DNA of 64,000 nucleotides from Clostridia bacterium (lineage in GTDB: Bacteria; Bacillota; Clostridia; Christensenellales; Borkfalkiaceae): assembly GCA_017463105.1 (NCBI GenBank), contig JAFTPU010000002.1, forward strand, positions 117,740 through 181,739, written 5' to 3'. The notes beneath the pieces are model-generated. The model was not told the origin of the DNA, did not search any database, and saw nothing but the letters and a program-made list of their open reading frames with translations. Both the position numbers and the translations under genes were made by a program. The first letter of the stretch is position 1. The number at the start of each line of letters is the position of its first letter. Below, piece after piece: positions 1 to 64,000 of the stretch.

Positions 1-618
1 GCGGTGCACGTGATCGAGCCGTTCCCCGTGCCGAAGGAGTGGCAGGACAACATTTCGATCGACCCCGGGCTGAACAATCCGTTATCAGCGCATTGGTATG
101 CGGTGGATTTCGACGACAACGTGTACGTGGTGTACGAGCATTACGAGGCGGGGCGGGACGTCGACTATCATGCGCAAGAGATCAAGCGGATATGCGATCT
201 GCTCCATTGGAAGCGGGACGCGCGGGGGCGGGTATGCGCCCTGATCGACAGTGCGGCGAAGCAACGCACTCTATCGGGGGTGCAGAGCGTGGCGGAGCTG
301 TTTTACGAGCGGGGGATACTCGTCAATCCCGACGTGGAGAAGGACTTGTTTTCGGGGATCGCGCGGGTGAAGAGTTATCTGAACGTGAAAAACGGGCTGC
401 CGAATATTTATATTTTCAAGACGTGCGTGCATTTGATCGAGGAGATCAAGGGGTATTTCTGGGGCAGCGGGGATACGCCGAGGAAAGCGAACGACCATTC
501 GTTGGACGAGATGCGGTATTATCTGATGAGCCGACCGAAGAAAACGCCGCCGAAAGCGGAGAAGTCGGTGATACAAAAAGACAAGGAGAGAATGTTGAGG
601 AGAATGAGAAATAAGTGA
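1..618 (+). CDS. Phage terminase large subunit, C-terminal part (cut by window start)
   Basis: This is the nuclease half of a packaging terminase, which cuts concatemeric phage DNA during head filling. The reading frame is open from base 1, so the ATPase domain lies outside the window. Acidic residues suited to an RNase-H-like nuclease are visible in SIDPGLNNP near the start, ALIDSAAKQ in the middle and DHSLDEMRYYLM near the end. The tail is lysine/arginine rich. It is followed by a hairpin row and then by portal, scaffold and coat genes, the usual phage order. Base composition and codon choice look like the host, not like the A+T-rich element at 35-45 kb. Assignment to TerL is from motif pattern and context. 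Confidence 0.85.
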   Translation, partial: AVHVIEPFPVPKEWQDNISIDPGLNNPLSAHWYAVDFDDNVYVVYEHYEAGRDVDYHAQEIKRICDLLHWKRDARGRVCALIDSAAKQRTLSGVQSVAELFYERGILVNPDVEKDLFSGIARVKSYLNVKNGLPNIYIFKTCVHLIEEIKGYFWGSGDTPRKANDHSLDEMRYYLMSRPKKTPPKAEKSVIQKDKERMLRRMRNK

Positions 619-775
619 AGTTTGCCTTATAGGCAAGAGAAGTTCGCAAGGCGAGTGAAATATGCGCCTACGGCGCAAGTGAAGTTGCAAGCAAAGCTTG
701 CAGTTGCAGAAGGCAAAAAACTTCACTTTTGCGTGAGTCGAAAACTTCACTTAATTAAAATTAAATTTCACTTTG
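618..775. repeat. Row of four small hairpins, each with a three-base loop
   Basis: Between the terminase and the next gene are four short inverted repeats: TTGCCT-TAT-AGGCAA, TCGC-AAG-GCGA, TGCGCC-TAC-GGCGCA and TGCAAGC-AAA-GCTTGCA. They are spaced by near-identical linkers of the type AGTGAAGT. The complement of that linker (ACTTCACTT) recurs downstream, so the whole block is also a larger imperfect inverted structure. It resembles the row at 7.80-7.93 kb. It is not a CRISPR array because the stems differ and there are no spacers. Function is unknown; it may be a dispersed intergenic repeat inserted within the phage module. Confidence 0.75.
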
Positions 776-789
776 TTAAGGTGGTGTAT

Positions 790-1143
790 ATGGAAGAAAA
801 GGATCAGGAAAAGCTGGGGGAGGCGCTTTTGAAAGTCGCGCTCGGGTTTCAGGTCGCGGAGGTGACGGAGGAGTATGCCGAAGTGGACGGAGAGCTTAAG
901 CTTACGAAACGCAAGAGGACGAAAAAGGACGTGCCGCCCGATCTCAAAGCCGTACAGCTTTTGCTTACGGAAAATTCTTCGGCGGTATCTTCGATGAGCG
1001 ACGAGGAGCTGGAGACGGAAAAGAAACGGTTGCTTGCGGAGCTTGCAAGTGCGAAAGGGGCGGGGCAGGTATGCGACGAAAAGGAAAAAACAGTAAAAAA
1101 GCCGCGACCCAAGCCGAGAAAAAGAGTGGTTAGGAAGAAATAA
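790..1143 (+). CDS. Small phage protein, possible terminase small subunit remnant
   Basis: A 117-residue charged protein. The ATG at 790 is chosen because AAGGTGG lies just upstream. The N-terminal half contains ALLKVALGFQVAEVTEEY, followed by KRTKKDVPPDLKAVQLLL. That resembles the C-terminal signature of many phage terminase small subunits, which have an ALGYEYEE-like stretch and VPPD followed by a hydrophobic run. The C-terminus is a lysine/arginine-rich tail. Finding it after rather than before the large subunit is unusual. One copy of the dispersed GGGGCAGGTATGCGACGA motif lies inside the gene and encodes GQVCDE. The function is only a family-resemblance inference. Confidence 0.5.
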   Translation: MEEKDQEKLGEALLKVALGFQVAEVTEEYAEVDGELKLTKRKRTKKDVPPDLKAVQLLLTENSSAVSSMSDEELETEKKRLLAELASAKGAGQVCDEKEKTVKKPRPKPRKRVVRKK

Positions 1144-1161
1144 AAAACGGAGGTTTTTCAA

Positions 1162-3069
1162 ATGGATTTTGACGAATTGGGACTTTCCGAGGAGGAGAAA
1201 AGAGTCTCTTTGGAAAAAGCGAAAGCAAAGCTTGCCGCCGAGATCGAAGCGGATTTCGAACGCAGGCGGGAGGCGCGCAGGAGCATCGAAAGCGGCTGGA
1301 TCCTGAATATGAATTTTTTCAGCGGGAATCAGTATTGCGACGTTTCGCCTTTCGGCGGGGTGGTGGACGAGGACAAGCGGTTTTATTGGCAATCGCGCAG
1401 GGTGTTCAATCACATCGCGCCGACGGTGGAATCGCGTATAGCGAAGTTGGAAAGGCTGCGGCCCGTGCTCAGCGTGCACGCGTTTTCGGACGAGGACGGC
1501 GATCTCAAAGCCGCGAAGCTTGCGACGGGCGTTTTGAAATACGTGCACGACCGTATCGCTTTGGACGAAACGATGGCGAAAGCGACGGCGTGGTCGGAAA
1601 CGTGCGGGAGTGTGTTTTACAAGATCACGTGGGACGAGAAAGGCGGCAGACAGGTGGCGGTCGACGAAGCGGGCGGCGCCGTATTCGAGGGGGAAGTGAG
1701 CGTGACGGCGGTGTCGCCGTTCGAGATATTCCCCGACGATCTGAGCGTGGAGGGGCTGGAAAATTGCCGCAGCGTGATACACGCACAGAACGTTTCGCCC
1801 GATTATATCTTCGAGCGGTTCGGCGTGGAGGTGAAGGCGGGGGCGAGCGTGCAGACGGTTTCACCTTACAGCGAGCCCGCGGGCGGAAGGCTGCCTTTGG
1901 CGCAGACGGGTAGAACGCTTGCGCCCGAGACGGAGAACGTCGTTTTGATCGAGCGGTACACCCGACCGACGGCGGAGTTTCCCGAAGGGAAATTGGAGAT
2001 CGCGGCGTGCGGGAAGCTGTTATACGAGGGAACGCTTCCGTACACGAACGGCGAGCGCGGAGAGCGGGAGTTTCCGTTTGTGAAGCAGGATTCGCTCAGG
2101 TTGCCGGGAGCGTTTTTCGCCGCGAGCGTGATCGACAGGTTGATACCCGTGCAACGGGCGTATAACGCCGTGCGGAACAGAAAGCACGAGTTTTTAAACA
2201 GACTTTCGATGGGCGTACTGACGGTCGAGGACGGGTCGGTGGATACGGACGAGTTGGCGGAGGAAGGGTTATTGCCCGGGAAGGTGCTTGTGTACCGTCA
2301 AGGCGGGAAGCCGCCCGAAATGCTCGATTGCGGGAACGTGCCGACGGAGTTTGCGGCGGAAGAGGAATGGTTGGAGCGGGAATTTTCGATGATCAGCGGC
2401 GTGAGCGAGCTTTCGGAGAATTCCACGCCCGCGAGGGTGACGAGCGCGACGGGGTTGCAGCTTTTGCTTTCGCAGGACGAATCGAGGTTATCGGCGACGC
2501 TGGGGAGCATAGAGCGGGCGATGAAGGAGATCGGGCGGCAGATACTGCGTTTATACCGACAGTTTGCGGGAACGGCGCGGTTGATGACGTTGACGGGGGA
2601 GAACAAGAAAACGCAGGTGTATTATTTCAACGCCGCCGATCTCACCTCCAGCGACGTGCAGTTCGACGTACGGGAGGCGGTGACGCCCGAGGAGAAGAAG
2701 GAGACCTTATTGAAGCTTTACGAGGCGGGCGTATTGACGGACGAGGACGGCAAGCTGACGGCGGAGAACAAGCAGAGGATATTGGACGCGTTCGGGTTCG
2801 GAAATTACGAGAATGCGCGGGATATTTCCGCACTCCATATCGCCAAGGCGGGCGAGGAGAATCTCGAAATGACGGGAAACGACGTGACCGTGGACGAGTA
2901 CGACGACCATGCGATACATATCGTCGAGCATACGCGGTATCTTTTGTCCGCGGAGTTTAAAAAGCGTCGCGACGGCGACGGGTTGAAAAAGCGTTATGCG
3001 GGGCATATTGCCGCGCACAGGCAGGCGAAACGGGAAGAGGACGGTCTGCAAAAGGAAACGAACAAATAA
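1162..3069 (+). CDS. Phage portal protein (P22-like)
   Basis: A 635-residue protein in the position and size range of podovirus portal proteins, the dodecameric ring through which DNA enters the head. The N-terminal region has ESGWILNMNFFSGNQY, similar to the 'W..N..F..GNQ' pattern of P22-type portals, then NHIAPTVESRIAKL and a long mixed alpha/beta body. The C-terminal part is helical and very charged. A strong Shine-Dalgarno (ACGGAGG) precedes the ATG. It sits between the small protein at 790 and the scaffold-like gene, with 15 bases to the latter. The frame is intact. Confidence 0.8.
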   Translation: MDFDELGLSEEEKRVSLEKAKAKLAAEIEADFERRREARRSIESGWILNMNFFSGNQYCDVSPFGGVVDEDKRFYWQSRRVFNHIAPTVESRIAKLERLRPVLSVHAFSDEDGDLKAAKLATGVLKYVHDRIALDETMAKATAWSETCGSVFYKITWDEKGGRQVAVDEAGGAVFEGEVSVTAVSPFEIFPDDLSVEGLENCRSVIHAQNVSPDYIFERFGVEVKAGASVQTVSPYSEPAGGRLPLAQTGRTLAPETENVVLIERYTRPTAEFPEGKLEIAACGKLLYEGTLPYTNGERGEREFPFVKQDSLRLPGAFFAASVIDRLIPVQRAYNAVRNRKHEFLNRLSMGVLTVEDGSVDTDELAEEGLLPGKVLVYRQGGKPPEMLDCGNVPTEFAAEEEWLEREFSMISGVSELSENSTPARVTSATGLQLLLSQDESRLSATLGSIERAMKEIGRQILRLYRQFAGTARLMTLTGENKKTQVYYFNAADLTSSDVQFDVREAVTPEEKKETLLKLYEAGVLTDEDGKLTAENKQRILDAFGFGNYENARDISALHIAKAGEENLEMTGNDVTVDEYDDHAIHIVEHTRYLLSAEFKKRRDGDGLKKRYAGHIAAHRQAKREEDGLQKETNK

Positions 3070-3084
3070 AATCGGAGGTAGTTT

Positions 3085-3855
3085 ATGGAGAAAGAAGAGG
3101 AGAACGTTTACGGGGGATTCGGCGGCACGGAGCAAGGTAAGAAAGAGGTCGGGGACGGCGCGAAAGCGTACGGGGCGTCCGACGGAGAAAAGGGCTCGGC
3201 TGTGCCGAGGAAATTCAAGGACGTAGACGCCCTTGCACGGGCGTACAGTTCTTTGCAGGCGGAGTTTACGAGACGTAGTCAACGCCTGAGGGAGCTGGAG
3301 AAGCAAATGGAGAATCCCGAGACGGGGAAGGAGAAAAAGAAGGACGAAGCGACGGCGTCGGCGGCGGAAAAGCTGCGTAAGACGGCGGAAGCGGCGAGAG
3401 CGGAAGGACGGGAGTTCGACCGTTTCGTGTCCGAGCTGGAACAGGCGAACGTACGCGCCGAAACGGCGGAAGAAACCTTGCCCGAGGAAGGACCCGAGAG
3501 CGGAAAGCCCGACGGTATCGTCGCCGCGGAAGCGGAGGAAAAGAACGGAATGCACTTTGAAGAACAAACCGAGGGCGGGAACGGAGAAAAGCCGTTTTCG
3601 GCGGGGGACAGTACGTCCGTCGCAACAAGCCGTGAAAGGGAAACGATCCCGACGGAGGAACTCTATCAAAGGGCAAGCCGCGACGAAAGCGTGCGCTTGA
3701 GGATCATCGGGGAATATCTTGCCTCGGTTGGAAAGGCGGGCGCGCCGCTGACGAAGGGCGGCGGAAATACGCCGCTTACGCCGCCGATCAAAGCCAAGAC
3801 CATCGAGGACGCGGGAAATATGGCGCTGAGATGGTTTAAAAAGAGGGCGGAGTGA
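3085..3855 (+). CDS. Scaffold-like phage protein
   Basis: A 256-residue, highly charged, low-complexity protein rich in Glu, Lys and Ala, predicted to be mostly helical or coiled coil. A recognisable start segment (PRKFKDVDALARAYSSLQAEFTRR) resembles the N-termini of many phage scaffold or head-assembly proteins, where a short helix is followed by a coiled coil. The position between portal and major coat gene is the standard place for a scaffolding protein. GGAGG lies upstream of the ATG. No protease motif is visible. The function is inferred from context and composition. Confidence 0.65.
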   Translation: MEKEEENVYGGFGGTEQGKKEVGDGAKAYGASDGEKGSAVPRKFKDVDALARAYSSLQAEFTRRSQRLRELEKQMENPETGKEKKKDEATASAAEKLRKTAEAARAEGREFDRFVSELEQANVRAETAEETLPEEGPESGKPDGIVAAEAEEKNGMHFEEQTEGGNGEKPFSAGDSTSVATSRERETIPTEELYQRASRDESVRLRIIGEYLASVGKAGAPLTKGGGNTPLTPPIKAKTIEDAGNMALRWFKKRAE

Positions 3856-3861
3856 GGAGGC

Positions 3862-3955
3862 GAAAAAATGCAAAATGCAAAATAAAAAATGCAGAATGCA
3901 AAATAAATGAAATGTTAAATCAATAAATCAAATTATTAAATTAAAAAATTAGGAG
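3862..3955. repeat. A/T-rich simple repeats between scaffold and coat genes
   Basis: The spacer holds several copies of TGCAAAA/TGCAGAA-type units and then AAATTA-type units, ending in the coat gene's ribosome binding site (TTAGGAG). The TGCAAAA units recur at 7718-7745, just after the last phage gene. This looks like slippage-prone intergenic filler, not a coding or regulatory element. Confidence 0.6.
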
Positions 3956-3964
3956 AAAAACAAT

Positions 3965-5134
3965 ATGATTACAATTGAAACGGCTGATAACGCTTTGAAA
4001 TCTTTTTATCTCGACGCAGTGACGGAGGCGCTCGATCTTAAAGCGAATCCTCTGCTTGCGCAGTTTGCGCGTTCGACGGCGGACGTCGTGGGCAAGGACG
4101 TGAGAAAACTCGTCAAATACGGCATGAACGGCGGTATTTCCGCCGGTAGCGAAACGGGGGATCTTCCCGCCGCTTCGCAAAGAGACAGGGTACAGTTCGT
4201 AGCCACGCTTAAAAATCTTTACGGCACGATCGAGATATCCGATAAGGCGCTTCGCGCTTCGGCAAATAACGAGGGCGCGTTCGTCAATCTGCTCAACGAC
4301 GAGATGCAATCGCTCGTTAAGAGCGCGTCCTTCAACTTCGGCAGAATGTTGTACGGCGACGGTACGGGATATCTGACGACCGTGAACATGGTGTCGACGG
4401 GCAGTAAACTCACGCTGGCGGACGTGCGCGGCGTGGTGGAGGGTATGATCGTCGATTTCGGCGATTCCTCGGGCAATCTCATTGACTATGCCTGCGGCTA
4501 CAAAGTGGTGAGCGTGGACCGCGCGACGAAAGTCGCGTATCTTTCGGGGGCGGTTGACCTTGCGGATTGTATTCCCGTCGGTGCAAAGATGTATCTGCAC
4601 GGCTCAAAGGGATATGAGTTGACGGGTTTGAAGGCGATCTTCGGCGACGGAGAATTGTACGGCGTAGACAGAAGCACCCCGATCATGAAGCCGTATAAAA
4701 AGACGTCGGTGGGCGAAATTTCCGAAAGCGTCATTCAGACGGCGATGGATATGATCGAGGAAAATTCGGGCAGTAAGGTGAATTTCATCGTCTGCTCCTG
4801 GGGCGTGAAACGTGCGTTGGCGGAGTATCTGAGACAAAATTCGGTCGTGATGCCGACTATCGAATTCGAGGGCGGTTTCAAAGCAGTATCGTTTAACGGT
4901 ATTCCCGTGGTTGCGGACAGATTCTGTCCTGAGGGGACGATGTATCTTCTGAACACGGACGATTTCAAGATCCATCAGCTTTGCGATTGGAAGTGGTTGG
5001 AGGGCGAGGACGGGAAGATCCTGAAACAGATCCCCGGCAAGCCCGTTTACACCGCGACACTCGTCAAGTATGCAGAGCTCATGTGCGACCGTCCCAACGG
5101 TCAGGGTATGCTTTCGGGAATCACGGAAGCGTGA
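3965..5134 (+). CDS. Phage major capsid (coat) protein
   Basis: A 389-residue protein with the composition of a coat protein: few cysteines, many small residues, and a helix-rich N-terminus (LDAVTEALDLKANPLLAQFARSTADVVGKDVRKLVKYGMNGGI) followed by a beta-rich body. It follows the scaffold-like gene, as in P22-type head modules. Codon use and wobble bases are more balanced than in neighbouring phage genes, as expected of a protein made in quantity. A 13-bp perfect terminator hairpin stands directly after it. Fold family (HK97) is inferred. Confidence 0.8.
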   Translation: MITIETADNALKSFYLDAVTEALDLKANPLLAQFARSTADVVGKDVRKLVKYGMNGGISAGSETGDLPAASQRDRVQFVATLKNLYGTIEISDKALRASANNEGAFVNLLNDEMQSLVKSASFNFGRMLYGDGTGYLTTVNMVSTGSKLTLADVRGVVEGMIVDFGDSSGNLIDYACGYKVVSVDRATKVAYLSGAVDLADCIPVGAKMYLHGSKGYELTGLKAIFGDGELYGVDRSTPIMKPYKKTSVGEISESVIQTAMDMIEENSGSKVNFIVCSWGVKRALAEYLRQNSVVMPTIEFEGGFKAVSFNGIPVVADRFCPEGTMYLLNTDDFKIHQLCDWKWLEGEDGKILKQIPGKPVYTATLVKYAELMCDRPNGQGMLSGITEA

Positions 5135-5163
5135 GTTCGCGGATAGCCTGAGTGCATGAACGG

Positions 5164-5204
5164 GGTACCCGTGTACGCGTTGAACGGTACACGGGTACCT
5201 TTTG
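5164..5204 (+). terminator. Strong intrinsic terminator after the coat gene
   Basis: The inverted repeat GGTACCCGTGTAC (5164-5176) pairs perfectly with 5187-5199, with a ten-base loop, and is followed by TTTT. It would end or attenuate transcription between the coat gene and the neck genes. Confidence 0.8.
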
Positions 5205-5235
5205 ATAAAAAAGAAAAAGAGGAGGAAGGATCACG

Positions 5236-5787
5236 ATGACGGTGAAAGAAATTATCATTGCCGCCGCGGCGGAGCTGGGGATCGCGGACGAGGTGCGGGC
5301 GTACGTGGACGGTACGGCGGACGACGGCAAAGGCAAAACGGAAGATCTGCTTCGGTGTTTTAATTTAGTGGAGAACGAGCTGGCGCTCGATTATTTGCCG
5401 CTTTATGCGGAGGACGAGTTCGAGAGCACGACGGGCGCGATCTATTATACGCAATTCGAGCGAGGCGTAGTGCGAGTGCTCGGCGTGGAGGACGAGTGGG
5501 GGAACGCGGCGGCGTTCAAGCTGTTCCCCGAGTATCTGAAAACACAGAGCGGGAAGGTACGGGTGCGTTATACGTACACGCCCGAAGCGAAGGGACTCGA
5601 CGGGGAGAGCGACTTCGTTCTGAACGCTTCCGTACGGTTGTTCGCGTACGGGATCGCGGCGGAATATGCGTTGGCAAACGGGCTGTTCGAGGACGCCGCG
5701 GTTTGGGATAAAAAATACAAGGACGCGATCGGGGCGGCGTACCGTCTGCGTTCGGGAAAGAAAATACGGTCGAGGCGGTGGGCGTGA
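5236..5787 (+). CDS. Phage head-to-tail connector-like protein
   Basis: A 183-residue protein directly downstream of the coat gene and overlapping the next gene by ten bases. Size and position match the P22 tail accessory factor gp4 and related head-completion adaptors, which bind the portal ring. Its helical N-terminal part includes MTVKEIIIAAAAELGIADEVRAYV and LLRCFNLVENELALDYLPLY, typical of adaptor proteins. AGGAGGAAGG precedes the ATG. The functional assignment comes from synteny and shape, not from catalytic motifs. Confidence 0.6.
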   Translation: MTVKEIIIAAAAELGIADEVRAYVDGTADDGKGKTEDLLRCFNLVENELALDYLPLYAEDEFESTTGAIYYTQFERGVVRVLGVEDEWGNAAAFKLFPEYLKTQSGKVRVRYTYTPEAKGLDGESDFVLNASVRLFAYGIAAEYALANGLFEDAAVWDKKYKDAIGAAYRLRSGKKIRSRRWA

Positions 5788-7172
5788 TGTTGGGATTCAA
5801 AAAGAAAGCGTTAAATACCGTCGTCGGGACGGTACGGGCGAGCTTTAACGGGTTCGCTGTGGGCGGTAAAAAGACGAAAGGCGTTCTGACGGCGGGCGCG
5901 TGTAAAAATTGCGACTGTTCCGACGGATACCTGCGCGCGGGGGCGGGGGCGAGAGAGTACATTCCGTCCTCGTTGGAAAGCGTGATACTTGCGGCGAACA
6001 TGCCCGAGCCCGACCGTTTTTTCTTTCTTGCCAAAAAGGAAAGCGGCGGCGGGTATGCGGAGAAGTTGGGGTATATCTCGACGGCGGGGACGGTGTACGT
6101 ATACGACGAAAGCGCGGCGAGCTGGGCGAACGTATATTCCTTCGGTAAGCGCATGCGACCGCTTACGGCGATCGATACGGACGGAAACGCGTCCAATCTG
6201 TTTATCGGCGAGAAGGGGCTGTATACCTGTTCGTACGAGGGGGACATGGCTTCGACGGGCGTGACGGCGGCGAGCCGTGCGGCGTGTTTTTTCAAGGGCA
6301 GACTGTATTACGTGAAGGAACCGTTCACGCTCGTATATTCGGCTCCTTATTCGGCGACGGAATTTACGGCGGACATCGACGACGGCGGAAACGTGCGATT
6401 TCCGTCGGAGGACGGGAAGATCGTCGCGTTGTTGCCGTTTAAAGAAAAGCTGTATCTGTTTTACGAATACGGGATCGCGGAGCTGACGCCTGCGGGTACG
6501 GCGCGGGAGTTCGTTTTTCGCAAGGTCGGCTACGGCGGCGGGAGAATATTCGGCGATTCGGTGGGCGCGTGCGAGGCGGGCGGTGAAAAAGCGTTTTTTC
6601 TTGCCGAGGACGGCGTTTACGCGTTCGACGGAACAAGTACGAAAAAGGCGTGTAAAAATTTGCGCATAACCCCCGTTCGGGGTGGGCAGGTATGCAATCA
6701 CGCCGTTTTCGAGGGGAAATATTTCGTCGTGTATCCGTCGACGGACGGGGAGAAAAAAGGGCTGATCGTAGACGCGGAAAGCGGGGAAGGATATTTTGCT
6801 TTCGCGCCCGAAGGCGTTTCCGATCATCGCGGTTTGGCGTTTTGCTCGTTCGGGCTGCGGGTGCGCGTTTTGTCGAAGGACGGCGCGTTGCCGAGCGGAG
6901 AGGAACGGGTCTTTTCCGCGGGCGGGATCGATTTCGATACGCGGGGCGTGAAAACGTTGAAGCGGTTGCTTCTGACGGGCGGCGGGAGCGTACGCGTCGC
7001 GGTGAGCGACGGGAAGAATACGCAGTCGTTCGAGAGTGCGTTCGAAAACGGGAGTATGGAATTGAAAGCTTCGCTTAAGGGCGAAAGTTTTTCGATAAAG
7101 CTTGCGCTCGAAAAAGACGCGGAGGTGCGGAGCGTGACGGCGGAGGCGCAGACGCTCGGCGGGATAAAATAA
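5778..7172 (+). CDS. Phage tail-hub-like protein (P22 gp10 position)
   Basis: A 464-residue beta-rich protein with regularly spaced short strands such as FFLAKKESGGGYAEKLGYIS, NLFIGEKGLYTC, KLYLFYEYGIAELTP and AFFLAEDGVYAFDG, suggesting propeller-like blades. In P22 the order coat - gp4 - gp10 is followed by a hub protein of about this length, so a neck or hub role is the best guess. Its start overlaps the previous gene (ten bases), implying translational coupling. A copy of the dispersed motif (GGGCAGGTATGC) lies at 6684-6694. It could instead be another beta-propeller phage structural protein. Confidence 0.5.
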   Translation: MGVMLGFKKKALNTVVGTVRASFNGFAVGGKKTKGVLTAGACKNCDCSDGYLRAGAGAREYIPSSLESVILAANMPEPDRFFFLAKKESGGGYAEKLGYISTAGTVYVYDESAASWANVYSFGKRMRPLTAIDTDGNASNLFIGEKGLYTCSYEGDMASTGVTAASRAACFFKGRLYYVKEPFTLVYSAPYSATEFTADIDDGGNVRFPSEDGKIVALLPFKEKLYLFYEYGIAELTPAGTAREFVFRKVGYGGGRIFGDSVGACEAGGEKAFFLAEDGVYAFDGTSTKKACKNLRITPVRGGQVCNHAVFEGKYFVVYPSTDGEKKGLIVDAESGEGYFAFAPEGVSDHRGLAFCSFGLRVRVLSKDGALPSGEERVFSAGGIDFDTRGVKTLKRLLLTGGGSVRVAVSDGKNTQSFESAFENGSMELKASLKGESFSIKLALEKDAEVRSVTAEAQTLGGIK

Positions 7173-7187
7173 AGGAGGAGAGAGACG

Positions 7188-7679
7188 GTGACGATCGATA
7201 TCATATCGTATACAGCCGAACAGTTTGCGGCGTTGACGGCGGAACAGTTACTCGAGGTGAAAACGGCGCAGTTACAAAAGAACAGGTTGCTGTTAAAGCT
7301 GGAGGAGGAGAAGGAAAAAGAGAAGCAGCGATTGCTGGACAACGGCACGTTTCTTTCCCCGATTTGGGCGCTTTATTGCGAAAAATTGACGGCGGAATAC
7401 GAACAGGAAATCACGCAGGTGCGAGAAGCGTTGCTTTTCTATCTGCAATATTCTTCAAAAGTGGACGAAGGGGACGGCTTCCCCTACCTCGTGGATTATT
7501 CCCTTTCGCTCGACGAGCGTGTAACGATCGTGAAGGAATATTACGAAACGACGTACAACAAGGATTGGGCGGCGATTCTCGAGGCTTACAAGCTCGACAG
7601 AGTCGCGGTGGCGTATCTCGGCGAATATTACGGGGCGCTATACGACCATTTCAATGCGGGCGTTATGGCGGGAACGTAA
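7188..7679 (+). CDS. Last gene of the phage module, unknown helical protein
   Basis: A 163-residue protein I do not recognise. It begins at GTG 7188 behind AAAGGAGGAGAG. The N-terminal half is a long predicted helix or coiled coil (VKTAQLQKNRLLLKLEEEKEKEKQRLL). The C-terminal half is helical with many Tyr and Trp. It ends the phage block; no tail-fibre, lysis, integrase or repressor gene follows before dut. A neck or needle role is possible by position only. Confidence 0.5.
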   Translation: MTIDIISYTAEQFAALTAEQLLEVKTAQLQKNRLLLKLEEEKEKEKQRLLDNGTFLSPIWALYCEKLTAEYEQEITQVREALLFYLQYSSKVDEGDGFPYLVDYSLSLDERVTIVKEYYETTYNKDWAAILEAYKLDRVAVAYLGEYYGALYDHFNAGVMAGT

Positions 7680-7760
7680 GCGGAATGCGGAGTGGCGGGT
7701 GGCGGGTGCTACCCGCCAAATGCAAAATGCAAAATGCAAAAATATTGAATGATATATAAT
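7680..7760. repeat. GCGGAATG/GCGGGT and TGCAAAA short repeats
   Basis: The first bases after the stop consist of short repeats of the type GCGGAATGCGGAGTGGCGGGTGG, followed by three or four TGCAAAA units. Similar GCGGAGTGCGGAATG strings follow other genes at about 9190-9230, 11670-11700 and 13693-13715. Confidence 0.6.
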
Positions 7761-7800
7761 ACCACAATTTCGACCTTGTATTTATTGTTGTTCGCCATAG

Positions 7801-7932
7801 CGATTGACCGCTACGCGGTGTTTAGCGCAACCTATGGTTGCTTTAGGTAAGGCTGCAACGCCCTACGGGCGCGACTGCCGTCGAGGCGTAAAGGCTCTGC
7901 CTTTACAATCCGCAAGGAACTAAGTTCCTTGA
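7801..7932. repeat. Second row of small hairpins with three-base loops
   Basis: Five perfect short hairpins follow one another: ACCGC-TAC-GCGGT (7807-7819), GCAACC-TAT-GGTTGC (7827-7841), CGCCC-TAC-GGGCG (7859-7871), GTAAAGGC-TCT-GCCTTTAC (7888-7906) and AAGGAAC-TAA-GTTCCTT (7914-7930). A weaker CGAC-TGCC-GTCG lies between the third and fourth. All five have three-base loops. The row fills most of the 369-base gap between the phage block and dut, which holds no gene I can support. It resembles the row at 618-775. Confidence 0.75.
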
Positions 7933-7978
7933 CCTCTAATCAGAAACGACGGCGTTTTTTTGTTTCGTTGTGAAACGG

Positions 7979-8007
7979 TTGCTTTTTTCGGCGGGGTTTG
8001 ATATAAT
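7979..8007 (+). promoter_or_regulatory. Promoter for dut-trmB
   Basis: TTGCTT (7979-7984), a 17-base spacer and a perfect TATAAT (8002-8007) stand about 40 bases before the dut start. Confidence 0.75.
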
Positions 8008-8048
8008 AGAGACGAAAAAAAGCGGGTGACCGCAAAACGAGGTGCTTT

Positions 8049-8489
8049 ATGTCGAAAATCAACGTGAAAAAATTAGACCCCAATGCCGTTCTGCCGACTT
8101 ACGGTTCGGAATTTGCCGCGGGCGCGGACCTTTACGCGCTGTCCGACGGCGAGATCGTTTTTGCGCCGCACGAGACCAAGCTTGTCCGTACGGGGCTCGC
8201 GATGGAGATTCCCGAAGGCTACGCAGGGCTGATCTATGCCAGAAGCGGGCTTGCGTCCAAGCGCGCGCTTGCGCCCGCCAATAAAGTGGGCGTGGTGGAC
8301 AGCGACTATCGCGGCGAGGTGATGGTGGCGTTACATAACCATTCGGACAAGGAGCAGACGATCGCGCCCAAGGAGCGGATCGCGCAGCTTGTCGTCGCGC
8401 CGTTTTTGAAGGCGGAGTTTGCGGAGGCGGACGAGCTTTCCGACACTGTGCGCGGGGTGGGCGGCTTCGGCAGTACGGGAACGAAATAA
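8049..8489 (+). CDS. dut: dUTP diphosphatase (dUTPase)
   Basis: Hydrolyses dUTP to dUMP and pyrophosphate, keeping uracil out of DNA and supplying thymidylate synthase; trimeric and cytosolic. All five family motifs are visible in order: ADLYAL, YARSGLASK, GVVDSDYRGEV, RIAQLVVAPF and RGVGGFGSTGT at the C-terminus. The 146-residue length is normal. It heads a short run with trmB (16 bases apart). It adjoins the phage block and could have come with it, but composition is host-like and many Clostridia carry a chromosomal copy. Confidence 0.95.
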   Translation: MSKINVKKLDPNAVLPTYGSEFAAGADLYALSDGEIVFAPHETKLVRTGLAMEIPEGYAGLIYARSGLASKRALAPANKVGVVDSDYRGEVMVALHNHSDKEQTIAPKERIAQLVVAPFLKAEFAEADELSDTVRGVGGFGSTGTK

Positions 8490-8505
8490 AGGACGGGTTT
8501 GCGAT

Positions 8506-9195
8506 ATGTCGATGAGAATGCGAAAAAAGAGAAATTTCGAGGCGAGAATGGAGGCGCGGAGCGACCTTTTATTGGCGCGGGGAACAAACGGTATCCTGAA
8601 CATGAAGGAGGCGGCGGAGAATTTTCGCGCGCTGATCGATTTCGAGGCGGCGTTCGGGAACGGAAATCCCGTGGCGCTCGAGATCGGTTGCGGAAAGGGC
8701 GGATTCGTATTGGCGATGGCGGAGAAAGATCCTGCCGTCAATTTTCTTGCTTTGGAGAAAATGAGCAACGTGATTTTGACTCCGTTGGAGGACGCGGCGA
8801 AGCGGGGGATCGAGAACGTGCGTTTTTTGAATATCCGCGCGGAGTGTCTGCCGTGTTATATTCCCGAAAAGAGTTTGGACGCGATCTATCTGAATTTTTC
8901 GACGCCTTTGCCCAAGCTGGGGTACGCCACGCAGCGTTTGACGCATCGGAATTTTTTGGAGGTGTATAAAAAGCTGTTGAAGGACGGCGGGCGTATCGTG
9001 CAAAAGACGGACGATCGGGATTTTTTCGAGTTTTCGTTGGAAGAATACAGGGCGTGCGGGTTTGCGCTCGAGAACGTGACGTACGATCTGCACGAGAACG
9101 GGAATCCCGAATGGAATATCGTGACGGAGTACGAGCAAAAATGGATAGAGCGGGGATTGCCCATTCACCGTGTGGAAGCGGTGTGGAGAAAATGA
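8506..9195 (+). CDS. trmB: tRNA (guanine-N7-)-methyltransferase
   Basis: Methylates guanosine 46 in tRNA variable loops using S-adenosylmethionine. The SAM-binding motif ALEIGCGKGGFVLAMA is near residue 50 and the family's later motifs include NFSTPLPK (usually NFSDPWPK) and TDDRDFFEFS. At 229 residues it is of normal size. The ATG at 8506 is taken because AAAGGA precedes it; two further in-frame ATGs follow within 12 bases. NFSTPLPK in place of NFSDPWPK is a mild deviation. The stop codon lies next to the lipoprotein gene's start region. Confidence 0.9.
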   Translation: MSMRMRKKRNFEARMEARSDLLLARGTNGILNMKEAAENFRALIDFEAAFGNGNPVALEIGCGKGGFVLAMAEKDPAVNFLALEKMSNVILTPLEDAAKRGIENVRFLNIRAECLPCYIPEKSLDAIYLNFSTPLPKLGYATQRLTHRNFLEVYKKLLKDGGRIVQKTDDRDFFEFSLEEYRACGFALENVTYDLHENGNPEWNIVTEYEQKWIERGLPIHRVEAVWRK

Positions 9196-9212
9196 GGAAT
9201 GTGGAGTGCGGA

Positions 9213-10232
9213 ATGAGGAGTGTGAGCAGGAAGAAGTCGGCGCTTGCGTTGGCTTGCGTTTGCGCGTTGGGTGCGTGCGGGGTCGCGGGCTGTAAGCAGG
9301 ATAAAAACGAAATATACGTGTATATGCCCGACGGGGCGCCCGCGCTTGCGTTGGCGGGTGCGATGGCGGGCGATACCGAAACGGACGGGATAAGCTATCG
9401 CGTGGTGGACTCGTCGTCGATCGTCGCGCGGGTGACTTACGAGAACGAGACGGACAACGCCGACGTTTGCGTATTGCCTTTGAATTCCGCCGCGAAACAG
9501 CTCGGCGACGGAAGCGAATATCAGATGCTCGGCGCGGTGACGCACGGGAATTTGTTTTTGATCGCGAAAGACGGAGAGGTGCAATACAACGCCGAAAATT
9601 TGTCTTTATTGAAGGGCAAGACGGTGGGGGTGTTGCAATTGGACAAGGTGCCCGGGCTTACTTTTAAAACGGTGTTGAAAAAGTGCGGGCTCGACTTTAA
9701 CGAGGGCGCGGAGGCGCAGTCGGACAAGGTGAACCTCGTGGGCATGGCTTCGGCGAAGGAGCTGGGTGTGACGGAGGCGGATTGTTACGTATTGGCGGAG
9801 CCCGCCGTGAGCGCACAGGCGAAGAACGGCTATAAGATCGTGGGCGATCTGCAATCGCTTTACGGGGGCGAAGCGGGCTATCCGCAAGCGGTGCTGGTGG
9901 CGAAGAGAACGTTGATCGAAAACGACGGGGAGTGGGTACGCTCGTTTCTCGGTTCGGTAAAGGATTCGGTCGCTTGGCTGGAGACGGCGAGCGGGGCGGA
10001 GATCGTTTCGGCGGTGGAGGCGCACCTCGAGGACGCCGATTACGAGACGAGCTTAAAGGCGCAGATACTCGATATCGAGGGCGTGAAAGTGCGGTGCGGG
10101 GTGCGGTTCGAGCAGTCGCTCGATTGCGCGGCGAAGGCGAACGCGTATCTTGCTTTGGCGCGGACGGTGAACGAAAAGCTTGCCGTGTTGCCGAGTGAAA
10201 ATTTTTATTGCATGACGGATTTTAACACGTAA
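9213..10232 (+). CDS. ABC transporter substrate-binding lipoprotein
   Basis: A 339-residue solute-binding protein that should capture a small molecule outside the membrane and pass it to the permease encoded next. The N-terminus is a lipoprotein signal (RKKSALALACVCALGACGVAGC), with lipidation at the last Cys. The body resembles the SsuA/THI5-type fold (ADVCVLPLNSAAKQL, GKTVGVLQLDKVPG, YVLAEPAVSAQAKNG). The start at 9213 gives a clean signal peptide behind GGAG; ATG 9192, overlapping the trmB stop, is an alternative. The substrate (sulfonate, nitrate-like or pyrimidine precursor) cannot be told from sequence. Short GGAGTGCGGAATG repeats overlap the start. Confidence 0.8.
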   Translation: MRSVSRKKSALALACVCALGACGVAGCKQDKNEIYVYMPDGAPALALAGAMAGDTETDGISYRVVDSSSIVARVTYENETDNADVCVLPLNSAAKQLGDGSEYQMLGAVTHGNLFLIAKDGEVQYNAENLSLLKGKTVGVLQLDKVPGLTFKTVLKKCGLDFNEGAEAQSDKVNLVGMASAKELGVTEADCYVLAEPAVSAQAKNGYKIVGDLQSLYGGEAGYPQAVLVAKRTLIENDGEWVRSFLGSVKDSVAWLETASGAEIVSAVEAHLEDADYETSLKAQILDIEGVKVRCGVRFEQSLDCAAKANAYLALARTVNEKLAVLPSENFYCMTDFNT

Positions 10233-10243
10233 AGGACGGGAGC

Positions 10244-10999
10244 GTGAAAAAGGGTATCGGAAAAAATTTGTTATATACTCTTGCGGCGGTCGCGTTTCTG
10301 ATCGCCTTTTGGGCGGTCGCTTGGGCGGCGGTGGGGAACGAGCTTCTCGTGCCTTCTTTTTCCGATACCGTAAAAGAATTTTTCGCTTTATGGACAGACG
10401 GGGCGTTTTGGGTAGGATTTTTACGCACGCTTTTGCGGGTGCTTGTCGCCTTCGTTTTATCCTTCGTTTCGGCGGTGGGTTTGGCGGTGATCTCGTACCT
10501 GCTCCCCCCGTTTGGACGGTTTTTCGCGCCGATCGTCGCCGTTTTGCGGTCGATGCCCGTGCTGGCGGTGCTATTGATACTGATCGTGTGGACGAGCGCG
10601 GGCGTTGCGCCCGTGTGGGTGGCGTTTTTTTCGCTGTTTCCGATGCTGTACGCGGGCACGCTTTCCGCATTGGCGGGCGTGGATAAAGACCTTATCGAAA
10701 TGAGCCGTGCGTTTAAAGTGCCCGTGAAAAGACGGGTAAGCGGGCTGTATCTGCCTGCGGTGACGCCGTATATGATAAGGGAATCGGGCGCGGGGCTCGG
10801 GTTTGCCGTGAAGCTCGTCGTGTCGGCGGAGGTGCTGGTGCGGACGAAAAACAGCCTTGGCGGGCTGATACAAAACGCACAGTTGTATACGGAAATGCCG
10901 ACCTTATTCGCGCTGGTGGTCGTGGCTTGCGTTGCGGGCTTCGCTTTCGATTGCCTTGGAACGGCGATCGGAAACGCCGTCGAAAGGAGGCTGCAATGA
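10244..10999 (+). CDS. ABC transporter permease
   Basis: A 251-residue membrane protein with about six hydrophobic segments, the first at residues 7-30. It has the cytoplasmic coupling region typical of SsuC/TauC-like permeases (ALAGVDKDLIEMSRAFKVPVKRRVSGLYLPAVTPYM, an EAA-like loop). The start is GTG 10244 behind AAAGGACGGGAGC. It follows the binding protein by 11 bases and overlaps the ATPase start by four (ATGA), so the three genes form one operon. Substrate unknown. Confidence 0.85.
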   Translation: MKKGIGKNLLYTLAAVAFLIAFWAVAWAAVGNELLVPSFSDTVKEFFALWTDGAFWVGFLRTLLRVLVAFVLSFVSAVGLAVISYLLPPFGRFFAPIVAVLRSMPVLAVLLILIVWTSAGVAPVWVAFFSLFPMLYAGTLSALAGVDKDLIEMSRAFKVPVKRRVSGLYLPAVTPYMIRESGAGLGFAVKLVVSAEVLVRTKNSLGGLIQNAQLYTEMPTLFALVVVACVAGFAFDCLGTAIGNAVERRLQ

Positions 11000-11661
11000 A
11001 GGGCGTGATTTCCAAATCGTACGGCGAAAAGCAGGTATTTTCCGAGCTTTCTTTTGAAATAGAACGGGGCGACGCGGTGTGTGTTCTCGGGGCTTCGGGC
11101 ACGGGGAAAACCACGCTTCTGAATATTTTGGCGGGCTTGACCGAGTTTCAGGGCGAGACGTTAGACGTGCCCGAAAAGGTGGGGTACGTGTTTCAAGAGC
11201 CGAGATTGTTGCCGAATTTAAGCGCGTTGGAAAATCTCGTATACGCGGGGTGCGAGCGCGCGGAAGCGGAACGGGTGTTGGATAAGATCGGGCTTTCGGA
11301 ACATAAAAATAAAAGACCGAAGCGGCTTTCGGGCGGGGAAAAACAGCGCGTGGCGGTGGCGCGGGCGTTCGCTTGCGGGGCGGAGCTTTTATTATTGGAC
11401 GAGCCGTTTTCGTCACTCGATACCGCGCTCAAAATTCGGCTGTGGGAAACGTTTGCAGAGCTTTGGAAAGAGAAACAGCCGACGGTGGTTTTGGTGACGC
11501 ACGATATCGAGGAGGCTTGGGCGTTGGGACGGCGGATCGTCGTTTTGGATAAGGGGACGATCGTTTACGATACGCGCCCGAAACGGGCGGGCTATCCCGC
11601 GCCGTATGGGGAAAAAACGGAAGAAAAGGAAAAATTGTTGCGAGTTTTGTTGGGATTGTAG
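10996..11661 (+). CDS. ABC transporter ATP-binding protein
   Basis: A 221-residue ATPase that powers the importer. It shows Walker A GASGTGKTT, Q-loop FQEPRL, signature LSGGEKQRVAVARAF, Walker B LLLLDEPFSSLD and the switch histidine in VLVTHDIEEA. The start at 10996 is supported by AAAGGAGG and by the ATGA overlap with the permease. Slightly short for the SsuB/TauB group but complete. Confidence 0.9.
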   Translation: MKGVISKSYGEKQVFSELSFEIERGDAVCVLGASGTGKTTLLNILAGLTEFQGETLDVPEKVGYVFQEPRLLPNLSALENLVYAGCERAEAERVLDKIGLSEHKNKRPKRLSGGEKQRVAVARAFACGAELLLLDEPFSSLDTALKIRLWETFAELWKEKQPTVVLVTHDIEEAWALGRRIVVLDKGTIVYDTRPKRAGYPAPYGEKTEEKEKLLRVLLGL

Positions 11662-11736
11662 GAAAAGATAAACGCGGAGTGCGGAGCGCGGAATGGCGGA
11701 ATAATCTAAAATAATACGTTTATATTTTTAGTATCG

Positions 11737-11765
11737 GGGCGGAGTGGAAAACTCTGCCCTTTTAT
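11737..11765 (+). terminator. Intrinsic terminator of the ABC operon
   Basis: GGGCGGAGT (11737-11745) pairs with ACTCTGCCC (11751-11759), one G-U pair, loop GGAAA, followed by TTTTAT. Confidence 0.8.
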
Positions 11766-11776
11766 ACAAAAAACCG

Positions 11777-11805
11777 TTGACAAAGAAAGGAAAAGGTGGT
11801 AAAAT
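11777..11805 (+). promoter_or_regulatory. Promoter of the structured RNA / leader
   Basis: TTGACA (11777-11782), 17-base spacer, TAAAAT (11800-11805). The expected start of transcription falls at the first bases of the 17-bp helix described next. Confidence 0.8.
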
Positions 11806-11809
11806 GAAA

Positions 11810-11931
11810 CTGCGACATAATTGAATAGTTTTTGGCAGGCAGAGTATACTTCTTTGGTAGAAGTGTAGCTTTTTCGCGTTACAAAAAGACTTTGCCTAAA
11901 AAATCTTTATAGTAATTCAATTGTGTCGCAG
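11810..11931 (+). ncRNA. Candidate structured RNA with a three-way junction
   Basis: Bases 11810-11826 pair with 11915-11931 over 17 consecutive pairs (one G-U). Inside, TTTTTGGCA near 11829-11837 can pair with TGCC-T-AAAAA near 11894-11903. This encloses two hairpins: TATACTTCT-TTGGT-AGAAGTGTA (about 11845-11867) and a CTTTTT/AAAAAG hairpin (about 11870-11888). Transcription should begin at the helix and an intrinsic terminator follows at 11956, so it could be a free RNA of about 180 bases or a regulatory leader of the lipoprotein gene. I recognise no known riboswitch, T-box or 6S core. A small inverted-repeat transposon (MITE) with 17-bp ends is the alternative. Confidence 0.55.
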
Positions 11932-11955
11932 CAAAGCGAAAATACATTTTTACAG

Positions 11956-11990
11956 ATGTCGTTTCGTTTTGCGAAGCGGCATTTTTTATT
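11956..11990 (+). terminator. Intrinsic terminator between RNA candidate and lipoprotein gene
   Basis: ATGTCGTTTCG (11956-11966) pairs with CGAAGCGGCAT (11972-11982) with two G-U pairs and a T-rich loop. It is followed by TTTTTTATTTT. It lies just before the AGGAGG of the next gene, so it would act as an attenuator if read-through occurs. Confidence 0.8.
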
Positions 11991-12006
11991 TTGCAGGAGG
12001 TTTTTT

Positions 12007-13692
12007 ATGAAAAAAGCGAAGAAATTTTTATTGACGATACTGTCGGTTTTAACGACAGGGCTTTGCGCGCTTGGCATGGCGGGTTGCAAGGAAACAGAAA
12101 AAGGCGAACAGGGCGTTGGTATCGAAAGCGTGGAAGTCGATGAGGACGGAAACCTCGTTATCACGCTGACGGACGGCACTACGCTCGAGGAGATCGAATT
12201 GCCTGCTACGAAAGCTTGCGAGCACGAAGTAAGCTCTTGGAAAATCTTTCAGCAAGGGCAAACGGTAACGACTTGTGAAACGGCGCTTTTTTACGGCGAA
12301 TGTAAGGATTGCGGGGAAATTACCTTTAAAAAAGGCGCAACACACCGCTTTGGGTTTGGTATAGGAGTACAAGAAGCGACTTGCACAAGCGAGGGCTACG
12401 AATATCAACAATGCAGTGTTTGCGGGTATATGAAAAAAACGAATGTAACCGAAGCACTCGGACACGCATTTGGCGAATGGGTGGAATCTTCCGCCGCAAC
12501 CTGCGAATGGTCGGGTTATAACGTGAGATACTGTACGAGAGTTAATTGCTCGGGATACGAATATAAAACGGTAGACGCGCTTGGACACGACGAACAGGAT
12601 ATCGTAGTGGAGCCGACCTGTTCGACGGCGGGATATACGCAACACGGCTGTACGAGGTGTACGTACAACCGCTCGACGGATACGTACGTAAGCGCGTTGG
12701 GGCATACCGTGGCAAACGGGAAATGTAGCCGTTGTCAAAAGGAAGAAAGTACGGGCTTGATCTTTGCGCTTGTAAACGGTACGTATACGCTTGCGGCAAT
12801 CGGCACTTGCGCGGATACGGATATTATGATCCCCGAAAAATACAACGGCGTGGCGGTAACGGCGATCGGCGATAGGGCGTTCGAGGATTGCGGGGGCTTA
12901 ACAAGTATCACGATTCCCGGTAGTGTAACGAGTATTGGTAGTTATGCGTTCTATTGGTGCAGTAGCTTAACAAGTATAGTAATCCCCGACAGCGTAACGG
13001 CGATCGGCGATAGGGCGTTCGAGGATTGCGGGGGCTTAACAAGTATCACGATTCCCGGTAGTGTAACGAGTATTGGTAGTTATGCGTTCTATTGGTGCAG
13101 TAGCTTAACAAGTGTCACGATCCCCGGCAGTGTAACGAGTATTGGTAGTTATGCGTTCTATGGGTGCAGTAGCTTAACAAGTGTCACGATTCCCGACAGC
13201 GTAACAAGTATTGGTAGTTATGCGTTCTATTGGTGCAGTAGCTTAACAAGTATAGTAATCCCCGACAGTGTAACAAGTATTGGAGAAGGTGCGTTCTATG
13301 GGTGCAGAGGCTTAACAAGTGTAACAATGGGCGACAGCGTAACGAGTATTGGGGATGGGGCGTTCGATAATACGGGGTATTATAACAATGAAAGCAATTG
13401 GGAAAACGGCGTGCTGTATTTAGACGGTTGGTTATTGGAGGCAAAAGATAAGGTTGTCAGTGGAAAATATACGATTAAAGCAGGTACGGTGGGTATTGGT
13501 AGTAATGCGTTCTATAATTGTGATTATTTGACAAGCGTAACGATACCCGACAGCGTAACGAGTATTGGTGGGTATGCGTTCTATAATTGTGATAATTTAA
13601 CTATCTATTGCGAGGCGGCAAGCAAGCCCGACGGGTGGGATAGCAATTGGCAAGGATCTTGTTCCGTGGTTTGGGGATATAAGGGAAATTAA
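12007..13692 (+). CDS. BspA-like leucine-rich-repeat lipoprotein
   Basis: A 561-residue exported surface protein. The lipoprotein signal ends at LGMAGC (Cys 27). Residues about 70-255 form a cysteine-rich region with repeated CxxC pairs and ALGH motifs (EALGHAFGEW, DALGHDEQD, SALGHTVANGKC), probably structural or metal-binding. From about 285 on there are 23-residue LRR_5/BspA repeats of the type LTSITIPGSVTSIGSYAFYWC. BspA proteins bind host or bacterial surfaces in several gut and oral species; the role here is inferred. The ATG has AGGAGG upstream. Several repeats are identical at DNA level, so repeat number may change easily. Confidence 0.85.
   Translation: MKKAKKFLLTILSVLTTGLCALGMAGCKETEKGEQGVGIESVEVDEDGNLVITLTDGTTLEEIELPATKACEHEVSSWKIFQQGQTVTTCETALFYGECKDCGEITFKKGATHRFGFGIGVQEATCTSEGYEYQQCSVCGYMKKTNVTEALGHAFGEWVESSAATCEWSGYNVRYCTRVNCSGYEYKTVDALGHDEQDIVVEPTCSTAGYTQHGCTRCTYNRSTDTYVSALGHTVANGKCSRCQKEESTGLIFALVNGTYTLAAIGTCADTDIMIPEKYNGVAVTAIGDRAFEDCGGLTSITIPGSVTSIGSYAFYWCSSLTSIVIPDSVTAIGDRAFEDCGGLTSITIPGSVTSIGSYAFYWCSSLTSVTIPGSVTSIGSYAFYGCSSLTSVTIPDSVTSIGSYAFYWCSSLTSIVIPDSVTSIGEGAFYGCRGLTSVTMGDSVTSIGDGAFDNTGYYNNESNWENGVLYLDGWLLEAKDKVVSGKYTIKAGTVGIGSNAFYNCDYLTSVTIPDSVTSIGGYAFYNCDNLTIYCEAASKPDGWDSNWQGSCSVVWGYKGN
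12857..13592 (+). repeat. 69-bp tandem repeats encoding the LRR domain
   Basis: The repeat unit is 69 bases (23 codons). A block of about 119 bases beginning at 12857 is repeated without change beginning at 12995, two units downstream. Other units differ by a few bases. One stretch (about 13360-13490) is non-repetitive. Confidence 0.85.
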
Positions 13693-13730
13693 GCGCGGAG
13701 TGCGAAGCCTGAACATATAAAATAAAGAGA

Positions 13731-13794
13731 AATGGCGTTGTCTGAAATGGGGCAACGCCATTCGCTTGACTTTTATCGATATCTTTGCTACAAT
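13731..13794 (+). promoter_or_regulatory. Hairpin and promoter upstream of rex
   Basis: AATGGCGTTG (13731-13740) pairs perfectly with CAACGCCATT (13753-13762) over a 12-base loop, probably the end of the lipoprotein transcript. It is followed at once by TTGACT (13766-13771), a 17-base spacer and TACAAT (13789-13794). I do not see a convincing Rex operator here. Confidence 0.65.
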
Positions 13795-13812
13795 TTTATT
13801 CGAGGTGCTACT

Positions 13813-14472
13813 ATGAAAGAAAAAGATATCGAAAAGGATAATTCCATTTCCAAGGCGACGATCGCGAGAATGCCGCTCTATCTGCATTTTTTACAAGAAG
13901 AAAATTCCAAGGGCGCAAAATACATTTCTTCGACGGTTATTGCGCAAAATATTTCCGTATCGTCGGTGCTTGTACGCAAAGACCTCGCGCTCGTTTCCTC
14001 CGAAGCGGGGCGGCCGAGGCTGGGGTTTGCGATCAGCCGTCTGATCGTCGATATCGAAAAATTCTTGGGCTACGATAATATTTCCGACGCGGTGGTCGTC
14101 GGCGCGGGAGGCTTGGGCAGGGCGTTCCTTGCCTACGAGGGATTTAAAAGCAACGGGCTGAACGTGGTCGCCGCGTTCGACGTGGACGAAAGGCTTATCG
14201 GGACGAGCGTGGCGGGGAAGGAGATATTTTCGCTTTCCGAGCTCGATTCGTTCGTGGCGGAAAATAAAATCAAGATAGGCATAGTCGCCGTACCCAAGCA
14301 AGCCGCACAGGAGGTGGTGAACCGTCTGGTTGCGGCGGGTGTCAAGGCGATCTGGAATTTTGCGCCCGCGCCGTTGCGCGTGCCGAAGGATATCGTATTA
14401 AAGACGGAGGATCTCGCGGCGTCGCTTGCGATGTTGGCGGGAAAGCTGTACAAGACGGACGAAAGGCGTTAA
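13813..14472 (+). CDS. rex: Redox-sensing transcriptional repressor Rex
   Basis: A dimeric DNA-binding repressor that releases operators when NADH is high, turning on fermentation genes. The 219-residue protein has an N-terminal winged helix (YISSTVIAQNISVSSVLVRKDLALVS), the NAD(H)-binding glycine motif VVVGAGGLGRAF near residue 98, and a C-terminal domain-swap helix. ATG 13813 is chosen behind GAGG, since the TACAAT box excludes earlier starts. It lies just before adhE and the hydrogenase, typical Rex targets. Confidence 0.93.
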   Translation: MKEKDIEKDNSISKATIARMPLYLHFLQEENSKGAKYISSTVIAQNISVSSVLVRKDLALVSSEAGRPRLGFAISRLIVDIEKFLGYDNISDAVVVGAGGLGRAFLAYEGFKSNGLNVVAAFDVDERLIGTSVAGKEIFSLSELDSFVAENKIKIGIVAVPKQAAQEVVNRLVAAGVKAIWNFAPAPLRVPKDIVLKTEDLAASLAMLAGKLYKTDERR

Positions 14473-14526
14473 GGCGCGTTTCGTATCTGCCCTTTTCGGG
14501 CGCAAGACGCGCGAAGGGGGAGAACA

Positions 14527-17133
14527 ATGAAAGAAACGAAAACGGACGAAAAGGCTTTGCGCGCGCTTATGGAGCGCGTGCGTGCGGCGCAGACGGAGTT
14601 TGCGTTATACTCGCAGGAGCGGGTGGACGAGATATTCAAGGCGGCGGCGTTTGCCGCCAATGCCGCGCGGCTGGAGCTTGCCGAAGCGGCGGTGAAAGAG
14701 ACGGGTATGGGCGTATTTGAGGACAAGGTGCTCAAAAACCATTACGCGGCGGAATATATTTACAATCGTTACAAAGACGAAAAAACGTGTGGGGTGGTCG
14801 AACGCGACGAGGCGAACGGCTACACCCGTATAGCCGAGCCGATCGGGGTTGCGGCGGCGATCGTGCCGACGACGAACCCGACGTCTACGGCTATTTTTAA
14901 AGCGTTGATCTGTTTAAAGACCCGAAACGGGTTGATCATGTCGCCGCATCCGCGGGCGAAAAATTGCACGATCGCGGCGGCGAAAGTCGTGCTGGAAGCC
15001 GCGATAAAGGCGGGCGCGCCCGAAAATATCATCGGGTGGATAGAGGAGCCGAGCGTGGAGGCGAGCGCGGAACTTATGAAGGAAGCGGATATCATTCTCG
15101 CGACGGGCGGTCCCGCGATGGTGCGTGCGGCGTATTCGTCGGGAAAGCCCGCGATCGGCGTAGGGGCGGGCAACACGCCCGCCGTGATCGACAGGACGGC
15201 AGATATCCGCGTCGCCGTTTCGTCCGTGCTTCATTCGAAAACGTTCGATAACGGCGTGATCTGTGCGTCCGAGCAGTCGGTGGTCGTGGCGACGGAGATA
15301 TACGAAGAATTTCGGGCGGAGCTGAAAAAACAGGGCGCGTATTTTCTTGCGGGCGAGGAGCTCGACAAGACGCGGGAACTGATGTTCGGCGAGGGGCGTT
15401 TGAACGCGAAGATCGTCGGGCAGACGGCGGAATTTATCGCGGGGCTTGTCGGGATAGAGGCGCCGAAGGGGACGAAGGTGCTCGTGGGCGAAGTGGAATC
15501 GGTGGGAGACGAGGAGGCGTTTGCGAAGGAAAAGCTTTCGCCCGTGTTGGCGATGTACCGCGCGAAGGATTTCAACGACGCGCTCGATAAGGCGGACGCG
15601 TTGGTGAAAGGCGGGGGTATGGGACATACCGCGTCGCTGTTCATCGACGAGGGCAGAGCGGAGGGGAGGCTGACGGCGTTTTGCGAACGCATGAAAACCT
15701 GCCGTATTCTTATCAATACGCCGGCGGCGCAGGGCGGTATCGGCGATCTGTATAATTTCCGTTTGACGCCGTCGTTGACCTTGGGGTGCGGCTCGTGGGG
15801 CGGCAACAGCGTGTGCGAAAACGTGGGGATCCGCGAGCTGATCAATATCAAGACGGTGGCGGAGCGCAGGGAGAACATGCTGTGGTTGCGGGTGCCCGAG
15901 AAAATCTATTTCAAGCGCGGGTGTTTAAGGACGGCTTTGCGCGAGCTTGACGAGGTATACGGGAAGAAGCGGGCGTTCGTCGTGACGGACGAGTATCTGT
16001 ATAACAGCGGGGCGTGCAAGCGGATCACGGACGAGCTGGACGAAATGAAGATCGCGCACGCGGAGTTTTTCGGCGTTACGCCCGATCCCACTTTGGCGTG
16101 TACGAAAGAGGGCGCGAGGCGTATGGCGGAGTTTGCGCCCGACGTGATCATCGCGCTCGGCGGCGGGTCGCCGATGGACGCGGCGAAGATCATGTGGACA
16201 ATGTACGAGCACCCCGAGGTGCGTTTCGAGGACCTTGCGATGCGGTTTATGGATATCCGCAAGCGGGTGTACGGGTTCCCGAGAATGGGAAAAAAGGCGA
16301 CGTTCGTGGCGATCCCGACGACGGCGGGCACGGGGAGCGAGGTGACGCCGTTCGCCGTGATCACCGACGAGAAAACGGGGGCGAAATATCCGCTGGCGGA
16401 TTATGAATTGTTGCCGCATATCGCGATTTGCGACGTCGAATTGATGCTCGACATTCCCAAAAGGCTGACGGCGTTTGCGGGGTTCGACGCATTATCGCAC
16501 GCGATCGAGGCGGCGGTCTCCGTGATGGCGTCCGATTTTACGAACGGGCTTGCCTTCGAGGCGATATCCTTGCTCGTCGAATACCTGCCCCGTGCGTTTG
16601 AGAAAGGACGGGAGGATATCGTGGCGCGCGAAAAGGTGGCGAATGCGGCGACGATCGCGGGGATCGCGTTTGCAAACGCGTTTTTGGGGCTGTGCCATTC
16701 GATGGCGCATAAGCTGGGCGCGTATTGGCATTTGCCGCACGGCATGGCGAACTCGCTGTTGCTCGTCGGGGTGATGAAATTCAACGCTTCGGAAAATCCG
16801 TTGAAGATGGGTACGTTCCCGCAGTACGCGTATCCCGACGCGCTTGCGCGGTACGGGCGTATCGCGGAAAGATTGGGCGAAAAAGGAGATACGGACGAGA
16901 AGTCTTTCGAGAACCTGATAAAGAAGATCAAAGCGTTACAGAAGTTTTTGGGAATGCCCGAAACGATCAAAGAGGCGATCGGGGATAAGGGCACGGAGCA
17001 GGAGTTTTTGGATTCGCTGGACAAGATGAGTCGCGACGCGTTCGACGACCAATGCACGGGGGCGAACCCGAGGTATCCGCTTGTTTCGGAGATCAGGGAA
17101 ATTTATCTCGAAGCGTATTACGGGGAAAAATAA
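14527..17133 (+). CDS. adhE: Bifunctional acetaldehyde-CoA / alcohol dehydrogenase
   Basis: Reduces acetyl-CoA to acetaldehyde and then to ethanol with two NADH, the main electron sink in many fermenters; forms long cytosolic spirosomes. The 868-residue length is normal. Residues 1-430 form the aldehyde dehydrogenase part with its catalytic Cys in DNGVICASEQSVV. Residues about 450-868 form the iron-dependent alcohol dehydrogenase with GGGSPMDAAK, TTAGTGSEVTPFAV and the iron-ligand region HSMAHKLGAYWHLPHG. GGGGGAG precedes the ATG. Regulation by the adjacent Rex is likely from family knowledge. A dispersed-motif copy lies at 16571-16591 (minus strand). Confidence 0.97.
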   Translation: MKETKTDEKALRALMERVRAAQTEFALYSQERVDEIFKAAAFAANAARLELAEAAVKETGMGVFEDKVLKNHYAAEYIYNRYKDEKTCGVVERDEANGYTRIAEPIGVAAAIVPTTNPTSTAIFKALICLKTRNGLIMSPHPRAKNCTIAAAKVVLEAAIKAGAPENIIGWIEEPSVEASAELMKEADIILATGGPAMVRAAYSSGKPAIGVGAGNTPAVIDRTADIRVAVSSVLHSKTFDNGVICASEQSVVVATEIYEEFRAELKKQGAYFLAGEELDKTRELMFGEGRLNAKIVGQTAEFIAGLVGIEAPKGTKVLVGEVESVGDEEAFAKEKLSPVLAMYRAKDFNDALDKADALVKGGGMGHTASLFIDEGRAEGRLTAFCERMKTCRILINTPAAQGGIGDLYNFRLTPSLTLGCGSWGGNSVCENVGIRELINIKTVAERRENMLWLRVPEKIYFKRGCLRTALRELDEVYGKKRAFVVTDEYLYNSGACKRITDELDEMKIAHAEFFGVTPDPTLACTKEGARRMAEFAPDVIIALGGGSPMDAAKIMWTMYEHPEVRFEDLAMRFMDIRKRVYGFPRMGKKATFVAIPTTAGTGSEVTPFAVITDEKTGAKYPLADYELLPHIAICDVELMLDIPKRLTAFAGFDALSHAIEAAVSVMASDFTNGLAFEAISLLVEYLPRAFEKGREDIVAREKVANAATIAGIAFANAFLGLCHSMAHKLGAYWHLPHGMANSLLLVGVMKFNASENPLKMGTFPQYAYPDALARYGRIAERLGEKGDTDEKSFENLIKKIKALQKFLGMPETIKEAIGDKGTEQEFLDSLDKMSRDAFDDQCTGANPRYPLVSEIREIYLEAYYGEK

Positions 17134-17139
17134 ACGCAA

Positions 17140-17185
17140 ACACGGCACGGAAGGATTGACAAGCTCCGTGCCGTTGTGTTATAAT
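17140..17185 (+). promoter_or_regulatory. Promoter of the hydrogenase gene inside an inverted repeat
   Basis: TTGACA (17156-17161), 18-base spacer, TATAAT (17180-17185). The -35 box sits in the loop between ACGGCACGGA and its perfect complement TCCGTGCCGT. The dyad may be the adhE terminator (no T-tract), an operator, or both. Confidence 0.65.
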
Positions 17186-17224
17186 TACGCATGAAAGGAT
17201 ATATCCTGAAAGGAGCGTATACGA

Positions 17225-18733
17225 ATGAGAGGTCTGGAAACGTCCGTTGTAAAGCTTCGCCACGAGGTATTCAAAGAGGTGGCGCGGGTGGCGTATGAGG
17301 AGGAGCCCGAGCGGGTGAACGACGCGGTGGAGGCGATCCCGTACAAGATCACGCCGACGGAGGAGCCGAGGTACAGGGAGAATATTTACCGTGAACGGGC
17401 GATCGCGGCGGAGCAGGTGCGGCTTGCGATGGGCATGTCGCTCCGTCCCGCGGACAAGCCCGTGCATATTACGGCGGGGATAGATCAAAGCGATATTTCC
17501 GATAAATATTACGAGCCGCCGTTGATGCAGGTGATCCCGTCGGCGTGCGATAAGTGTCCCGACAACGTTTACGAGGTGAGCGATCAGTGCCGAAGCTGTG
17601 TGGCGAAGGCGTGCGTGGCGGCGTGCCCGAGGAACGCCATTTCGGTGGTGAAAGGGAAAACGGTCATCGATCAGGAAAAATGTATCCGTTGCGGGAAGTG
17701 TAAAAAGGCGTGTCCATACGACGCGATCGCGTACAAGGAACGTCCGTGTTCGAAAGCGTGCGGGATCAAGGCGATCTCGACGGACGAGCTGGGCAGGGCG
17801 AAGATCGACAACGACAAATGCGTGGGTTGCGGGCAATGTATGGTGAGCTGTCCGTTCGGGGCGATCGCCGATAAGTCGCAGATATTCCAGTTGATCCGCG
17901 CCATTAAAAAGGGCGACTACGTGGTGGCGGAGGTCGCGCCCGCGATCATGGGGCAGTTCGGCGAGGGGATCACGCCCGCGATCATCAAGGGCGCGCTTCT
18001 CGATATCGGTTTTAAAGAGGTGCACGAGGTAGCGAGCGGCGCGGACGTGGCGGCGGCGACCGAGGCGCATCAATACGTGGACGAGGTGGTGAGCGGCAAG
18101 CTTCCTTTCCTTTTGACCTCCTGTTGTCCCGCATGGGCGATGCTCGCGAAAAAGCAGTTTCCCCAGCTCATCGACAAGGTTTCGCAATCGTTGACCCCGA
18201 TGGTGGCGACGGCGCGCAGGATAAAACAGCGCACGCCGAACGCGCGCGTGGTGTTCGTGGGACCGTGTGCGGCGAAGAAGCTGGAGGCGTCGAGGGAATC
18301 GGTGCGGAGCGACGTCGATTTCGTCATTACGTTCGAGGAATTGGCGGGGATATTCGACGCGAAGCATATCGACTTTTCGAAATATAAGGGCGAACGTTCC
18401 ATACACGAAGCGACGGGCGCGGGGCGCGGATACGCGATCGCGGGGGGCGTAGCTTCGGCGGTCGAGAAATGCGTGACGGAATACTATCCCGGCGTGGAGG
18501 TAAAGATCGAGCACGCGGAAGGGCTTGCCGACTGTAAGAAAATGTTGCTTCTTGCGAAAGCGGGCAAAAAAGACGGTTGTCTGATCGAGGGCATGGGCTG
18601 TCCCGGCGGGTGCGTTGCGGGCGCGGGCACGAATATCTCCATCGAAAAGGCGACGGCGGAGGTGAAGAAGTTCGTGGAAAATTCTTCGAAACCTTTGCCC
18701 GCCAAAGACCTGTACGAAATAGAATTGCCGTAA
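17225..18733 (+). CDS. [FeFe] hydrogenase, group B-like
   Basis: A 502-residue cytosolic enzyme that should interconvert protons and hydrogen with ferredoxin-type electron carriers. Cysteine-rich [4Fe-4S] segments (CDKCPDN, CRSCVAKACVAACP, CIRCGKCKKACP, CVGCGQCMVSCP) precede the H-cluster domain. The three H-cluster motifs are TSCCPAW (about residue 298), GPCAAKK (about 344) and EGMGCPGGCVAGAG (about 454). GPC instead of the MPC of group A enzymes, and the N-terminal MRGLETSVVKLRHEVFKEV start, match the group B type. Maturases HydEFG are not in the window. It closes the rex-adhE cluster with its own promoter. Confidence 0.9.
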   Translation: MRGLETSVVKLRHEVFKEVARVAYEEEPERVNDAVEAIPYKITPTEEPRYRENIYRERAIAAEQVRLAMGMSLRPADKPVHITAGIDQSDISDKYYEPPLMQVIPSACDKCPDNVYEVSDQCRSCVAKACVAACPRNAISVVKGKTVIDQEKCIRCGKCKKACPYDAIAYKERPCSKACGIKAISTDELGRAKIDNDKCVGCGQCMVSCPFGAIADKSQIFQLIRAIKKGDYVVAEVAPAIMGQFGEGITPAIIKGALLDIGFKEVHEVASGADVAAATEAHQYVDEVVSGKLPFLLTSCCPAWAMLAKKQFPQLIDKVSQSLTPMVATARRIKQRTPNARVVFVGPCAAKKLEASRESVRSDVDFVITFEELAGIFDAKHIDFSKYKGERSIHEATGAGRGYAIAGGVASAVEKCVTEYYPGVEVKIEHAEGLADCKKMLLLAKAGKKDGCLIEGMGCPGGCVAGAGTNISIEKATAEVKKFVENSSKPLPAKDLYEIELP

Positions 18734-18820
18734 TCTTTACGGTTATGAAAGAGCTTGCGCGGGCGGGGCGGAGATCGCCGACGCGATCCGAGCTCCCAAC
18801 GCATTGCCCTTATAAAAGTC

Positions 18821-18849
18821 TTGCTTTTTAAAAAGGAACGTGGTATACT
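18821..18849 (+). promoter_or_regulatory. Promoter of tilS
   Basis: TTGCTT (18821-18826), 17-base spacer, TATACT (18844-18849), six bases before the start codon region, giving a very short or absent leader. Confidence 0.6.
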
Positions 18850-18855
18850 TAAACT

Positions 18856-20172
18856 ATGATGGATCTGAGCAGGTTTGCGGAGAAGCGGTTATGTGTGGCG
18901 ACGTCGGGCGGCGTGGATTCCGTCGCGCTGTTGCACTATTGTAAAACGGGCGAGGCGAGTTGCGGCTATCGCCTGTTTGCCGTACATTGCGAGCACGGTA
19001 TCCGCGGGGAGGAAAGCGTTGCGGATATGCGGTTCGTGGAGCTGATCTGCAAGGCGTGGAACGTGCCTTTGTTCGTTTTTAAAGAGGACTGTCCCGCGCG
19101 GGCGAAAAAAGAAAAATGCAGTTTGGAAACGGCGGCGCGCAATTTCCGATACGAAAGCTTTTGTCGTTTGATAGAGGACGGCAAGGTCGATTTCATCGCG
19201 ACGGCGCACCACGAAAGCGACGAGGCGGAAACGGTGCTGTTCCGTTTGGCGCGGGGAACTTCGCTTGCGGGCTTGCGGTGTATCGAGGCGGAAAACGGGT
19301 GGCTGATACGCCCCTTTCTCGATTGGTCGAAAGCGGAAATTACGGCGTATGCGCGGGAAAATAAGTTGGAATACCGCGAGGACAAAACGAATTTCGAAAC
19401 GGACGCGACTCGGAATAAAATTCGGCTTTGTGTGTTGCCCGAGCTGGAAAAGGCGGTGGCGGGCGCGGGCGCGAATATCGCGCGGTTCGCGGCGCTTGCG
19501 GGCGAGGACGAGGCGTTTTTGCGGGAGGAAAGCGAAAAACTTTTAAGCGGCGACGGGGAAAGATATACCGTAGTGTTTTCGAAAAAAAAGCCGTTGTTTT
19601 GCAGAGCGTGTCTTTCGGCAATGAGGGCGCTGGGCGTGGAAAAGGATTATACGGCGGCGCATTTGCAAGCGGCGTTCGATTTGCAAACAAGCGAGCGGGG
19701 CTCCACGCTCGATCTGCCGCGCGGCGTAGTGGCGGAAAAGGGGCTGCGGGGCATAGAATTTTTCTTGCGGAAAGCGGAAGTTTACGAGGAGAGAACGTCC
19801 GAAACGCCGTATAGCGAAAACGGATTCGACGGGGGCAGGTATGCGGTGAACGTAACGTTTGTGCCGACGGAAGCGGAAAAGGACGGGTTGCGGGCGTTGA
19901 AATTCGACGCGGATAAAGTGCCCGTGGACGCGGTGTTCCGTTTTCGGAAAGAAGGGGACAAAATAGAAAAATTCGGCGGCGGAAGCAAGAGCTTGAAGAA
20001 GTTTTTTAACGAAAAAAAGACGCCCGTAAACGAGCGGGAATATCTGCCGCTGATCGCGAGCGAAAAAAACGGCGAGGTGTACGCCGTGTGCGGCGTAGAG
20101 ATCGCCGAGTGTATCAAGGTGACGGCAGAGACGAAACGGATCGCGTATCTGATAACGCGTAAAAAGAGTTGA
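18856..20172 (+). CDS. tilS: tRNA(Ile)-lysidine synthetase
   Basis: Attaches lysine to C34 of the CAU-anticodon isoleucine tRNA so that it reads AUA codons; essential. The 438-residue protein shows the N-type ATP pyrophosphatase loop TSGGVDSVAL near residue 14, the HHESDEAETVLFRLARG motif near residue 115, and the C-terminal TilS domains. No clear Shine-Dalgarno precedes ATG 18856 and the promoter is very close, so translation may be nearly leaderless; ATG 18859 is an alternative. A dispersed-motif copy is at 19831-19850. Confidence 0.95.
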   Translation: MMDLSRFAEKRLCVATSGGVDSVALLHYCKTGEASCGYRLFAVHCEHGIRGEESVADMRFVELICKAWNVPLFVFKEDCPARAKKEKCSLETAARNFRYESFCRLIEDGKVDFIATAHHESDEAETVLFRLARGTSLAGLRCIEAENGWLIRPFLDWSKAEITAYARENKLEYREDKTNFETDATRNKIRLCVLPELEKAVAGAGANIARFAALAGEDEAFLREESEKLLSGDGERYTVVFSKKKPLFCRACLSAMRALGVEKDYTAAHLQAAFDLQTSERGSTLDLPRGVVAEKGLRGIEFFLRKAEVYEERTSETPYSENGFDGGRYAVNVTFVPTEAEKDGLRALKFDADKVPVDAVFRFRKEGDKIEKFGGGSKSLKKFFNEKKTPVNEREYLPLIASEKNGEVYAVCGVEIAECIKVTAETKRIAYLITRKKS

Positions 20173-20196
20173 CGAGGGTCAGCTCTTTTTTCTTGC
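20163..20196. terminator. Shared terminator between convergent tilS and deacetylase
   Basis: AAGAGTTGAC and GTCAGCTCTTTTTT form a hairpin with one interruption, overlapping the ends of both genes. T-rich on the plus strand and A-rich at the other end, so it can serve both directions. Confidence 0.6.
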
Positions 20197-21045
20197 GCGG
20201 ATATACGTGCCGCCGTTTTTGAGCGGGCAATCGTTCGCCTTTGCCATTTGCGAAACACTCGTCACCTGATAGCCTGCGGCTTTGAGGTCGGGAAGCAGAC
20301 GCTTGAGCGCGTCGACGGTGTTTTCGTAGCCGTCGTGCATGAGTACGATCGCGCCGTCGAATTTTTGCGAGAACACCGTTTCGTAGATCTTGTCGCTGGA
20401 AGTGCCCGTCCAATCGAGGGTGTCGATCGTCCAATCGATAACGGGTGCTTCGGCTTTTTTTATACGCTCGTCCGCTTTGCCGAAGGGCGGGCGCAGAAGA
20501 TGTCGGGGTTTATTGTCCACCGTCGAAAGAAGCTCGTCCGTGCGGTCGATCTCCGTTTGGAGATCGGCGTCGGAAAGGGTAGTCAGGTCGAGGTGCGCGT
20601 AGGTGTGATTGCCCATTTCCCAACCGAGCGCGTATGCCGCATGCAGGTTATGAACGGAGGATCCGTTGAAGTAACAGCCGTTGCAAAAAAGGGTGGCGGA
20701 GGCGGGACAATCGGGATTTTCCTCATTGAACGAAGCGAATACGGCAAGTATGTTTTCCAGCGTTTTGGACGGGGAATCGTCGAGCGTGAAGGAAATCAGC
20801 TTGCGGGAAGGGTCGATCGCGGAGATATCCGCGTCGGAGACGTCCCAAAAACCGTCTTCCGTTTTTGTCTCCGTAAGCGCGCGGACTTTCGGTACGTATT
20901 CTTCGATCTCCGTCGGGAGAAAGTCGGGAAAGTCCTCGGGCGCGATCGCGGTGCGGGGCGCGGCTTGGGGACCGGGTGCGGCGGCGCTATGGCAGGAGGA
21001 GAATAAAAAAAGTGCGCTAAGAACCGTAATAAGGGCTTGTTTCAT
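20179..21045 (-). CDS. Polysaccharide deacetylase, exported lipoprotein (NodB domain)
   Basis: A 288-residue protein that likely removes N-acetyl groups from peptidoglycan or another surface polymer. The signal ends in a lipobox (LFLFSSC). NodB motifs are complete: FTLDDSPS with the catalytic and metal Asp, HTYAHLDL with the metal histidines, RPPFG, IDWTIDTLDW and IVLMHDGY. The start (minus-strand ATG at 21043-21045) is set by the signal peptide; I see no good ribosome binding site. It is transcribed towards tilS and shares its terminator. Confidence 0.88.
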   Translation of the reverse strand: MKQALITVLSALFLFSSCHSAAAPGPQAAPRTAIAPEDFPDFLPTEIEEYVPKVRALTETKTEDGFWDVSDADISAIDPSRKLISFTLDDSPSKTLENILAVFASFNEENPDCPASATLFCNGCYFNGSSVHNLHAAYALGWEMGNHTYAHLDLTTLSDADLQTEIDRTDELLSTVDNKPRHLLRPPFGKADERIKKAEAPVIDWTIDTLDWTGTSSDKIYETVFSQKFDGAIVLMHDGYENTVDALKRLLPDLKAAGYQVTSVSQMAKANDCPLKNGGTYIRARKKS

Positions 21046-21180
21046 AATAAAAGTATTCGTAACCGTGATATTTTTATGCTTTTCGGGGAATTTTGGAAAA
21101 ACGCAGATAGCTGTTAAGCGAAAAATATTACAAAAAATGACAAAATCCTTATTTTCCGTAAGGAAAATCGAAAAAGACGA

Positions 21181-21209
21181 TTGACTTTCTTTTTTTGATA
21201 TGATATAAT
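21181..21209 (+). promoter_or_regulatory. Promoter of the kinase-like gene
   Basis: TTGACT (21181-21186), 17-base spacer, TATAAT (21204-21209); leader of about 80 bases. Confidence 0.75.
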
Positions 21210-21294
21210 GAAAACAGTCAATTTGTGAACTATAAGAGGAAGAGGCAGAGAGTACCTTTAAGAAATAAGCGTAAAGGGGAATTACAACGAAATA

Positions 21295-22404
21295 ATGGCG
21301 GATAGCAGAGAGAAGATTATTCACGTCTGCGGACTTTTTAACCTGCAAGGCGAGTTCCGTTCGTTTGAAGTAATCAACAGCGGGCATATCAACACGACTT
21401 ATCGCGTATATTTTTGGCGGGACGGAGAACTGAAAGATTATATCTTACAGAAAGTGAATACGTACGTATTCCGCGACCCCGTTGCCGTAATGGCGAATAT
21501 TTCGTCGGTTACGGAATTCATCCGCGCGAAAATCAAGGCGACGGGCGTTACGGCAAAACGGAACGTTCTGCACTATTCCACGACGGACTGCGGAGAATAT
21601 TATACGATCGTCGGCGAAGGCGAGTTTTGGCGGTGTTGCCGTTATATCGACGATTCCGTTTCCTTCGAACAGACGGACGATCTGAAGATCATCGAGGAGT
21701 CGGGTAAGGCGTTCGGCGAGTTCCAAACGTATCTTTCCGATTTTCCTGTGGAAAAGCTGAGTATCGTCATTCCGCATTTTCATAACACGGTGAGAAGATA
21801 CGACGCGCTTCGAGACGCGATCGGGGAGAATGCGGCGGGGCGTGTGGACGAGGTGAAAGATCTTATCGAGGGGTATTTGGCACTCGAGGAGCTCGCGACC
21901 CGTTCGTACCGATTGCAAAAAGCGGGCGTTTTGCCCCTGCGCGTGACGCATAACGACACGAAAACGAGCAACGTTTTGTTCGACGCGAAAACGCGGGAGC
22001 ATTTGTCGGTGATCGATCTCGATACGGTCATGCCCGGCTTGGTGGCGTTCGACTTCGGCGACGCGATCCGCGTGGCGGCTTCGACGGTGGACGAGGACGA
22101 AAAGGATCTTTCTAAAGTGGCGCTCGATCTGCAAAAGTACGAAGCGTTCACCCGCGGTTTCGTCGGTGTGCTCGGCGATATGCTGACGGAGGACGAGAAG
22201 AAAACGCTTGCGCTGGGCGCGGTCGCGATGACGGCGGAGTGCGGCGTACGGTTTCTGACCGATTATATCAACGGCGATAAATATTTCCGTATCCATTATC
22301 CCGATCAGAATCTTGCGCGGGCGAGATGTCATCTGACGCTCACCGAGGATATGGTGAAGAAGCTGGACGAAATGCAGAGTATCGTGAATAAATACTGCGA
22401 ATAA
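21295..22404 (+). CDS. Phosphotransferase of the APH fold, N-acetylhexosamine kinase-like
   Basis: A 369-residue soluble kinase. The catalytic loop THNDTKTSNVLFD and the metal-binding VIDLDTVMPGLVAFDFGDAIR are typical of aminoglycoside-phosphotransferase-fold enzymes. The C-terminal YINGDKYFRIHYPDQNLARARCHLTL resembles N-acetylhexosamine 1-kinases (NahK), which act on sugars released from mucin or peptidoglycan. No sugar-processing partner is adjacent, so the substrate is uncertain. A tandem terminator at 22422 follows. Confidence 0.75.
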   Translation: MADSREKIIHVCGLFNLQGEFRSFEVINSGHINTTYRVYFWRDGELKDYILQKVNTYVFRDPVAVMANISSVTEFIRAKIKATGVTAKRNVLHYSTTDCGEYYTIVGEGEFWRCCRYIDDSVSFEQTDDLKIIEESGKAFGEFQTYLSDFPVEKLSIVIPHFHNTVRRYDALRDAIGENAAGRVDEVKDLIEGYLALEELATRSYRLQKAGVLPLRVTHNDTKTSNVLFDAKTREHLSVIDLDTVMPGLVAFDFGDAIRVAASTVDEDEKDLSKVALDLQKYEAFTRGFVGVLGDMLTEDEKKTLALGAVAMTAECGVRFLTDYINGDKYFRIHYPDQNLARARCHLTLTEDMVKKLDEMQSIVNKYCE

Positions 22405-22421
22405 GCAACGAAAAAAACGTA

Positions 22422-22456
22422 AGATCGGCGGGAAATTCCCCGCCGATCTCAATTTT
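22422..22456. terminator. Bidirectional terminator
   Basis: AGATCGGCGGG (22422-22432) pairs perfectly with 22439-22449, followed by CAATTTTTATT. The stop codon of the minus-strand small gene lies at its right edge. Confidence 0.8.
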
Positions 22457-22538
22457 TATTGATCTTGAAAAGCGCCATGACGAGTACGCCGAGATTTCCC
22501 CCGACAAGTACGCCGACGGTCATACCGAGCCAAAACAT
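22449..22538 (-). CDS. 29-residue single-pass membrane peptide (DUF3789-like)
   Basis: The peptide begins MFWLGMTVGVLVGGNLGVL and ends in a short basic tail (KINKN), one membrane segment in all. A strong ribosome binding site (CGGAGGATACGT) precedes the minus-strand ATG at 22536-22538. Such tiny membrane proteins with a glycine-rich first half are common in Clostridia and are sometimes annotated DUF3789. No role is known to me. Confidence 0.65.
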   Translation of the reverse strand: MFWLGMTVGVLVGGNLGVLVMALFKINKN

Positions 22539-22704
22539 ACGTATCCTCCGAATATGCAGATTTATACGCAAAGTATTGCCCGAAAACGGGGCGGTTATGC
22601 GTGAAAAGAAAAGAATATTCTGATACAGTATACGCGAAAAACACATTTTTTGTAACCATTTTCCGCTTCGCAAGGATATAATGGAAGGAGAGGAGGACTT
22701 GAAA

Positions 22705-23394
22705 ATGCGGATTTGTTTTGTGGGACGGGGCGCGCTCCGCGCGTTTGCGGAGCGTTACGACGAAGCGACGGCGGAAAAGGAGGGCGCGGATCTGATCCTG
22801 TTCGGTTTCAACGGGTTGGGCGAGGTGAGTTACGAGAAGGAATTGAAGGGCGAGACGCGGTATTTCGAGGACGCGGCGCTTCTTTCCAAGCGGGCGAAAA
22901 CGACGGTGGCGTGCGGCTGTATCACGGACACGCGCGGGCACAAGCGCAAATCGGTGGTGATTGCGGAAAACGGGCGATTGACGGGCGTTTCGGATATGCT
23001 CAACGTAGTGGACGGGGAAGTGGGCTGCGGCGCGGCGCTTCGGGTGTACGAAACGAAGGCGGGGCGCATGGGCGTTGCCGTTGCGGAGGATCTGCATTTT
23101 CCCGAGGTGATCAAGACGCTTGCAGTATGCGGGAGCGATTTTATCGTGTGCCCGTACGGAAAGGTGGACGAATTGCAGTCGGTTCTGCTCCGTGCGAACG
23201 CCTACTGCTACGGAGTGCCGATTTTTTTCTGTGCGGAGGGATACGGGGCGATCGCGGACGTGTCGGGACGGATAGCGTTTGCGTCGCCGCAAAGTCCCGC
23301 GTATACGGATTTCAAGCCCACGAAAGAATATCATCTCGTGGAAACGCGGCGGCGGGGATTTTATCGCCCCAAACGTTTGGAAACGTTCAATTAA
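22705..23394 (+). CDS. Nitrilase-fold (carbon-nitrogen hydrolase) protein lacking the catalytic Cys
   Basis: A 229-residue protein with the nitrilase-superfamily layout: an early Glu (GEVSYEKEL region), a Lys (GHKRKSVVIAENG) and the 'elbow' MGVAVAEDLHFPEVI. In active enzymes the elbow reads like ICYDLRFPE; here the nucleophile Cys is Ala. It may be a non-hydrolytic or binding relative, or use another residue. ATG 22705 is favoured because GGAGAGGAGG lies just upstream; ATG 22681 is possible. No partner gene suggests a pathway. Confidence 0.7.
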   Translation: MRICFVGRGALRAFAERYDEATAEKEGADLILFGFNGLGEVSYEKELKGETRYFEDAALLSKRAKTTVACGCITDTRGHKRKSVVIAENGRLTGVSDMLNVVDGEVGCGAALRVYETKAGRMGVAVAEDLHFPEVIKTLAVCGSDFIVCPYGKVDELQSVLLRANAYCYGVPIFFCAEGYGAIADVSGRIAFASPQSPAYTDFKPTKEYHLVETRRRGFYRPKRLETFN

Positions 23395-23398
23395 AAAC

Positions 23399-23444
23399 AA
23401 AAAAACGCGCGGGATCGTTGTTTCGGTCTTGCGCGTTTTTCTTT
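23399..23444. terminator. Terminator between convergent nitrilase-like gene and smpB
   Basis: AAAAACGCGC (23401-23410) pairs perfectly with GCGCGTTTTT (23431-23440), 20-base loop, with T's or A's on both sides. Confidence 0.75.
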
Positions 23445-23895
23445 AAAAGCCTGCGTTTTTGATATCGCGGTCGACGCTCCGTTTTACGTCGCGGTCGGCG
23501 ATCGCCTGTTTTTTATCGTAGGTATGCTTACCCTTGCAAAGCGCGACCTCGATCTTTACGAGCGCGTCTTTGAAATACAGCTTCAAGGGAACGAGTGTGT
23601 AGCCCTGACGGTTGATCTTTCCCGCGATCTTGGCGATCTCGCTCTTGTGCAGGAGGATTTTTCTGTCCCGCCGCGTATCCTTCGTGCTGAACGCGTCCGA
23701 TTTGTCGTAGAGGGCGATGTGCATGTTTTTCACGGACACCTCGCCGTTTCTGAGGAAACAGAAGCTGTCGTTCATGTTCACGTTGCCGAGGCGCAAGGAT
23801 TTGATCTCGTTGCCTTCCAGCACGAGTCCCGCTTCGTATTTTTCCTCGATGAAATATTCGAACGAGGCGGATTTGTTGGTGGTGATGATCTTCAT
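23443..23895 (-). CDS. smpB: SsrA-binding protein
   Basis: Binds tmRNA and delivers it to stalled ribosomes (trans-translation). The 150-residue protein contains the family N-terminus (SASFEYFIEEKYEAGLVLEGNEIKSLRLGNVNMNDSF), LLHKSEI and the basic tail KKQAIADRDVKRSVDRDIKN, which inserts in the mRNA channel. It lies three bases behind rnr, its usual partner. The tmRNA gene itself is not in this window. Confidence 0.97.
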   Translation of the reverse strand: MKIITTNKSASFEYFIEEKYEAGLVLEGNEIKSLRLGNVNMNDSFCFLRNGEVSVKNMHIALYDKSDAFSTKDTRRDRKILLHKSEIAKIAGKINRQGYTLVPLKLYFKDALVKIEVALCKGKHTYDKKQAIADRDVKRSVDRDIKNAGF

Positions 23896-23898
23896 TTT

Positions 23899-26025
23899 TT
23901 ACGCCTCCGCGTTTATTTTGCCGAGTAGTTTAAATTCCGTTCTGCGACGGTAGAAGTCGACGTCCGTTACCTTTATTTCGATCTCTTCGCCGATCGTATA
24001 ACTTTCCGTTTTTCCGACGAGGCGGAAACGGTCGGCGTCGAACGTGAAATTCCCGTACAGCGTTTCGATGGGGATAAAACCTTCGACGGTGTTGGGAAGC
24101 TCCGCGAACAGTCCGAACGAGGTCACGCCCGAGATCACGGCGGTGTATTCCTCGTCGATACGCTCGCTCATATACATCGTTTTATACAAATCGTCCACGT
24201 CGCGCTCCGCGTCCGCCGCGCGGCGTTCGCGCTCGGAAGATTGTTTGGCGGCGCGCTCGACGAAGTCGGCGTATTTTTCCCGCGCTTCGGCGTATTTTCC
24301 GTTGATGACCTCTTTGATAATGCGGTGAATACAAAGGTCGGGATAGCGGCGAATGGGGGAGGTAAAGTGACAGTAACATTCGCTGGCAAGCCCGAAGTGC
24401 CCGACGTTTTCGGAGGAATAGCGCGCTTTTTGCATGGAGCGGAGCATCACACGATTGAGCACGGGATACGCGGGCAGGTCCTTTGCCGCTTTCAACAGAT
24501 TTTGATAATCGTAGGGCTTTACGTCCTGCGCGGAAAACCGCGCGGTCAAGCCGAGCGTTTGGGCGAAAGCGCGGAACGCCGTCGCTTTTTCCTCGTTCGG
24601 TTTTTCGTGGATACGGTAGATGAACGGGGCGTCGATCGATTGCATATATTCCGCCACCGTTTCGTTGGCGAGCACCATAAACGCCTCGATGATCTGATAC
24701 GAAAAGGCTCGCTCGTAATTCGGGATCGTGATCTCGTTCGTTTCCCTATTGAACAAAATTTTCGCTTCCTTTACGTCGAGCGTGACGCTGCCTTTCTTGT
24801 CCCGTTTGGCTTGTAAAATACGGGTCAGCTCGGCAAACAGGGCTACCATGTCCGTAACGAGCGGAAATTTTTCGATCGTCTCTTTGTCGCCGTCGAGTAT
24901 TTTCGAAACCTGCGTGTAGGTCATTTTATGTGCGGAGCGGATCACGCCTTCCACGATCTCGCTGCTTTTCACCTTGCCGTTTTTGTCGATGCGCATGATA
25001 CAGGAAAGGGTGAGACGGTCTTCGCCCTCGTTTAAGGAGCAGATGCCGTTCGAAAGGGCGCGGGGGAGCATGGGAAGCACGCTGTCGGGAAAATAGACGC
25101 TCGTGCCGCGCTCGAACGCTTCTTTGTCGAGCGCCGAGCGTTGCGCGACGTAATGCGATACGTCGGCGATATGCACGCCGAGAAGATAGTCGCTTCCCGC
25201 CTTTTCGAGCGAGATCGCGTCGTCGATATCCCGCGTGTCCTCGCCGTCGATCGTCACGATCGTCTTGTCGCGGAAATCGCGGCGGTTTTCGAGGTCTTTC
25301 GCGGTGATCCCGCGCGCCTCTTGTTTTTTCGCTTCCTTTTCGACCGCTTCGGGAAATTCCTCCCGCAGGTCGTACGAGCGAATGATGGAAAGTTCTTCGG
25401 CAAAGAAATCGTCCTCCTCGCCGAGGACCTCGACGATCTGCCCGCCGGGGGCTTTCCCGTAAGGATACGAGGTGATCTTCGCCACCGCTTTTACGCCGTT
25501 TTTGATATTGAAACAGTCGGAGAGGGGAATATAGATTTCCGAGGAAAATTTCTTTTCGTCGGGGATCAGATACCCCGCGCGGCGGTCCTTGCGAAAGGTG
25601 CCGACGATCTTCGTGTATCCGCGTTCGAGTATCTTGACGACGTTTACCTCGTCGCTTTCGCCCCGTTCGCCCGCGCCGTACGTGCGTTCGGCAAGCACCG
25701 TGTCGCCGTGGAGCGCGCCGTGCAGACGCTTACGGGGGATAAAAAAGTCGTTTTCGTAAAGCTCCTTGTCCTCGGGAACAAGAAAAGCGAAGCCCCGCTC
25801 GTTGCCCGAAACGACGCCCTTGATCAGTCCGAGCTGTTCGCTCGTTCCATACCTGCCCCCGTCGGATAAGAAAAGCTTACCCTCCTCGCACAGTTCGTCG
25901 AGGAGCGGGATAAGGCGGTTTCTTTCCCGATAGGGGATAGCCAAAATTTTACAGATCTCGTTGACCGTTTTACCCGACAGCGTGCCGTCGAGAAAACGCT
26001 CGTAAATGCGCTCGCTTGCGCTCAT
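23899..26025 (-). CDS. rnr: Ribonuclease R
   Basis: A 3'-5' exoribonuclease that degrades structured RNA and works with SmpB-tmRNA. The 708-residue protein has cold-shock domains, the RNB catalytic centre (VTIDGEDTRDIDDAIS, with the magnesium-binding Asp cluster), HFTSPIRRYPDLCIHRI, and a C-terminal S1 domain (EYTAVISGVTSFGLFAELPNTVEGFI). AGGAGG precedes the start. A strong terminator separates it from secG upstream, so it may have its own promoter or rely on read-through. Contains a dispersed-motif copy at 25845-25860. Confidence 0.97.
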   Translation of the reverse strand: MSASERIYERFLDGTLSGKTVNEICKILAIPYRERNRLIPLLDELCEEGKLFLSDGGRYGTSEQLGLIKGVVSGNERGFAFLVPEDKELYENDFFIPRKRLHGALHGDTVLAERTYGAGERGESDEVNVVKILERGYTKIVGTFRKDRRAGYLIPDEKKFSSEIYIPLSDCFNIKNGVKAVAKITSYPYGKAPGGQIVEVLGEEDDFFAEELSIIRSYDLREEFPEAVEKEAKKQEARGITAKDLENRRDFRDKTIVTIDGEDTRDIDDAISLEKAGSDYLLGVHIADVSHYVAQRSALDKEAFERGTSVYFPDSVLPMLPRALSNGICSLNEGEDRLTLSCIMRIDKNGKVKSSEIVEGVIRSAHKMTYTQVSKILDGDKETIEKFPLVTDMVALFAELTRILQAKRDKKGSVTLDVKEAKILFNRETNEITIPNYERAFSYQIIEAFMVLANETVAEYMQSIDAPFIYRIHEKPNEEKATAFRAFAQTLGLTARFSAQDVKPYDYQNLLKAAKDLPAYPVLNRVMLRSMQKARYSSENVGHFGLASECYCHFTSPIRRYPDLCIHRIIKEVINGKYAEAREKYADFVERAAKQSSERERRAADAERDVDDLYKTMYMSERIDEEYTAVISGVTSFGLFAELPNTVEGFIPIETLYGNFTFDADRFRLVGKTESYTIGEEIEIKVTDVDFYRRRTEFKLLGKINAEA

Positions 26026-26062
26026 AACGTAATACCTCCTTGGTTATGTAGAGGTTTTGAAA

Positions 26063-26093
26063 TAAAAACGGCGGCTTTTGAGTGAAGCCGCCG
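26063..26093 (-). terminator. Terminator after secG
   Basis: On the minus strand CGGCGGCTT pairs with AAGCCGCCG (26069-26077 with 26085-26093), followed by TTTTTATTT. It stands between secG and rnr. Confidence 0.8.
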
Positions 26094-26112
26094 ACGGATT
26101 TTCTTGAAAAGG

Positions 26113-26424
26113 TTATACCCAAATGGAGTCCTTTTGCAGAATGAAGAAGATAACGGAGAGGACTACCAAAATAGCCAGACAGATCCACGTCCATTTCTTC
26201 ATTTTCGCTTCGATCGATTTGCCCTTGTTCTTGCCGAAGAAGGTCTCGCTCGAACCGCCGAGGGCGTCGATACCGCTCGAGTTGCTCGGTTGCATAAGCA
26301 CGAGGATAATAGCTGTGAGAGCGGAAACGAACATTAAGATGATCAGCGTTAAGCTCAACCCGAAATAGAGGTTGTAGTACGCGTTATTGTGTGCGGGTGC
26401 TAATAAAGCCGTAAGATTCAACAT
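26113..26424 (-). CDS. secG: Preprotein translocase subunit SecG
   Basis: A small partner of SecYE that assists protein export. The 103-residue protein has two hydrophobic segments (about residues 20-45 and 80-98) separated by the conserved glycine/serine loop LMQPSNSSGIDALGGSSETFFGKNKGKS. The position before rnr-smpB and after the glycolytic genes is the common Firmicute order. It has its own promoter. Confidence 0.95.
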   Translation of the reverse strand: MLNLTALLAPAHNNAYYNLYFGLSLTLIILMFVSALTAIILVLMQPSNSSGIDALGGSSETFFGKNKGKSIEAKMKKWTWICLAILVVLSVIFFILQKDSIWV

Positions 26425-26466
26425 TGTATATCGATCCTTTTATCATTTTATTCCAAATACTTATTG

Positions 26467-26495
26467 ATTATAGCACACTTAAAGAAATATCGCAA
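26467..26495 (-). promoter_or_regulatory. Promoter of secG
   Basis: Minus strand TTGCGA (26490-26495), 17-base spacer, TATAAT (26467-26472). Confidence 0.7.
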
Positions 26496-26539
26496 CTGTT
26501 TTTTAACGGATTTAAAGAAAAAGTTTCGCTTTTTATGTG

Positions 26540-26573
26540 AAAAATGCGGACGGCAAATCCTTTTGCCATCCGC
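26540..26573 (-). terminator. Terminator after gpmI
   Basis: GCGGATGGCAAA pairs with TTTGCCGTCCGC (26562-26573 with 26546-26557; one G-U pair), loop AGGA, followed by ATTTTT on the minus strand. Confidence 0.8.
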
Positions 26574-26584
26574 AAAATTTTCCG

Positions 26585-28156
26585 TTATACGATCAGACTC
26601 TTGCCCGTCATTTCTTTGGGCTTGGCGATCTTCATCATATCGAGAAGAGTAGGCGCAAGGTCCGCCAAAACGCCGTCCTCGCGTAACGTTACGTTTTTAT
26701 ATTCTTCCGATACGAGGATCACGGGTACGGGGAAGGTCGTGTGCTGCGTAAACGCCGTTTTGCCGTCGTCCGCGATCATCTGATCGGCGTTGCCGTGGTC
26801 CGCCGTAACGAGCGCGCTCCCGCCCATGGCAAGGATTTTGTCCGTTACTTTTTTTACACACTCGTCGACCGTATGCACCGCTTTCACCGCCGCGTCCATA
26901 ACGCCCGTGTGTCCGACCATGTCGCAGTTTGCGAAGTTCAGGATCACTACGTCGAAAACGCCTTTGTCGAGCTCCTCGAGCACCTTATCCGTTACGGGGT
27001 ATGCGCTCATTTCGGGTTGCATATCGTAGGTGGCTACCTTCGGGGAGGGGATCACGATACGGGTTTCACCCTCGACGGGCGCCTCCAGCTTCGCATTGAA
27101 GAAGAAGGTCACGTGCGCGTATTTTTCCGTTTCCGCGATGTGAAGCTGTTTCATACCGAGCGAAGCGATATATTGAGGCAGGGTGTTGGTGATCTCGTCG
27201 GGCGGGAACGCCACGCCCACGTTTTCAAACGAGGAATCGTACACCGCAAAGCCCACGTAGGTGGGGGCGAGGAAGCCCGTTTTTCTCTCGAATCCGAGCG
27301 TCGCGCCCGTTTTTGCGTCCGTGAAGGGGAATTTTTCCTGCGAGAACATTCTCGAGATCTGTCTCGCTCTGTCGGGACGGAAGTTGAAGCAAATGACGCT
27401 GTCGTTTTTGCCGATCAAGGCGACGGGTTTGCCGTTTTCGGTGAGGTTGGTGGGGAGGATAAATTCGTCCGTTACGCCGTTTTCGTAAGAAGCTTTCGCC
27501 GCCGCTTCCGCCGTGCCTTCGAATTGCACGCCCGTGCCGAGCGTCAGCATGTCGTACGCCTTTTCTTCTCTGTCCCAATTGTTGTCGCGGTCCATTGCGT
27601 AATATCTGCCCGCCACGGAAGCGATCTTGCCGAATTGCAACTCGTCGAGCTTATCCTGCAATTCCTTCAAGAAGTCCGCGCCCGAGGTGGGAGCGACGTC
27701 GCGCCCGTCGGTGAACGCATGGATATACACGTTGTCGAGCCCTTCTTTCTTCGCCATTTCCACAAGCGCGAACAGGTGCTCGATGTGGCTGTGTACGCCG
27801 CCCGTGGAAACGAGTCCATACAAATGAAGCTTTTTGCCGTTGGCTTTTGCCGCGTGCATGGCGCGGAGGAGCTCCGCGTTCTTGAAAAATTCGCCGTTGC
27901 GAATATCCTTCGTGATCTTGGTGAGGTCCTGATATACGATACGACCCGCGCCGATGTTGAGGTGTCCGACCTCGCTGTTACCCATCTGACCGTCGGGCAG
28001 CCCCACCGACATACCGCTTGCGCCGAGCTGTGCGTTGGGATACTTCGTTTTCAGCTCGTTCACGTATTTGCTGCCGTCGGCGATAATGGCGTTGCCGTTT
28101 TTATCGGGATTGATCCCGTAGCCGTCCATAATGATGATTGCGTAAGGCTTTTTCAT
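26585..28156 (-). CDS. gpmI: 2,3-bisphosphoglycerate-independent phosphoglycerate mutase
   Basis: Converts 3-phosphoglycerate to 2-phosphoglycerate using two manganese ions and a phosphoserine. Metal and serine motifs are visible: IIIMDGYGINPDKNGNAI, then GQMGNSEVGHLNIGAGR with the catalytic Ser, and TADHGNADQM plus TQHTTFPVP near the end. The start is the ATG at 28154-28156 behind AGGAGAAATACA; an in-frame ATG further upstream lacks a binding site. 523 residues, normal. Third in the pgk-tpiA-gpmI run. Confidence 0.97.
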   Translation of the reverse strand: MKKPYAIIIMDGYGINPDKNGNAIIADGSKYVNELKTKYPNAQLGASGMSVGLPDGQMGNSEVGHLNIGAGRIVYQDLTKITKDIRNGEFFKNAELLRAMHAAKANGKKLHLYGLVSTGGVHSHIEHLFALVEMAKKEGLDNVYIHAFTDGRDVAPTSGADFLKELQDKLDELQFGKIASVAGRYYAMDRDNNWDREEKAYDMLTLGTGVQFEGTAEAAAKASYENGVTDEFILPTNLTENGKPVALIGKNDSVICFNFRPDRARQISRMFSQEKFPFTDAKTGATLGFERKTGFLAPTYVGFAVYDSSFENVGVAFPPDEITNTLPQYIASLGMKQLHIAETEKYAHVTFFFNAKLEAPVEGETRIVIPSPKVATYDMQPEMSAYPVTDKVLEELDKGVFDVVILNFANCDMVGHTGVMDAAVKAVHTVDECVKKVTDKILAMGGSALVTADHGNADQMIADDGKTAFTQHTTFPVPVILVSEEYKNVTLREDGVLADLAPTLLDMMKIAKPKEMTGKSLIV

Positions 28157-28200
28157 TGTATTTCTCCTGATTTTTGCTGTCAAAATTTGGGGGCAAGATA

Positions 28201-28222
28201 ACGTTCAACGCGTACCTGCCCC
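28201..28222 (-). repeat. Intergenic copy of the dispersed GGGGCAGGTAYGCG motif
   Basis: Minus strand reads GGGGCAGGTACGCGTTGAAC between tpiA and gpmI. It is one of about eight copies in the window (others at 1062, 6684, 16571, 19831, 25845, 31659 and a one-base variant at 63667). Confidence 0.7.
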
Positions 28223-28264
28223 GTAGTTTTATCGATTTTTGTTTTTAAACGAGACTCGCGGGGA

Positions 28265-29011
28265 TCACTTGTCGAAGTTGACGATCGTCGCAAAGTCGGG
28301 AGCTTTAAGGGAAGCGCCGCCGATCAAGCCGCCGTCGATCTCGGGCTTTGCCATAAGCTCTTTGCAGTTGCCCGCGTTCATGCTTCCGCCGTATTGGATA
28401 CGTACCGCTTCCGCGCACTTGGGGCAGAACATTTCGCCCACCGTTTTACGGATGAACGCGATCGTTTCGTTCGCCTGATCCGCCGTAGCCGTTTTGCCTG
28501 TGCCGATCGCCCATACGGGCTCGTAAGCGATCACGACCTTCTTGATATCCTCGATATCTTTCAGCCCCTCGTGGATCTGCGTGGCAAGCACTTCTTCCGT
28601 CTTGCCCGTTTCTCTTTCTTCCAACGATTCGCCGATGCAGACGATAGGGGTAAGCCCCGCTTTGAGCGCGGTGAGCGTTCTCTTGTTCACCGTTTCGTCC
28701 GTTTCGCCGAAATACTGACGGCGTTCGCTGTGCCCGATAATGACGTATTTAACGCCGTATTCGAGCAACATCGCCGCGGAAATTTCGCCCGTATACGCGC
28801 CTTTTTCCGCGAAATGTACGTTTTCCGCGCCGAGACAGATATTCGTGCCTTTCAGCGCTTCGCTAACGGCGGGAATGTCGATCGCGGGAACGCATACCAC
28901 GACGTCGCAGTTCGCGTCTTTCACAAGGGGTGCGATCGCGTTCACGAGAGCTACGCCCTCGGACGCGGTGTTGTTCATTTTCCAATTGCCTGCAATAATA
29001 GGTCTTCTCAT
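28265..29011 (-). CDS. tpiA: Triosephosphate isomerase
   Basis: Interconverts dihydroxyacetone phosphate and glyceraldehyde 3-phosphate; dimer. The 248-residue TIM barrel shows AGNWKMN with the substrate Lys, the catalytic His in IIGHSERRQYF, the catalytic Glu in AYEPVWAIGTGKTA (loop 6), and the phosphate-binding YGGSMNAGN. It lies between pgk and gpmI on the same strand. GGAGA precedes the start. Confidence 0.98.
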   Translation of the reverse strand: MRRPIIAGNWKMNNTASEGVALVNAIAPLVKDANCDVVVCVPAIDIPAVSEALKGTNICLGAENVHFAEKGAYTGEISAAMLLEYGVKYVIIGHSERRQYFGETDETVNKRTLTALKAGLTPIVCIGESLEERETGKTEEVLATQIHEGLKDIEDIKKVVIAYEPVWAIGTGKTATADQANETIAFIRKTVGEMFCPKCAEAVRIQYGGSMNAGNCKELMAKPEIDGGLIGGASLKAPDFATIVNFDK

Positions 29012-29147
29012 AATAGTATATCTCCTTTTTACTTTCTAAACGCATATATACGTCGAAATACGGCGTCAAGCTTGCGTTTTTCCTTGTCTTGCTCGTATCT
29101 AAGCGTTTGACGTTTTCCTTTAAGACTTTATGATTTTATTTCCTTGA

Positions 29148-30464
29148 TTATTTATCGTTCAAGCAAGCGATACCGGGAAGTACCTTACCCTCGAACAGCT
29201 CGAGGGAAGCGCCGCCGCCCGTCGAAATGTGCGTCATTTTATCCGCAAAGCCGAGCACCTGTACAGCCGCCGCGCTGTCGCCGCCGCCGATGATCGTCGT
29301 TGCTTTGCCGTATGCGCCTGCCAGAGCCTGTGCAACCGCTTTCGTGCCTTCCGCCAAAATGGGGTTTTCGAATACGCCCATAGGACCGTTCCAAATGACC
29401 GCCTTCGCGTTTGCCACAACGGAAGCGAACAGCTTCTTGGTTTCGGGACCGATGTCGAGACCCATCATATCGTCGGGGATCGCGTCGGAGGGAACGACCG
29501 TCGTTTCGATGGGCGCGTCGATGGGGTTGGGGAATTCCTTCGCCGCAACCGTGTCCACGGGAAGCACGATCTGCTTGCCAAGCGCTTTCGCTTTCTCGAG
29601 CATTTCGTTGCAGTACGCCACCTTCTCGTCGTCGACGAGGGAGGTGCCGATCTTGCCGCCCTGCGCCTTGATGAAGGTGTACGCCATACCGCCGCCGATC
29701 ACGAGCGTGTCGCATTTTTCCAAAAGATTCGCGATAACGTTCAGCTTGTCCGCAACCTTTGCGCCGCCGAGAATGGCAACGAAGGGTCTTTCGGGATTTT
29801 CAAGCGTATCCGCCATTACGGAAAGTTCTTTTTCGATGAGGAAACCGCAAGCCGCCGTCTTTACGAGTCCCGCTTCTACGATACCCGCCGTCGAAGCGTG
29901 AGAACGGTGCGCCGTACCGAACGCGTCGTTTACGTATACGTCCGCATAGCTTGCGAGCGCTTCCATAAATTCGGGGAATTTCTTCTCTTCGCCCTTGTGG
30001 AAACGGAGGTTTTCAAGGAGAACGCATTCGCCTTCCTTGCAAGCCGCTACCTTTGCTTTCGCGTCGTCGCCGATCACGTCGGCAGCGAACGTTACTTTAC
30101 CGCCGAGCAATTCGTTCAGTCTTGCCGCAACGGGCGCAAGCGTAAGCTTTTTCACGTCCTTCTTTGCTTTTTCGAGGAATTCCTCGGTAGCCGCAGCCTG
30201 TTCCGCTTCGGGAAGCGCAGCGACCTTCGCCTTTTCTTTTTTGTTGAGCTCGAGCTTGTCGTCGAACACGTTATGGGGCTTGCCCATGTGCGAGCAAAGA
30301 ATTACTTTTGCGCCCTGTTCCATCAGATACTTGATCGTGGGGAGCGCGCCGACGATACGGTTTTCGTCGGTGATGACGCCGTCTTTCATGGGTACGTTGA
30401 AGTCGCATCTGACGAGGACTTTCTTACCTTTGACGCAAATGTCTTTTACGGTTTTCTTGTTCAT
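29148..30464 (-). CDS. pgk: Phosphoglycerate kinase
   Basis: Transfers phosphate from 1,3-bisphosphoglycerate to ADP. The 438-residue protein has [11 protein letters not shown] at the N-terminus, the GAPxG-type signatures, [12 protein letters not shown], and [11 protein letters not shown] near the C-terminus. An insertion around residues 70-115 ([25 protein letters not shown]) makes it longer than the usual 390-400, as seen in some Clostridia. First gene after a strong minus-strand promoter. The usual gap gene does not precede it. Confidence 0.98.
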
Positions 30465-30507
30465 AGAATGTGGTTCTCCTTGACCTTAAATTTTTTCGTA
30501 CGTATAT

Positions 30508-30536
30508 ATAATACCCAATTTTTTCGCTTTTGTCAA
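30508..30536 (-). promoter_or_regulatory. Promoter of the glycolytic operon
   Basis: Minus strand TTGACA (30531-30536), 17-base spacer, TATTAT (30508-30513), about 45 bases before pgk. Confidence 0.85.
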
Positions 30537-30574
30537 CTTTTTGGAAAAATAATCCGAAAAAACTTTTCCAAATC

Positions 30575-30604
30575 TTGACGAAAGGGGCGGGAATATGCTA
30601 TAAT
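30575..30604 (+). promoter_or_regulatory. Promoter of thyA-folA
   Basis: TTGACG (30575-30580), 18-base spacer, TATAAT (30599-30604). The -10 box covers the first in-frame ATG (30603), so translation must start at 30636. Confidence 0.85.
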
Positions 30605-30635
30605 GGTCGGGAAAAATATAAAAGGCGGTGGCGTT

Positions 30636-31466
30636 ATGAGCAGGGCGGACGAAATTTTCGCGCAAAATATGCAGGATATTATGGACAACGGTTTTTGGGA
30701 TACGGAGCTGGAGGTGCGCCCGAAATGGGAGGACGGCACGCCCGCGCATACCGTTAAAAAATTCGGGATCGTCAATCGCTATAATTTGCAGGAGGAATTC
30801 CCCATTTTGACGATGCGCCGTACGGCGTTCAAATCGTGCGTGGACGAGCTTTTGTGGATATGGCAAAAAAAGAGCAACAATATCCACGATCTCGGCTCGC
30901 ATATCTGGGATAGCTGGGCGGACGAGACGGGCAGTATCGGCAAGGCGTACGGCTATCAGCTCGGCGTGAAACACAAGTATAAAGAGGGGGAATTCGATCA
31001 GGTCGATCGCGTTTTGTACGATCTCAAGCACAATCCCGCCAGCCGTCGCATTATGACGAATATCTATAATTTTCAAGATCTGCACGAAATGAATCTGTAC
31101 CCTTGCGCGTATTCGATGACCTTCAACGTGTCGGGGGATACCCTCAACGGTATTTTGAATCAGCGTTCGAACGATATGCTGACGGCGAACAATTGGAACG
31201 TGGTGCAATATTCCGTGCTTCTGATCATGCTTGCGCAGGTGTCGGGATTAAAGGCGGGCGAGCTGGTGCACGTGATCGCCGACGCGCATATCTACGATCG
31301 GCATATCCCGATGGTAAAGGAGATTTTGAATAATCCCCGCCATAAAGCGCCGAAACTGATCGTCGATCCGTCCGTGACGGATTTCTACGATTTCACCGTG
31401 GACAGCTTCCAACTCGTCGATTACGAGTACGAGAAATTAAGCGCGAAAATTCCGGTGGCGATATGA
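30636..31466 (+). CDS. thyA: Thymidylate synthase
   Basis: Makes dTMP from dUMP with methylene-tetrahydrofolate, producing dihydrofolate for the next gene to recycle. The 276-residue protein has the Cys nucleophile in NLYPCAYSMTF, the nucleotide-binding QRSNDMLTANNWNVVQY and HIYDRHIP. The YPCAYS context differs from the common PPCH but matches a Firmicute subgroup. ATG 30636 has AAAGGCGGTGG upstream. Its stop overlaps the folA start (ATGA). Confidence 0.96.
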   Translation: MSRADEIFAQNMQDIMDNGFWDTELEVRPKWEDGTPAHTVKKFGIVNRYNLQEEFPILTMRRTAFKSCVDELLWIWQKKSNNIHDLGSHIWDSWADETGSIGKAYGYQLGVKHKYKEGEFDQVDRVLYDLKHNPASRRIMTNIYNFQDLHEMNLYPCAYSMTFNVSGDTLNGILNQRSNDMLTANNWNVVQYSVLLIMLAQVSGLKAGELVHVIADAHIYDRHIPMVKEILNNPRHKAPKLIVDPSVTDFYDFTVDSFQLVDYEYEKLSAKIPVAI

Positions 31467-31963
31467 TATACGCGATCGTACACGCCGACAGAAAATGGGG
31501 TATCGGCAAGAACAACGATATGATGTTTTCCCTGCCCAAGGATATGAAATTCTTTCGCGAAACGACGATGGGACATACCGTCGTGATGGGCGGGAACACC
31601 TTGCGTTCTTTCCCCAATCAAAAGCCCTTGAAAAACAGGGTGAATATCGTGCTTTCAAGGGGGCAGGTACGCGACGACTGCGTTATCGTGCGTAGCTACG
31701 ACGAGCTGAAAGCGGAGATGAAAAAGCGCGAAAACGAGGATATTTACGTGATCGGCGGGGGCGAGGTGTATAAGGCGTTGTTGCCCTATTGCCACGGCGC
31801 GCTCGTAACGAAAGTGGACGCCGACGGCGGGGCGGAGGTATTTTTTCCCAATCTCGACGAAACGGACGGGTTCGTTTGCATGGACGAGGGCGAGCCGCTT
31901 GAGGATAACGGTTTGATAATTCGCTTCACGAGATACGAAAATACGAAAAGAATTCCGCTGTGA
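31463..31963 (+). CDS. folA: Dihydrofolate reductase
   Basis: Regenerates tetrahydrofolate with NADPH. The 166-residue protein has the N-terminal GIGKNNDMMFSLPKDMKFF with the active-site acidic residue, VVMGGNTLRSFP, and IYVIGGGEVYKALLPY for NADPH. Translationally coupled to thyA by a four-base overlap. A dispersed-motif copy lies at 31659-31680 and encodes SRGQVRDD. Confidence 0.95.
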   Translation: MIYAIVHADRKWGIGKNNDMMFSLPKDMKFFRETTMGHTVVMGGNTLRSFPNQKPLKNRVNIVLSRGQVRDDCVIVRSYDELKAEMKKRENEDIYVIGGGEVYKALLPYCHGALVTKVDADGGAEVFFPNLDETDGFVCMDEGEPLEDNGLIIRFTRYENTKRIPL

Positions 31964-32006
31964 GCGGATTTTTTTCATTAAATTGAAAAAAGCATAGTAA
32001 AAATTC

Positions 32007-32035
32007 TTGTCTTTACGGAAAAAAAGTATTAAAAT
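32007..32035 (+). promoter_or_regulatory. Promoter of bipA
   Basis: TTGTCT (32007-32012), 17-base spacer, TAAAAT (32030-32035). Confidence 0.65.
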
Positions 32036-32076
32036 AGTAAAGTTAAAAAGTTTTACGGAAAAAGGAGCGTTTACAA

Positions 32077-33903
32077 ATGATCAGAAACGATTTGAGAAAC
32101 GTAGCAATCATCGCGCACGTTGACCACGGCAAGACCACGCTCGTCAACGAAATGCTGGCGCAGGGCGGAGTGTTCCGCGACAATCAGCAGGTACAGGACC
32201 GCGTTATGGACTCGGGCGATCTCGAAAGGGAGCGCGGTATCACCATACTCGCGAAAAACACGTCGGCGCATTATAAGGGCGTCAAGATCAACATCGTCGA
32301 CACCCCGGGGCACGCCGATTTCTCGGGCGAGGTGGAACGCGTGCTCAAAATGGTGAACGGCGCGCTTATTTTGGTGGACGCGGCGGAGGGTCCGCTTCCG
32401 CAGACCCGCTTCGTTATGCAGAAGGCGCTTGCGCTCGGCTTGAAAACGATCATCGTTATCAATAAGGTCGACCGTCCCGACGCGCGTATTTCGGAGGTCG
32501 TGGAGGAAATGCAGCTTCTGATGATGGAGCTGGACGCGACGGACGAACAGCTCGACAGTCCGATCGTATACTGTTGCGGTCGTCAGGGTACGGCTTCCCT
32601 CGATCCCGACAAGCAGGAGCCCAACCTCGATCCCTTGTTCGACACCATTCTCGAGACGATCCCGCCCATGGATATGGATACCGAGGGCGCGGGACAGCTT
32701 CTCGTTTCGTGTATCGATTATAACGAGTTCGTCGGGCGCATCGGTATCGGGCGTATCGAGCGCGGCGTGATCCGTGCGAACGAACCCGTTTCCATTTGCA
32801 ATTTCAACGACCCCAAGGTTCGGACGAATTGCAAAATTGCCAACCTTTATCAGATCGAGGGTTTGGAACGCGTGCCCGTAGCGACGGCGCAGGCGGGCGA
32901 TATCGTCGTGTTCTCGGGTATCGACGGACTGAACATCGGCGACACCGTGTGCGAGCCGACGAAGGTCGAGCCCGTGCAGTTCGTAAAGATCGAGGACCCG
33001 ACGGTGGAAATGACTTTCTCCGTCAACGACAGCCCGTTTGCGGGCAAAGAGGGAAAATTCGTCACTACCCGCCAGCTTCGCGAAAGACTGTACAAAGAGT
33101 TGCTTCGCGACGTTTCGCTCCGCGTATCCGATACGGAATTCGCGGACAGCTTCCGCGTTTGCGGACGCGGGGAAATGCACCTTTCCATTCTGATCGAAAC
33201 GATGAGAAGAGAGGGGTACGAATTTCAGGTCTCCACGCCCAAGGTATTGTATAAAGAGATTGACGGCGTGCGTCACGAGCCGATCGAGCGGTTCGTTGCG
33301 GACGTGCCCGAGGATATGACGGGACCCGTGTTCTCCGCGATGGGAAACAGAAAGGGCAACCTCGTGCAGATGACGGCGATCGGGAACAGAATGCGTCTCG
33401 AATTTACCGTGCCTTCCCGCGGTCTGTTCGGGTATAAGAGCGAGTTCTTGACGGACACGAAAGGACAGGGTATCATGAACACGATCTTCTATTCGTACGA
33501 GCCGTACAAAGGGGACATGCAACGCAGAAACACGGGCTCGCTCGTAGCGTTCGAAACGGGCGAGGCGGTGGCTTACGGGCTGTTCAACGCGCAGGGGAGA
33601 GGGAACTTATTCATCACGCCCGGTACCCCCGTATATCAGGGCATGGTCGTGGGGTACACCAACCTTGCGGACGATATCAACGTGAACGTGTGCAAGACGA
33701 AGCACCTTACCAACACGCGCTCGTCGAACAGCGACGACGCGTTGACGCTGATCCCCGTTTCCAAAATGAGCCTCGAAGAATGTCTCGAATTTATCGCGGA
33801 CGACGAGCTTTTGGAGGTCACGCCGAAATCCTTGCGTATCCGCAAGCGTATTCTGGACAGCGAGCTGCGCGCGAAAGCGAGATTTAAGGAAAAGAATAAA
33901 TAA
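32077..33903 (+). CDS. typA: Ribosome-associated translational GTPase BipA/TypA
   Basis: Binds 70S ribosomes and aids assembly of the large subunit, mainly under stress or cold. The 608-residue protein starts with the G1 loop AHVDHGKTT, then RERGITI (G2), DTPGHADF (G3) and NKVDRPDA (G4), followed by EF-G-like domains III and V and the BipA-specific C-terminal domain (RSSNSDDALTLIPVSKMSLEECLEFI). GGAG precedes the ATG. The stop overlaps the HAD gene start (TAATG). Confidence 0.97.
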   Translation: MIRNDLRNVAIIAHVDHGKTTLVNEMLAQGGVFRDNQQVQDRVMDSGDLERERGITILAKNTSAHYKGVKINIVDTPGHADFSGEVERVLKMVNGALILVDAAEGPLPQTRFVMQKALALGLKTIIVINKVDRPDARISEVVEEMQLLMMELDATDEQLDSPIVYCCGRQGTASLDPDKQEPNLDPLFDTILETIPPMDMDTEGAGQLLVSCIDYNEFVGRIGIGRIERGVIRANEPVSICNFNDPKVRTNCKIANLYQIEGLERVPVATAQAGDIVVFSGIDGLNIGDTVCEPTKVEPVQFVKIEDPTVEMTFSVNDSPFAGKEGKFVTTRQLRERLYKELLRDVSLRVSDTEFADSFRVCGRGEMHLSILIETMRREGYEFQVSTPKVLYKEIDGVRHEPIERFVADVPEDMTGPVFSAMGNRKGNLVQMTAIGNRMRLEFTVPSRGLFGYKSEFLTDTKGQGIMNTIFYSYEPYKGDMQRRNTGSLVAFETGEAVAYGLFNAQGRGNLFITPGTPVYQGMVVGYTNLADDINVNVCKTKHLTNTRSSNSDDALTLIPVSKMSLEECLEFIADDELLEVTPKSLRIRKRILDSELRAKARFKEKNK

Positions 33904-34544
33904 TGGAAACGAAAGCGTATATTTTCGATTTGGACGGCACGCTGGTCGATTCGATGACGGGCGGCTGGATAAAGATGTTGAAGGAATTTCTTGTGAAGCG
34001 TAACGTGCAGTTTACACCGCAAATGATCAAGCGCGGGATCGCGCTCGGGCTTTACGGCGTGGCGCAGGATTTTAAGGAACGGTTCGGCTTTACCGAATCC
34101 GTAGAGGAGATCGTGGCGCAATTCCGCTCCGTTTTGCGAGTAAAATACGAGACGGTCATTCCGCAAAAATCCAACGTGCGCGAAACGCTCGTCGCCCTGA
34201 AGGCGCGGGGCGTGAGCCTGAACGTTTTAACGGCGAGCCCGCACGAATTTTTGGACCCGTCCACGAAACGGCTGGGGCTGTACGAGCTGTTCGACAACGT
34301 TTGGTCGATCGAGGATTTCTCCACGACGAAAGCCGACCCGCTTATCTATAAGACGGCGGCGGAAAGGTTGGGGCTGCCGTTGGACTCGTGCGTTATGGTA
34401 GACGACAGCGTGGCGGCGTTGAAGCCCGCAAAGGAAGCGGGCATGAAAACGATCGGGGTCTACGACGAATTTTCGGCGGGCTACGAGGCGGAAATGCGCG
34501 CGATCGCCGATCAATACATATACGATTTTAAGGAGCTTTTATAA
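33903..34544 (+). CDS. HAD-family phosphatase (phosphoglycolate phosphatase-like)
   Basis: A 213-residue hydrolase with motif I YIFDLDGTLVDS, motif II LNVLTASP, a Lys for motif III in the KADPLIYK region and motif IV VMVDDSVAALKPAKEAG. The alpha-helical cap between motifs I and II is that of the phosphoglycolate phosphatase/beta-phosphoglucomutase group. The substrate is not evident. Overlaps bipA by one base. Confidence 0.88.
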   Translation: METKAYIFDLDGTLVDSMTGGWIKMLKEFLVKRNVQFTPQMIKRGIALGLYGVAQDFKERFGFTESVEEIVAQFRSVLRVKYETVIPQKSNVRETLVALKARGVSLNVLTASPHEFLDPSTKRLGLYELFDNVWSIEDFSTTKADPLIYKTAAERLGLPLDSCVMVDDSVAALKPAKEAGMKTIGVYDEFSAGYEAEMRAIADQYIYDFKELL

Positions 34545-34558
34545 AAGCGTTGCCCCGA

Positions 34559-34588
34559 TCGGAAACGGTCGGGGGAATTTTTTTACTC
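34559..34588 (+). terminator. Terminator of bipA-HAD operon
   Basis: CCCCGATCG-GAAA-CGGTCGGGG, a nine-pair stem with a GNRA loop and one G-U pair, followed by GAATTTTTTT. Confidence 0.85.
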
Positions 34589-34700
34589 TTATACGCGTAC
34601 GCGCATTATATAATAAGGAAGAAAGGTATAAATAGTCGCAAAAACGGGAATGATCGAAAGGAGAAAATAAGGGAAAATAAAAAATATTCCTGTTTCCCGA

Positions 34701-34748
34701 AAAAAGTTAAAAAATTTTTGTAAATGTCAAGAGTAAATGCGAAAAAAG
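34701..34748. promoter_or_regulatory. Severed upstream A/T tract of a host promoter (left flank of the element)
   Basis: AAAAAGTTAAAAAATTTTTG at 34701-34720 and the following 28 bases align well with the region upstream of the tRNA promoter at 63739-63789 (AAAAAGTTAAAAAATTTTTTG... ...AAAAA). This suggests the flank is the former upstream part of the S10 promoter region, now 10.3 kb away. Confidence 0.5.
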
Positions 34749-34772
34749 TTTAAAAATTTTTTAACTTTTTAT
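34749..34772 (-). repeat. Left terminal inverted repeat
   Basis: Minus strand begins ATAAAAAGTTAAAAAATTTT and continues TAAA; identical over 24 bases to the right repeat. It contains the TAA stop codon of the transposase. Confidence 0.8.
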
Positions 34773-35845
34773 AGATTTGCCATATAAAGATTAAAAACTT
34801 CGTTAGCTGTTGCGTAATTTAATACGCCACGTGGATAATTGTTTATCCAATCTTCAACGGATTGAACTTCCTTTGCTGATATATTCACTAAATTTGTACC
34901 TTTGGGAATCTTCCGACGTATTTCTCTATTCATACGTTCGTTTGTGCCACGTTCGCTACTACAATAAGGATGACAATAATACATTTTTGTGCGTTGCTCC
35001 GTTGGGTTAAATATAGAGCGTTCCATACCTTGGCAATCGGAAAACTCGCTACCGTTGTCTACTGTAATACTTTTAAACACTTTCTTAAATCTTTTCTTTC
35101 CGTATTTCTTTTCAAGTATATCCAAAGCTTTTACGACACAAGCAGATGTTTGCGAGGGGATTCGTACAATAATTTCTTTACGAGTTAAACGCTCGTTTAA
35201 AGTTAGAAGGGCAACCTTTTTCTTTTTATCGCATACACAGTCCATTTCCCAATGGCCAAAGCTCGTCCTGTTGTTTATTTCAACAGGGCGTTTTTCTATA
35301 CTTTCGCCACGTGGAACTTTTGCTGGGCGCAAAACCCTTGTCTTTCTCTTTCTACGCCCTTTTAACGGTAAATGTTGTAACGTTAAATTTAAAAATACAC
35401 CCTTATCTATGTAATTATATAACGTGCGAACGCAAATCGAAGTGGAAAATGGTAAATTTTCTTTCTTTATGCGTCCAATAACAGCCAACGGTGTACGGCC
35501 ATTTTCTATAATTTCCTTTTCGATATAGTTTGACAACTCAAAATCATTGCCGATTTTAAGAGGTGCACCTTTGGCTTGCAAGTTTTGTTTATACTTTTCT
35601 TCCGCTATATCAGGGCAATACATAGTTTTATATTTATATCCTTTTACGTCGCCATAATATCTATCGTAAATTTTTTCTTTCTTTTCATATAACCCGCGTT
35701 TTATTTCGCGGTATATTGTACTTATATGTACGCCCAATTCTTCGGATATGGCTTTCATTGATAATTTATGGCGCAACCCTTCTTCAATGCGTAACCTGTC
35801 GGTAAAGGTTAAATGGTTAAATTTTCTTTTGCTTTCCTTTTTCAT
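34769..35845 (-). CDS. IS30-family DDE transposase
   Basis: A 358-residue transposase. The N-terminal helix-turn-helix (LTFTDRLRIEEGLRHKLSMKAISEELGVHISTIYREIKRG) is the IS30 DNA-binding part. The catalytic core shows the three acidic residues in GHWEMDCV, ITVDNGSEF and the NERMNREIRRKIPKGTN block that ends the family signature. IS30 enzymes cut and join DNA through circular intermediates and prefer palindromic or end-like targets. The stop codon is inside the left terminal repeat. No matching repeat exists just beyond its start, so it is not a free-standing IS but part of the larger element. Confidence 0.92.
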   Translation of the reverse strand: MKKESKRKFNHLTFTDRLRIEEGLRHKLSMKAISEELGVHISTIYREIKRGLYEKKEKIYDRYYGDVKGYKYKTMYCPDIAEEKYKQNLQAKGAPLKIGNDFELSNYIEKEIIENGRTPLAVIGRIKKENLPFSTSICVRTLYNYIDKGVFLNLTLQHLPLKGRRKRKTRVLRPAKVPRGESIEKRPVEINNRTSFGHWEMDCVCDKKKKVALLTLNERLTRKEIIVRIPSQTSACVVKALDILEKKYGKKRFKKVFKSITVDNGSEFSDCQGMERSIFNPTEQRTKMYYCHPYCSSERGTNERMNREIRRKIPKGTNLVNISAKEVQSVEDWINNYPRGVLNYATANEVFNLYMANL

Positions 35846-35882
35846 TTTTTTGTATTACCCCTTGGTTTCGTGGAAACAGCGA

Positions 35883-36145
35883 AAGGGTGGCGACGGCTAC
35901 CGCCTTTCTTGCGCCACCCTTATTTTATTGCTTTTGTTTATACCCCTTTACATATCCCCTTTAAATCGTCAAGCACCTAAAAAACTTATTCCTTAATGCA
36001 GTGGCTTACCATAAGTTTTTTTGCCTTTTACAATTTCTGCAAAAGGCACCGTCGAGTAAAAACGGTAACCGTTTTTATGCTTGACAATTTAAATTGGATA
36101 TATGCTCCGCCTGTTAAGAGGTTGCACGCGACGAGTGCAACCTCT
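35883..36145. promoter_or_regulatory. Cluster of palindromes in the 387-base gap upstream of the transposase
   Basis: No gene is visible. Inverted repeats: AAGGGTGGCG/CGCCACCCTT (35883-35892 with 35912-35921, 19-base loop); GCCTTTT/AAAAGGC near 36023-36047; a near-perfect palindrome TAAAAACGGT-A-ACCGTTTTTA (36057-36077) directly before a TTGACA (36081-36086) with no good -10 box; and AGAGGTTGCAC/GTGCAACCTCT (36117-36127 with 36135-36145). Possible roles are operator, single-strand origin, or the packaging hairpin that filamentous phages need. Confidence 0.6.
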
Positions 36146-36232
36146 ATCTATTATTTGGGGTAAAGGTTTGCCGTTCGTGGGGGTGGTAGTCGATGCACCC
36201 GGTAGACAATAATAAAGGCAGGTAAAGGAAGT

Positions 36233-36352
36233 ATGGAAAAGGAAATGCCAATGCTCAACGATAAGCATACGCAACGCATAATCGAATATTTGCGTACGCT
36301 TGGTTGGAAAGAAGAAAAAATCCTTGCTTTTATCGAATACATAACACGATAA
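36233..36352 (+). CDS. Small protein, 39 residues, unknown
   Basis: Reads MEKEMPMLNDKHTQRIIEYL and then RTLGWKEEKILAFIEYITR. Two short helices are likely. A good ribosome binding site (TAAAGGAAG) precedes the ATG at 36233; in-frame ATGs at codons 5 and 7 are alternatives. It begins the plus-strand gene group of the element. No family recognised. Confidence 0.6.
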   Translation: MEKEMPMLNDKHTQRIIEYLRTLGWKEEKILAFIEYITR

Positions 36353-36538
36353 AAACAAGGACTGTAAACTCGTAACCGAGCTAACAAGGGAAAGTTTACC
36401 AGACACACCTTGATAGCTCAATCGGTGGGGTAGGTAAACTTGCCTGCCTACCCTTACCTAACTTTTCTTTATTATACCATAAAAAAAGGAACAAAGGCAA
36501 GCAAAAAATACACATTTTATAAAAAAGGAGCAAAACTT
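36353..36538 (+). other. Non-coding spacer with hairpin in the element
   Basis: Contains GGGTAGG/CCTACCC (36428-36434 with 36447-36453, 12-base loop) and T-rich sequence after it. The piece TTGATAGCTCAATCGGTGGGG looks like a tRNA D-arm but no anticodon or T-arm follows. No gene supported. Confidence 0.4.
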
Positions 36539-36775
36539 ATGTTTAATCAAAAAATTTACAAAAAAACAAAAGAAGACGTTAAAGCAATTTTACACGCATT
36601 AAACGAATCGGACGATGAGGCTATCATTTGGGTAGCCGACCTTCCTTCCGATAAATTTATTGATTCGAAAGGCGAAGTCCAAGCATTATTTCTTATGTCC
36701 GTAGGGGATGAAGAATTTAAAATTTCACGTAGACTAAAAGAATACCTTATCGAAAAAGAAGTGCTTATTCCATAA
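36539..36775 (+). CDS. Small acidic protein, 78 residues, unknown
   Basis: Starts at ATG 36539 behind AAAAAAGGAG (MFNQKIYKKTKEDVKAILHAL). Mixed helix/strand and acidic, with no membrane segment and no motif I recognise. An upstream in-frame extension exists but lacks a binding site. Lies between the 39-residue gene and the nuclease-like gene, all on the plus strand, so they are likely co-transcribed cargo or control genes. Confidence 0.6.
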   Translation: MFNQKIYKKTKEDVKAILHALNESDDEAIIWVADLPSDKFIDSKGEVQALFLMSVGDEEFKISRRLKEYLIEKEVLIP

Positions 36776-36863
36776 CAACACAAAAAAGGACGGTGTGCCG
36801 TCCTTTTTTATTTGACATTAGAAAAGAAATTTACTATAATATTCCAAAAAGGAGCGCAAAAAT

Positions 36864-37628
36864 ATGAAGAAAGATATATGCCCGATTTGCGGAAAAGCTA
36901 CTTATTTGGTTTATGGAAAACACCCAAGAAAAGACGGATTATGTAAAGAACACGCCGAACAGCTTTTCAATAAAGAAATTGAACAATGCCCGGATTGCGG
37001 AAAATGGAAAAAAGTAAAAGACGTTTGTGATTGTAAAAAACCTAAAAATGAAATTGCTGAAACCAAAAAACAACCAACACAAAACATTATCATTGACAAA
37101 GTTATTCGGTGTATAACTTGTGGATATGAAACGGACGGGAAACTTTTTTGCAAGAAATGCTATTCAAAATATTGCGAAAAAGAAATCTTAATTAAAATTA
37201 AAAACTGCAAAGAAATAGTCCCCCTTGATGATTTTTACGAGGGATATTTCGAGTGTGATGATGGACACGTAGTAAAAAGTATGGCTGAAAGAGAAATTGA
37301 CAACCATTTATTTGCAAACAACATTAAACACGGATATGAAATACCATTACCGTTATCGGATGAAAAAGGGAATAGAGTAACTTTACATCCCGACTTTTGT
37401 GTATTTGACGAAGGCGGAAAGCCTTTATATTACATAGAATATTGGGGCTATGATGATAGCAATAGAGATTACACAAAAACAAAAAAATTTAAATTACCTT
37501 TGTACGAAAAAGCAAAAATCACGCTTATAAATGTAAATGCTAAAAACGATTTACGTAATTTAAAAACTAATTTACAATACAAAATCAATAACTACAAAGA
37601 AGGAAAAATAAACTTCTTAAATGATTAA
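36864..37628 (+). CDS. Zinc-ribbon protein with PD-(D/E)XK nuclease-like C-terminus
   Basis: A 254-residue protein. The N-terminal half has paired cysteines (CPICGK, CPDCGKWKKVKDVCDC, CITCGY, CKKCYSKYC), likely zinc sites. From residue 139, SMAEREIDNHLF, then HPDFCVF (Asp 177) and YYIEYWG (Glu 192) match the E...D...ExW pattern of PD-(D/E)XK nucleases such as those with an 'EYWG' core. It stands alone on the plus strand among minus-strand phage-like genes, which suggests cargo: a DNA-processing enzyme or a defence or superinfection factor. Substrate unknown. Confidence 0.6.
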   Translation: MKKDICPICGKATYLVYGKHPRKDGLCKEHAEQLFNKEIEQCPDCGKWKKVKDVCDCKKPKNEIAETKKQPTQNIIIDKVIRCITCGYETDGKLFCKKCYSKYCEKEILIKIKNCKEIVPLDDFYEGYFECDDGHVVKSMAEREIDNHLFANNIKHGYEIPLPLSDEKGNRVTLHPDFCVFDEGGKPLYYIEYWGYDDSNRDYTKTKKFKLPLYEKAKITLINVNAKNDLRNLKTNLQYKINNYKEGKINFLND

Positions 37629-37653
37629 AAAGCGGGGAAATTCCCCGCTTTTT
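37627..37653. terminator. Bidirectional terminator between nuclease-like gene and ATPase gene
   Basis: AAAAAGCGGGG (37627-37637) pairs perfectly with CCCCGCTTTTT (37643-37653), loop AAATT. It overlaps the stop codons of both converging genes. Confidence 0.9.
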
Positions 37654-39829
37654 AATTTTCACGTAACTTCTTATATTCTTCTTGCGTATGAGAACGTTGT
37701 TTATCTAGCTCTTTGGGTGTGGCGGTTAAGCCTTTGTACGTTTCGATATCCATTAAGCCTATTTCGTTTTCTTTCGCACGACCTTCAAATATCGAACTCA
37801 TACAATCGGTAGTATACCGTGCGCTATACGTCTTTTTATCCTGGATATAATACTTCTTTCGAAATCCCTCGCCTTCCATGCGCCCACGTTCCACCGTCAA
37901 TATCATCTCACGGTATCCGTAAAGATTGCACGTCCGTTTTTCATACTTATAGCAAAGCGAAACAAGGTTATGTAAGATATATCGGAACAACGTAGAATCG
38001 CCCCGGCTGTATTTATCCTGGATATAATTTCTTGTAAACTTGCCGAAGAAGAAATCGAAGAGCAAAGAGAAGAAATAATACGGTGCAAAAAAGGGCAATG
38101 TTAAACGTTGCGATTGCTTTTCATCAATATGTATTACTTCGCCAAGACCGCGAACGTCAATACCCAAACTTTCACAACGTTGCATTTCGCCGGTAAAAAC
38201 TACGAAATTAACGTTGCGTACGGTTGCAACGTGCCGAATCATCTTAATACACTCGTGCGTTAAATCGTTCTTTTGATTACACTCTTTATCCGTCGCCTTT
38301 ACTTCCTTTAACGTTTGCGTATTTTTCAATTCCTTATCCAGCTCGGTAACAACATAAATGCCATATCCGATAGCGTTTCTATTGGGGTTATCCTTCCACA
38401 TTTGTTTGCCAAGACGCAACAAATCGAAGTCTAATATATGGCAACGCTGCGAATACGTTTCCACAAGCATTTTATCGCGTTTGAAAAAATCGTAGTCCCA
38501 AAGGGGGAAATTACCTTCATCGCTTCGTATTCCGTCCGTCCGAATCGAATAATTCGCCAGAATAAGCGAACACTCAATGGTATATATCAAATACGCCTTT
38601 GCATAGTCCATCAATGCCTGCCAAAGGCTTTCTTCCTTTAAGTTATCATAAAACGAAGTTGGATGACGTTCGTAATCATAGTTCCAAAAGTTTTCCCGGC
38701 ATGGCTCGCTCTTAAATTTCTTATAGCGACGTTTGAGCCACCGTTCACAGGTTAAAAGCGTAAATATCTCGTGCGTTTCCATAGCCTTCTTTAAATCGTC
38801 CTCGTAATTTGACCAGGGAAAATTTGGATATAGCATATTAATTTCTAACAGGATCGTAAGCGCACGTTCTCTAAATTCCGCTTCCAGCGACAACGACATA
38901 TCCATATCCATTTGTGTTTTACCCGTACCCATTTCGCCGTCTATAATAAACGTTATTCCACGTTCGTCTAAAAAAGCACGGTTTTTCCTTTCATTATGGT
39001 ACAAACCGTCATAACCAACGTGGCGAACGATTAAGTGCAGGAAGAAGAAAAATATCGCCGTCCATATCACGCCCGGGAAGAAATCTATCACAACAGATAA
39101 GTCCATTAACAGTTTTAGCAACTGCGTATACAGGTCCGTCAACTGCAAACTTGCGATGAAATAGATATAGAACGCGATAAATTCGAGAACGATCGCGATG
39201 AAATTAAAGCTATACGCCCAAACAAACGCCCAAGTCTTCCACCAAAACGAATTATAAACGATAAACGATATAAAATTTTTTATCCAATCACGAACGGGAG
39301 CGCAAACTTTATCCTCAAAACGTTTCCAACGTTTCAAAGCTTTGCTTTCCACGTTCCGGGCATTATTCGTAACCGGCTTTTTTATCGCCTTGTATATTAG
39401 CCAAAAAACCAAAAACGGCATAGCAATTAAAAGGACCTTGGAAAGAATCTCTAAAAAATCGGCATACGACGTCATATACGTAAGTATATTATCGCCGGTA
39501 ATAAAAACTTTCCAATAGTTTCCCCAGGATACCTTAAATTCTTCCCACGTCATAGGCAAATCGAAAGGCATTTCAAACGGCATTTTCGTATAATCTAACA
39601 CGGTTATTTTGCCGTAAATTTGCAGGTTAAACAATTCCGCTACGTAGAATTTGCACGAGTTCCAAATATCCACGAAAGACTCGCCAAGACGGCCAAGCGC
39701 ATACGGAAAGCGAAAAATAGCAAGCAAAACACTTACGACCGTAAACCCAGCGCAAATATAATGCCGATAATCAAGCGTCTTCGCTCGAATAAAAATATTC
39801 TTCGCTCGTTTCAATATCTTCGTCCACAT
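37652..39829 (-). CDS. Membrane-bound Zot/pI-like P-loop ATPase
   Basis: A 725-residue protein proposed to drive filamentous virion assembly at the membrane. Residues about 24-45, 125-150, 200-230 and 248-270 are hydrophobic segments; a further one is near 578-598. The P-loop GEMGTGKT is at residues 298-305, a Walker-B-like IYVVTELDKE at 491-500, and a Zot-type late motif RHVATVRNVNFVVFTGEMQRCESLGIDVRGLGE at about 532-564. Usual inovirus pI proteins are near 400 residues with one C-terminal membrane segment, so the long membrane N-terminus is unusual. A conjugation-type pump ATPase is the alternative. It overlaps the 51-residue gene upstream and has AGAGG before its ATG. Confidence 0.7.
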   Translation of the reverse strand: MWTKILKRAKNIFIRAKTLDYRHYICAGFTVVSVLLAIFRFPYALGRLGESFVDIWNSCKFYVAELFNLQIYGKITVLDYTKMPFEMPFDLPMTWEEFKVSWGNYWKVFITGDNILTYMTSYADFLEILSKVLLIAMPFLVFWLIYKAIKKPVTNNARNVESKALKRWKRFEDKVCAPVRDWIKNFISFIVYNSFWWKTWAFVWAYSFNFIAIVLEFIAFYIYFIASLQLTDLYTQLLKLLMDLSVVIDFFPGVIWTAIFFFFLHLIVRHVGYDGLYHNERKNRAFLDERGITFIIDGEMGTGKTQMDMDMSLSLEAEFRERALTILLEINMLYPNFPWSNYEDDLKKAMETHEIFTLLTCERWLKRRYKKFKSEPCRENFWNYDYERHPTSFYDNLKEESLWQALMDYAKAYLIYTIECSLILANYSIRTDGIRSDEGNFPLWDYDFFKRDKMLVETYSQRCHILDFDLLRLGKQMWKDNPNRNAIGYGIYVVTELDKELKNTQTLKEVKATDKECNQKNDLTHECIKMIRHVATVRNVNFVVFTGEMQRCESLGIDVRGLGEVIHIDEKQSQRLTLPFFAPYYFFSLLFDFFFGKFTRNYIQDKYSRGDSTLFRYILHNLVSLCYKYEKRTCNLYGYREMILTVERGRMEGEGFRKKYYIQDKKTYSARYTTDCMSSIFEGRAKENEIGLMDIETYKGLTATPKELDKQRSHTQEEYKKLREN

Positions 39830-39926
39830 ACTTATCTACCTCTTTTGCCGTATGGATGAAATATCCAATCACAAACACCAAAAACAACGTTAATAAAACG
39901 TATAATAATGTCTTAAATCTGCTCAT
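39771..39926 (-). CDS. Small membrane protein, 51 residues
   Basis: MSRFKTLLYVLLTLFLVFVI then a short acidic, tyrosine-rich tail (DEDIETSEEYF). One membrane segment with a basic N-terminus. The minus-strand ATG at 39924-39926 follows AAGGTATGGTGT. Its end overlaps the ATPase gene by 59 bases in another frame, implying coupled translation. Candidate minor virion or assembly protein; no family recognised. Confidence 0.55.
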   Translation of the reverse strand: MSRFKTLLYVLLTLFLVFVIGYFIHTAKEVDKYVDEDIETSEEYFYSSEDA

Positions 39927-39942
39927 ACACCATACCTTTTTC

Positions 39943-39971
39943 TTGACTTTTACTTTCTTATTGTTTATAAT
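39943..39971 (+). promoter_or_regulatory. Promoter of the 69-residue membrane protein gene
   Basis: TTGACT (39943-39948), exact 17-base spacer, TATAAT (39966-39971), then AAAGGA and the ATG at 40005. Confidence 0.85.
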
Positions 39972-40004
39972 GAAACCACTACTTATCATTAAAGGAATTA
40001 TACT

Positions 40005-40214
40005 ATGTCTATTTTCAATTTGTTAATGCAATCAGGTGATGGTAAACCCGACAACTATTTTAAATATAAAATGGAAATTCCACCCATTATTTTCATTATT
40101 ATAATTTTAATGTTTGCACTCTTTATAATCTTAACAATCAAATTATACAAATGGGGAACAAGTGACCCCCATAAAAACAATAAGAAGAATAAAAATGATA
40201 AAGACGACGAATAA
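40005..40214 (+). CDS. Small membrane protein with GDGKPDNYF motif; coat-protein candidate
   Basis: A 69-residue protein: a short N-terminal part containing GDGKPDNYFKYK, one long hydrophobic segment (about residues 26-48) and a basic, hydrophilic tail (HKNNKKNKNDKDDE). The strong promoter, strong AAAGGA site and this acidic/hydrophobic/basic layout suit a major coat protein of a filamentous phage, but there is no signal peptide. The motif is shared with the C-terminal region of the 478-residue protein next door on the other strand. Convergent with that gene; they share a terminator. Confidence 0.55.
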   Translation: MSIFNLLMQSGDGKPDNYFKYKMEIPPIIFIIIILMFALFIILTIKLYKWGTSDPHKNNKKNKNDKDDE

Positions 40215-40230
40215 TCGTCTTTTATTTTTT
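40200..40230. terminator. Shared terminator
   Basis: AAAGACGA (40200-40207) pairs with TCGTCTTT (40215-40222), followed by TATTTTTT; overlaps the stops of the two converging genes. Confidence 0.75.
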
Positions 40231-41658
40231 ACCTCTAAATAGTCGTCCTAATATCCTAAACGGAAGCGTGATAACGTAGATCACTACTTTCAAGATAAAT
40301 TTTAACGCGCTAAATATAGGGGATAATATACCGCTACAAAAAATTAAAATAACAACAAGCAATACAATGCCTATTATCATTAAGATTTTTTGAAGAAGTT
40401 CTTCAAGTTTTTCCGCATTAAATTCAAAATTAAAATAATTATCCGGAATACCGTCCCCGGTTTGCTTATTATCAACAACGCCAAGATTATATATCACACC
40501 GTTTGTTTCAAATTTTAACCGAAGAATACTTACGTCTGAAACCCTACTTCGGGTATATTCATATTTATCCGTCGTAAGGACCGAGTCATACTCCGTTTCA
40601 ACAAAACGTAAAACCCATTTTTTTCCTTTTAATTCTTTAATGCTTTCATCCGTTAAACCAGACTCCACAAACCATGTTTTAAATTCTTCGGTTTCAATAA
40701 ACTTATCGACGGTACAAATCCTTTTCCAAGCATGCATTTCAGGGAAAAACACCCCAACGTCAACACTACCTTCATTGTTATCGCTATTTAAGTAAACGTA
40801 TTCTTTGGTTGATATTTCTTCATCTTTTAAAACAATCCCCATTACAGCACTATAATTATACGTTACCTTAGTGTACATTACGTCCGCTTCCATAAGCTTA
40901 TCGATTACCTTATCCGTATCGAAAGCAATATAATGACTATCTACTTGGTCATCTATACCAAACAAGGGAATACCCTGTTTGTATCGCAATAGTCCTATGT
41001 ATTTACTCGTTATATGGATAACTTCCGTATCCAACTCGTGATAAGTGGGCAAGCCATTAGAATCTTCTAATTCGCCTATACGTATCATTTTAGCAACCGG
41101 ATAAGAAACTTCACTAATAGTGTTTCCGTTTTCGCCTTCCTTATCACCCATAGTTGAATTCCACGCACGAAAAACCGACGATATTTCATACGTGCGCATA
41201 TCTATATCCTGTACCGTATACCCTTCTACTAAGTACTTAAAAAAAACACCACTGCTATTTAACAAAGACAATTTATAATTTTTAAATAAGGCATTTTCTA
41301 AATATTGTTCAACCTCCGAACTGCTTTCAGGGATATTATCACTTATACTAGCGGGACGTTCCCCATTAGACATATTAACCGAGGTGGCAACCATGTGTTT
41401 ATTGCCTGCGCTTGGCTGGTAGAGATATAAAAACAACTGTCCCGTCGTGCTTTCCATAATGGATAAAAAATTTAAACTATAATCGTTAATATCCGCAGGG
41501 TATTGATTGACGTCAAAATTTTCAATCCGAGATAAGTCATCTATAACGTAAGTATAATCAGCCGAAATTTGATTATCCGCCGATACCTTCACAACCGGAA
41601 AAAACACAGAAAAAAAACTTACTACACTCAACAACAACGTTAATAAAATTTTTTTCAT
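40222..41658 (-). CDS. Exported membrane-anchored protein, adsorption-protein candidate
   Basis: A 478-residue protein with a cleavable signal (MKKILLTLLLSVVSFFSVFF, cleavage near SADNQ), a large external region, then GDGIPDNYFNFEF followed by one or two hydrophobic segments (about residues 420-465) and a basic tail (RILGRLFRGKK). Signal at one end and membrane anchor at the other is the layout of filamentous-phage pIII-type proteins, which bind the host and cap the virion. The start at 41656-41658 is set by GAGGTGTGTT; an upstream in-frame ATG lacks both a binding site and a sensible signal peptide. The family seems widespread in gut bacteria but I know no tested function. Confidence 0.6.
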   Translation of the reverse strand: MKKILLTLLLSVVSFFSVFFPVVKVSADNQISADYTYVIDDLSRIENFDVNQYPADINDYSLNFLSIMESTTGQLFLYLYQPSAGNKHMVATSVNMSNGERPASISDNIPESSSEVEQYLENALFKNYKLSLLNSSGVFFKYLVEGYTVQDIDMRTYEISSVFRAWNSTMGDKEGENGNTISEVSYPVAKMIRIGELEDSNGLPTYHELDTEVIHITSKYIGLLRYKQGIPLFGIDDQVDSHYIAFDTDKVIDKLMEADVMYTKVTYNYSAVMGIVLKDEEISTKEYVYLNSDNNEGSVDVGVFFPEMHAWKRICTVDKFIETEEFKTWFVESGLTDESIKELKGKKWVLRFVETEYDSVLTTDKYEYTRSRVSDVSILRLKFETNGVIYNLGVVDNKQTGDGIPDNYFNFEFNAEKLEELLQKILMIIGIVLLVVILIFCSGILSPIFSALKFILKVVIYVITLPFRILGRLFRGKK

Positions 41659-41723
41659 AACACACCTCAAAACAATAGTGGACGGCTTATCCAACCGCCC
41701 ACCATTGTTTTTATTTAATCTTG

Positions 41724-42635
41724 TTATTCGATGACAATTAAATTTTGAACATTTTGCAAAACAGAGTCGGAAACTCTCATAAACTCGTTACTGGTAGTCC
41801 CCTCAACTCGAAGAGCGTAGTTGAAAAGTACGTATCTCGTAGCATCCTTTAATTCGGCAGAAGCATATTCTGCGCCATCGTCCCTAACTGCTTGCTGGCC
41901 TAAATAATTCATATTTTTATCAAACTCGAAAACTTCCAGCTGGCCGACGTTACCACCGTTTTCAGAAGCTTTATTTAATTTGATAGTTTTATTGGAAACT
42001 TTCAATAAATGAAACGTTGTACCACCCGAATCTTCAAAACTTGTTAACTGTACAACGCCGTCAAGAACTTTCCAAGAGCCTCTCACAAAACGCATATTCG
42101 AAACGTTATCAACCGTCATCACAGATTGACCGCTAAAAACATAACTCTTTTGTTTTTGTTCTTTCTTTACCTTGACTTCCATTTGCGCCGGATAGCTGAT
42201 TTTCTCTTTCCAATCAATTTTATCATCCTCATCGGCATTCGGCTTAATCACGATACGCGCATACGTTCCATATGCCACATCCGAATAACCCTCCGTCAAT
42301 AGATCAGTAGACTTTACAAAATTTCCAACGTCATCATAATAGAAAATTTGATAATCGATTTTGTTATCAAAATCAAGTTTGACTTGTAATCCATCACATT
42401 TGAACGATTCCTCCGTATAAAGCATTCCTTCATCTTCTACGTACTTACCATCAGTACCTAATGTACCAACCTCAAACGAAGGATGAATCGTCTTCAAATC
42501 GTCGTTGACGTGTTCCACCAATTTTGTAACACCGAAGACGGCGCCACCAATCGTCACCAAACCTAAAACCGTTGCAAGAATTCTCTTCCACAAAGGTCTT
42601 CTATTAAATCTCTTAATTGAACTTTTAATACTCAA
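41724..42635 (-). CDS. Membrane protein with large external domain, unknown
   Basis: A 303-residue protein with a basic N-terminus (KSSIKRFNRRPLWKRI), one membrane segment (about residues 18-38) and a beta-rich outer domain (QIFYYDDVGNFVKSTDLL, ARIVIKPNAD, GTTFHLLKV), similar in style to carbohydrate- or surface-binding phage proteins. The start is TTG (42633-42635) behind AGAGAGGT, a rare start codon. Type II topology. It lies between the 99-residue gene and the signal-peptide protein on one transcript. Candidate minor virion protein. Confidence 0.55.
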   Translation of the reverse strand: MSIKSSIKRFNRRPLWKRILATVLGLVTIGGAVFGVTKLVEHVNDDLKTIHPSFEVGTLGTDGKYVEDEGMLYTEESFKCDGLQVKLDFDNKIDYQIFYYDDVGNFVKSTDLLTEGYSDVAYGTYARIVIKPNADEDDKIDWKEKISYPAQMEVKVKKEQKQKSYVFSGQSVMTVDNVSNMRFVRGSWKVLDGVVQLTSFEDSGGTTFHLLKVSNKTIKLNKASENGGNVGQLEVFEFDKNMNYLGQQAVRDDGAEYASAELKDATRYVLFNYALRVEGTTSNEFMRVSDSVLQNVQNLIVIE

Positions 42636-42752
42636 TTTTTTTACCTCTCTTTTTTTTATTTTTTAATGATAAATTTTAATTGCAAATCAAAAAAACGATA
42701 AGCTATGGAAACGTATCTTTTTTCTTCATTTCACACCTCTAAAAATATCTTA

Positions 42753-43052
42753 CTATTTTTCTATTCCGAAATAAGCAACCGTTTTTCGAGTACGTTTGCC
42801 TTTATCGTCATAAAAATGTCCCACAATTTGTTTTTTCGCTGTTCTGTTTAAGTCATAAGTATTACCCTTGAACGTCGGTTTTTTCTTATCGCTTGCAGTA
42901 ACAACCATATTTGGCATAGACATCTGTATTTTACCCACAAACTTATATTTTGGGTTAAGTTTACGTTTACCATTTTTGCCTTGTACCCAAGCTTTATCGG
43001 CAGAAATTAATCTCACGCCCTTATGTTTTAAACTATAATTAACAGTTGACAT
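42753..43052 (-). CDS. Basic protein, 99 residues, unknown
   Basis: Lysine-rich and beta-strand-rich (KGVRLISADKAWVQGKNGKRKL, GKIQMSMPNMVVTAS, VGHFYDDKGKRTRKTVAYFGIEK), no membrane segment. Such small basic proteins in ssDNA phages are often DNA-binding, but nothing specific is visible. AAGGAAAAAG precedes the start. It follows Rep after a 130-base structured spacer. Confidence 0.5.
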   Translation of the reverse strand: MSTVNYSLKHKGVRLISADKAWVQGKNGKRKLNPKYKFVGKIQMSMPNMVVTASDKKKPTFKGNTYDLNRTAKKQIVGHFYDDKGKRTRKTVAYFGIEK

Positions 43053-43078
43053 TTCTTTTTCCTTATGTTATACTTATT

Positions 43079-43183
43079 AAGCCATCAGCCCCCAAAAGGG
43101 GAAGCAACGGGATTTCCGCGTTGACAGAGAAGAACATCTGGCTTTTAGTGTAGACTTCTCATTAACCGTCCGAAAGGGCGGTT
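43079..43183. other. Folded spacer between Rep and the 99-residue gene
   Basis: AAGCCA (43079-43084) pairs with TGGCTT (43139-43144), enclosing two hairpins: CCCC-AAAA-GGGG (about 43089-43101) and CAACG/CGTTG (about 43106-43122). A further hairpin AACCGTCC/GGGCGGTT (43164-43183) is followed by ATTTTTTATT on the plus strand and overlaps the Rep stop codon. Could be a control region, second-strand origin or packaging signal. Confidence 0.5.
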
Positions 43184-44333
43184 ATTTTTTATTAAAAATA
43201 CTTTGCTGTTCTATATCAAAAATATCAGTTGTAGATGGTTCACACATTTGGTCAAATATAGCATTAAAATTCGTTTTAGGTTTTTGTTCACGCCTTATAT
43301 TTACAACACCGTTAACATATTGATTGCCTAACCCTTTCGGATTTCCACGTTCGTCTAAACCGTCGTTATACACGGTAATTGTCGTTTCCGTCATCTCTAT
43401 GTAACAGCCTATTCGGCGATAAAATTGATTTAAGTCTTCGTGGGGGATGATACGCTCATATCCACGACACTTTATCACACCCTTATACCAAAACTTTGGT
43501 GGAACAGAGGACGTTAATACGATTATTTTTCCGTCAAAAACTTTATTATTATAACGTCCGAACATTGTACTTGCTGTATGATTGTCCAAACATTTCAACA
43601 TATCTTCAAAGTCCATTGACCTATCGCGGATATCGTCTAATATGATTCCCCATTGACCTTTATAGTCCTGAAACATATCGTTAGAGGAAGAGGATATACA
43701 ATAATCGTAACCCATTTTTTCCAAAAGCTGTTTGGCATAGTAGGTTTTACCTGTCCCACCTTTACCATAAATAAACACAACGTCTATATCACGATTTGGT
43801 TCAAGCGAACGATAATCACACTCTAGTTGCCAACGGCTTTTCAGTTCTTTATAGTACTTTAATTGTTTGTCCGGGGAAAGAGAGTGTACGTACGCAAGCT
43901 GTTTTGCGTAGCTATACTTACTAAAATCACCAAAGGTTCGTTCAATTTCCGCCTCTTTTACAAAATCGAAATTTGCCGTAACCTCTTCCGGACGATACTG
44001 GTGCTTAAATTGTTGACTATCGTTATTATGCGTTAAATAATCTAAAACGGAACCCGTTTTTATTATCTTGTTTACGTATTGTGGCTCCAAACCAAACCAC
44101 TTTGCTACGTCCGTAAATTTTACGCTTGCGCGTCCAAAATTAAGATATATATGATAGTGCGGACTTTCCAAAATACCTTTTTCGTTATAGTCCTTATCAT
44201 GTATAATGAAAGCGTACTTTTTAATTGTTTTATAGCGCTTTATTGTATCCATAGGTGGCTCATTGAAGTATGGAACGTAGTTCATAACTTCACACTCTTT
44301 TCCACATAATGGCTTTTTTTCCTTTCCTTTCAT
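43182..44333 (-). CDS. Rolling-circle replication protein: HUH nuclease plus SF3-type helicase
   Basis: A 383-residue initiator. The N-terminal nuclease has the HUH metal motif PHYHIYL (residues 58-64) and a catalytic tyrosine in VLDYLTHNN (Tyr 99), with KHQY a little later, as in Rep_2 (pMV158-type) proteins. The C-terminal part is a helicase with P-loop GKGGTGKT (190-197), Walker B GIILDDIRD (229-237) and motif C IIVLTSSV (270-277). This combination is that of CRESS-DNA virus Reps and of the bacterial pCRESS plasmids considered their relatives. All motifs are intact, so it is probably active. An iteron-bearing hairpin region lies upstream. Confidence 0.88.
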   Translation of the reverse strand: MKGKEKKPLCGKECEVMNYVPYFNEPPMDTIKRYKTIKKYAFIIHDKDYNEKGILESPHYHIYLNFGRASVKFTDVAKWFGLEPQYVNKIIKTGSVLDYLTHNNDSQQFKHQYRPEEVTANFDFVKEAEIERTFGDFSKYSYAKQLAYVHSLSPDKQLKYYKELKSRWQLECDYRSLEPNRDIDVVFIYGKGGTGKTYYAKQLLEKMGYDYCISSSSNDMFQDYKGQWGIILDDIRDRSMDFEDMLKCLDNHTASTMFGRYNNKVFDGKIIVLTSSVPPKFWYKGVIKCRGYERIIPHEDLNQFYRRIGCYIEMTETTITVYNDGLDERGNPKGLGNQYVNGVVNIRREQKPKTNFNAIFDQMCEPSTTDIFDIEQQSIFNKK

Positions 44334-44358
44334 TTTTTTACCCCTTTGAAAGCAAAAG

Positions 44359-44511
44359 TTTTTCCCATTTTTCCCAATTTTTCTCGGCGCTTGGACAAGC
44401 CCTGCGCCGAGAAATAGAGAATATTATTTTTTGTAGGAAATTAAAAGAATTTATTTAACTGTTTTATGTAAATACTTATACACAATTTTCCCATTTTTCC
44501 CATTTTTCCCA
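44359..44511. promoter_or_regulatory. Replication origin candidate: iterons around a hairpin
   Basis: Copies of the nine-base unit TTTTTCCCA occur twice at 44359-44376 and three times at 44485-44511 (the first with one T fewer). Between them is a perfect ten-pair hairpin, TTCTCGGCGC/GCGCCGAGAA (44381-44390 with 44404-44413), loop TTGGACAAGCCCT. Direct repeats next to a hairpin just upstream of a rep gene are the expected form of a rolling-circle double-strand origin. Confidence 0.7.
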
Positions 44512-44590
44512 ACTATACACCTTTTATAGAAAGTATTGATTAATTAAAAGAGTCGTCCTCGTCTTCATTGTCTTCCTGAATAGGGGCTTT

Positions 44591-44821
44591 TTAAGAGTTT
44601 TTACCACTTCCTTTTTTGTCGGGCAATACAGTTGCAAATGCGGACATTAACGTTTTACGTGCGCCATACTGCCTGTCCGTATTCGTTTCCTTGTCAGGGA
44701 AGTACTTTACTTCAACAGGAACGAGTTGATCGCCACATTTCACGTAAAAGTTGGTTGCAACCTTGTCGTTGCCGTATTGGTCTTGGTAAGATACCGTCTT
44801 TTTGTACAAATCTACTGTCAT
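44591..44821 (-). CDS. Small protein, 76 residues, unknown (ssDNA-binding candidate)
   Basis: Beta-rich start (MTVDLYKKTVSYQDQYGND) and TNFYVKCGDQLVPVEVKYF, then a helix and lysine-rich end. It is the first gene of the minus-strand block, upstream of the origin and Rep, with a strong AAAAGGAGC site. Small beta proteins before Rep in ssDNA elements are often single-strand-binding proteins (gpV-like). No diagnostic motif. Confidence 0.5.
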   Translation of the reverse strand: MTVDLYKKTVSYQDQYGNDKVATNFYVKCGDQLVPVEVKYFPDKETNTDRQYGARKTLMSAFATVLPDKKGSGKNS

Positions 44822-44905
44822 TTTATTGCTCCTTTTGGCTATATGCCACTTAAAAATATTTATTTACAATGCCTATACGGCTAATTGTATCAAAGGGGGC
44901 GCAGT

Positions 44906-44924
44906 TACCCACTGCGCAAGGGTG
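44906..44924. other. Short hairpin near the right end of the element
   Basis: GCGCAGT and ACTGCGC pair perfectly around TACCC just upstream of the 22-codon frame. Not followed by T's. Confidence 0.5.
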
Positions 44925-44946
44925 TTTTCATAACAAAGGAGGTTAT

Positions 44947-45015
44947 ATGAAAAACAGGGAAGAAAAGAACAAACTTTTGATGAATATTCTTTTCGCATTT
45001 AATATTACCACATAA
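44947..45015 (+). CDS. 22-codon open frame ending in the right terminal repeat
   Basis: MKNREEKNKLLMNILFAFNI and two Thr, then TAA inside the terminal repeat. The ribosome binding site AAAGGAGG with ideal spacing is the strongest argument for translation. It may be a leader peptide, a toxin-like peptide or the truncated front of a gene cut at the element border. The sequence TAATATTAC (45000-45008), the geminivirus nick nonamer, lies within it. Confidence 0.4.
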   Translation: MKNREEKNKLLMNILFAFNITT

Positions 45016-45035
45016 AAAGTTAAAAAATTTTTAAA
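45012..45035 (+). repeat. Right terminal inverted repeat
   Basis: ATAAAAAGTTAAAAAATTTT and TAAA, identical over 24 bases to the complement of 34749-34772. The host promoter begins 18 bases further on. Confidence 0.8.
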
Positions 45036-45052
45036 ATTTTTCGTTCAAACGC

Positions 45053-45081
45053 TTGACAGGGGCTTGTAAATTTGGTATTAT
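45053..45081 (+). promoter_or_regulatory. Promoter of the S10 ribosomal operon
   Basis: TTGACA (45053-45058), 17-base spacer, TATTAT (45076-45081), in the context GCTTGACA...GGTATTATA, the same as the tRNA promoter at 63790. The A/T tract ahead of the -35 box is now provided by the element's terminal repeat. Confidence 0.9.
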
Positions 45082-45087
45082 AAATAG

Positions 45088-45335
45088 GCTGTGTAAAAAC
45101 GCGGTGTATGGGTTGATACGGGAAGTTACTGAAATTTAAGGCTGAAAGCCGCCTTGACAGATAATTTCCGTTGACAAAAGTGGGGGCTCGACTCCTGCGA
45201 CTAACCGAGGCTTTGCGTAAGAACGCTCGGAAAAAATAATGAGTGTTTTTATTTTGCGGAATACCTCGATACACACGGGTGAGTTGATACAGCAAATAAA
45301 ACGTTAGTATAAACAGCAAAAGGAGTAACACAAAA
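45088..45335 (+). promoter_or_regulatory. Long untranslated leader of the S10 operon
   Basis: About 250 bases without a gene. ACGGGAAGTTA near 45118 can pair with TAATTTCCGT near 45163, enclosing a GGCT/AGCC hairpin. GTTGATAC occurs twice. A leader of this length before rpsJ suggests feedback control, in other bacteria by L4, but I do not recognise a known L4-leader structure. Confidence 0.5.
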
Positions 45336-45635
45336 ATGGCAGTACAGAAAATCAGAATCAAGTTGGCGGCGTACGACCACGAACTCGTAGACGAAGCGGC
45401 AAGCCGTATCGTCGAAACGATGAAAAAGAGCGGTGCGAAGATCTCCGGTCCCATTCCCCTTCTTACGGAAAGAGAGATCGTAACGATCCTCCGTTCGCCC
45501 CACAAATATAAAGATTCCCGCGAACAGTTCGAAATGAGAACGTACAAGAGAATCATCGACATCTATTCGCCCAACGCGAAGCTTCTCGATTCCATTCACC
45601 TCCCCGCAGGCGTGGACATCAAGATCAAGCTTTGA
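45336..45635 (+). CDS. rpsJ: 30S ribosomal protein S10
   Basis: First gene of the S10 operon; 30S head protein and, with NusB, an antitermination factor. The 99-residue protein contains the family stretch [18 protein letters not shown] and the signature [27 protein letters not shown] precedes the ATG. Normal length. Confidence 0.98.
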
Positions 45636-45716
45636 TCGTAAGGCAATCAAAACATCGCCGAGAAATACTTTCAAAGGTATTCGAGAATAAAAAATTTTAA
45701 GGAGTGAACTTTATCA

Positions 45717-46352
45717 ATGAATAAAGCAATCATCGGTCGCAAAGTGGGTATGACCCAGATCTTTGCAGAAGACGGGAAATTGATCCCCGTCACGGTAGTG
45801 GAGGCAGGTCCCTGCCCCGTAGTTCAGGTAAAGACGGTGGAGAACGACGGTTACGCCGCGTTGAAGCTCGGCTTTATCGAAACGAGCGAGAAGGCGCTTA
45901 CGAAGCCCGAGCTCGGACAGTTCAAGAAAGCAGGCGTTAAGCCCCACAAGGTCTTGAAAGAAATCAGAGTCGCAAACGCGGAAACCTACACGGTAGGCAC
46001 GGAGCTTAAAGCGGACGTGTTCGCGGCGGGCGACAAGGTAGACGTATCGGGCGTGACGAAAGGTCACGGTTTCACGGGCGTTATCAAGAGATGGAATCAG
46101 CAGAGACTGAAAATGACGCACGGTACCGGCCCCGTTCACAGAGAACCCGGTTCTATGGGTCCTATCAGCTCCCCTTCGAGAGTGTTCAAGAACAAGCACC
46201 TCGCAGGTCAGTACGGTGTGGAGAACGTTACCATTCAGAACCTCGAAGTCGTTAAGGTAGATCTGAACAGAAACGCGATCCTCATCAAGGGTGCGATCCC
46301 CGGTCCGAAAGGCAGCATCGTTACCGTATCGGACAGCGTTAAGAGCAAATAA
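45717..46352 (+). CDS. rplC: 50S ribosomal protein L3
   Basis: Binds 23S rRNA near the peptidyl transferase centre and starts large-subunit assembly. 211 residues with IGRKVGMTQIF at the start and the long loop MTHGTGPVHREPGSMGPIS containing the conserved Gln/His region. The Shine-Dalgarno AAGGAG is unusually far (about 14 bases) from the ATG. Confidence 0.98.
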   Translation: MNKAIIGRKVGMTQIFAEDGKLIPVTVVEAGPCPVVQVKTVENDGYAALKLGFIETSEKALTKPELGQFKKAGVKPHKVLKEIRVANAETYTVGTELKADVFAAGDKVDVSGVTKGHGFTGVIKRWNQQRLKMTHGTGPVHREPGSMGPISSPSRVFKNKHLAGQYGVENVTIQNLEVVKVDLNRNAILIKGAIPGPKGSIVTVSDSVKSK

Positions 46353-46367
46353 GGAGAGTGACAGACA

Positions 46368-46988
46368 ATGGCGGCTATTAAAGTATTAAATATGAGCGGC
46401 GCGGAAGTCGGCGAGATCGAATTGAACGATAGCGTATTCGGCGTCGAATATAAAGAATCTTTGATTCATCAGGCAGTCGTTACCCGTCTTGCAAACGAGA
46501 GACAGGGAACCAAATCCACCCTCACGAGAACGGAAGTTCGCGGCGGCGGTATCAAACCTTGGAGACAGAAAGGCACGGGTCGTGCTCGTCAGGGCTCCAT
46601 CCGCGCTCCGCAGTGGATCAAGGGCGGCGTAGTGTTCGCACCCAAATCCCGCGACTTCTCGAAGAAGATGAACGACAAGGCAAAGAAGGCGGCGCTTTTG
46701 TCCGCGCTTTCCAAGAAGGTCGCAGACGGCGAATTCATCGTTGTGGACGAGCTGAAAGTGTCCGCGCCCAAGACCAAAGAGATGGCGGCTTTCGCAAAGG
46801 CGCTCAACCTGAATAAGGCGCTTGTGGTCATGGACAACGACGACGTGAACGTGATCCGCGCGGCGGCGAACCTTCCCAAGCTTTCGACGTTGCCCCTTGC
46901 GCAGCTGAGCACCTACGAAGTAGTGGCGAATGCGAAAGTGGTTATGACGAAGGCTGCGGTTGAGAAATTCCAGGAGGTAAACGCGTAA
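46368..46988 (+). CDS. rplD: 50S ribosomal protein L4
   Basis: Lines the exit tunnel with an extended loop ([31 protein letters not shown]), visible here; in several bacteria it represses its own operon. 206 residues. Its stop overlaps the rplW start (TAATG). Confidence 0.98.
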
Positions 46989-47278
46989 TGTTTGCAGAGG
47001 ATATTATCATTAAGCCCGTTCTGACCGAAAAAGGTTACGACGGTATCGCGTCCAAGAAATATACGTTCTACGTAAAGAAAGACGCGAACAAAACCCAGAT
47101 CAAATTGGCAGTCGAAAAAATATTCGGCGTAAAGGTTGCGAAAGTGAACACGATTACCTGCAAGGGTAAGCTCAAGAGAATGGGCAGAAACGAAGGTTAC
47201 ACTCCCGACCGTAAGAAAGCGATCGTGACGCTGAAGGAAGATAGCAAGACTATCGAATTCTTCGAGTCGTTGACCTAA
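46988..47278 (+). CDS. rplW: 50S ribosomal protein L23
   Basis: Sits at the tunnel exit and docks SRP and trigger factor. 96 residues with [20 protein letters not shown] and the C-terminal [20 protein letters not shown]. Overlaps rplD by one base. Confidence 0.97.
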
Positions 47279-47297
47279 GCAAGGAGGAAGTTAGAAA

Positions 47298-48128
47298 ATG
47301 GCTATTAAAACGTATAAACCCACTTCCGCAGGTCGCCGTTTCGTAACGGTTTTGACGAACGACGATCTGACGGCAGGTGCGAAGCCCGAAAGATCTTTGA
47401 TGCACGACCAGCGCCACAGCGGCGGTCGTAACAACATGGGCAGAATCACCACCAGACATATCGGCGGCGGTAACCGCAGAAAATATCGTATCATCGATTT
47501 CAAGAGAACGAAGGACGATATTCCCGCAACGGTAAAGAGTATTCAGTACGACCCCAACAGAAGCGCGCACATCGCGCTCCTCGTATACGCGGACGGCGTA
47601 AAGAGCTATATCCTTGCTCCCGTCGGTCTGAACGTAGGGGACAAGGTCATGAGCGGCGTGAACGCGGATATCAAAGTCGGTAACGCGCTTCCCCTCGAGA
47701 ACATTCCCGTCGGTACGATGGTACACAACATCGAGCTTACCCCCGGTAAGGGCGGTCAGATCGCAAGAAGCGCAGGTATCTCCGCGCAGATCATGGCAGT
47801 CGAAGGCAAATACGCTACGATCCGTATGCCGAGCGGCGAAATGAGATACGTGCTTTTGAAGTGCCGCGCGACGATCGGTCAGGTCGGCAACGTAGACCAC
47901 GAGCTCGTTTCGTTGGGTAAAGCAGGTAAAGCAAGATATCTCGGTTTGAGACCGGAAGTAAGAGGTTCGGTTATGAACCCCGTCGACCACCCTCACGGCG
48001 GTGGTGAAGGTAAGTCTCCTATCGGCCACGCAGGTCCGTTGACGCCTTGGGGCAAGCCCGCTCTCGGTTACAAGACGAGAAAGAAGAAGAATGCAACCAA
48101 CAAGTTCATTCTTAAGAGAATAAACTAA
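47298..48128 (+). CDS. rplB: 50S ribosomal protein L2
   Basis: Core 23S-binding protein needed for peptidyl transfer. 276 residues; RNA-binding motifs [17 protein letters not shown] and the C-terminal [16 protein letters not shown] with the conserved His are present. AGGAGG precedes the ATG. Confidence 0.98.
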
Positions 48129-48143
48129 TCGGAGGATTGAAAA

Positions 48144-48422
48144 ATGTCAAGAAGCGTTAAGAAAGGACCTTACGTCGAAGCGAAGCTTTTGAGCAGAATT
48201 CAGGCGATGAACGAATCGAACGAAAAGAAAGTTATCAAGACCTGGTCGAGAGCGTCTACCATTTTCCCCGATTTCGTTGGACACACGATTGCGGTATACG
48301 ACGGTCGTAAGCACGTACCCGTATACGTAACGGAAGACATGATCGGTTGCAAGCTCGGTGAGTTTGCTCCCACGAGAACGTTCCACGGTCACACCGCGAA
48401 AACGACTAGCCCGGGTAAATAA
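48144..48422 (+). CDS. rpsS: 30S ribosomal protein S19
   Basis: 30S head protein contacting S13 and the A-site tRNA. 92 residues, starting [15 protein letters not shown] and containing [36 protein letters not shown] upstream. Confidence 0.98.
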
Positions 48423-48435
48423 GGAGAATAGATAA

Positions 48436-48837
48436 ATGGCAACGAATATGAAGAAGAAGACGGCAAGGGTTGCGGAAAAGAAAGAAAAACGCCCCTATGC
48501 AGTCGCTAAATATATCAGAGTTTCCCCTTACAAAGTGAGAACGGTTCTCGCTTTGATTCGCGGAAAGAGCTATAAAGAAGCAAAAGCGATTCTCGATTAC
48601 AGCGTAAACGGAAGCGCGCTTGCGGTGAAGAAAGTGCTTATGTCGGCTGCGGCGAACGCAGAACATAACATGGGTATGGACAGAAACGACCTGTACGTTG
48701 CGGAATGCTTTGCGGACGGCGGTCAGATGCTCAAGAGAATGCAGCCCGTATCCAAAGGCAGAGGGCATGCGATCTTGAAGAGAACGAGCCACATCACCGT
48801 AATTTTGGACGTTAAGAAATTGGAAGGAGAAGTATAA
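48436..48837 (+). CDS. rplV: 50S ribosomal protein L22
   Basis: Exit-tunnel protein. The 133-residue form has a basic N-terminal extension of about 20 residues ([19 protein letters not shown]) before the usual core ([22 protein letters not shown]) and the tunnel hairpin [23 protein letters not shown]. Confidence 0.97.
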
Positions 48838-48839
48838 CA

Positions 48840-49508
48840 ATGGGACAGAAAGTTAATCCTCACGGTTTGAGAGTCGGCGTTATCGCCGATTGGAATACCA
48901 CTTGGTATGCAGACAAGAAAGAATTCTCCAAATTCCTCAAAGAAGATAACGTTATCCGTACTTTCCTCAAAAAGAAGTACTATGCGGCTGCGGTAAGCAA
49001 GATCCTTATCGAAAGAGCGGCGACGAGAATCGTCGTAACGATCTACACGGCTCGTCCCGGCGTGATCATCGGTAAAGGCGGCGCGGAAGTGGAAGTTATC
49101 AAGAAAGATCTTGCGAAGCTTACGAACGGCAAAGCGGTGAGCATCAATATCACGGAAGTGAGAAAGCCCGACTGCGACGCGCAGCTCGTAGCGGAAGGCG
49201 TTGCGGCACAGCTTGAAAAGCGTATGTCGTTCAGACGTTGCATGAAGCAGGCGATCGGCCGTTCGATGAGAGCGGGCGTAAAAGGCATCAAGATGATGGT
49301 CAGCGGACGTCTCGACGGCGCTGAAATTGCGAGAAGCGAGCACTATCACGAAGGTTCTATTCCCCTTCAGACGCTTCGCGCGGACATCGATTACGGCTTT
49401 GCGGAAGCGCACACGACCTTCGGTATGATCGGCGTTAAGTGCTGGATCTACAAAGGCGAAGTGATCAAAGCTTCGAAGAAGCCCGTTGCAGAAGGAGGCG
49501 AACAGTAA
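48840..49508 (+). CDS. rpsC: 30S ribosomal protein S3
   Basis: At the mRNA entry channel. 222 residues with the KH domain motif [21 protein letters not shown] and the C-terminal domain ([27 protein letters not shown]). Two bases after rplV; stop overlaps rplP start (TAATG). Slightly short acidic tail. Confidence 0.98.
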
Positions 49509-49957
49509 TGTTAATTCCCAAAAGAGTAAAAAGACGTAGACAGCATCGTGGCACGATGAAAGGTAAGGCTACGAAGGGCAACGTAATCGCATACGGCGAA
49601 TACGGCCTCGTATCCGAAGAGCTCGGCTGGATCAAATCCAACCAGATCGAAGCAGCCCGTATCGCAATGACGAGATTCATCAAGCGTGGCGGTAAAGTTT
49701 GGATCGACATCTTCCCCCATAAGCCTATCACGAAGAAACCTGCGGAAACGCGTATGGGTTCCGGTAAAGGTTCGGTCGAATATTGGGTAGCGGTCGTAAA
49801 ACCCGGTCGCGTAATGTTCGAAATGGCAGGCGTAAGCGAGGACGTGGCAAGAGAAGCAATGCGTCTTGCGGCGCACAAGCTTCCCGTAAAGTGCAAGTTT
49901 GTTAAGAAAGAAGTCGTTGCGGAAGCAACCGAAACGGCAGAAGGCGGTGAACAATAA
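49508..49957 (+). CDS. rplP: 50S ribosomal protein L16
   Basis: Positions the A-site tRNA in the large subunit. 149 residues beginning [15 protein letters not shown] with the signature [22 protein letters not shown]. The ATG overlaps the rpsC stop. An acidic tail ([10 protein letters not shown]) extends the C-terminus. The stop overlaps rpmC (TAATG). Confidence 0.98.
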
Positions 49958-50151
49958 TGAAAGCGAAAGAAGTAAAAGAAATGACGAGCGAAGAGCTTGT
50001 AGCAAAGCTTGCGGAACTCAAGAGCGAACTTTTCAACCTTCGTTTCCGTTTGGCGTCCGGTCAGCTTGACAACCCCGTTTCCATCAGAACCTGCAAGAGA
50101 GATATCGCTCGCGTAAACACGGAGATCCGTGCGAGAGAGCTCAAGGCGTAA
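49957..50151 (+). CDS. rpmC: 50S ribosomal protein L29
   Basis: Small two-helix protein at the tunnel exit next to L23. 64 residues, [20 protein letters not shown] and the family signature RLASGQLDNPVSIRTCKRDIARVNTEI. Confidence 0.96.
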   Translation: MKAKEVKEMTSEELVAKLAELKSELFNLRFRLASGQLDNPVSIRTCKRDIARVNTEIRARELKA

Positions 50152-50169
50152 CATCGGAGGACAGCAATC

Positions 50170-50424
50170 ATGGAAAGAAATTTGAGAAAAGAAAGAGTCG
50201 GTCTTGTTGTATCCGATAAAATGGATAAGACGGTCGTCGTGCTTATCAGCGACAAGAGCAAGCACCCACTCTACAAGAAAACCATCACGAAAAGCAAACG
50301 TATCAAGGCGCATGACGAAAACAACGAATGCGGCGTTGGCGATACGGTAAGAATCGTCGAGACGAGAAAGCTCAGCAAGGATAAAAACTGGCGCGTAGCG
50401 GAAATCGTCGAGAAAGCGAAGTAA
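50170..50424 (+). CDS. rpsQ: 30S ribosomal protein S17
   Basis: Primary 16S binder with an OB fold. 84 residues with [31 protein letters not shown] and the conserved [20 protein letters not shown]. Confidence 0.97.
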
Positions 50425-50442
50425 TCAAGGAGGGCAGAAAGT

Positions 50443-50811
50443 ATGATACAGCCTCAGACGAGACTCAAAGCGGCTGACAACAGCGGCGCAAAAGAGCTTA
50501 TGTGCATCAGAGTATTAGGCGGCTCCTTCCGTAAGACCGGCAACATCGGCGACGTTATCGTAGCGTCCGTTAAGACGGCAACGCCCGGCGGCGCGGTAAA
50601 GAAAGGCGACGTCGTGAAAGCGGTTATCGTAAGAAGCGCAAAAGGGATCAGAAGAGCTGACGGTACGTTCGTTAAATTCGACGAAAACGCAGCCGTCATC
50701 ATCGACAACCAAAAACAACCCAAGGGTACCCGTATCTTTGGGCCGATCGCGAGAGAATTGAGAGATAAGGATTACATGAAGATCATCTCTCTTGCTCCCG
50801 AAGTTCTGTAA
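50443..50811 (+). CDS. rplN: 50S ribosomal protein L14
   Basis: Forms an intersubunit bridge with 16S rRNA. 122 residues, [19 protein letters not shown] at the start and the C-terminal [28 protein letters not shown]. Confidence 0.98.
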
Positions 50812-50832
50812 TTTGTCAGGAGGACTAAAACA

Positions 50833-51273
50833 ATGAACGTAAAAGTAAATGATAACGTACTTGTAATTGCCGGTAAAGACAAAGGCGTACAGGGAAAAGT
50901 CCTTGCCACGTCCCCTAAGGCAAATACGGTAGTCGTTGAAGGCGTGCGTATTCAGAAGAAGCACGAAAAAGCAAGAAAAGCGAACGAAACGAGCAAGATC
51001 GTGGAAGTTCCCGGACCCATCGACGCGTCCAACGTAAAAGTAGTTTGCCCTACCTGCGGTAAGGCGACGAAAGTGAAGCACGCTGTCGTAGACGGTAAGA
51101 AGGTAAGAGTATGCGCTTGCGGCGCGGTTCTCGACAAAGCTTATACGAAGAAAGCCGCAAAAGCTGCGGCGGCTGCGGAAGAAGCGCCCAAGAAGAGAAC
51201 GAGAAAGCGTGCGGCGAAAGCGGTGGAACCCGCAGTGCAGCCCGAAGCTACCGAGACCACGGAAAACAACTAA
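50833..51273 (+). CDS. rplX: 50S ribosomal protein L24 with C-terminal extension
   Basis: Assembly initiator of the large subunit. KOW motif VLVIAGKDKGVQGKVLATSPKANTVVVEGV, then the usual zinc-like CPTCGKATKV and CACG. Beyond residue 100 there is an Ala/Lys/Glu-rich tail (AAAAAEEAPKKRTRKRAAKAVE) that makes it 146 residues instead of about 105. Confidence 0.96.
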   Translation: MNVKVNDNVLVIAGKDKGVQGKVLATSPKANTVVVEGVRIQKKHEKARKANETSKIVEVPGPIDASNVKVVCPTCGKATKVKHAVVDGKKVRVCACGAVLDKAYTKKAAKAAAAAEEAPKKRTRKRAAKAVEPAVQPEATETTENN

Positions 51274-51287
51274 CGAGGTAAGTTAAG

Positions 51288-51845
51288 ATGGCAGAGAAAG
51301 TTTATAATAACAGAGTAAAAGAAAAGTACGAAAAAGAAGTCGTGCCTTATCTTATGAAAAAATTCGGATACAAATCCGTAATGCAATGCCCGAAACTCGT
51401 TAAGATTGTTATCAACACGGGTCTCGGCGACATCAAGGATAACGCGAAATCCATTCAGATGACCGAAAACGAGATCAAGATGATCTCCGGTCAGCAACCC
51501 ATTCTGACGAAGGCGAAGAAATCGGTCGCAAACTTCAAGGTAAGAGAAGGACAGACGGTCGGTATCAAAGTTACTCTTCGCGGCGACAGAATGTACAGTT
51601 TCTATGACAAGTTCGTATCTATCGCGCTTCCCAGACTCCGCGACTTCCGCGGCGTATCGGACAAAGCGTTTGACGGACGCGGCAACTACTCGGTGGGCTT
51701 GAAAGAACAGCTGATCTTCCCCGAAATCACCTACGATCAGGTGGAAAAGATCAGAGGTATGGACGTAGCGATCGTCACCACCGCGAACACGGACGAAGAG
51801 GCAAGAGAGCTGTTGAGAGCGCTCGGTATGCCTTTCAAGAAGTAA
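51288..51845 (+). CDS. rplE: 50S ribosomal protein L5
   Basis: Binds 5S rRNA and contacts P-site tRNA. 185 residues, [20 protein letters not shown] at the start, the signature [13 protein letters not shown], and [17 protein letters not shown] near the end. Confidence 0.98.
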
Positions 51846-51857
51846 GGAGAAACGAAC

Positions 51858-52043
51858 ATGGCAAAGAAGTCAATGATAAATAAACAGCAGAAAGCGCCCA
51901 AGTTCTCTACGAGAGCTTACACGAGATGCACGATTTGCGGAAGACCCCATGCGGTTTTGAGAAAGTACGGCGTATGCCGTATCTGCTTCCGTAACCTTGC
52001 GTACAAGGGAGAAATTCCCGGCGTTAAGAAATCGAGCTGGTAA
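51858..52043 (+). CDS. rpsZ: 30S ribosomal protein S14, zinc-binding type
   Basis: 61 residues with [22 protein letters not shown], the four-cysteine zinc site of type Z S14, common in Firmicutes. GGAG precedes the ATG. Confidence 0.98.
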
Positions 52044-52058
52044 TAGGAGGTAAGAAAA

Positions 52059-52448
52059 ATGACGGATCCTATCGCAGATATGCTTACAAGAATCAGAAAT
52101 GCGATCACGGCGAAGAAGGAAACGGTGGAGATCCCCGCTTCCAACGAAAAGAAAGCTATTGCCGAAATTCTTCTCAACGAAGGTTGGGTAAAGGATATGA
52201 AAATCGTCGAGGACGGTTACAACGGCAAGATCGCGATCACGCTTAAATACAACGATAAAAAATCGGTTATCAGCGGTTTGCAGAGAGTATCGAAGCCCGG
52301 TCTTCGTACGTATGCAGGCGTTGCAAACATGCCCCGCGTACTCGGCGGCTTCGGGACGGTTATTCTGTCCACGAACAAAGGCATCATGACCGGTAAGAAT
52401 GCAAAGGCAGCCAACGTAGGCGGCGAAGTCCTTTGCTACGTCTGGTAA
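52059..52448 (+). CDS. rpsH: 30S ribosomal protein S8
   Basis: Central 16S binder; in other bacteria also represses the spc operon. 129 residues, [26 protein letters not shown] and the C-terminal signature [25 protein letters not shown]. Confidence 0.98.
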
Positions 52449-52464
52449 GGGAGGTACGAGCAAT

Positions 52465-53013
52465 ATGTCGAGAATCGGTAAAATGCCCATCGCACTCCCT
52501 GCGGGCGTAACGGTAGATTTTAAAGACGGCGTCGTAACCGTAAAAGGACCCAAAGGTACGTTGACGAGAGAGATCGTCGGCAACATCGGTATCGAAACGG
52601 AAGGCACGAACCTTGTCGTAAAGGCTCTTGACGACGCTGCGGACACGAATGCGAAACACGGTCTGTACCGCGCGCTTTTGAACGGTATGGTCACGGGGGT
52701 AACGAGCGGTTTCGTTAAAGCGCTGGAAGTGAAAGGCGTAGGTTGGAAGGCGGCTGTTCAGGGCAACAAGCTCGTTCTGAACGTAGGCTTCTCCCATCCC
52801 GTGGAAGTGATCGCACCCGAAGGGATCAAATTCGAGTGCCCCGCGCTTACGGAGATCAACGTTTCCGGTATCAACAAGGAACTCGTAGGTCAGGTCGCGG
52901 CGAACATTCGCAAGATCAGAGTACCCGAGCCTTATCACGGATACGGTATTCGCTACAAGGGCGAAAACGTAGAACATAAAGAAGGTAAGACTTCCGGTAA
53001 AGGCAAGAAATAA
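52465..53013 (+). CDS. rplF: 50S ribosomal protein L6
   Basis: Near the factor-binding site. 182 residues, SRIGKMPIALPAGVTVDFKDGVV and the L6 signature KIRVPEPYHGYGIRYKGENV near the C-terminus. GGGAGG upstream. Confidence 0.98.
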   Translation: MSRIGKMPIALPAGVTVDFKDGVVTVKGPKGTLTREIVGNIGIETEGTNLVVKALDDAADTNAKHGLYRALLNGMVTGVTSGFVKALEVKGVGWKAAVQGNKLVLNVGFSHPVEVIAPEGIKFECPALTEINVSGINKELVGQVAANIRKIRVPEPYHGYGIRYKGENVEHKEGKTSGKGKK

Positions 53014-53026
53014 GGAGCGTTAAAGT

Positions 53027-53410
53027 ATGATTACGAAAATTGATAAAAATGCAGTCAGACAGAGACGCCACGCGCGCGTCAGAAAGACGGTGGTCGGTAC
53101 GGCGGAAGCACCTCGTATGAACGTTTACAGAAGTCTTAACCACATTTACGTGCAGGTGATCGACGACAGAGCCGGCAACGAAAAGGGCGGCGTTACGATC
53201 GCGGCGGCATCCACGATGGATAAAGCCGTGAAGGAAAAGATCGCGGGTCTCAACAAGACGGACGCGGCGAAGGTCGTAGGTGCCGTTGCGGCGGAAAGAG
53301 CAATGGCGAAAGGCGTTCAGGCAGTCGTATTCGACAGAGGCGGCTACCTTTACACGGGACGCGTAAAAGCAGTTGCGGACGGCGCAAGAGAAGCCGGACT
53401 TAAATTTTAA
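53027..53410 (+). CDS. rplR: 50S ribosomal protein L18
   Basis: 5S rRNA-binding protein. 127 residues with [37 protein letters not shown] and [26 protein letters not shown]. Confidence 0.98.
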
Positions 53411-53422
53411 GGAGTGGGTACC

Positions 53423-53950
53423 ATGGCAGACGAAAAAAGAGAAAGAAGACCTCAGAGAAGACAGGCGGAAGACGACGGACTTATCAAGAAGCTTATCGAA
53501 GTCAATCGCGTAACGAAGGTTGTAAAAGGCGGTAAAAATATGCGTTTTGCCGCACTCGTTATCGTAGGCGACGGCAACGGCAAGATCGGCGTTGCTACGG
53601 GTAAAGCGAAAGAAGTTCCCGAAGCTATCGAAAAGGCAACTTTGAGAGCAAAGAAGAACATGGTTTCCGTTTCTATCGTAGACGGCACGATCCCTCATCA
53701 AGTGATCGGCGTATTCGGTCGCGGCAGAGTGCTTATGATGCCGGCGAGCGAAGGTACCGGCGTTATCGCGGGCGGTCCCGTCCGTGCGGTAATGGAAGCC
53801 GTAGGTATCAAGAACATCAGAACGAAATCGCACGGTAGCCAAAACTCGGGCAACTGCGTGAAAGCGGCGATCGAAGGCTTGAAAGAGCTGAAATCCGTTG
53901 AGCAGGTTGCTTCGCTTCGCGGGAAATCCGTAGAAGAAATTTTGAGCTGA
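53423..53950 (+). CDS. rpsE: 30S ribosomal protein S5
   Basis: Fidelity protein at the mRNA entry. 175 residues, [37 protein letters not shown] is the dsRBD-like start, followed by the [18 protein letters not shown]-type region. ATG 53423 is taken because AAGGAG stands at the right distance; the in-frame GTG at 53414 would cover that site. Confidence 0.98.
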
Positions 53951-53969
53951 TAAACGGAGGAACAAGAAA

Positions 53970-54149
53970 ATGGCAAAGATTAAAGTTACGCTTGTAAAGA
54001 GCACGATCGGGCAGGTCGACGCAGTGAAAGCTACCGTTACCGCCCTCGGTCTTAAAAAGATCCGTTCTTCCAAAGAACTTGACGATACTCCCGCAGTTCA
54101 GGGTATGATTGCGAAAGTGAAGCACCTCGTCAAAGTAGAAAACGTTTAA
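53970..54149 (+). CDS. rpmD: 50S ribosomal protein L30
   Basis: 59 residues: [20 protein letters not shown] followed by [19 protein letters not shown] and ending KHLVKVENV. The start is ATG 53970 behind GGAGG. Small two-helix/three-strand 23S binder between S5 and L15, as usual. Confidence 0.96.
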
Positions 54150-54160
54150 GGAGATTTATT

Positions 54161-54607
54161 ATGAGAATAGGTGAGCTTTCTCCCGCAGAGGGAGCAACCA
54201 AAGCGCCGAAAAGACTCGGTCGCGGTATTGGCTCCGGAACGGGTAAAACTTCCGGTAAGGGCCACAAAGGTCAGTGGGCTCGTAGCGGCGGCGGCGTACG
54301 TCCCGGTTTCGAGGGCGGTCAGATGCCTATCGCTCGTCGCGTTCCCAAGAGAGGTTTCAACCATAACGGTAAGAAAGAATACGTTATCGTGAACGTCGGC
54401 GACTTGGCGGATATTCCCGCAGGTACGGTGGTAGATTACGGTTTCGTTATGGAAAACGGTCTTGCGAAAGCCGTTAAAAACAATTGCGGACTCAAGGTTC
54501 TCGGCAAGGGCGAACTCAAAGTAGCTCTCACCGTGAAAGCGGCGAAATTCTCCGCATCCGCAAAAGAAGCCATCGAGGCAGCAAAGGGAACGGCGGAGAC
54601 CCTTTAA
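54161..54607 (+). CDS. rplO: 50S ribosomal protein L15
   Basis: 148 residues; the glycine/lysine-rich start ([34 protein letters not shown]) is the L15 signature, and [29 protein letters not shown] is the C-terminal domain. Precedes secY after a hairpin-bearing spacer. Confidence 0.98.
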
Positions 54608-54631
54608 CGAATAGACCCGTAACGCGGAAAA

Positions 54632-54712
54632 CCGTCCCAAAAGCGGTTTTCCGTAGTTCGCGTTATTTCTCCCCCGCGTGAAAACGCTTTCGTTGCGCCC
54701 TTTGGCGCAATC
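54632..54712 (+). other. Intercistronic hairpins between rplO and secY
   Basis: CGGAAAACCG/CGGTTTTCCG (loop of eight to nine bases) and TTGCGCC/GGCGCAA. Neither has a T-tract, so mRNA processing or stability signals are more likely than terminators. A similar GTTCCGTC-GAAA-GACGGAAC hairpin lies at about 56077-56096 between secY and adk. Confidence 0.6.
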
Positions 54713-54737
54713 AGAAATCCAAAAACGGAGAAACAAA

Positions 54738-56051
54738 ATGTTACAGACACTTATCAATGCATTTAAAGTAAAGGAGATCCGGCATAAAGTATACATGATG
54801 CTTTTGCTGTTGCTGGTTTTCCGCATCGGTTGCTTTATACCGGTGCCCGGCTTGATCAGAAGTCAATTTTCAACCGTGGTGGAAGGTAACGACTTCCTTA
54901 CGCTGATGAGCAGCATCACGGGCGGCGCACTCTCGCAGGGTACGTTGTTCGCGCTCGGTATCGGACCGTATATAAACGCGTCCATTATCATGCAGCTTTT
55001 AAGCGTAGGTATTCCCGCGCTCGAAAGACTTTCCAAGCAAGGCGAAGAGGGGCGCAAAAAGATCGCGCAGTATACGCGTTACGTCACCATTCTTCTTGCC
55101 GTTATCCAGTCGGTCGGTATCATCGTTATGTTCGGTAACCAGCAGAATGCGATCAACGATTCGCTGTTCTTTAATCAGACATGGTTGGCGGGCATATTCA
55201 TGGCTACCGTTTATACGGCGGGCGCGTTCATCGTAATGTGGCTCGGTGAAAGAATTACCGACTACGGCGTGGGCAACGGTCAGTCGATGATCATCTTTGT
55301 CGGTATTCTCGCAACGGCGGGCAACTCCATTGTCGGTCAGTTTGAGCTGGTATTCGGCGGAGACATGAAAGCGCTTTGGGGCTTAATTGCGTTCGTTTTG
55401 GTGAGCGCAGTCATCTTCTTTGCCATCATCTACGTAGACCTTTCGGAAAGAAGAGTTCCCGTACAGTACGCGAAGCAGATCAAGGGCAGAAAGATGTACG
55501 GCGGTCAGTCCTCGAACATTCCCATCAGAATTTCGGGCGGCGGCGTAATGCCACTCATCTTCGCGTTCTCGATCCTGAGCTTCCCGCAGATGATCGCAAG
55601 CATGGTAGACCCCAACTCTACCGGTTGGTTTACAAAATTCTGGAATAACTATATGTCCGCTTCGGCGGAAGGCTGGGGTGCAGTCGTTTACGCGCTGGTA
55701 CTCTGCCTGCTCATCTTCGCGTTCTCGTTCTTCTATGCGCAGATGCAGTTCAACCCCGAAGACGTATCCAAGAGTATCCAACAGAACGGCGGCTTTATTC
55801 AGGGTATTCGTCCCGGTAAAGCGACGGAGGCGTATCTGAAAAAGATATCCAACCGTATCACGCTGTTCGGCGCTATTTATCTCTCGTTGATCGCATTTAT
55901 TCCTTCCGTTGCGTTCGCATGGGCGTCGCTCGATCTCGTCAACGTATTCTCTACGACGGGTATCCTGATCGTCGTTTCCGTGGCAATGGAATTCGAGAAA
56001 CAGTTGCAAGCGCAGTTGATGATGAAAAATTACAAAGGCTTCTTGAAATAA
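54738..56051 (+). CDS. secY: Protein translocase subunit SecY
   Basis: Membrane channel of the Sec pathway. 437 residues with ten hydrophobic segments, the first RHKVYMMLLLLLVFRIGCFIPVPG, the TLFALGIGPYINASIIMQLL plug/TM2 region and the conserved cytoplasmic loop YAKQIKGRKMYGGQSSNIPIR. ATG 54738 is preferred (ACGGAG upstream); an in-frame earlier ATG at 54678 would add 20 unusual residues. Confidence 0.97.
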   Translation: MLQTLINAFKVKEIRHKVYMMLLLLLVFRIGCFIPVPGLIRSQFSTVVEGNDFLTLMSSITGGALSQGTLFALGIGPYINASIIMQLLSVGIPALERLSKQGEEGRKKIAQYTRYVTILLAVIQSVGIIVMFGNQQNAINDSLFFNQTWLAGIFMATVYTAGAFIVMWLGERITDYGVGNGQSMIIFVGILATAGNSIVGQFELVFGGDMKALWGLIAFVLVSAVIFFAIIYVDLSERRVPVQYAKQIKGRKMYGGQSSNIPIRISGGGVMPLIFAFSILSFPQMIASMVDPNSTGWFTKFWNNYMSASAEGWGAVVYALVLCLLIFAFSFFYAQMQFNPEDVSKSIQQNGGFIQGIRPGKATEAYLKKISNRITLFGAIYLSLIAFIPSVAFAWASLDLVNVFSTTGILIVVSVAMEFEKQLQAQLMMKNYKGFLK

Positions 56052-56164
56052 GAGAAATTCCCGTAACGTTCCGTCGAAAGACGGAACGACGGAATAAGCC
56101 GAGGGCGCGCTGGCGAAAGCGAGCGTCGCTACATAAGTAATTTTTCAAAATAAGGAGATAGATT

Positions 56165-56797
56165 ATGAATATTATTTTACTCGGTGCGCCCGGCGCAGGA
56201 AAAGGCACGTTGGCTTCGAAGATTTCCGACGAATACAAATTGCCGCATATTTCCACGGGCGACATTTTCAGAGAGAACATCAAAAACCAAACGCCGATCG
56301 GGTTGCTTGCGAAATCGTATATCGATAAAGGACAGCTCGTACCCGACGAAGTGACCTGCAAGATCGTGGAAGAGCGTATTGCGAGAGAGGATTGCAAGAA
56401 CGGCTATATGTTGGACGGTTTCCCCCGCACCAACGCACAGGCGGAAGCGCTCGATAAGATCACGAAGATCGATTTGGTTATCAACATCGACGTCGATTTT
56501 TCTCTTTTGATGGGCAGACTTTGCGGCAGACGCGTTTGCAGAGATTGCGGCGAAAGCTATCACGTTTCGCGGATCGGCGACGCGACGACCTGTTCGAGAT
56601 GTGGCGGCGAGCTGTATCAGAGAAAGGACGACAACCCAGAGACGGTGCAGAGTCGTTTGGACGTGTACAACGCACAGACCGCTCCCCTGATCGAGTATTA
56701 TACGAAAAAGGGACTGATCTTCGACGTAGACGGCAGTACGACGCCCGAATACGTCTTTGGAAAAGTTTCGGAAAAACTCGACGAACTTCGTAAATAA
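56165..56797 (+). CDS. adk: Adenylate kinase
   Basis: Equilibrates ATP, ADP and AMP. 210 residues with the P-loop GAPGAGKGT, DGFPRTNAQAEAL, and a zinc-type LID (CRDCGESY...CSRCGGEL, four Cys) as in Gram-positive enzymes. GGAG upstream. Confidence 0.98.
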   Translation: MNIILLGAPGAGKGTLASKISDEYKLPHISTGDIFRENIKNQTPIGLLAKSYIDKGQLVPDEVTCKIVEERIAREDCKNGYMLDGFPRTNAQAEALDKITKIDLVINIDVDFSLLMGRLCGRRVCRDCGESYHVSRIGDATTCSRCGGELYQRKDDNPETVQSRLDVYNAQTAPLIEYYTKKGLIFDVDGSTTPEYVFGKVSEKLDELRK

Positions 56798-56802
56798 GAA
56801 AT

Positions 56803-57549
56803 ATGATTCACGTTAAGAGCGAAAAAGAGATAGAATTGTTGCGCGAACCGTGCAAGATCGTGCGCGATACCCTTTCTTTCGTCGGCTCGAAGATCAAAGC
56901 GGGCATGAGCACCAAAGAGGTCGACGAGTTGGTGGAACGGTATATCCGCGCGTCGGGGGCGAATCCCTCCTGTCTCGGTTACGGCGGCTTCCCCGCGTCG
57001 GCTTGCGTTTCGGTCAACGAAACGGTCGTGCACGGTATCCCCGATTCGCAGACTATTCTGAAAGAGGGCGACATCGTCAGCGTGGACGTGGTGGCGGACA
57101 AGAACGGCTATCACGGCGACGCGTGCAGAACGTTTTGTATCGGTAAGATCGCACCCGAAACCGAGAAGCTCGTAAAAGTGACGGAAGAGTGTTTCTTCAA
57201 AGGGATCGAGGGCTTGAAAGCCGGAACGCCCTTGTACGATATCGGCTATCGCGTACAACAGTATGCCGAATCCTTCGGATACGGTGTGATCCGTTCGTAT
57301 ACGGGTCACGGTATCGGTAGGGAAATGCACGAGGACCCGTCCGTACCGAATTTCGGGAGAAAGGGTACGGGGGTGCGGCTCAAAGCGGGTACGGTGCTTT
57401 GTATAGAACCGATGATCTCGCTCGGCAATTGGCGCGTGCGTCTGCTCGACGACGGGTGGGGCGCGGTGACGATCGACGGCAGTCCCGCGGCGCATTACGA
57501 AAATACCGTAGTGGTGCGCGAGGACGGCGTGGAGATACTCACGCTTTAA
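56803..57549 (+). CDS. map: Methionine aminopeptidase type I
   Basis: Removes N-terminal Met from new proteins. 248 residues; the five metal ligands are seen in SVDVVADKNGYHGDACRTF (two Asp), GHGIGREMHEDP (His), CIEPMI (Glu) and the final Glu in the ENTVVV region. Five bases after adk. Confidence 0.97.
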   Translation: MIHVKSEKEIELLREPCKIVRDTLSFVGSKIKAGMSTKEVDELVERYIRASGANPSCLGYGGFPASACVSVNETVVHGIPDSQTILKEGDIVSVDVVADKNGYHGDACRTFCIGKIAPETEKLVKVTEECFFKGIEGLKAGTPLYDIGYRVQQYAESFGYGVIRSYTGHGIGREMHEDPSVPNFGRKGTGVRLKAGTVLCIEPMISLGNWRVRLLDDGWGAVTIDGSPAAHYENTVVVREDGVEILTL

Positions 57550-57606
57550 ACAATAGAACGCGGCGGAGCCCGCTCCGTCGGAACAAAAAATTCGGAGGAG
57601 AATTCT

Positions 57607-57828
57607 GTGTCCAAAGACGACGTAATCGAAGCGGAAGGTAAAGTAGTCGAAGCGTTGCCCAACGCAACGTTCAGAGTGCAGCTTTCCAACGGTCACATAA
57701 TCACGGCATATATTTCCGGTAAACTTCGCATGAATTACATCAGGATCATCGAAGGAGATACGGTAAAATTGGAAATGAGCCCTTATGATTTGACGAAAGG
57801 CAGAATCACGTGGCGTAGTAAGTCGTAA
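57607..57828 (+). CDS. infA: Translation initiation factor IF-1
   Basis: 73-residue S1/OB-fold factor that blocks the A-site during initiation. [21 protein letters not shown] and [30 protein letters not shown] are the family pattern. The start is GTG 57607 behind CGGAGGAG. Confidence 0.97.
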
Positions 57829-57870
57829 TCAAACGACGGAAAAGAGTTTAATTAACAAGGAGAAAATATC

Positions 57871-57987
57871 ATGAAAGTAAGACCTTCTGTAAAACCTATG
57901 TGCGACAAGTGCAAAGTTATCAAAAGAAACGGCAGAGTTATGGTGATCTGCTCCAAGAGCAAGAGCCATAAACAGAGACAGGGCTAA
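57871..57987 (+). CDS. rpmJ: 50S ribosomal protein L36
   Basis: 38 residues: [20 protein letters not shown] and then [18 protein letters not shown]. The CxxC...C...H zinc site is intact (C+ form). AAGGAG upstream of ATG 57871. Last gene before the alpha-operon promoter. Confidence 0.97.
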
Positions 57988-58017
57988 AAAAAGTTTTGGA
58001 TAATTACCAAAAAATGG

Positions 58018-58047
58018 TTGACAGACCTTGACGGCGCGTGGTATAAT
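58018..58047 (+). promoter_or_regulatory. Promoter of the rpsM-rpoA-rplQ group
   Basis: TTGACA (58018-58023), 18-base spacer, TATAAT (58042-58047). Confidence 0.88.
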
Positions 58048-58054
58048 AATTACA

Positions 58055-58325
58055 TGCCGTACTTTGGGGAAACCATATAAAAATAGGTGATTTTCCCGAA
58101 AAATAGCGTAATCAGGCTGAATTTCCGTAAAAATTACGGAAACTCAGTTTTGTTGCGTGTTAATGCGCGCGTGTACGCGTACGTATACGCGACGGCGGAT
58201 AGGCTTAGAACTCAAAAAATAATACAATACTTCAAACGGGCATTTTCCACTGCCCCGCTGACGTATTCGTTGGCAATAGATAAAAAATCAAACAAAAACG
58301 ACAAAAAAACGGAGGACAGAAATCA
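58055..58325 (+). promoter_or_regulatory. Leader of rpsM with attenuator-like hairpin
   Basis: In this 270-base leader CTGA (58118-58121) and TTTCCGTA (58123-58130) pair with TACGGAAA (58136-58143) and TCAG (58145-58148), and TTTTGTT follows. It could end transcription early and so control the alpha operon; S4 does this by translational control elsewhere, but its target is not recognised here. The rest holds an alternating CGCG/TACG stretch and no gene. Confidence 0.55.
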
Positions 58326-58694
58326 ATGGCACGTATTGCCGGTGTAGATTTACCCAGAGAAAAGAGAGTCGAAATCGGACTTACCTACATTTACGGTATC
58401 GGTTTGACGACTTCGAAAAAGATTCTCGCGGAAACGGGTATCAATCCCGATACGAGAGTAAAGGATCTCGACGAGAACGACGTTTCCAAATTGAGAGAAT
58501 ATATCGACCACAATTTGAGAGTGGAGGGCGAGCTTCGCAGCGAAGTTTCCCTCAACATCAAGCGCCTTATGGAAATCGGATGCTATCGCGGTATCCGTCA
58601 CAGAAAGGGCTTGCCCGTACGCGGACAGAGCACGAAGAGAAACGCTCGTACGCGTAAAGGTCCTGCGCGTGCGATCGCAGGCAAGAAGAAGTAA
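58326..58694 (+). CDS. rpsM: 30S ribosomal protein S13
   Basis: Head protein bridging to L5. 122 residues with [25 protein letters not shown] and the C-terminal [28 protein letters not shown]. Confidence 0.98.
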
Positions 58695-58712
58695 TCGAGG
58701 AGGCGATAGACA

Positions 58713-59111
58713 ATGGCAGAAGTAAAAAAGAAAGTCGTTTCCCGTAAACGCAAAGAAATCAAGAAAGTAGACAAAGGACAAGTTCATATTCAATCGACCT
58801 TCAACAACACGATCGTAACGGTTACGGATATGAACGGTAACGCGATCTCGCAGTCGAGCGCAGGTGCGCTTGGTTACAAGGGCAGCAGAAAAGGTACGCC
58901 GTTCGCGGCGCAGATGGCTGCCGAGACGGCTGCGAAAGTTGCGAAAGAACACGGACTTCGTACGGTTGAAGTGTACGTGAAAGGTCCCGGGGCAGGAAGA
59001 GAATCCGCGATCCGCGCGCTTTCCGCATGCGAATTGGAGATCACGTTGATCTCCGACGTTTCCCCCATTCCTCACAACGGTTGCAGACCGCCGAAGCGTC
59101 GTAGAGTTTAA
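58713..59111 (+). CDS. rpsK: 30S ribosomal protein S11
   Basis: Platform protein. 132 residues, [21 protein letters not shown] and the signature [17 protein letters not shown]; ends PPKRRRV as usual. Confidence 0.98.
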
Positions 59112-59130
59112 TAGGAGGCAATAAGAGAAA

Positions 59131-59757
59131 ATGGCAAGATATAGAGAAGCAAAGTGCAAGCTTTGCAGAAGAGAAGGCGCAAAATTGTTCCTTAAAGGCG
59201 ACAAGTGCTATATGGATAAATGCCCGTTCAACAAGCGTCCGGTTGCTCCCGGTCAGCACGGTGCGGACAGAAAGAAGGTTTCCGAATACGGATTGCAGCT
59301 TCGCGAAAAGCAGAAGACCAAGAGAATTTACGGCGTACAGGAAGGTCAGTTCCGTAAGTATTACGAAATGGCAGACCGTATGAAGGGCGTTACGGGTGAA
59401 AACATGCTTTCCCTTTTGGAAAGACGTCTCGACAACGTAGTGTTCAGAATGGGCATTGCACCCTCCAGAACGTTGGCTCGTCAGATCGTCAGCCACGCGC
59501 ATTTGTCCGTAAACGGCAAAACGGTTACGATCCCTTCGTATATCGTGAAAGCCGGCGACGTGATCGTCGTGAAAGAAAACAGAAAGGGCAACAAATATTT
59601 CACCGAACTCAAAGAAACGAAGGCAAGCAACACCCTTGCGAAATGGGTTGAGTTTGACAGAGAAAAACTTGAAGGAAAGGTATTGGCTCTTCCCACGAGA
59701 GAAGACATCGACAGCCAGATTGCTGAGCATATGATTGTCGAATTGTACTCCAAATAA
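59131..59757 (+). CDS. rpsD: 30S ribosomal protein S4
   Basis: 16S assembly initiator. 208 residues with an N-terminal four-cysteine zinc site (CKLCRREG...CYMDKCPF), and the S4 RNA-binding domain [34 protein letters not shown]. Confidence 0.98.
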
Positions 59758-59782
59758 TTGAAAAATATCAGGAGGTAACATA

Positions 59783-60733
59783 ATGATCGAAATGGATATG
59801 CCCAAACTCGAAGTGCTTGAAAACGACGATTTTTATGCGAAAGTCGTATGCGAGCCCTTGGAGAAAGGTTTCGGTCTTACCATTGGAAACTGTCTGAGAA
59901 GAATTCTGCTCTCCGCATTGCCCGGCGCGGCGGTGGAAGGCATTAAATTCCCCGACGGTAGCGTAAAACACGAGTTTTCCGCCGTTGCGGGCGTAAAAGA
60001 GGACGTTACGGAAATTATCCTTAACCTCAAAACGCTTGCGATCAAAACGAAAGTTATCGACAAAGATTACGAAAAGGTTCTGCACATCTGCAAGGAGGGT
60101 CCCGCCGTGCTTACGGGTAAGGACCTCAACGTGGACGCGGAAATCGAGGTCATCAATGCAGATCAGTATATCTGCACGATCGACGAGGGCGCGAAGCTCG
60201 ACGTCGAGATCACGGTCGGCAGGGGCAGAGGCTATCGCCCCGCAAAAGAGAACAAGAAGGCGATCATCGATTATATCGCGGTCGATTCCATCTATACGCC
60301 CGTACAGAGAGTAAATTACACGGTCGAGCCTACGCGCGTAGGTCAGGCGGTAGATTACGACAAGCTGACGTTGGAAGTGTGGACGGACGGTACGTTCTCG
60401 GGTAAGGAGATCATTTCCTTGGCGGCGAAGATCATGCAGGATCACATCAATCTGTTCGTAAATCTCAGCGAGACGATCAAAGGTATGGATATCCTCGTTA
60501 AGACGGAAGACGACAAGCAACAGCAAATTCTCAAAATGGCGATTGAAGAAATGGACCTTTCCGTCCGTTCGTACAACTGCTTGAAGAGAGCGAACATTCA
60601 CACGGTCGAAGACCTTACCAAAAAGACGGAGGACGACATGTTGAAGGTGAGAAACCTCGGCAGAAAGTCGCTTGACGAAGTCATTCAGAAATTGGATTCT
60701 TACGGCCTTGCATTAAGACAACAGGAGGATTAA
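59783..60733 (+). CDS. rpoA: RNA polymerase alpha subunit
   Basis: Assembles RNA polymerase and reads UP elements. 316 residues: alpha-NTD ([23 protein letters not shown]) and alpha-CTD ([22 protein letters not shown]-type helices, [14 protein letters not shown]). The CTD matters here because A/T tracts precede the S10 and tRNA promoters. AGGAGG upstream. Confidence 0.98.
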
Positions 60734-60737
60734 AATT

Positions 60738-61244
60738 ATGCCCGGCAAATTGGGAAGAACGTCCAAAGAAAGAAACGCGCTTTTGAGAAACCTCGCGTCC
60801 CAGCTTCTTTGGTATGGAAAAATCGAAACGACCGCTGCAAAGGCGAAAGAGCTCAGATCTTACGTTGAAAAGCTCATCACCAAAGCGGTAAACACCTACG
60901 ACGATAACGTCGAATTCGAAGTAACGAAAAAGGACGCAAAAGGCAAAGAAGTTACCGTTACCAGCGTAAAAGACGGTGCGAAGAAGCTTGCCGCTCGCCG
61001 TGCGATCATGGCTAAGACCTACGATCTGCAGGAAGTAAAAGCGTTCACGGAAAAGAAGAGCGAGTTCAAGGCGAGAACGGCTGACGTTCAGCATCCTTTG
61101 ATGGACAAACTTTTCAACGAGATCGCGCCCAAATACGCGGCTCGTAAAGAGGAGCTCGGTCAAGGCGGCGGCTATACGAGAATTTACCTTCTCGGCGAAC
61201 GTCGCGGCGACGCAGCGGAAAAAGCGATCATCGAATTGGTCTAA
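60738..61244 (+). CDS. rplQ: 50S ribosomal protein L17 with internal insertion
   Basis: Starts [22 protein letters not shown] and ends [25 protein letters not shown], both standard. At 168 residues it is about 45 longer than the common form, because a charged segment ([38 protein letters not shown] region) is inserted in the middle. Last gene of the ribosomal super-operon. Confidence 0.96.
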
Positions 61245-61263
61245 TCGTTAAAAACAAAGAATT

Positions 61264-61293
61264 ACCCGCAAGTTGTTCTTGCGGGTTTCTTAC
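61264..61293 (+). terminator. Terminator of the ribosomal operon
   Basis: ACCCGCAAG (61264-61272) pairs with CTTGCGGGT (61278-61286), loop TTGTT, then TTCTTACTT. Confidence 0.8.
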
Positions 61294-61299
61294 TTAATA

Positions 61300-61328
61300 A
61301 AAGCTCCGTTTTCGGCGGAGCTTTAAAA
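61300..61328 (-). terminator. Terminator of degV
   Basis: AAAGCTCCG (61300-61308) and CGGAGCTTT (61316-61324) pair; AT-rich on both sides, so it can also back up the ribosomal terminator. Confidence 0.7.
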
Positions 61329-61339
61329 ATTTCGACGTA

Positions 61340-62218
61340 TTACAGTACGCGGCGGACGCAAGCAACGGCGAGCGAGCCGGGACCGATATGGCAGGACACG
61401 CTTAAAGAAAGCGGGTCGCAGTAGACGAGCGGCACGTTGGGAAAAAGCTTTTGCAATTCTTCCGCAAAGAGCTTTGCCCCCGCTTCGTTGCTCGTGTGCG
61501 CGACGCAGAGTGCCATTTCGCCTTTTTCGACAAACGACGCGAATTCCCCCGTGAGGTCGTTTTTGATCGCGTTTTTCATAACTTCTTTTGCTTTCAACGT
61601 GTTGCGCGACAACGCGAATTTATCAAGTTTTGCGCCGCGAATGGAAAGCACGGGTTTGATACGCAGGATCGTTCCGATCGTCGCGGCGGCAGGGGTCACA
61701 CGTCCGCCTTTTTTCAGATATTTCATCGTATCGACCGCAATGTAAATCGAAGAATCTCCCGCCGTTTTTTCAAGATATTCGCAAATCTGTTCGGCGGACT
61801 GCCCGTCCTCGCGCAATTTTACCGCGTCGTATACGCTTTGCTTTTGCGTGACGGAAATACGGCGGTTATCCGCTACGAATACGCTGCCGTTAAATTCCTT
61901 TGCCAGACGCTGTGCCGCGGCACAGCTTTCGCTCAGTCCGGAGGACATGGGAATGTGCACGATTTCGTCGAATTCTTTCAAAAGTTCCGTCCAGAATTCC
62001 GAAACTTCGCCCAAGCTGGGTTGGGAGGTGGAGACCTGCGTATCCTCCGCGAGCAGACGGTAAAATTCCGTCTGAGATAAATTGACGTTTTCAAGATACG
62101 GCTCGCCGCTCACAAGAAAGGGCATCGGGACGACGAATATGTCCAAAGCCTTGCCCTCTTCGGGTAAAATACCGCTGTTGCTGTCTGTGGTAATGGCGAT
62201 TTTCTTTGTTTTTTTCAT
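61340..62218 (-). CDS. DegV-family fatty-acid-binding protein
   Basis: 292 residues. The two-domain DegV fold binds a fatty acid for phosphorylation by FakA; family members are usually called FakB or DegV. ITTDSNSGILPEE at the start, STSQPSLGEVSEFW, and the C-terminal GPGSLAVACVRRVL are typical. Monocistronic. No fakA gene in the window. The ribosome binding site is weak. Confidence 0.88.
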   Translation of the reverse strand: MKKTKKIAITTDSNSGILPEEGKALDIFVVPMPFLVSGEPYLENVNLSQTEFYRLLAEDTQVSTSQPSLGEVSEFWTELLKEFDEIVHIPMSSGLSESCAAAQRLAKEFNGSVFVADNRRISVTQKQSVYDAVKLREDGQSAEQICEYLEKTAGDSSIYIAVDTMKYLKKGGRVTPAAATIGTILRIKPVLSIRGAKLDKFALSRNTLKAKEVMKNAIKNDLTGEFASFVEKGEMALCVAHTSNEAGAKLFAEELQKLFPNVPLVYCDPLSLSVSCHIGPGSLAVACVRRVL

Positions 62219-62470
62219 GTTTTTGAGAATTTCCTTATCATCATTATATGCGTTTAACCGATATATATCATAACAAATTTTCGGACTCTTGTCAATGAAG
62301 TTGATATGTTTTTAAGAAAAAACGGAAATTTTGCGAAAAATTGTCGTAAAGTATGATTTTCGCCGAACAGTTTGTTTACAAAAGTCGGAGATTGTGTTAT
62401 AATTAAAAAAGCGAACGACGCTACCGCGTACACGTTGAACGCCACGGAAATTCAAAGTCAAGGAAATTTT

Positions 62471-63661
62471 ATGAAATCATTAAAGGAATTGTACAGGATA
62501 GGAAAAGGACCGTCTTCGTCGCATACGATCGGTCCCGAACGCGCATGTAAACTGTTTTTAAGCGAGAATGCGGAGGCGGACGAATTCAAGGTCGTTCTGT
62601 ACGGATCTTTGGCGAAAACGGGCGAGGGGCACGGTACGGGCAAGGTGATCGAGAGCGTATTGTCGCCCGTAACGGTGGTAAACGACGTAAAAACGCAGAC
62701 GGTGCATCCCAATACGATGGATATGTTTGCCTATAAGAAAGGCGAGGAAATCGCGCGCTTGCGCGTGTACAGCGTCGGTGGCGGCGCGATCGTTGCCGAG
62801 GGTAGGGCAGATACCGAGGGGACGGAGGTCTATCCATTGGAAACGCTGAAGGATATCCGTGCGTATTGCAAAAACAAAAATATGCGCTTATATGATTACG
62901 TGTACGAATGTGAAGGCGAGAGGATAAAGACGTATCTCGCCGAAGTATGGAAAACGATGAAGGAGGCGGTCGAACGCGGGATTAAGCAGTCGGGAAAGCT
63001 TCCCGGAGGGCTGGACGTAGAGCGTCGCGCTAAAATTTTGTTTGGCGGCGTTGCGCCCGAGGAGAGTGCGGAAACGCGGGAAAACAGGCTGGTTTGCGCG
63101 TACGCATTCGCGGTAAGCGAGGAGAATGCGTCGGGCGGTACGATCGTCACTGCGCCTACGTGCGGGGCTTGTGGGGTCGTACCCGCGGTCTTGAAATATT
63201 CGCAGGAACGGCAGGGGTATTCGGACAAAATGGTGATCGACGCGTTGGCGACGGCGGGGTTGATCGGGAATCTGATCAAGACGAACGCCTCGATTTCGGG
63301 CGCGGAATGTGGTTGTCAAGCGGAGATCGGCAGCGCATGCTGTATGGCGACGGCGGCACTGAGCGAGCTTCGGGGCTTGACGCTGGGACAGATCGAGTAT
63401 TCGGCGGAGGTGGCTATGGAGCATCATTTGGGCTTGACCTGCGATCCGATCTGTGGTCTGGTGCAGATCCCTTGTATCGAACGGAATGCGGTGGCGGCGA
63501 TGCGCGCGATCAATGCGTCCTCGCTTGCCTATTTCCTTTCGGATAGCAGAAAGATATCGTTCGACCTTGTCGTGCAGACGATGTACGAGACGGGGAAGGA
63601 CCTCAAACGCTCGTATCGCGAAACGGCGGAGGGCGGACTCGCCAAGCTGTACGCCAAATAA
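62471..63661 (+). CDS. sdaA: L-serine dehydratase (ammonia-lyase), single-chain iron-sulfur type
   Basis: Converts L-serine to pyruvate and ammonia with an oxygen-sensitive [4Fe-4S] cluster. 396 residues holding both the beta-like (IGKGPSSSHTIGPERA) and alpha-like parts. Conserved cysteines are in TAPTCGACGVVPAV, ECGCQAEIGSACCMA and GLTCDPICGLVQIPCIE. ATG 62471 is chosen for AAGGAAA and because the family starts MKSLKELY; an upstream in-frame ATG at 62372 adds an unusual leader. Confidence 0.93.
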   Translation: MKSLKELYRIGKGPSSSHTIGPERACKLFLSENAEADEFKVVLYGSLAKTGEGHGTGKVIESVLSPVTVVNDVKTQTVHPNTMDMFAYKKGEEIARLRVYSVGGGAIVAEGRADTEGTEVYPLETLKDIRAYCKNKNMRLYDYVYECEGERIKTYLAEVWKTMKEAVERGIKQSGKLPGGLDVERRAKILFGGVAPEESAETRENRLVCAYAFAVSEENASGGTIVTAPTCGACGVVPAVLKYSQERQGYSDKMVIDALATAGLIGNLIKTNASISGAECGCQAEIGSACCMATAALSELRGLTLGQIEYSAEVAMEHHLGLTCDPICGLVQIPCIERNAVAAMRAINASSLAYFLSDSRKISFDLVVQTMYETGKDLKRSYRETAEGGLAKLYAK

Positions 63662-63666
63662 AAGGC

Positions 63667-63688
63667 GGGGTCAGGTATGCGACGAACG
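63667..63688 (+). repeat. Intergenic copy of the dispersed motif (one-base variant)
   Basis: GGGGTCAGGTATGCGACGAA just after sdaA; differs from the consensus by T for the G before CAGG. See the list at 28201. Confidence 0.6.
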
Positions 63689-63738
63689 CAAAAAACGGAG
63701 CGGAAAGGGGGTAGCTTTCTTTCTTAAAAACGTTTATT

Positions 63739-63818
63739 GAAAAAGTTAAAAAATTTTTTGAAAATTGCGTAAAAATCCGAGAAAAACGCTTGACAAATAT
63801 CTTTAAATAAGGTATTAT
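63739..63818 (+). promoter_or_regulatory. tRNA promoter with upstream A/T tract
   Basis: AAAAAGTTAAAAAATTTTTT (63740-63759) stands upstream of TTGACA (63790-63795), 17-base spacer, TATTAT (63813-63818). Core context GCTTGACA...GGTATTATA is the same as at the S10 operon, and the A/T tract matches the ends of the mobile element. Confidence 0.88.
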
Positions 63819-63851
63819 ATACAAGCACTGTTTGAGTGTGCGTAAATTTAT

Positions 63852-63928
63852 GGCCCAATAGCTCAGTTGGTTAGAGCGCCAGCCTGTCACGCTGGAGGTC
63901 GACGGTTCGAGCCCGTTTTGGGTCGCCA
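63852..63928 (+). tRNA. tRNA-Asp (GTC)
   Basis: Full cloverleaf: acceptor GGCCCAA/TTGGGTC, D-arm, anticodon stem CCAGC/GCTGG around CTGTCAC with anticodon GTC, T-loop GGTTCGAGCCC, and encoded CCA at the end. Confidence 0.97.
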
Positions 63929-63933
63929 TAAAT

Positions 63934-64000
63934 GCCTTGGTAGCTCAGTCGGTAGAGCAGCAGACTGAAAATCTGCCTGTCGGTGGTTCGATTCCGCCCC
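63934..64000 (+). tRNA. tRNA-Phe (GAA), cut by window end
   Basis: Starts GCCTTGGTAGCTCAGTCGG; anticodon stem GCAGA/TCTGC with loop CTGAAAA, anticodon GAA; T-arm GGTGGTTCGATTCCGCCCC reaches the window end, so the acceptor 3' strand is missing. Confidence 0.95.

What the first reader, a model, noticed from the sequence alone, without database searches (positions are those of the whole stretch)
34749..45035. A filamentous-phage-like element that appears to integrate by IS30-type transposition
Seen directly: an A+T-rich 10.3-kb segment between perfect inverted repeats with an IS30 DDE transposase at one end, a HUH-SF3 Rep, an iteron origin, a membrane P-loop ATPase of Zot/pI type, a signal-plus-anchor surface protein and several small membrane proteins. 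Known: Spiroplasma plectroviruses carry IS30-like transposases; most inoviruses use XerCD or integrases. Inferred: this is an intact inovirus/plectrovirus-like prophage of a Clostridia-like host, with many genes lacking known relatives. A monoderm host needs no secretin, and none is present.
Basis: partly seen in the sequence, partly recalled or inferred. Interest (0 to 1): 0.85.

Follow-up and report, generated by a model that had tools for sequence, protein, structure and literature searches.

The report
Filamentous-phage-like element that targets promoters
A 10.3-kb filamentous-phage-like element of Clostridia appears to jump with an IS30-type transposase into sites just upstream of host gene promoters, and its two ends seem to form its own promoter only when it is a circle.

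Summary
The element is real. Its true ends are 34720 and 45013, not the inverted repeats reported. A 19-bp direct repeat flanks it, and genus relatives show the empty site 20 bp upstream of the rpsJ (S10 operon) -35 box. It carries an IS30-family transposase, a HUH-SF3 Rep with a hairpin/iteron origin, and a membrane ATPase that is a distant Zot/pI relative. Among relatives, 18 insertions have 14-19 bp direct repeats. In 15 of 18 the Rep-side end faces a sigma70-like promoter, versus 1 of 18 at the other end and 4.2% of intergenic control positions. A circular contig, a tandem dimer and a contig-start junction join the ends. Joining the ends builds a -35/-10 promoter reading into ssb-rep in 15 of 18, versus 2 of 18 when integrated. 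New variant: filamentous-phage-like, IS30-mobilised, promoter-targeting. No convincing major coat protein was found and no virion has been shown.

The parts
34720..45013 (.). whole element, 10,294 bp
   Evidence: direct repeat and empty-site comparison
34701..34719 (.). target-site copy, left side of the window (transposase end of the element)
45014..45032 (.). target-site copy, right side of the window (Rep end of the element)
34725..34730 (-). TTGACA at the transposase end: -35 half of the modelled circle-junction promoter
44999..45004 (-). TATTAA at the Rep end: -10 half of the modelled circle-junction promoter (16-bp spacer once joined)
34743..34770 (.).
34769..35845 (-). IS30-family DDE transposase, 358 aa; the only copy found in this genome
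36539..36775 (+). small ORF; found only in the window and in L001, the window's own genome
36864..37628 (+). zinc-ribbon protein with a PD-(D/E)XK-nuclease-like conserved pattern (named by eye)
37652..39829 (-). membrane ATPase, 725 aa, distant Zot/pI relative
39771..39989 (-). small single-TM protein overlapping the ATPase start; such a small protein lies there in many relatives
40005..40214 (+). small TM protein; found only in this genome
40222..41658 (-). surface protein: signal, beta-rich body, C-terminal TM and basic tail; minor-coat-like
41724..42635 (-). N-terminally anchored exported protein
42753..43052 (-). 99-aa basic protein; its family also lies between surface protein and Zot in L161 and L169
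43182..44333 (-). HUH + SF3-helicase Rep, 383 aa
44380..44414 (.). origin hairpin: 11-bp stem, minus-strand loop AGGGCTTGTCCAA
44359..44512 (.). span holding the iterons: five TTTTCCCA units at 44360, 44369, 44486, 44495 and 44504
44591..44821 (-). ssDNA-binding-protein-like small protein (named by eye); some relatives end in an acidic DDDLPF-type tip
45053..45081 (+). host rpsJ promoter (-35 TTGACA, 17 bp, -10 TATTAT), the inferred target feature
45336..45635 (+). host rpsJ (S10), first gene downstream of the target

Best explanation
This is a temperate filamentous-phage-like element of Christensenellales-type Clostridia. Shown by sequence: (1) it inserted in the A/T tract 20 bp upstream of the -35 box of the S10-operon promoter, with a duplicated target; (2) related elements with a homologous IS30-type transposase carry 14-19 bp target duplications, have TTGACW at the transposase side and often a -10-like box at the Rep side, and in 15 of 18 place the Rep end toward a host promoter; (3) circular and tandem forms join the ends, with a spacer that matches the first 2 nt of the flank in the two cases where that flank is known; (4) the joined ends make a -35/-10 promoter pointing into ssb-rep and the rest of the same-strand genes. 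Inferred: the transposase makes a circle by IS30-type copy-out/paste-in. The circle switches on the operon, Rep nicks the hairpin loop for rolling-circle replication, and the Zot-like ATPase with the surface and anchored proteins extrudes ssDNA particles across the single membrane. The circle re-inserts upstream of promoters, where it harms the host little, and the gene set falls quiet again.
For: IS30 assignment. Direct repeats of 14-19 bp at both ends in 17 of 33 transposase-bearing loci plus the G260 dimer; random single placements give a repeat of 13 nt or more in 20 of 3,300. Empty site. Promoter with at most 2 mismatches outside the Rep end in 15 of 18, outside the transposase end in 1 of 18, intergenic control 4.2% of 1,193, any position 2.0% of 9,600. 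Targeted genes include rpsJ twice (window and L104), gyrB, rpoB, rplU and a tRNA cluster. Tandem dimer with 10,854-bp period and outer 15-bp repeats; circular contig L093. Junction promoter 15 of 18 in the circle, 2 of 18 integrated. Hairpin with loop GGGCTYGT upstream of Rep: perfect stems of 9-14 bp in 12 of 13, the thirteenth with the motif in an imperfect hairpin. ATPase-Zot homology with scrambled, FtsK, T4CP and Rep controls. Surface protein upstream of the ATPase in 54 of 56 loci and upstream of 16 of 21 Zot copies. A circular record filed as Inoviridae has mem, surface and Zot homologues in the same order.
Against: No convincing major coat protein: the one conserved small TM family (27 loci) has its charges the wrong way round (judged by eye). 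No Pfam, PHROG, NCBIfam or PDB-sequence hit to Zot for the ATPase; its N-terminal part (several TM helices) is unlike short Zots. The only BFVD fold match under E 0.001 is to a nameless 269-aa protein with weak TM-scores (0.21 / 0.51). The Rep family of the window is found in only 9 of 37 ATPase loci with enough upstream DNA, the ssb-like one in 8 and the 99-aa one in 7. A transposase was found downstream in only 25 of 44 loci with enough DNA; what the others use was not examined. 16 of 33 transposase loci gave no direct repeat by my rule; some lack flanking DNA. IS30 itself makes 2-bp duplications, not 14-19. The -35 half is conditional, because I searched for TTGAC at that end, and the joined ends were modelled with the 13-nt distance seen in the natural junctions. 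In the window itself the -10 half (TATTAA) is only moderate. The window's anchored protein alone finds nothing in phage records. Several targeted genes are not housekeeping or are unknown.
Confidence: 0.72

Rival explanations
1. An integrative plasmid or mobilisable element with a HUH-SF3 Rep that exports or displays proteins by a Zot-like ATPase but makes no virion.
For: No convincing major coat protein; HUH Reps occur in many plasmid clusters, and the same paper says Inoviridae Reps lack the helicase domain (passages of PMC6668415); one hit in viral contigs, in an 84-kb contig.
Against: Surface and anchored protein homologues sit in the same order beside Zot in a circular record filed as Inoviridae and the surface protein lies upstream of 16 of 21 Zot copies; no match in 72,556 plasmid records (queried with the L026 ATPase only); coupling-protein match is limited to the Walker A region.
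Confidence: 0.2
2. Integration by site-specific recombination at a short core (Xer or an integrase), with the transposase a passenger IS.
For: Direct repeats at both ends would also fit att sites; two other relatives of the ATPase sit with what look like serine and tyrosine recombinases (named by eye).
Against: The repeat differs at every site while junctions keep only about 2 nt that match the local flank; the transposase is single-copy in this genome and lies downstream of the ATPase on the same strand in 25 of 25 loci where it was found.
Confidence: 0.08
3. The promoter association reflects selection only: insertion is A/T-directed, and survivors upstream of promoters are the harmless ones.
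For: Targets are A/T-rich in the window and several others; the same 19-mer lies upstream of another promoter-like site at 63740.
Against: Strong orientation bias (15 of 18 against 1 of 18) and -35 distances clustered at 19-21 nt (11 of 18); several targets are not A/T-only.
Confidence: 0.3
4. A degraded remnant that no longer moves or makes particles in this genome.
For: The window lacks genes found in larger relatives; its ssb-like ORF ends before an in-frame acidic stretch.
Against: Transposase, Rep, ATPase and surface protein are open frames and both ends are present.
Confidence: 0.25

Closest known systems
Zot-type inoviruses (order Tubulavirales), e.g. bajarodino virus 12 (PQ006185.1), gut Clade-1 of PMC8530359, Enterocloster inoviruses (PMC10061712)
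   Same: with PQ006185.1: anchored protein - surface protein - ATPase order, homologous anchored and surface proteins, circular form; with the others: Clostridia hosts and a pI-type ATPase (passages only)
   Different: a 725-aa membrane ATPase replaces the ~270-aa Zot; IS30 transposase, where PQ006185.1 has an integrase; no convincing major coat protein identified here
TnGBS integrative conjugative elements (mutator-like DDE; PMC3942029, passages)
   Same: large element mobilised by a DDE transposase that inserts upstream of sigmaA promoters in one orientation
   Different: TnGBS uses a mutator-superfamily enzyme, moves by conjugation, and lies 15-17 bp from the -35 box; here IS30 family, phage-like genes, and the duplicated target ends 19-21 bp from the -35 box in 11 of 18
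IS30 (PMC9333248) and IS1630 of Mycoplasma fermentans (PMC3317919), passages
   Same: transposase family; circle and tandem-dimer junctions with a Pjunc promoter (IS30); 16-26 bp duplications (IS1630)
   Different: a whole phage-like genome is the cargo; the junction promoter would read the replication and morphogenesis genes; promoter targeting
Spiroplasma plectroviruses / Vespertiliovirus (as told in a passage of PMC6668415)
   Same: filamentous phages with IS3/IS30 transposases
   Different: described there as lacking Reps and replicating by transposition; this element has its own HUH-SF3 Rep and hairpin origin
Inovirus protein family iPF_00203 (PMC6813254, passage)
   Same: rolling-circle Rep with an SF3 helicase motif in inovirus-like genomes
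   Different: linked here to IS30 mobilisation and a long ATPase

Membership tests
Inoviridae / Tubulavirales | pI/Zot morphogenesis ATPase | tested here: inconclusive
   Pfam Zot not matched; profile-profile match 90.5%, 50.1% without Walker A, family controls at or below 1.1% there
Inoviridae / Tubulavirales | small major coat protein with one TM | tested here: inconclusive
   98 small same-strand TM ORFs upstream of the ATPase or Zot were clustered; one conserved small TM family (27 loci) has the opposite charge layout to a usual coat (judged by eye)
Inoviridae / Tubulavirales | minor coat/adsorption-like protein upstream of pI | tested here: met
   surface protein homologues upstream of Zot; its role as a coat protein is inferred
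Inoviridae / Tubulavirales | circular ssDNA genome, rolling-circle Rep | tested here: inconclusive
   HUH Rep, hairpin origin and one circular contig; strandedness not shown
Inoviridae / Tubulavirales | filamentous virion extruded without lysis | not testable with these tools
   needs induction and microscopy
IS30 family transposition | IS30-type transposase | tested here: met
   NF033563 at 227 bits, cut-off 80
IS30 family transposition | end-to-end junction with a short spacer | tested here: met
   junctions in G260 and L098, in relatives; L093 circle; none seen for the window itself
IS30 family transposition | 2-bp target duplication of IS30 itself | tested here: not met
   14-19 bp; IS1630 is told to have 16-26 bp (PMC3317919)
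TnGBS-type promoter-targeting elements | oriented insertion at fixed distance upstream of -35 | tested here: met
   15 of 18; 11 of 18 at 19-21 nt
TnGBS-type promoter-targeting elements | mutator-superfamily DDE transposase and conjugation genes | tested here: not met
   IS30 enzyme; coupling-protein match limited to Walker A

The most novel reading that the evidence does not exclude
A lineage of filamentous-phage-like elements has taken an IS30-type transposase that aims, oriented, at host sigma70 promoters, and turned the transposon's circle junction into its lysis-free induction switch: -35 in one end, -10 in the other, so replication and assembly genes are read only from the excised circle.
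Probability: 0.5. Interest if true: 0.9.

Novelty: new variant of a known kind. Interest (0 to 1): 0.8.

Why it matters
Promoter-directed insertion has been described for mutator-type DDE transposases, among them those of conjugative elements (PMC3942029). Here it appears, apparently independently, with an IS30-type enzyme carried by a phage-like element, and the targets include promoters of rpsJ, rpoB, gyrB, rplU and tRNAs. A promoter split between the two ends would be a very simple lysogeny switch that needs no repressor, and is directly testable with a reporter. Relatives of the ATPase occur in 30 of 101 related genomes, its own included, yet there was one match in the 50,697 phage records and one confirmed locus in viral contigs. 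Pfam's Zot model misses the ATPase.

Tried and rejected
Led nowhere: ATPase in viral contigs by single protein and by alignment (one 84-kb contig); PDB sequence search; Rfam on 33500-46500; a search for terminal inverted repeats in relatives, in which I saw mostly short matches that I took for chance; search for a coat protein; Pfam on 64 ATPases. No terminal overlap in 29 of 30 loci tested for circularity (L002 among them was only part of its contig). Literature: ten searches listed no paper that I recognised as describing an IS30-borne, promoter-targeting filamentous phage. Seven papers were opened, in passages or abstract only: PMC8530359, PMC6668415, PMC6813254, PMC3942029, PMC9333248, PMC3317919, PMC10061712.

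Rows dropped: loci L022, L031, L158 and L159 were left out as duplicates, L096 was replaced by the G260 stretch, and L068 (30-nt repeat) was cut by my 21-nt limit; L066 is listed twice, so 34 entries are 33 loci. The control tries one anchor per placement, whereas the real search could try several TTGAC motifs per locus. Two of the 18 elements (L097, G260) are close relatives at different sites.
Full report
Where it is. The window lies in a 1.29-Mb genome in 14 contigs, 80% complete. Named relatives of the element's ATPase include one in Candidatus Borkfalkia, which NCBI places in Clostridia, Christensenellales.

Ends. The reported inverted repeats are not the ends. Comparing near-identical relatives L096, L097 and L098 shows the transposase-side homology stopping a few bases after a TTGAC motif. 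Looking for direct repeats there gave repeats at both ends of 17 of 33 transposase-bearing loci plus the G260 dimer, 14-19 bp long and different at each site, bounding single units of 10.3-18.5 kb. A control with random single placements gave 20 of 3,300. In the window the unit is 34720-45013 with a 19-bp repeat. Genus relatives have the uninterrupted site: the joined flanks score higher than either side as it stands in 24 of 29 relatives and tie in 5, with 97 gap-free columns against L194.

Target. Reading outward from the Rep end, 15 of 18 insertions meet a sigma70-like promoter with at most two mismatches (17 of 18 with at most three). The other end gives 1 of 18 (4 of 18). At two mismatches intergenic positions give 4.2% of 1,193, any position 2.0% of 9,600 and shuffled flanks 3.4%; at three mismatches these rise to 15.0%, 10.2% and 22.7%. 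The -35 box starts 19-21 nt beyond the repeat in 11 of 18; the rest lie between 9 and 30. The first downstream genes include rpsJ (window, and L104 from another MAG), gyrB, rpoB, rplU, homoserine O-succinyltransferase, a sugar transferase and a tRNA Val-Gly-Cys cluster (L063, whose promoter match is weak: three mismatches, 30 nt away). Others are a YitT membrane protein, a DUF1385 protein, a large helicase-nuclease-like protein or unknown. The same A/T 19-mer occurs at 63740, upstream of another promoter-like site. The closest precedent is TnGBS, whose mutator-type transposases insert 15-17 bp upstream of sigmaA -35 boxes with one end facing the promoter (PMC3942029, passages).

Circle and switch. 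G260 has a tandem dimer (period 10,854 bp; the 2,936 bp compared are identical): outer 15-bp repeats, inner junction end-TA-end, TA being the first two bases of its right flank. L098's contig starts in the same junction with AA, again matching its own flank. L093 is a 13,154-bp contig with a 141-bp terminal overlap, hence circular, carrying ssb, rep, surface, ATPase, nuclease-like and transposase genes. No circle was seen for the window itself. This agrees with IS30, which forms circles and tandem dimers with an active junction and a Pjunc promoter (PMC9333248, passages). Joining the ends, with the 13-nt distance seen in the natural junctions, puts TTGACW 16-18 bp before a -10-like box: 15 of 18 with at most three mismatches, against 2 of 18 for the integrated end. 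Rep-side ends have a -10 with at most one mismatch at that spacing in 11 of 18; 2,000 shuffles average 1.2 with a maximum of 6. The -35 half is partly built in, because the ends were found through TTGAC. In L093 the natural junction reads TTGACA-17-TAAAAT. That this switches the genes on is inference.

Replication. The Rep has Rep_OBD and RNA_helicase domains above cut-off. Upstream of Rep lies a hairpin whose loop carries GGGCTYGT: 12 of 13 Rep loci with perfect stems of 9-14 bp and several different stem sequences, the thirteenth (L092) with the motif in an imperfect hairpin; a 9-mer repeated three times or more (iteron-like) in 12 of 13. Nicking in that loop is inference. This Rep family is not universal: 9 of 37 ATPase loci with enough upstream DNA have it, 8 the ssb-like gene, 7 the 99-aa gene, 33 an anchored protein. 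PMC6668415 says that Inoviridae Reps lack the helicase domain (passage), but PMC6813254 notes one inovirus family with it (passage), and Zot loci L160 and L176 have one here.

Assembly module. The ATPase has relatives in 30 of 101 related genomes, its own included, and in 160 candidate stretches of the species-level collection, 79 loci kept. Sequence libraries do not call it Zot. Profile comparison of its catalytic region with 19 Zots of the same order gives 90.5%, E 1.3e-6. The aligned motifs include a DeQRP...aRdL stretch facing DvQRP...nIREL. Without the Walker A region it stays at 50.1%, with 20 scrambles at or below 0.7%, FtsK 0.2%, coupling proteins 0.1%. With Walker A, coupling proteins give 37.8% from 25 columns, and Zot against Rep gives 73.8% from 17 columns, so Walker A alone is weak evidence. 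The whole-length profile against Zot gives only 67.8%. The model is confident (pLDDT 88.2, pTM 0.83), but BFVD gave one match under 0.001, nameless and with low TM-scores; PDB could not be searched.

The surface protein is the stronger link. It lies upstream of the ATPase in 54 of 56 loci with enough DNA and within 6.5 kb upstream of 16 of 21 Zot copies. Some Zot loci were fetched because they hold it; of the 11 top-scoring loci of the Zot search, 7 have it. Pairwise hits are direct. In PQ006185.1, a circular complete record filed as Inoviridae, homologues of the anchored protein, the surface protein and Zot stand in the same order; the anchored-protein link rests on a family profile, for the window's own protein finds no phage record. 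I found no paper on that record.

Missing. No convincing coat protein was found. The conserved small TM protein overlapping the ATPase start has the opposite charge layout to a usual inovirus coat (recalled). The 72-aa and 69-aa TM proteins of the window remain open.

Conclusion. It works like a filamentous phage with a transposon's integration system. Filing it in Inoviridae is not justified while the coat protein is unresolved and no particle is known.

Noticed in passing
window 44520-44821: The ssb-like ORF ends in TAA and is followed in frame by an acidic stretch like the C-terminal tips of some relatives; it may be an early stop.
   Followed up: no
window 63740-63818: A third copy of the 19-bp target sequence lies upstream of a promoter-like TTGACA-17-TATTAT; this host seems to reuse the same A/T tract upstream of promoters.
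   Followed up: partly
L270 (G018:C4) 9523-10764: A relative of the transposase sits near genes that look like a reverse transcriptase and tail proteins of a tailed phage (named by eye).
   Followed up: no
L027 9110-10588; L021 516-1940: Long-ATPase elements in which no IS30 gene was found carry what look like serine and tyrosine recombinases (named by eye): the integration module appears exchangeable.
   Followed up: no
window 36864-37628 and A6: A zinc-ribbon, nuclease-like gene between ATPase and transposase, found in 14 of 44 loci with enough DNA (opposite strand in 13); possible defence or exclusion gene.
   Followed up: partly
L067, L097, L060: A 305-333 aa gene family with a DG-x-HY motif lies between ATPase and transposase in relatives but was not seen by eye in the window.
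   Followed up: no
window 40005-40214: Small plus-strand TM protein shares a GDGxPDNYF motif with the C-terminal region of the surface protein.
   Followed up: no
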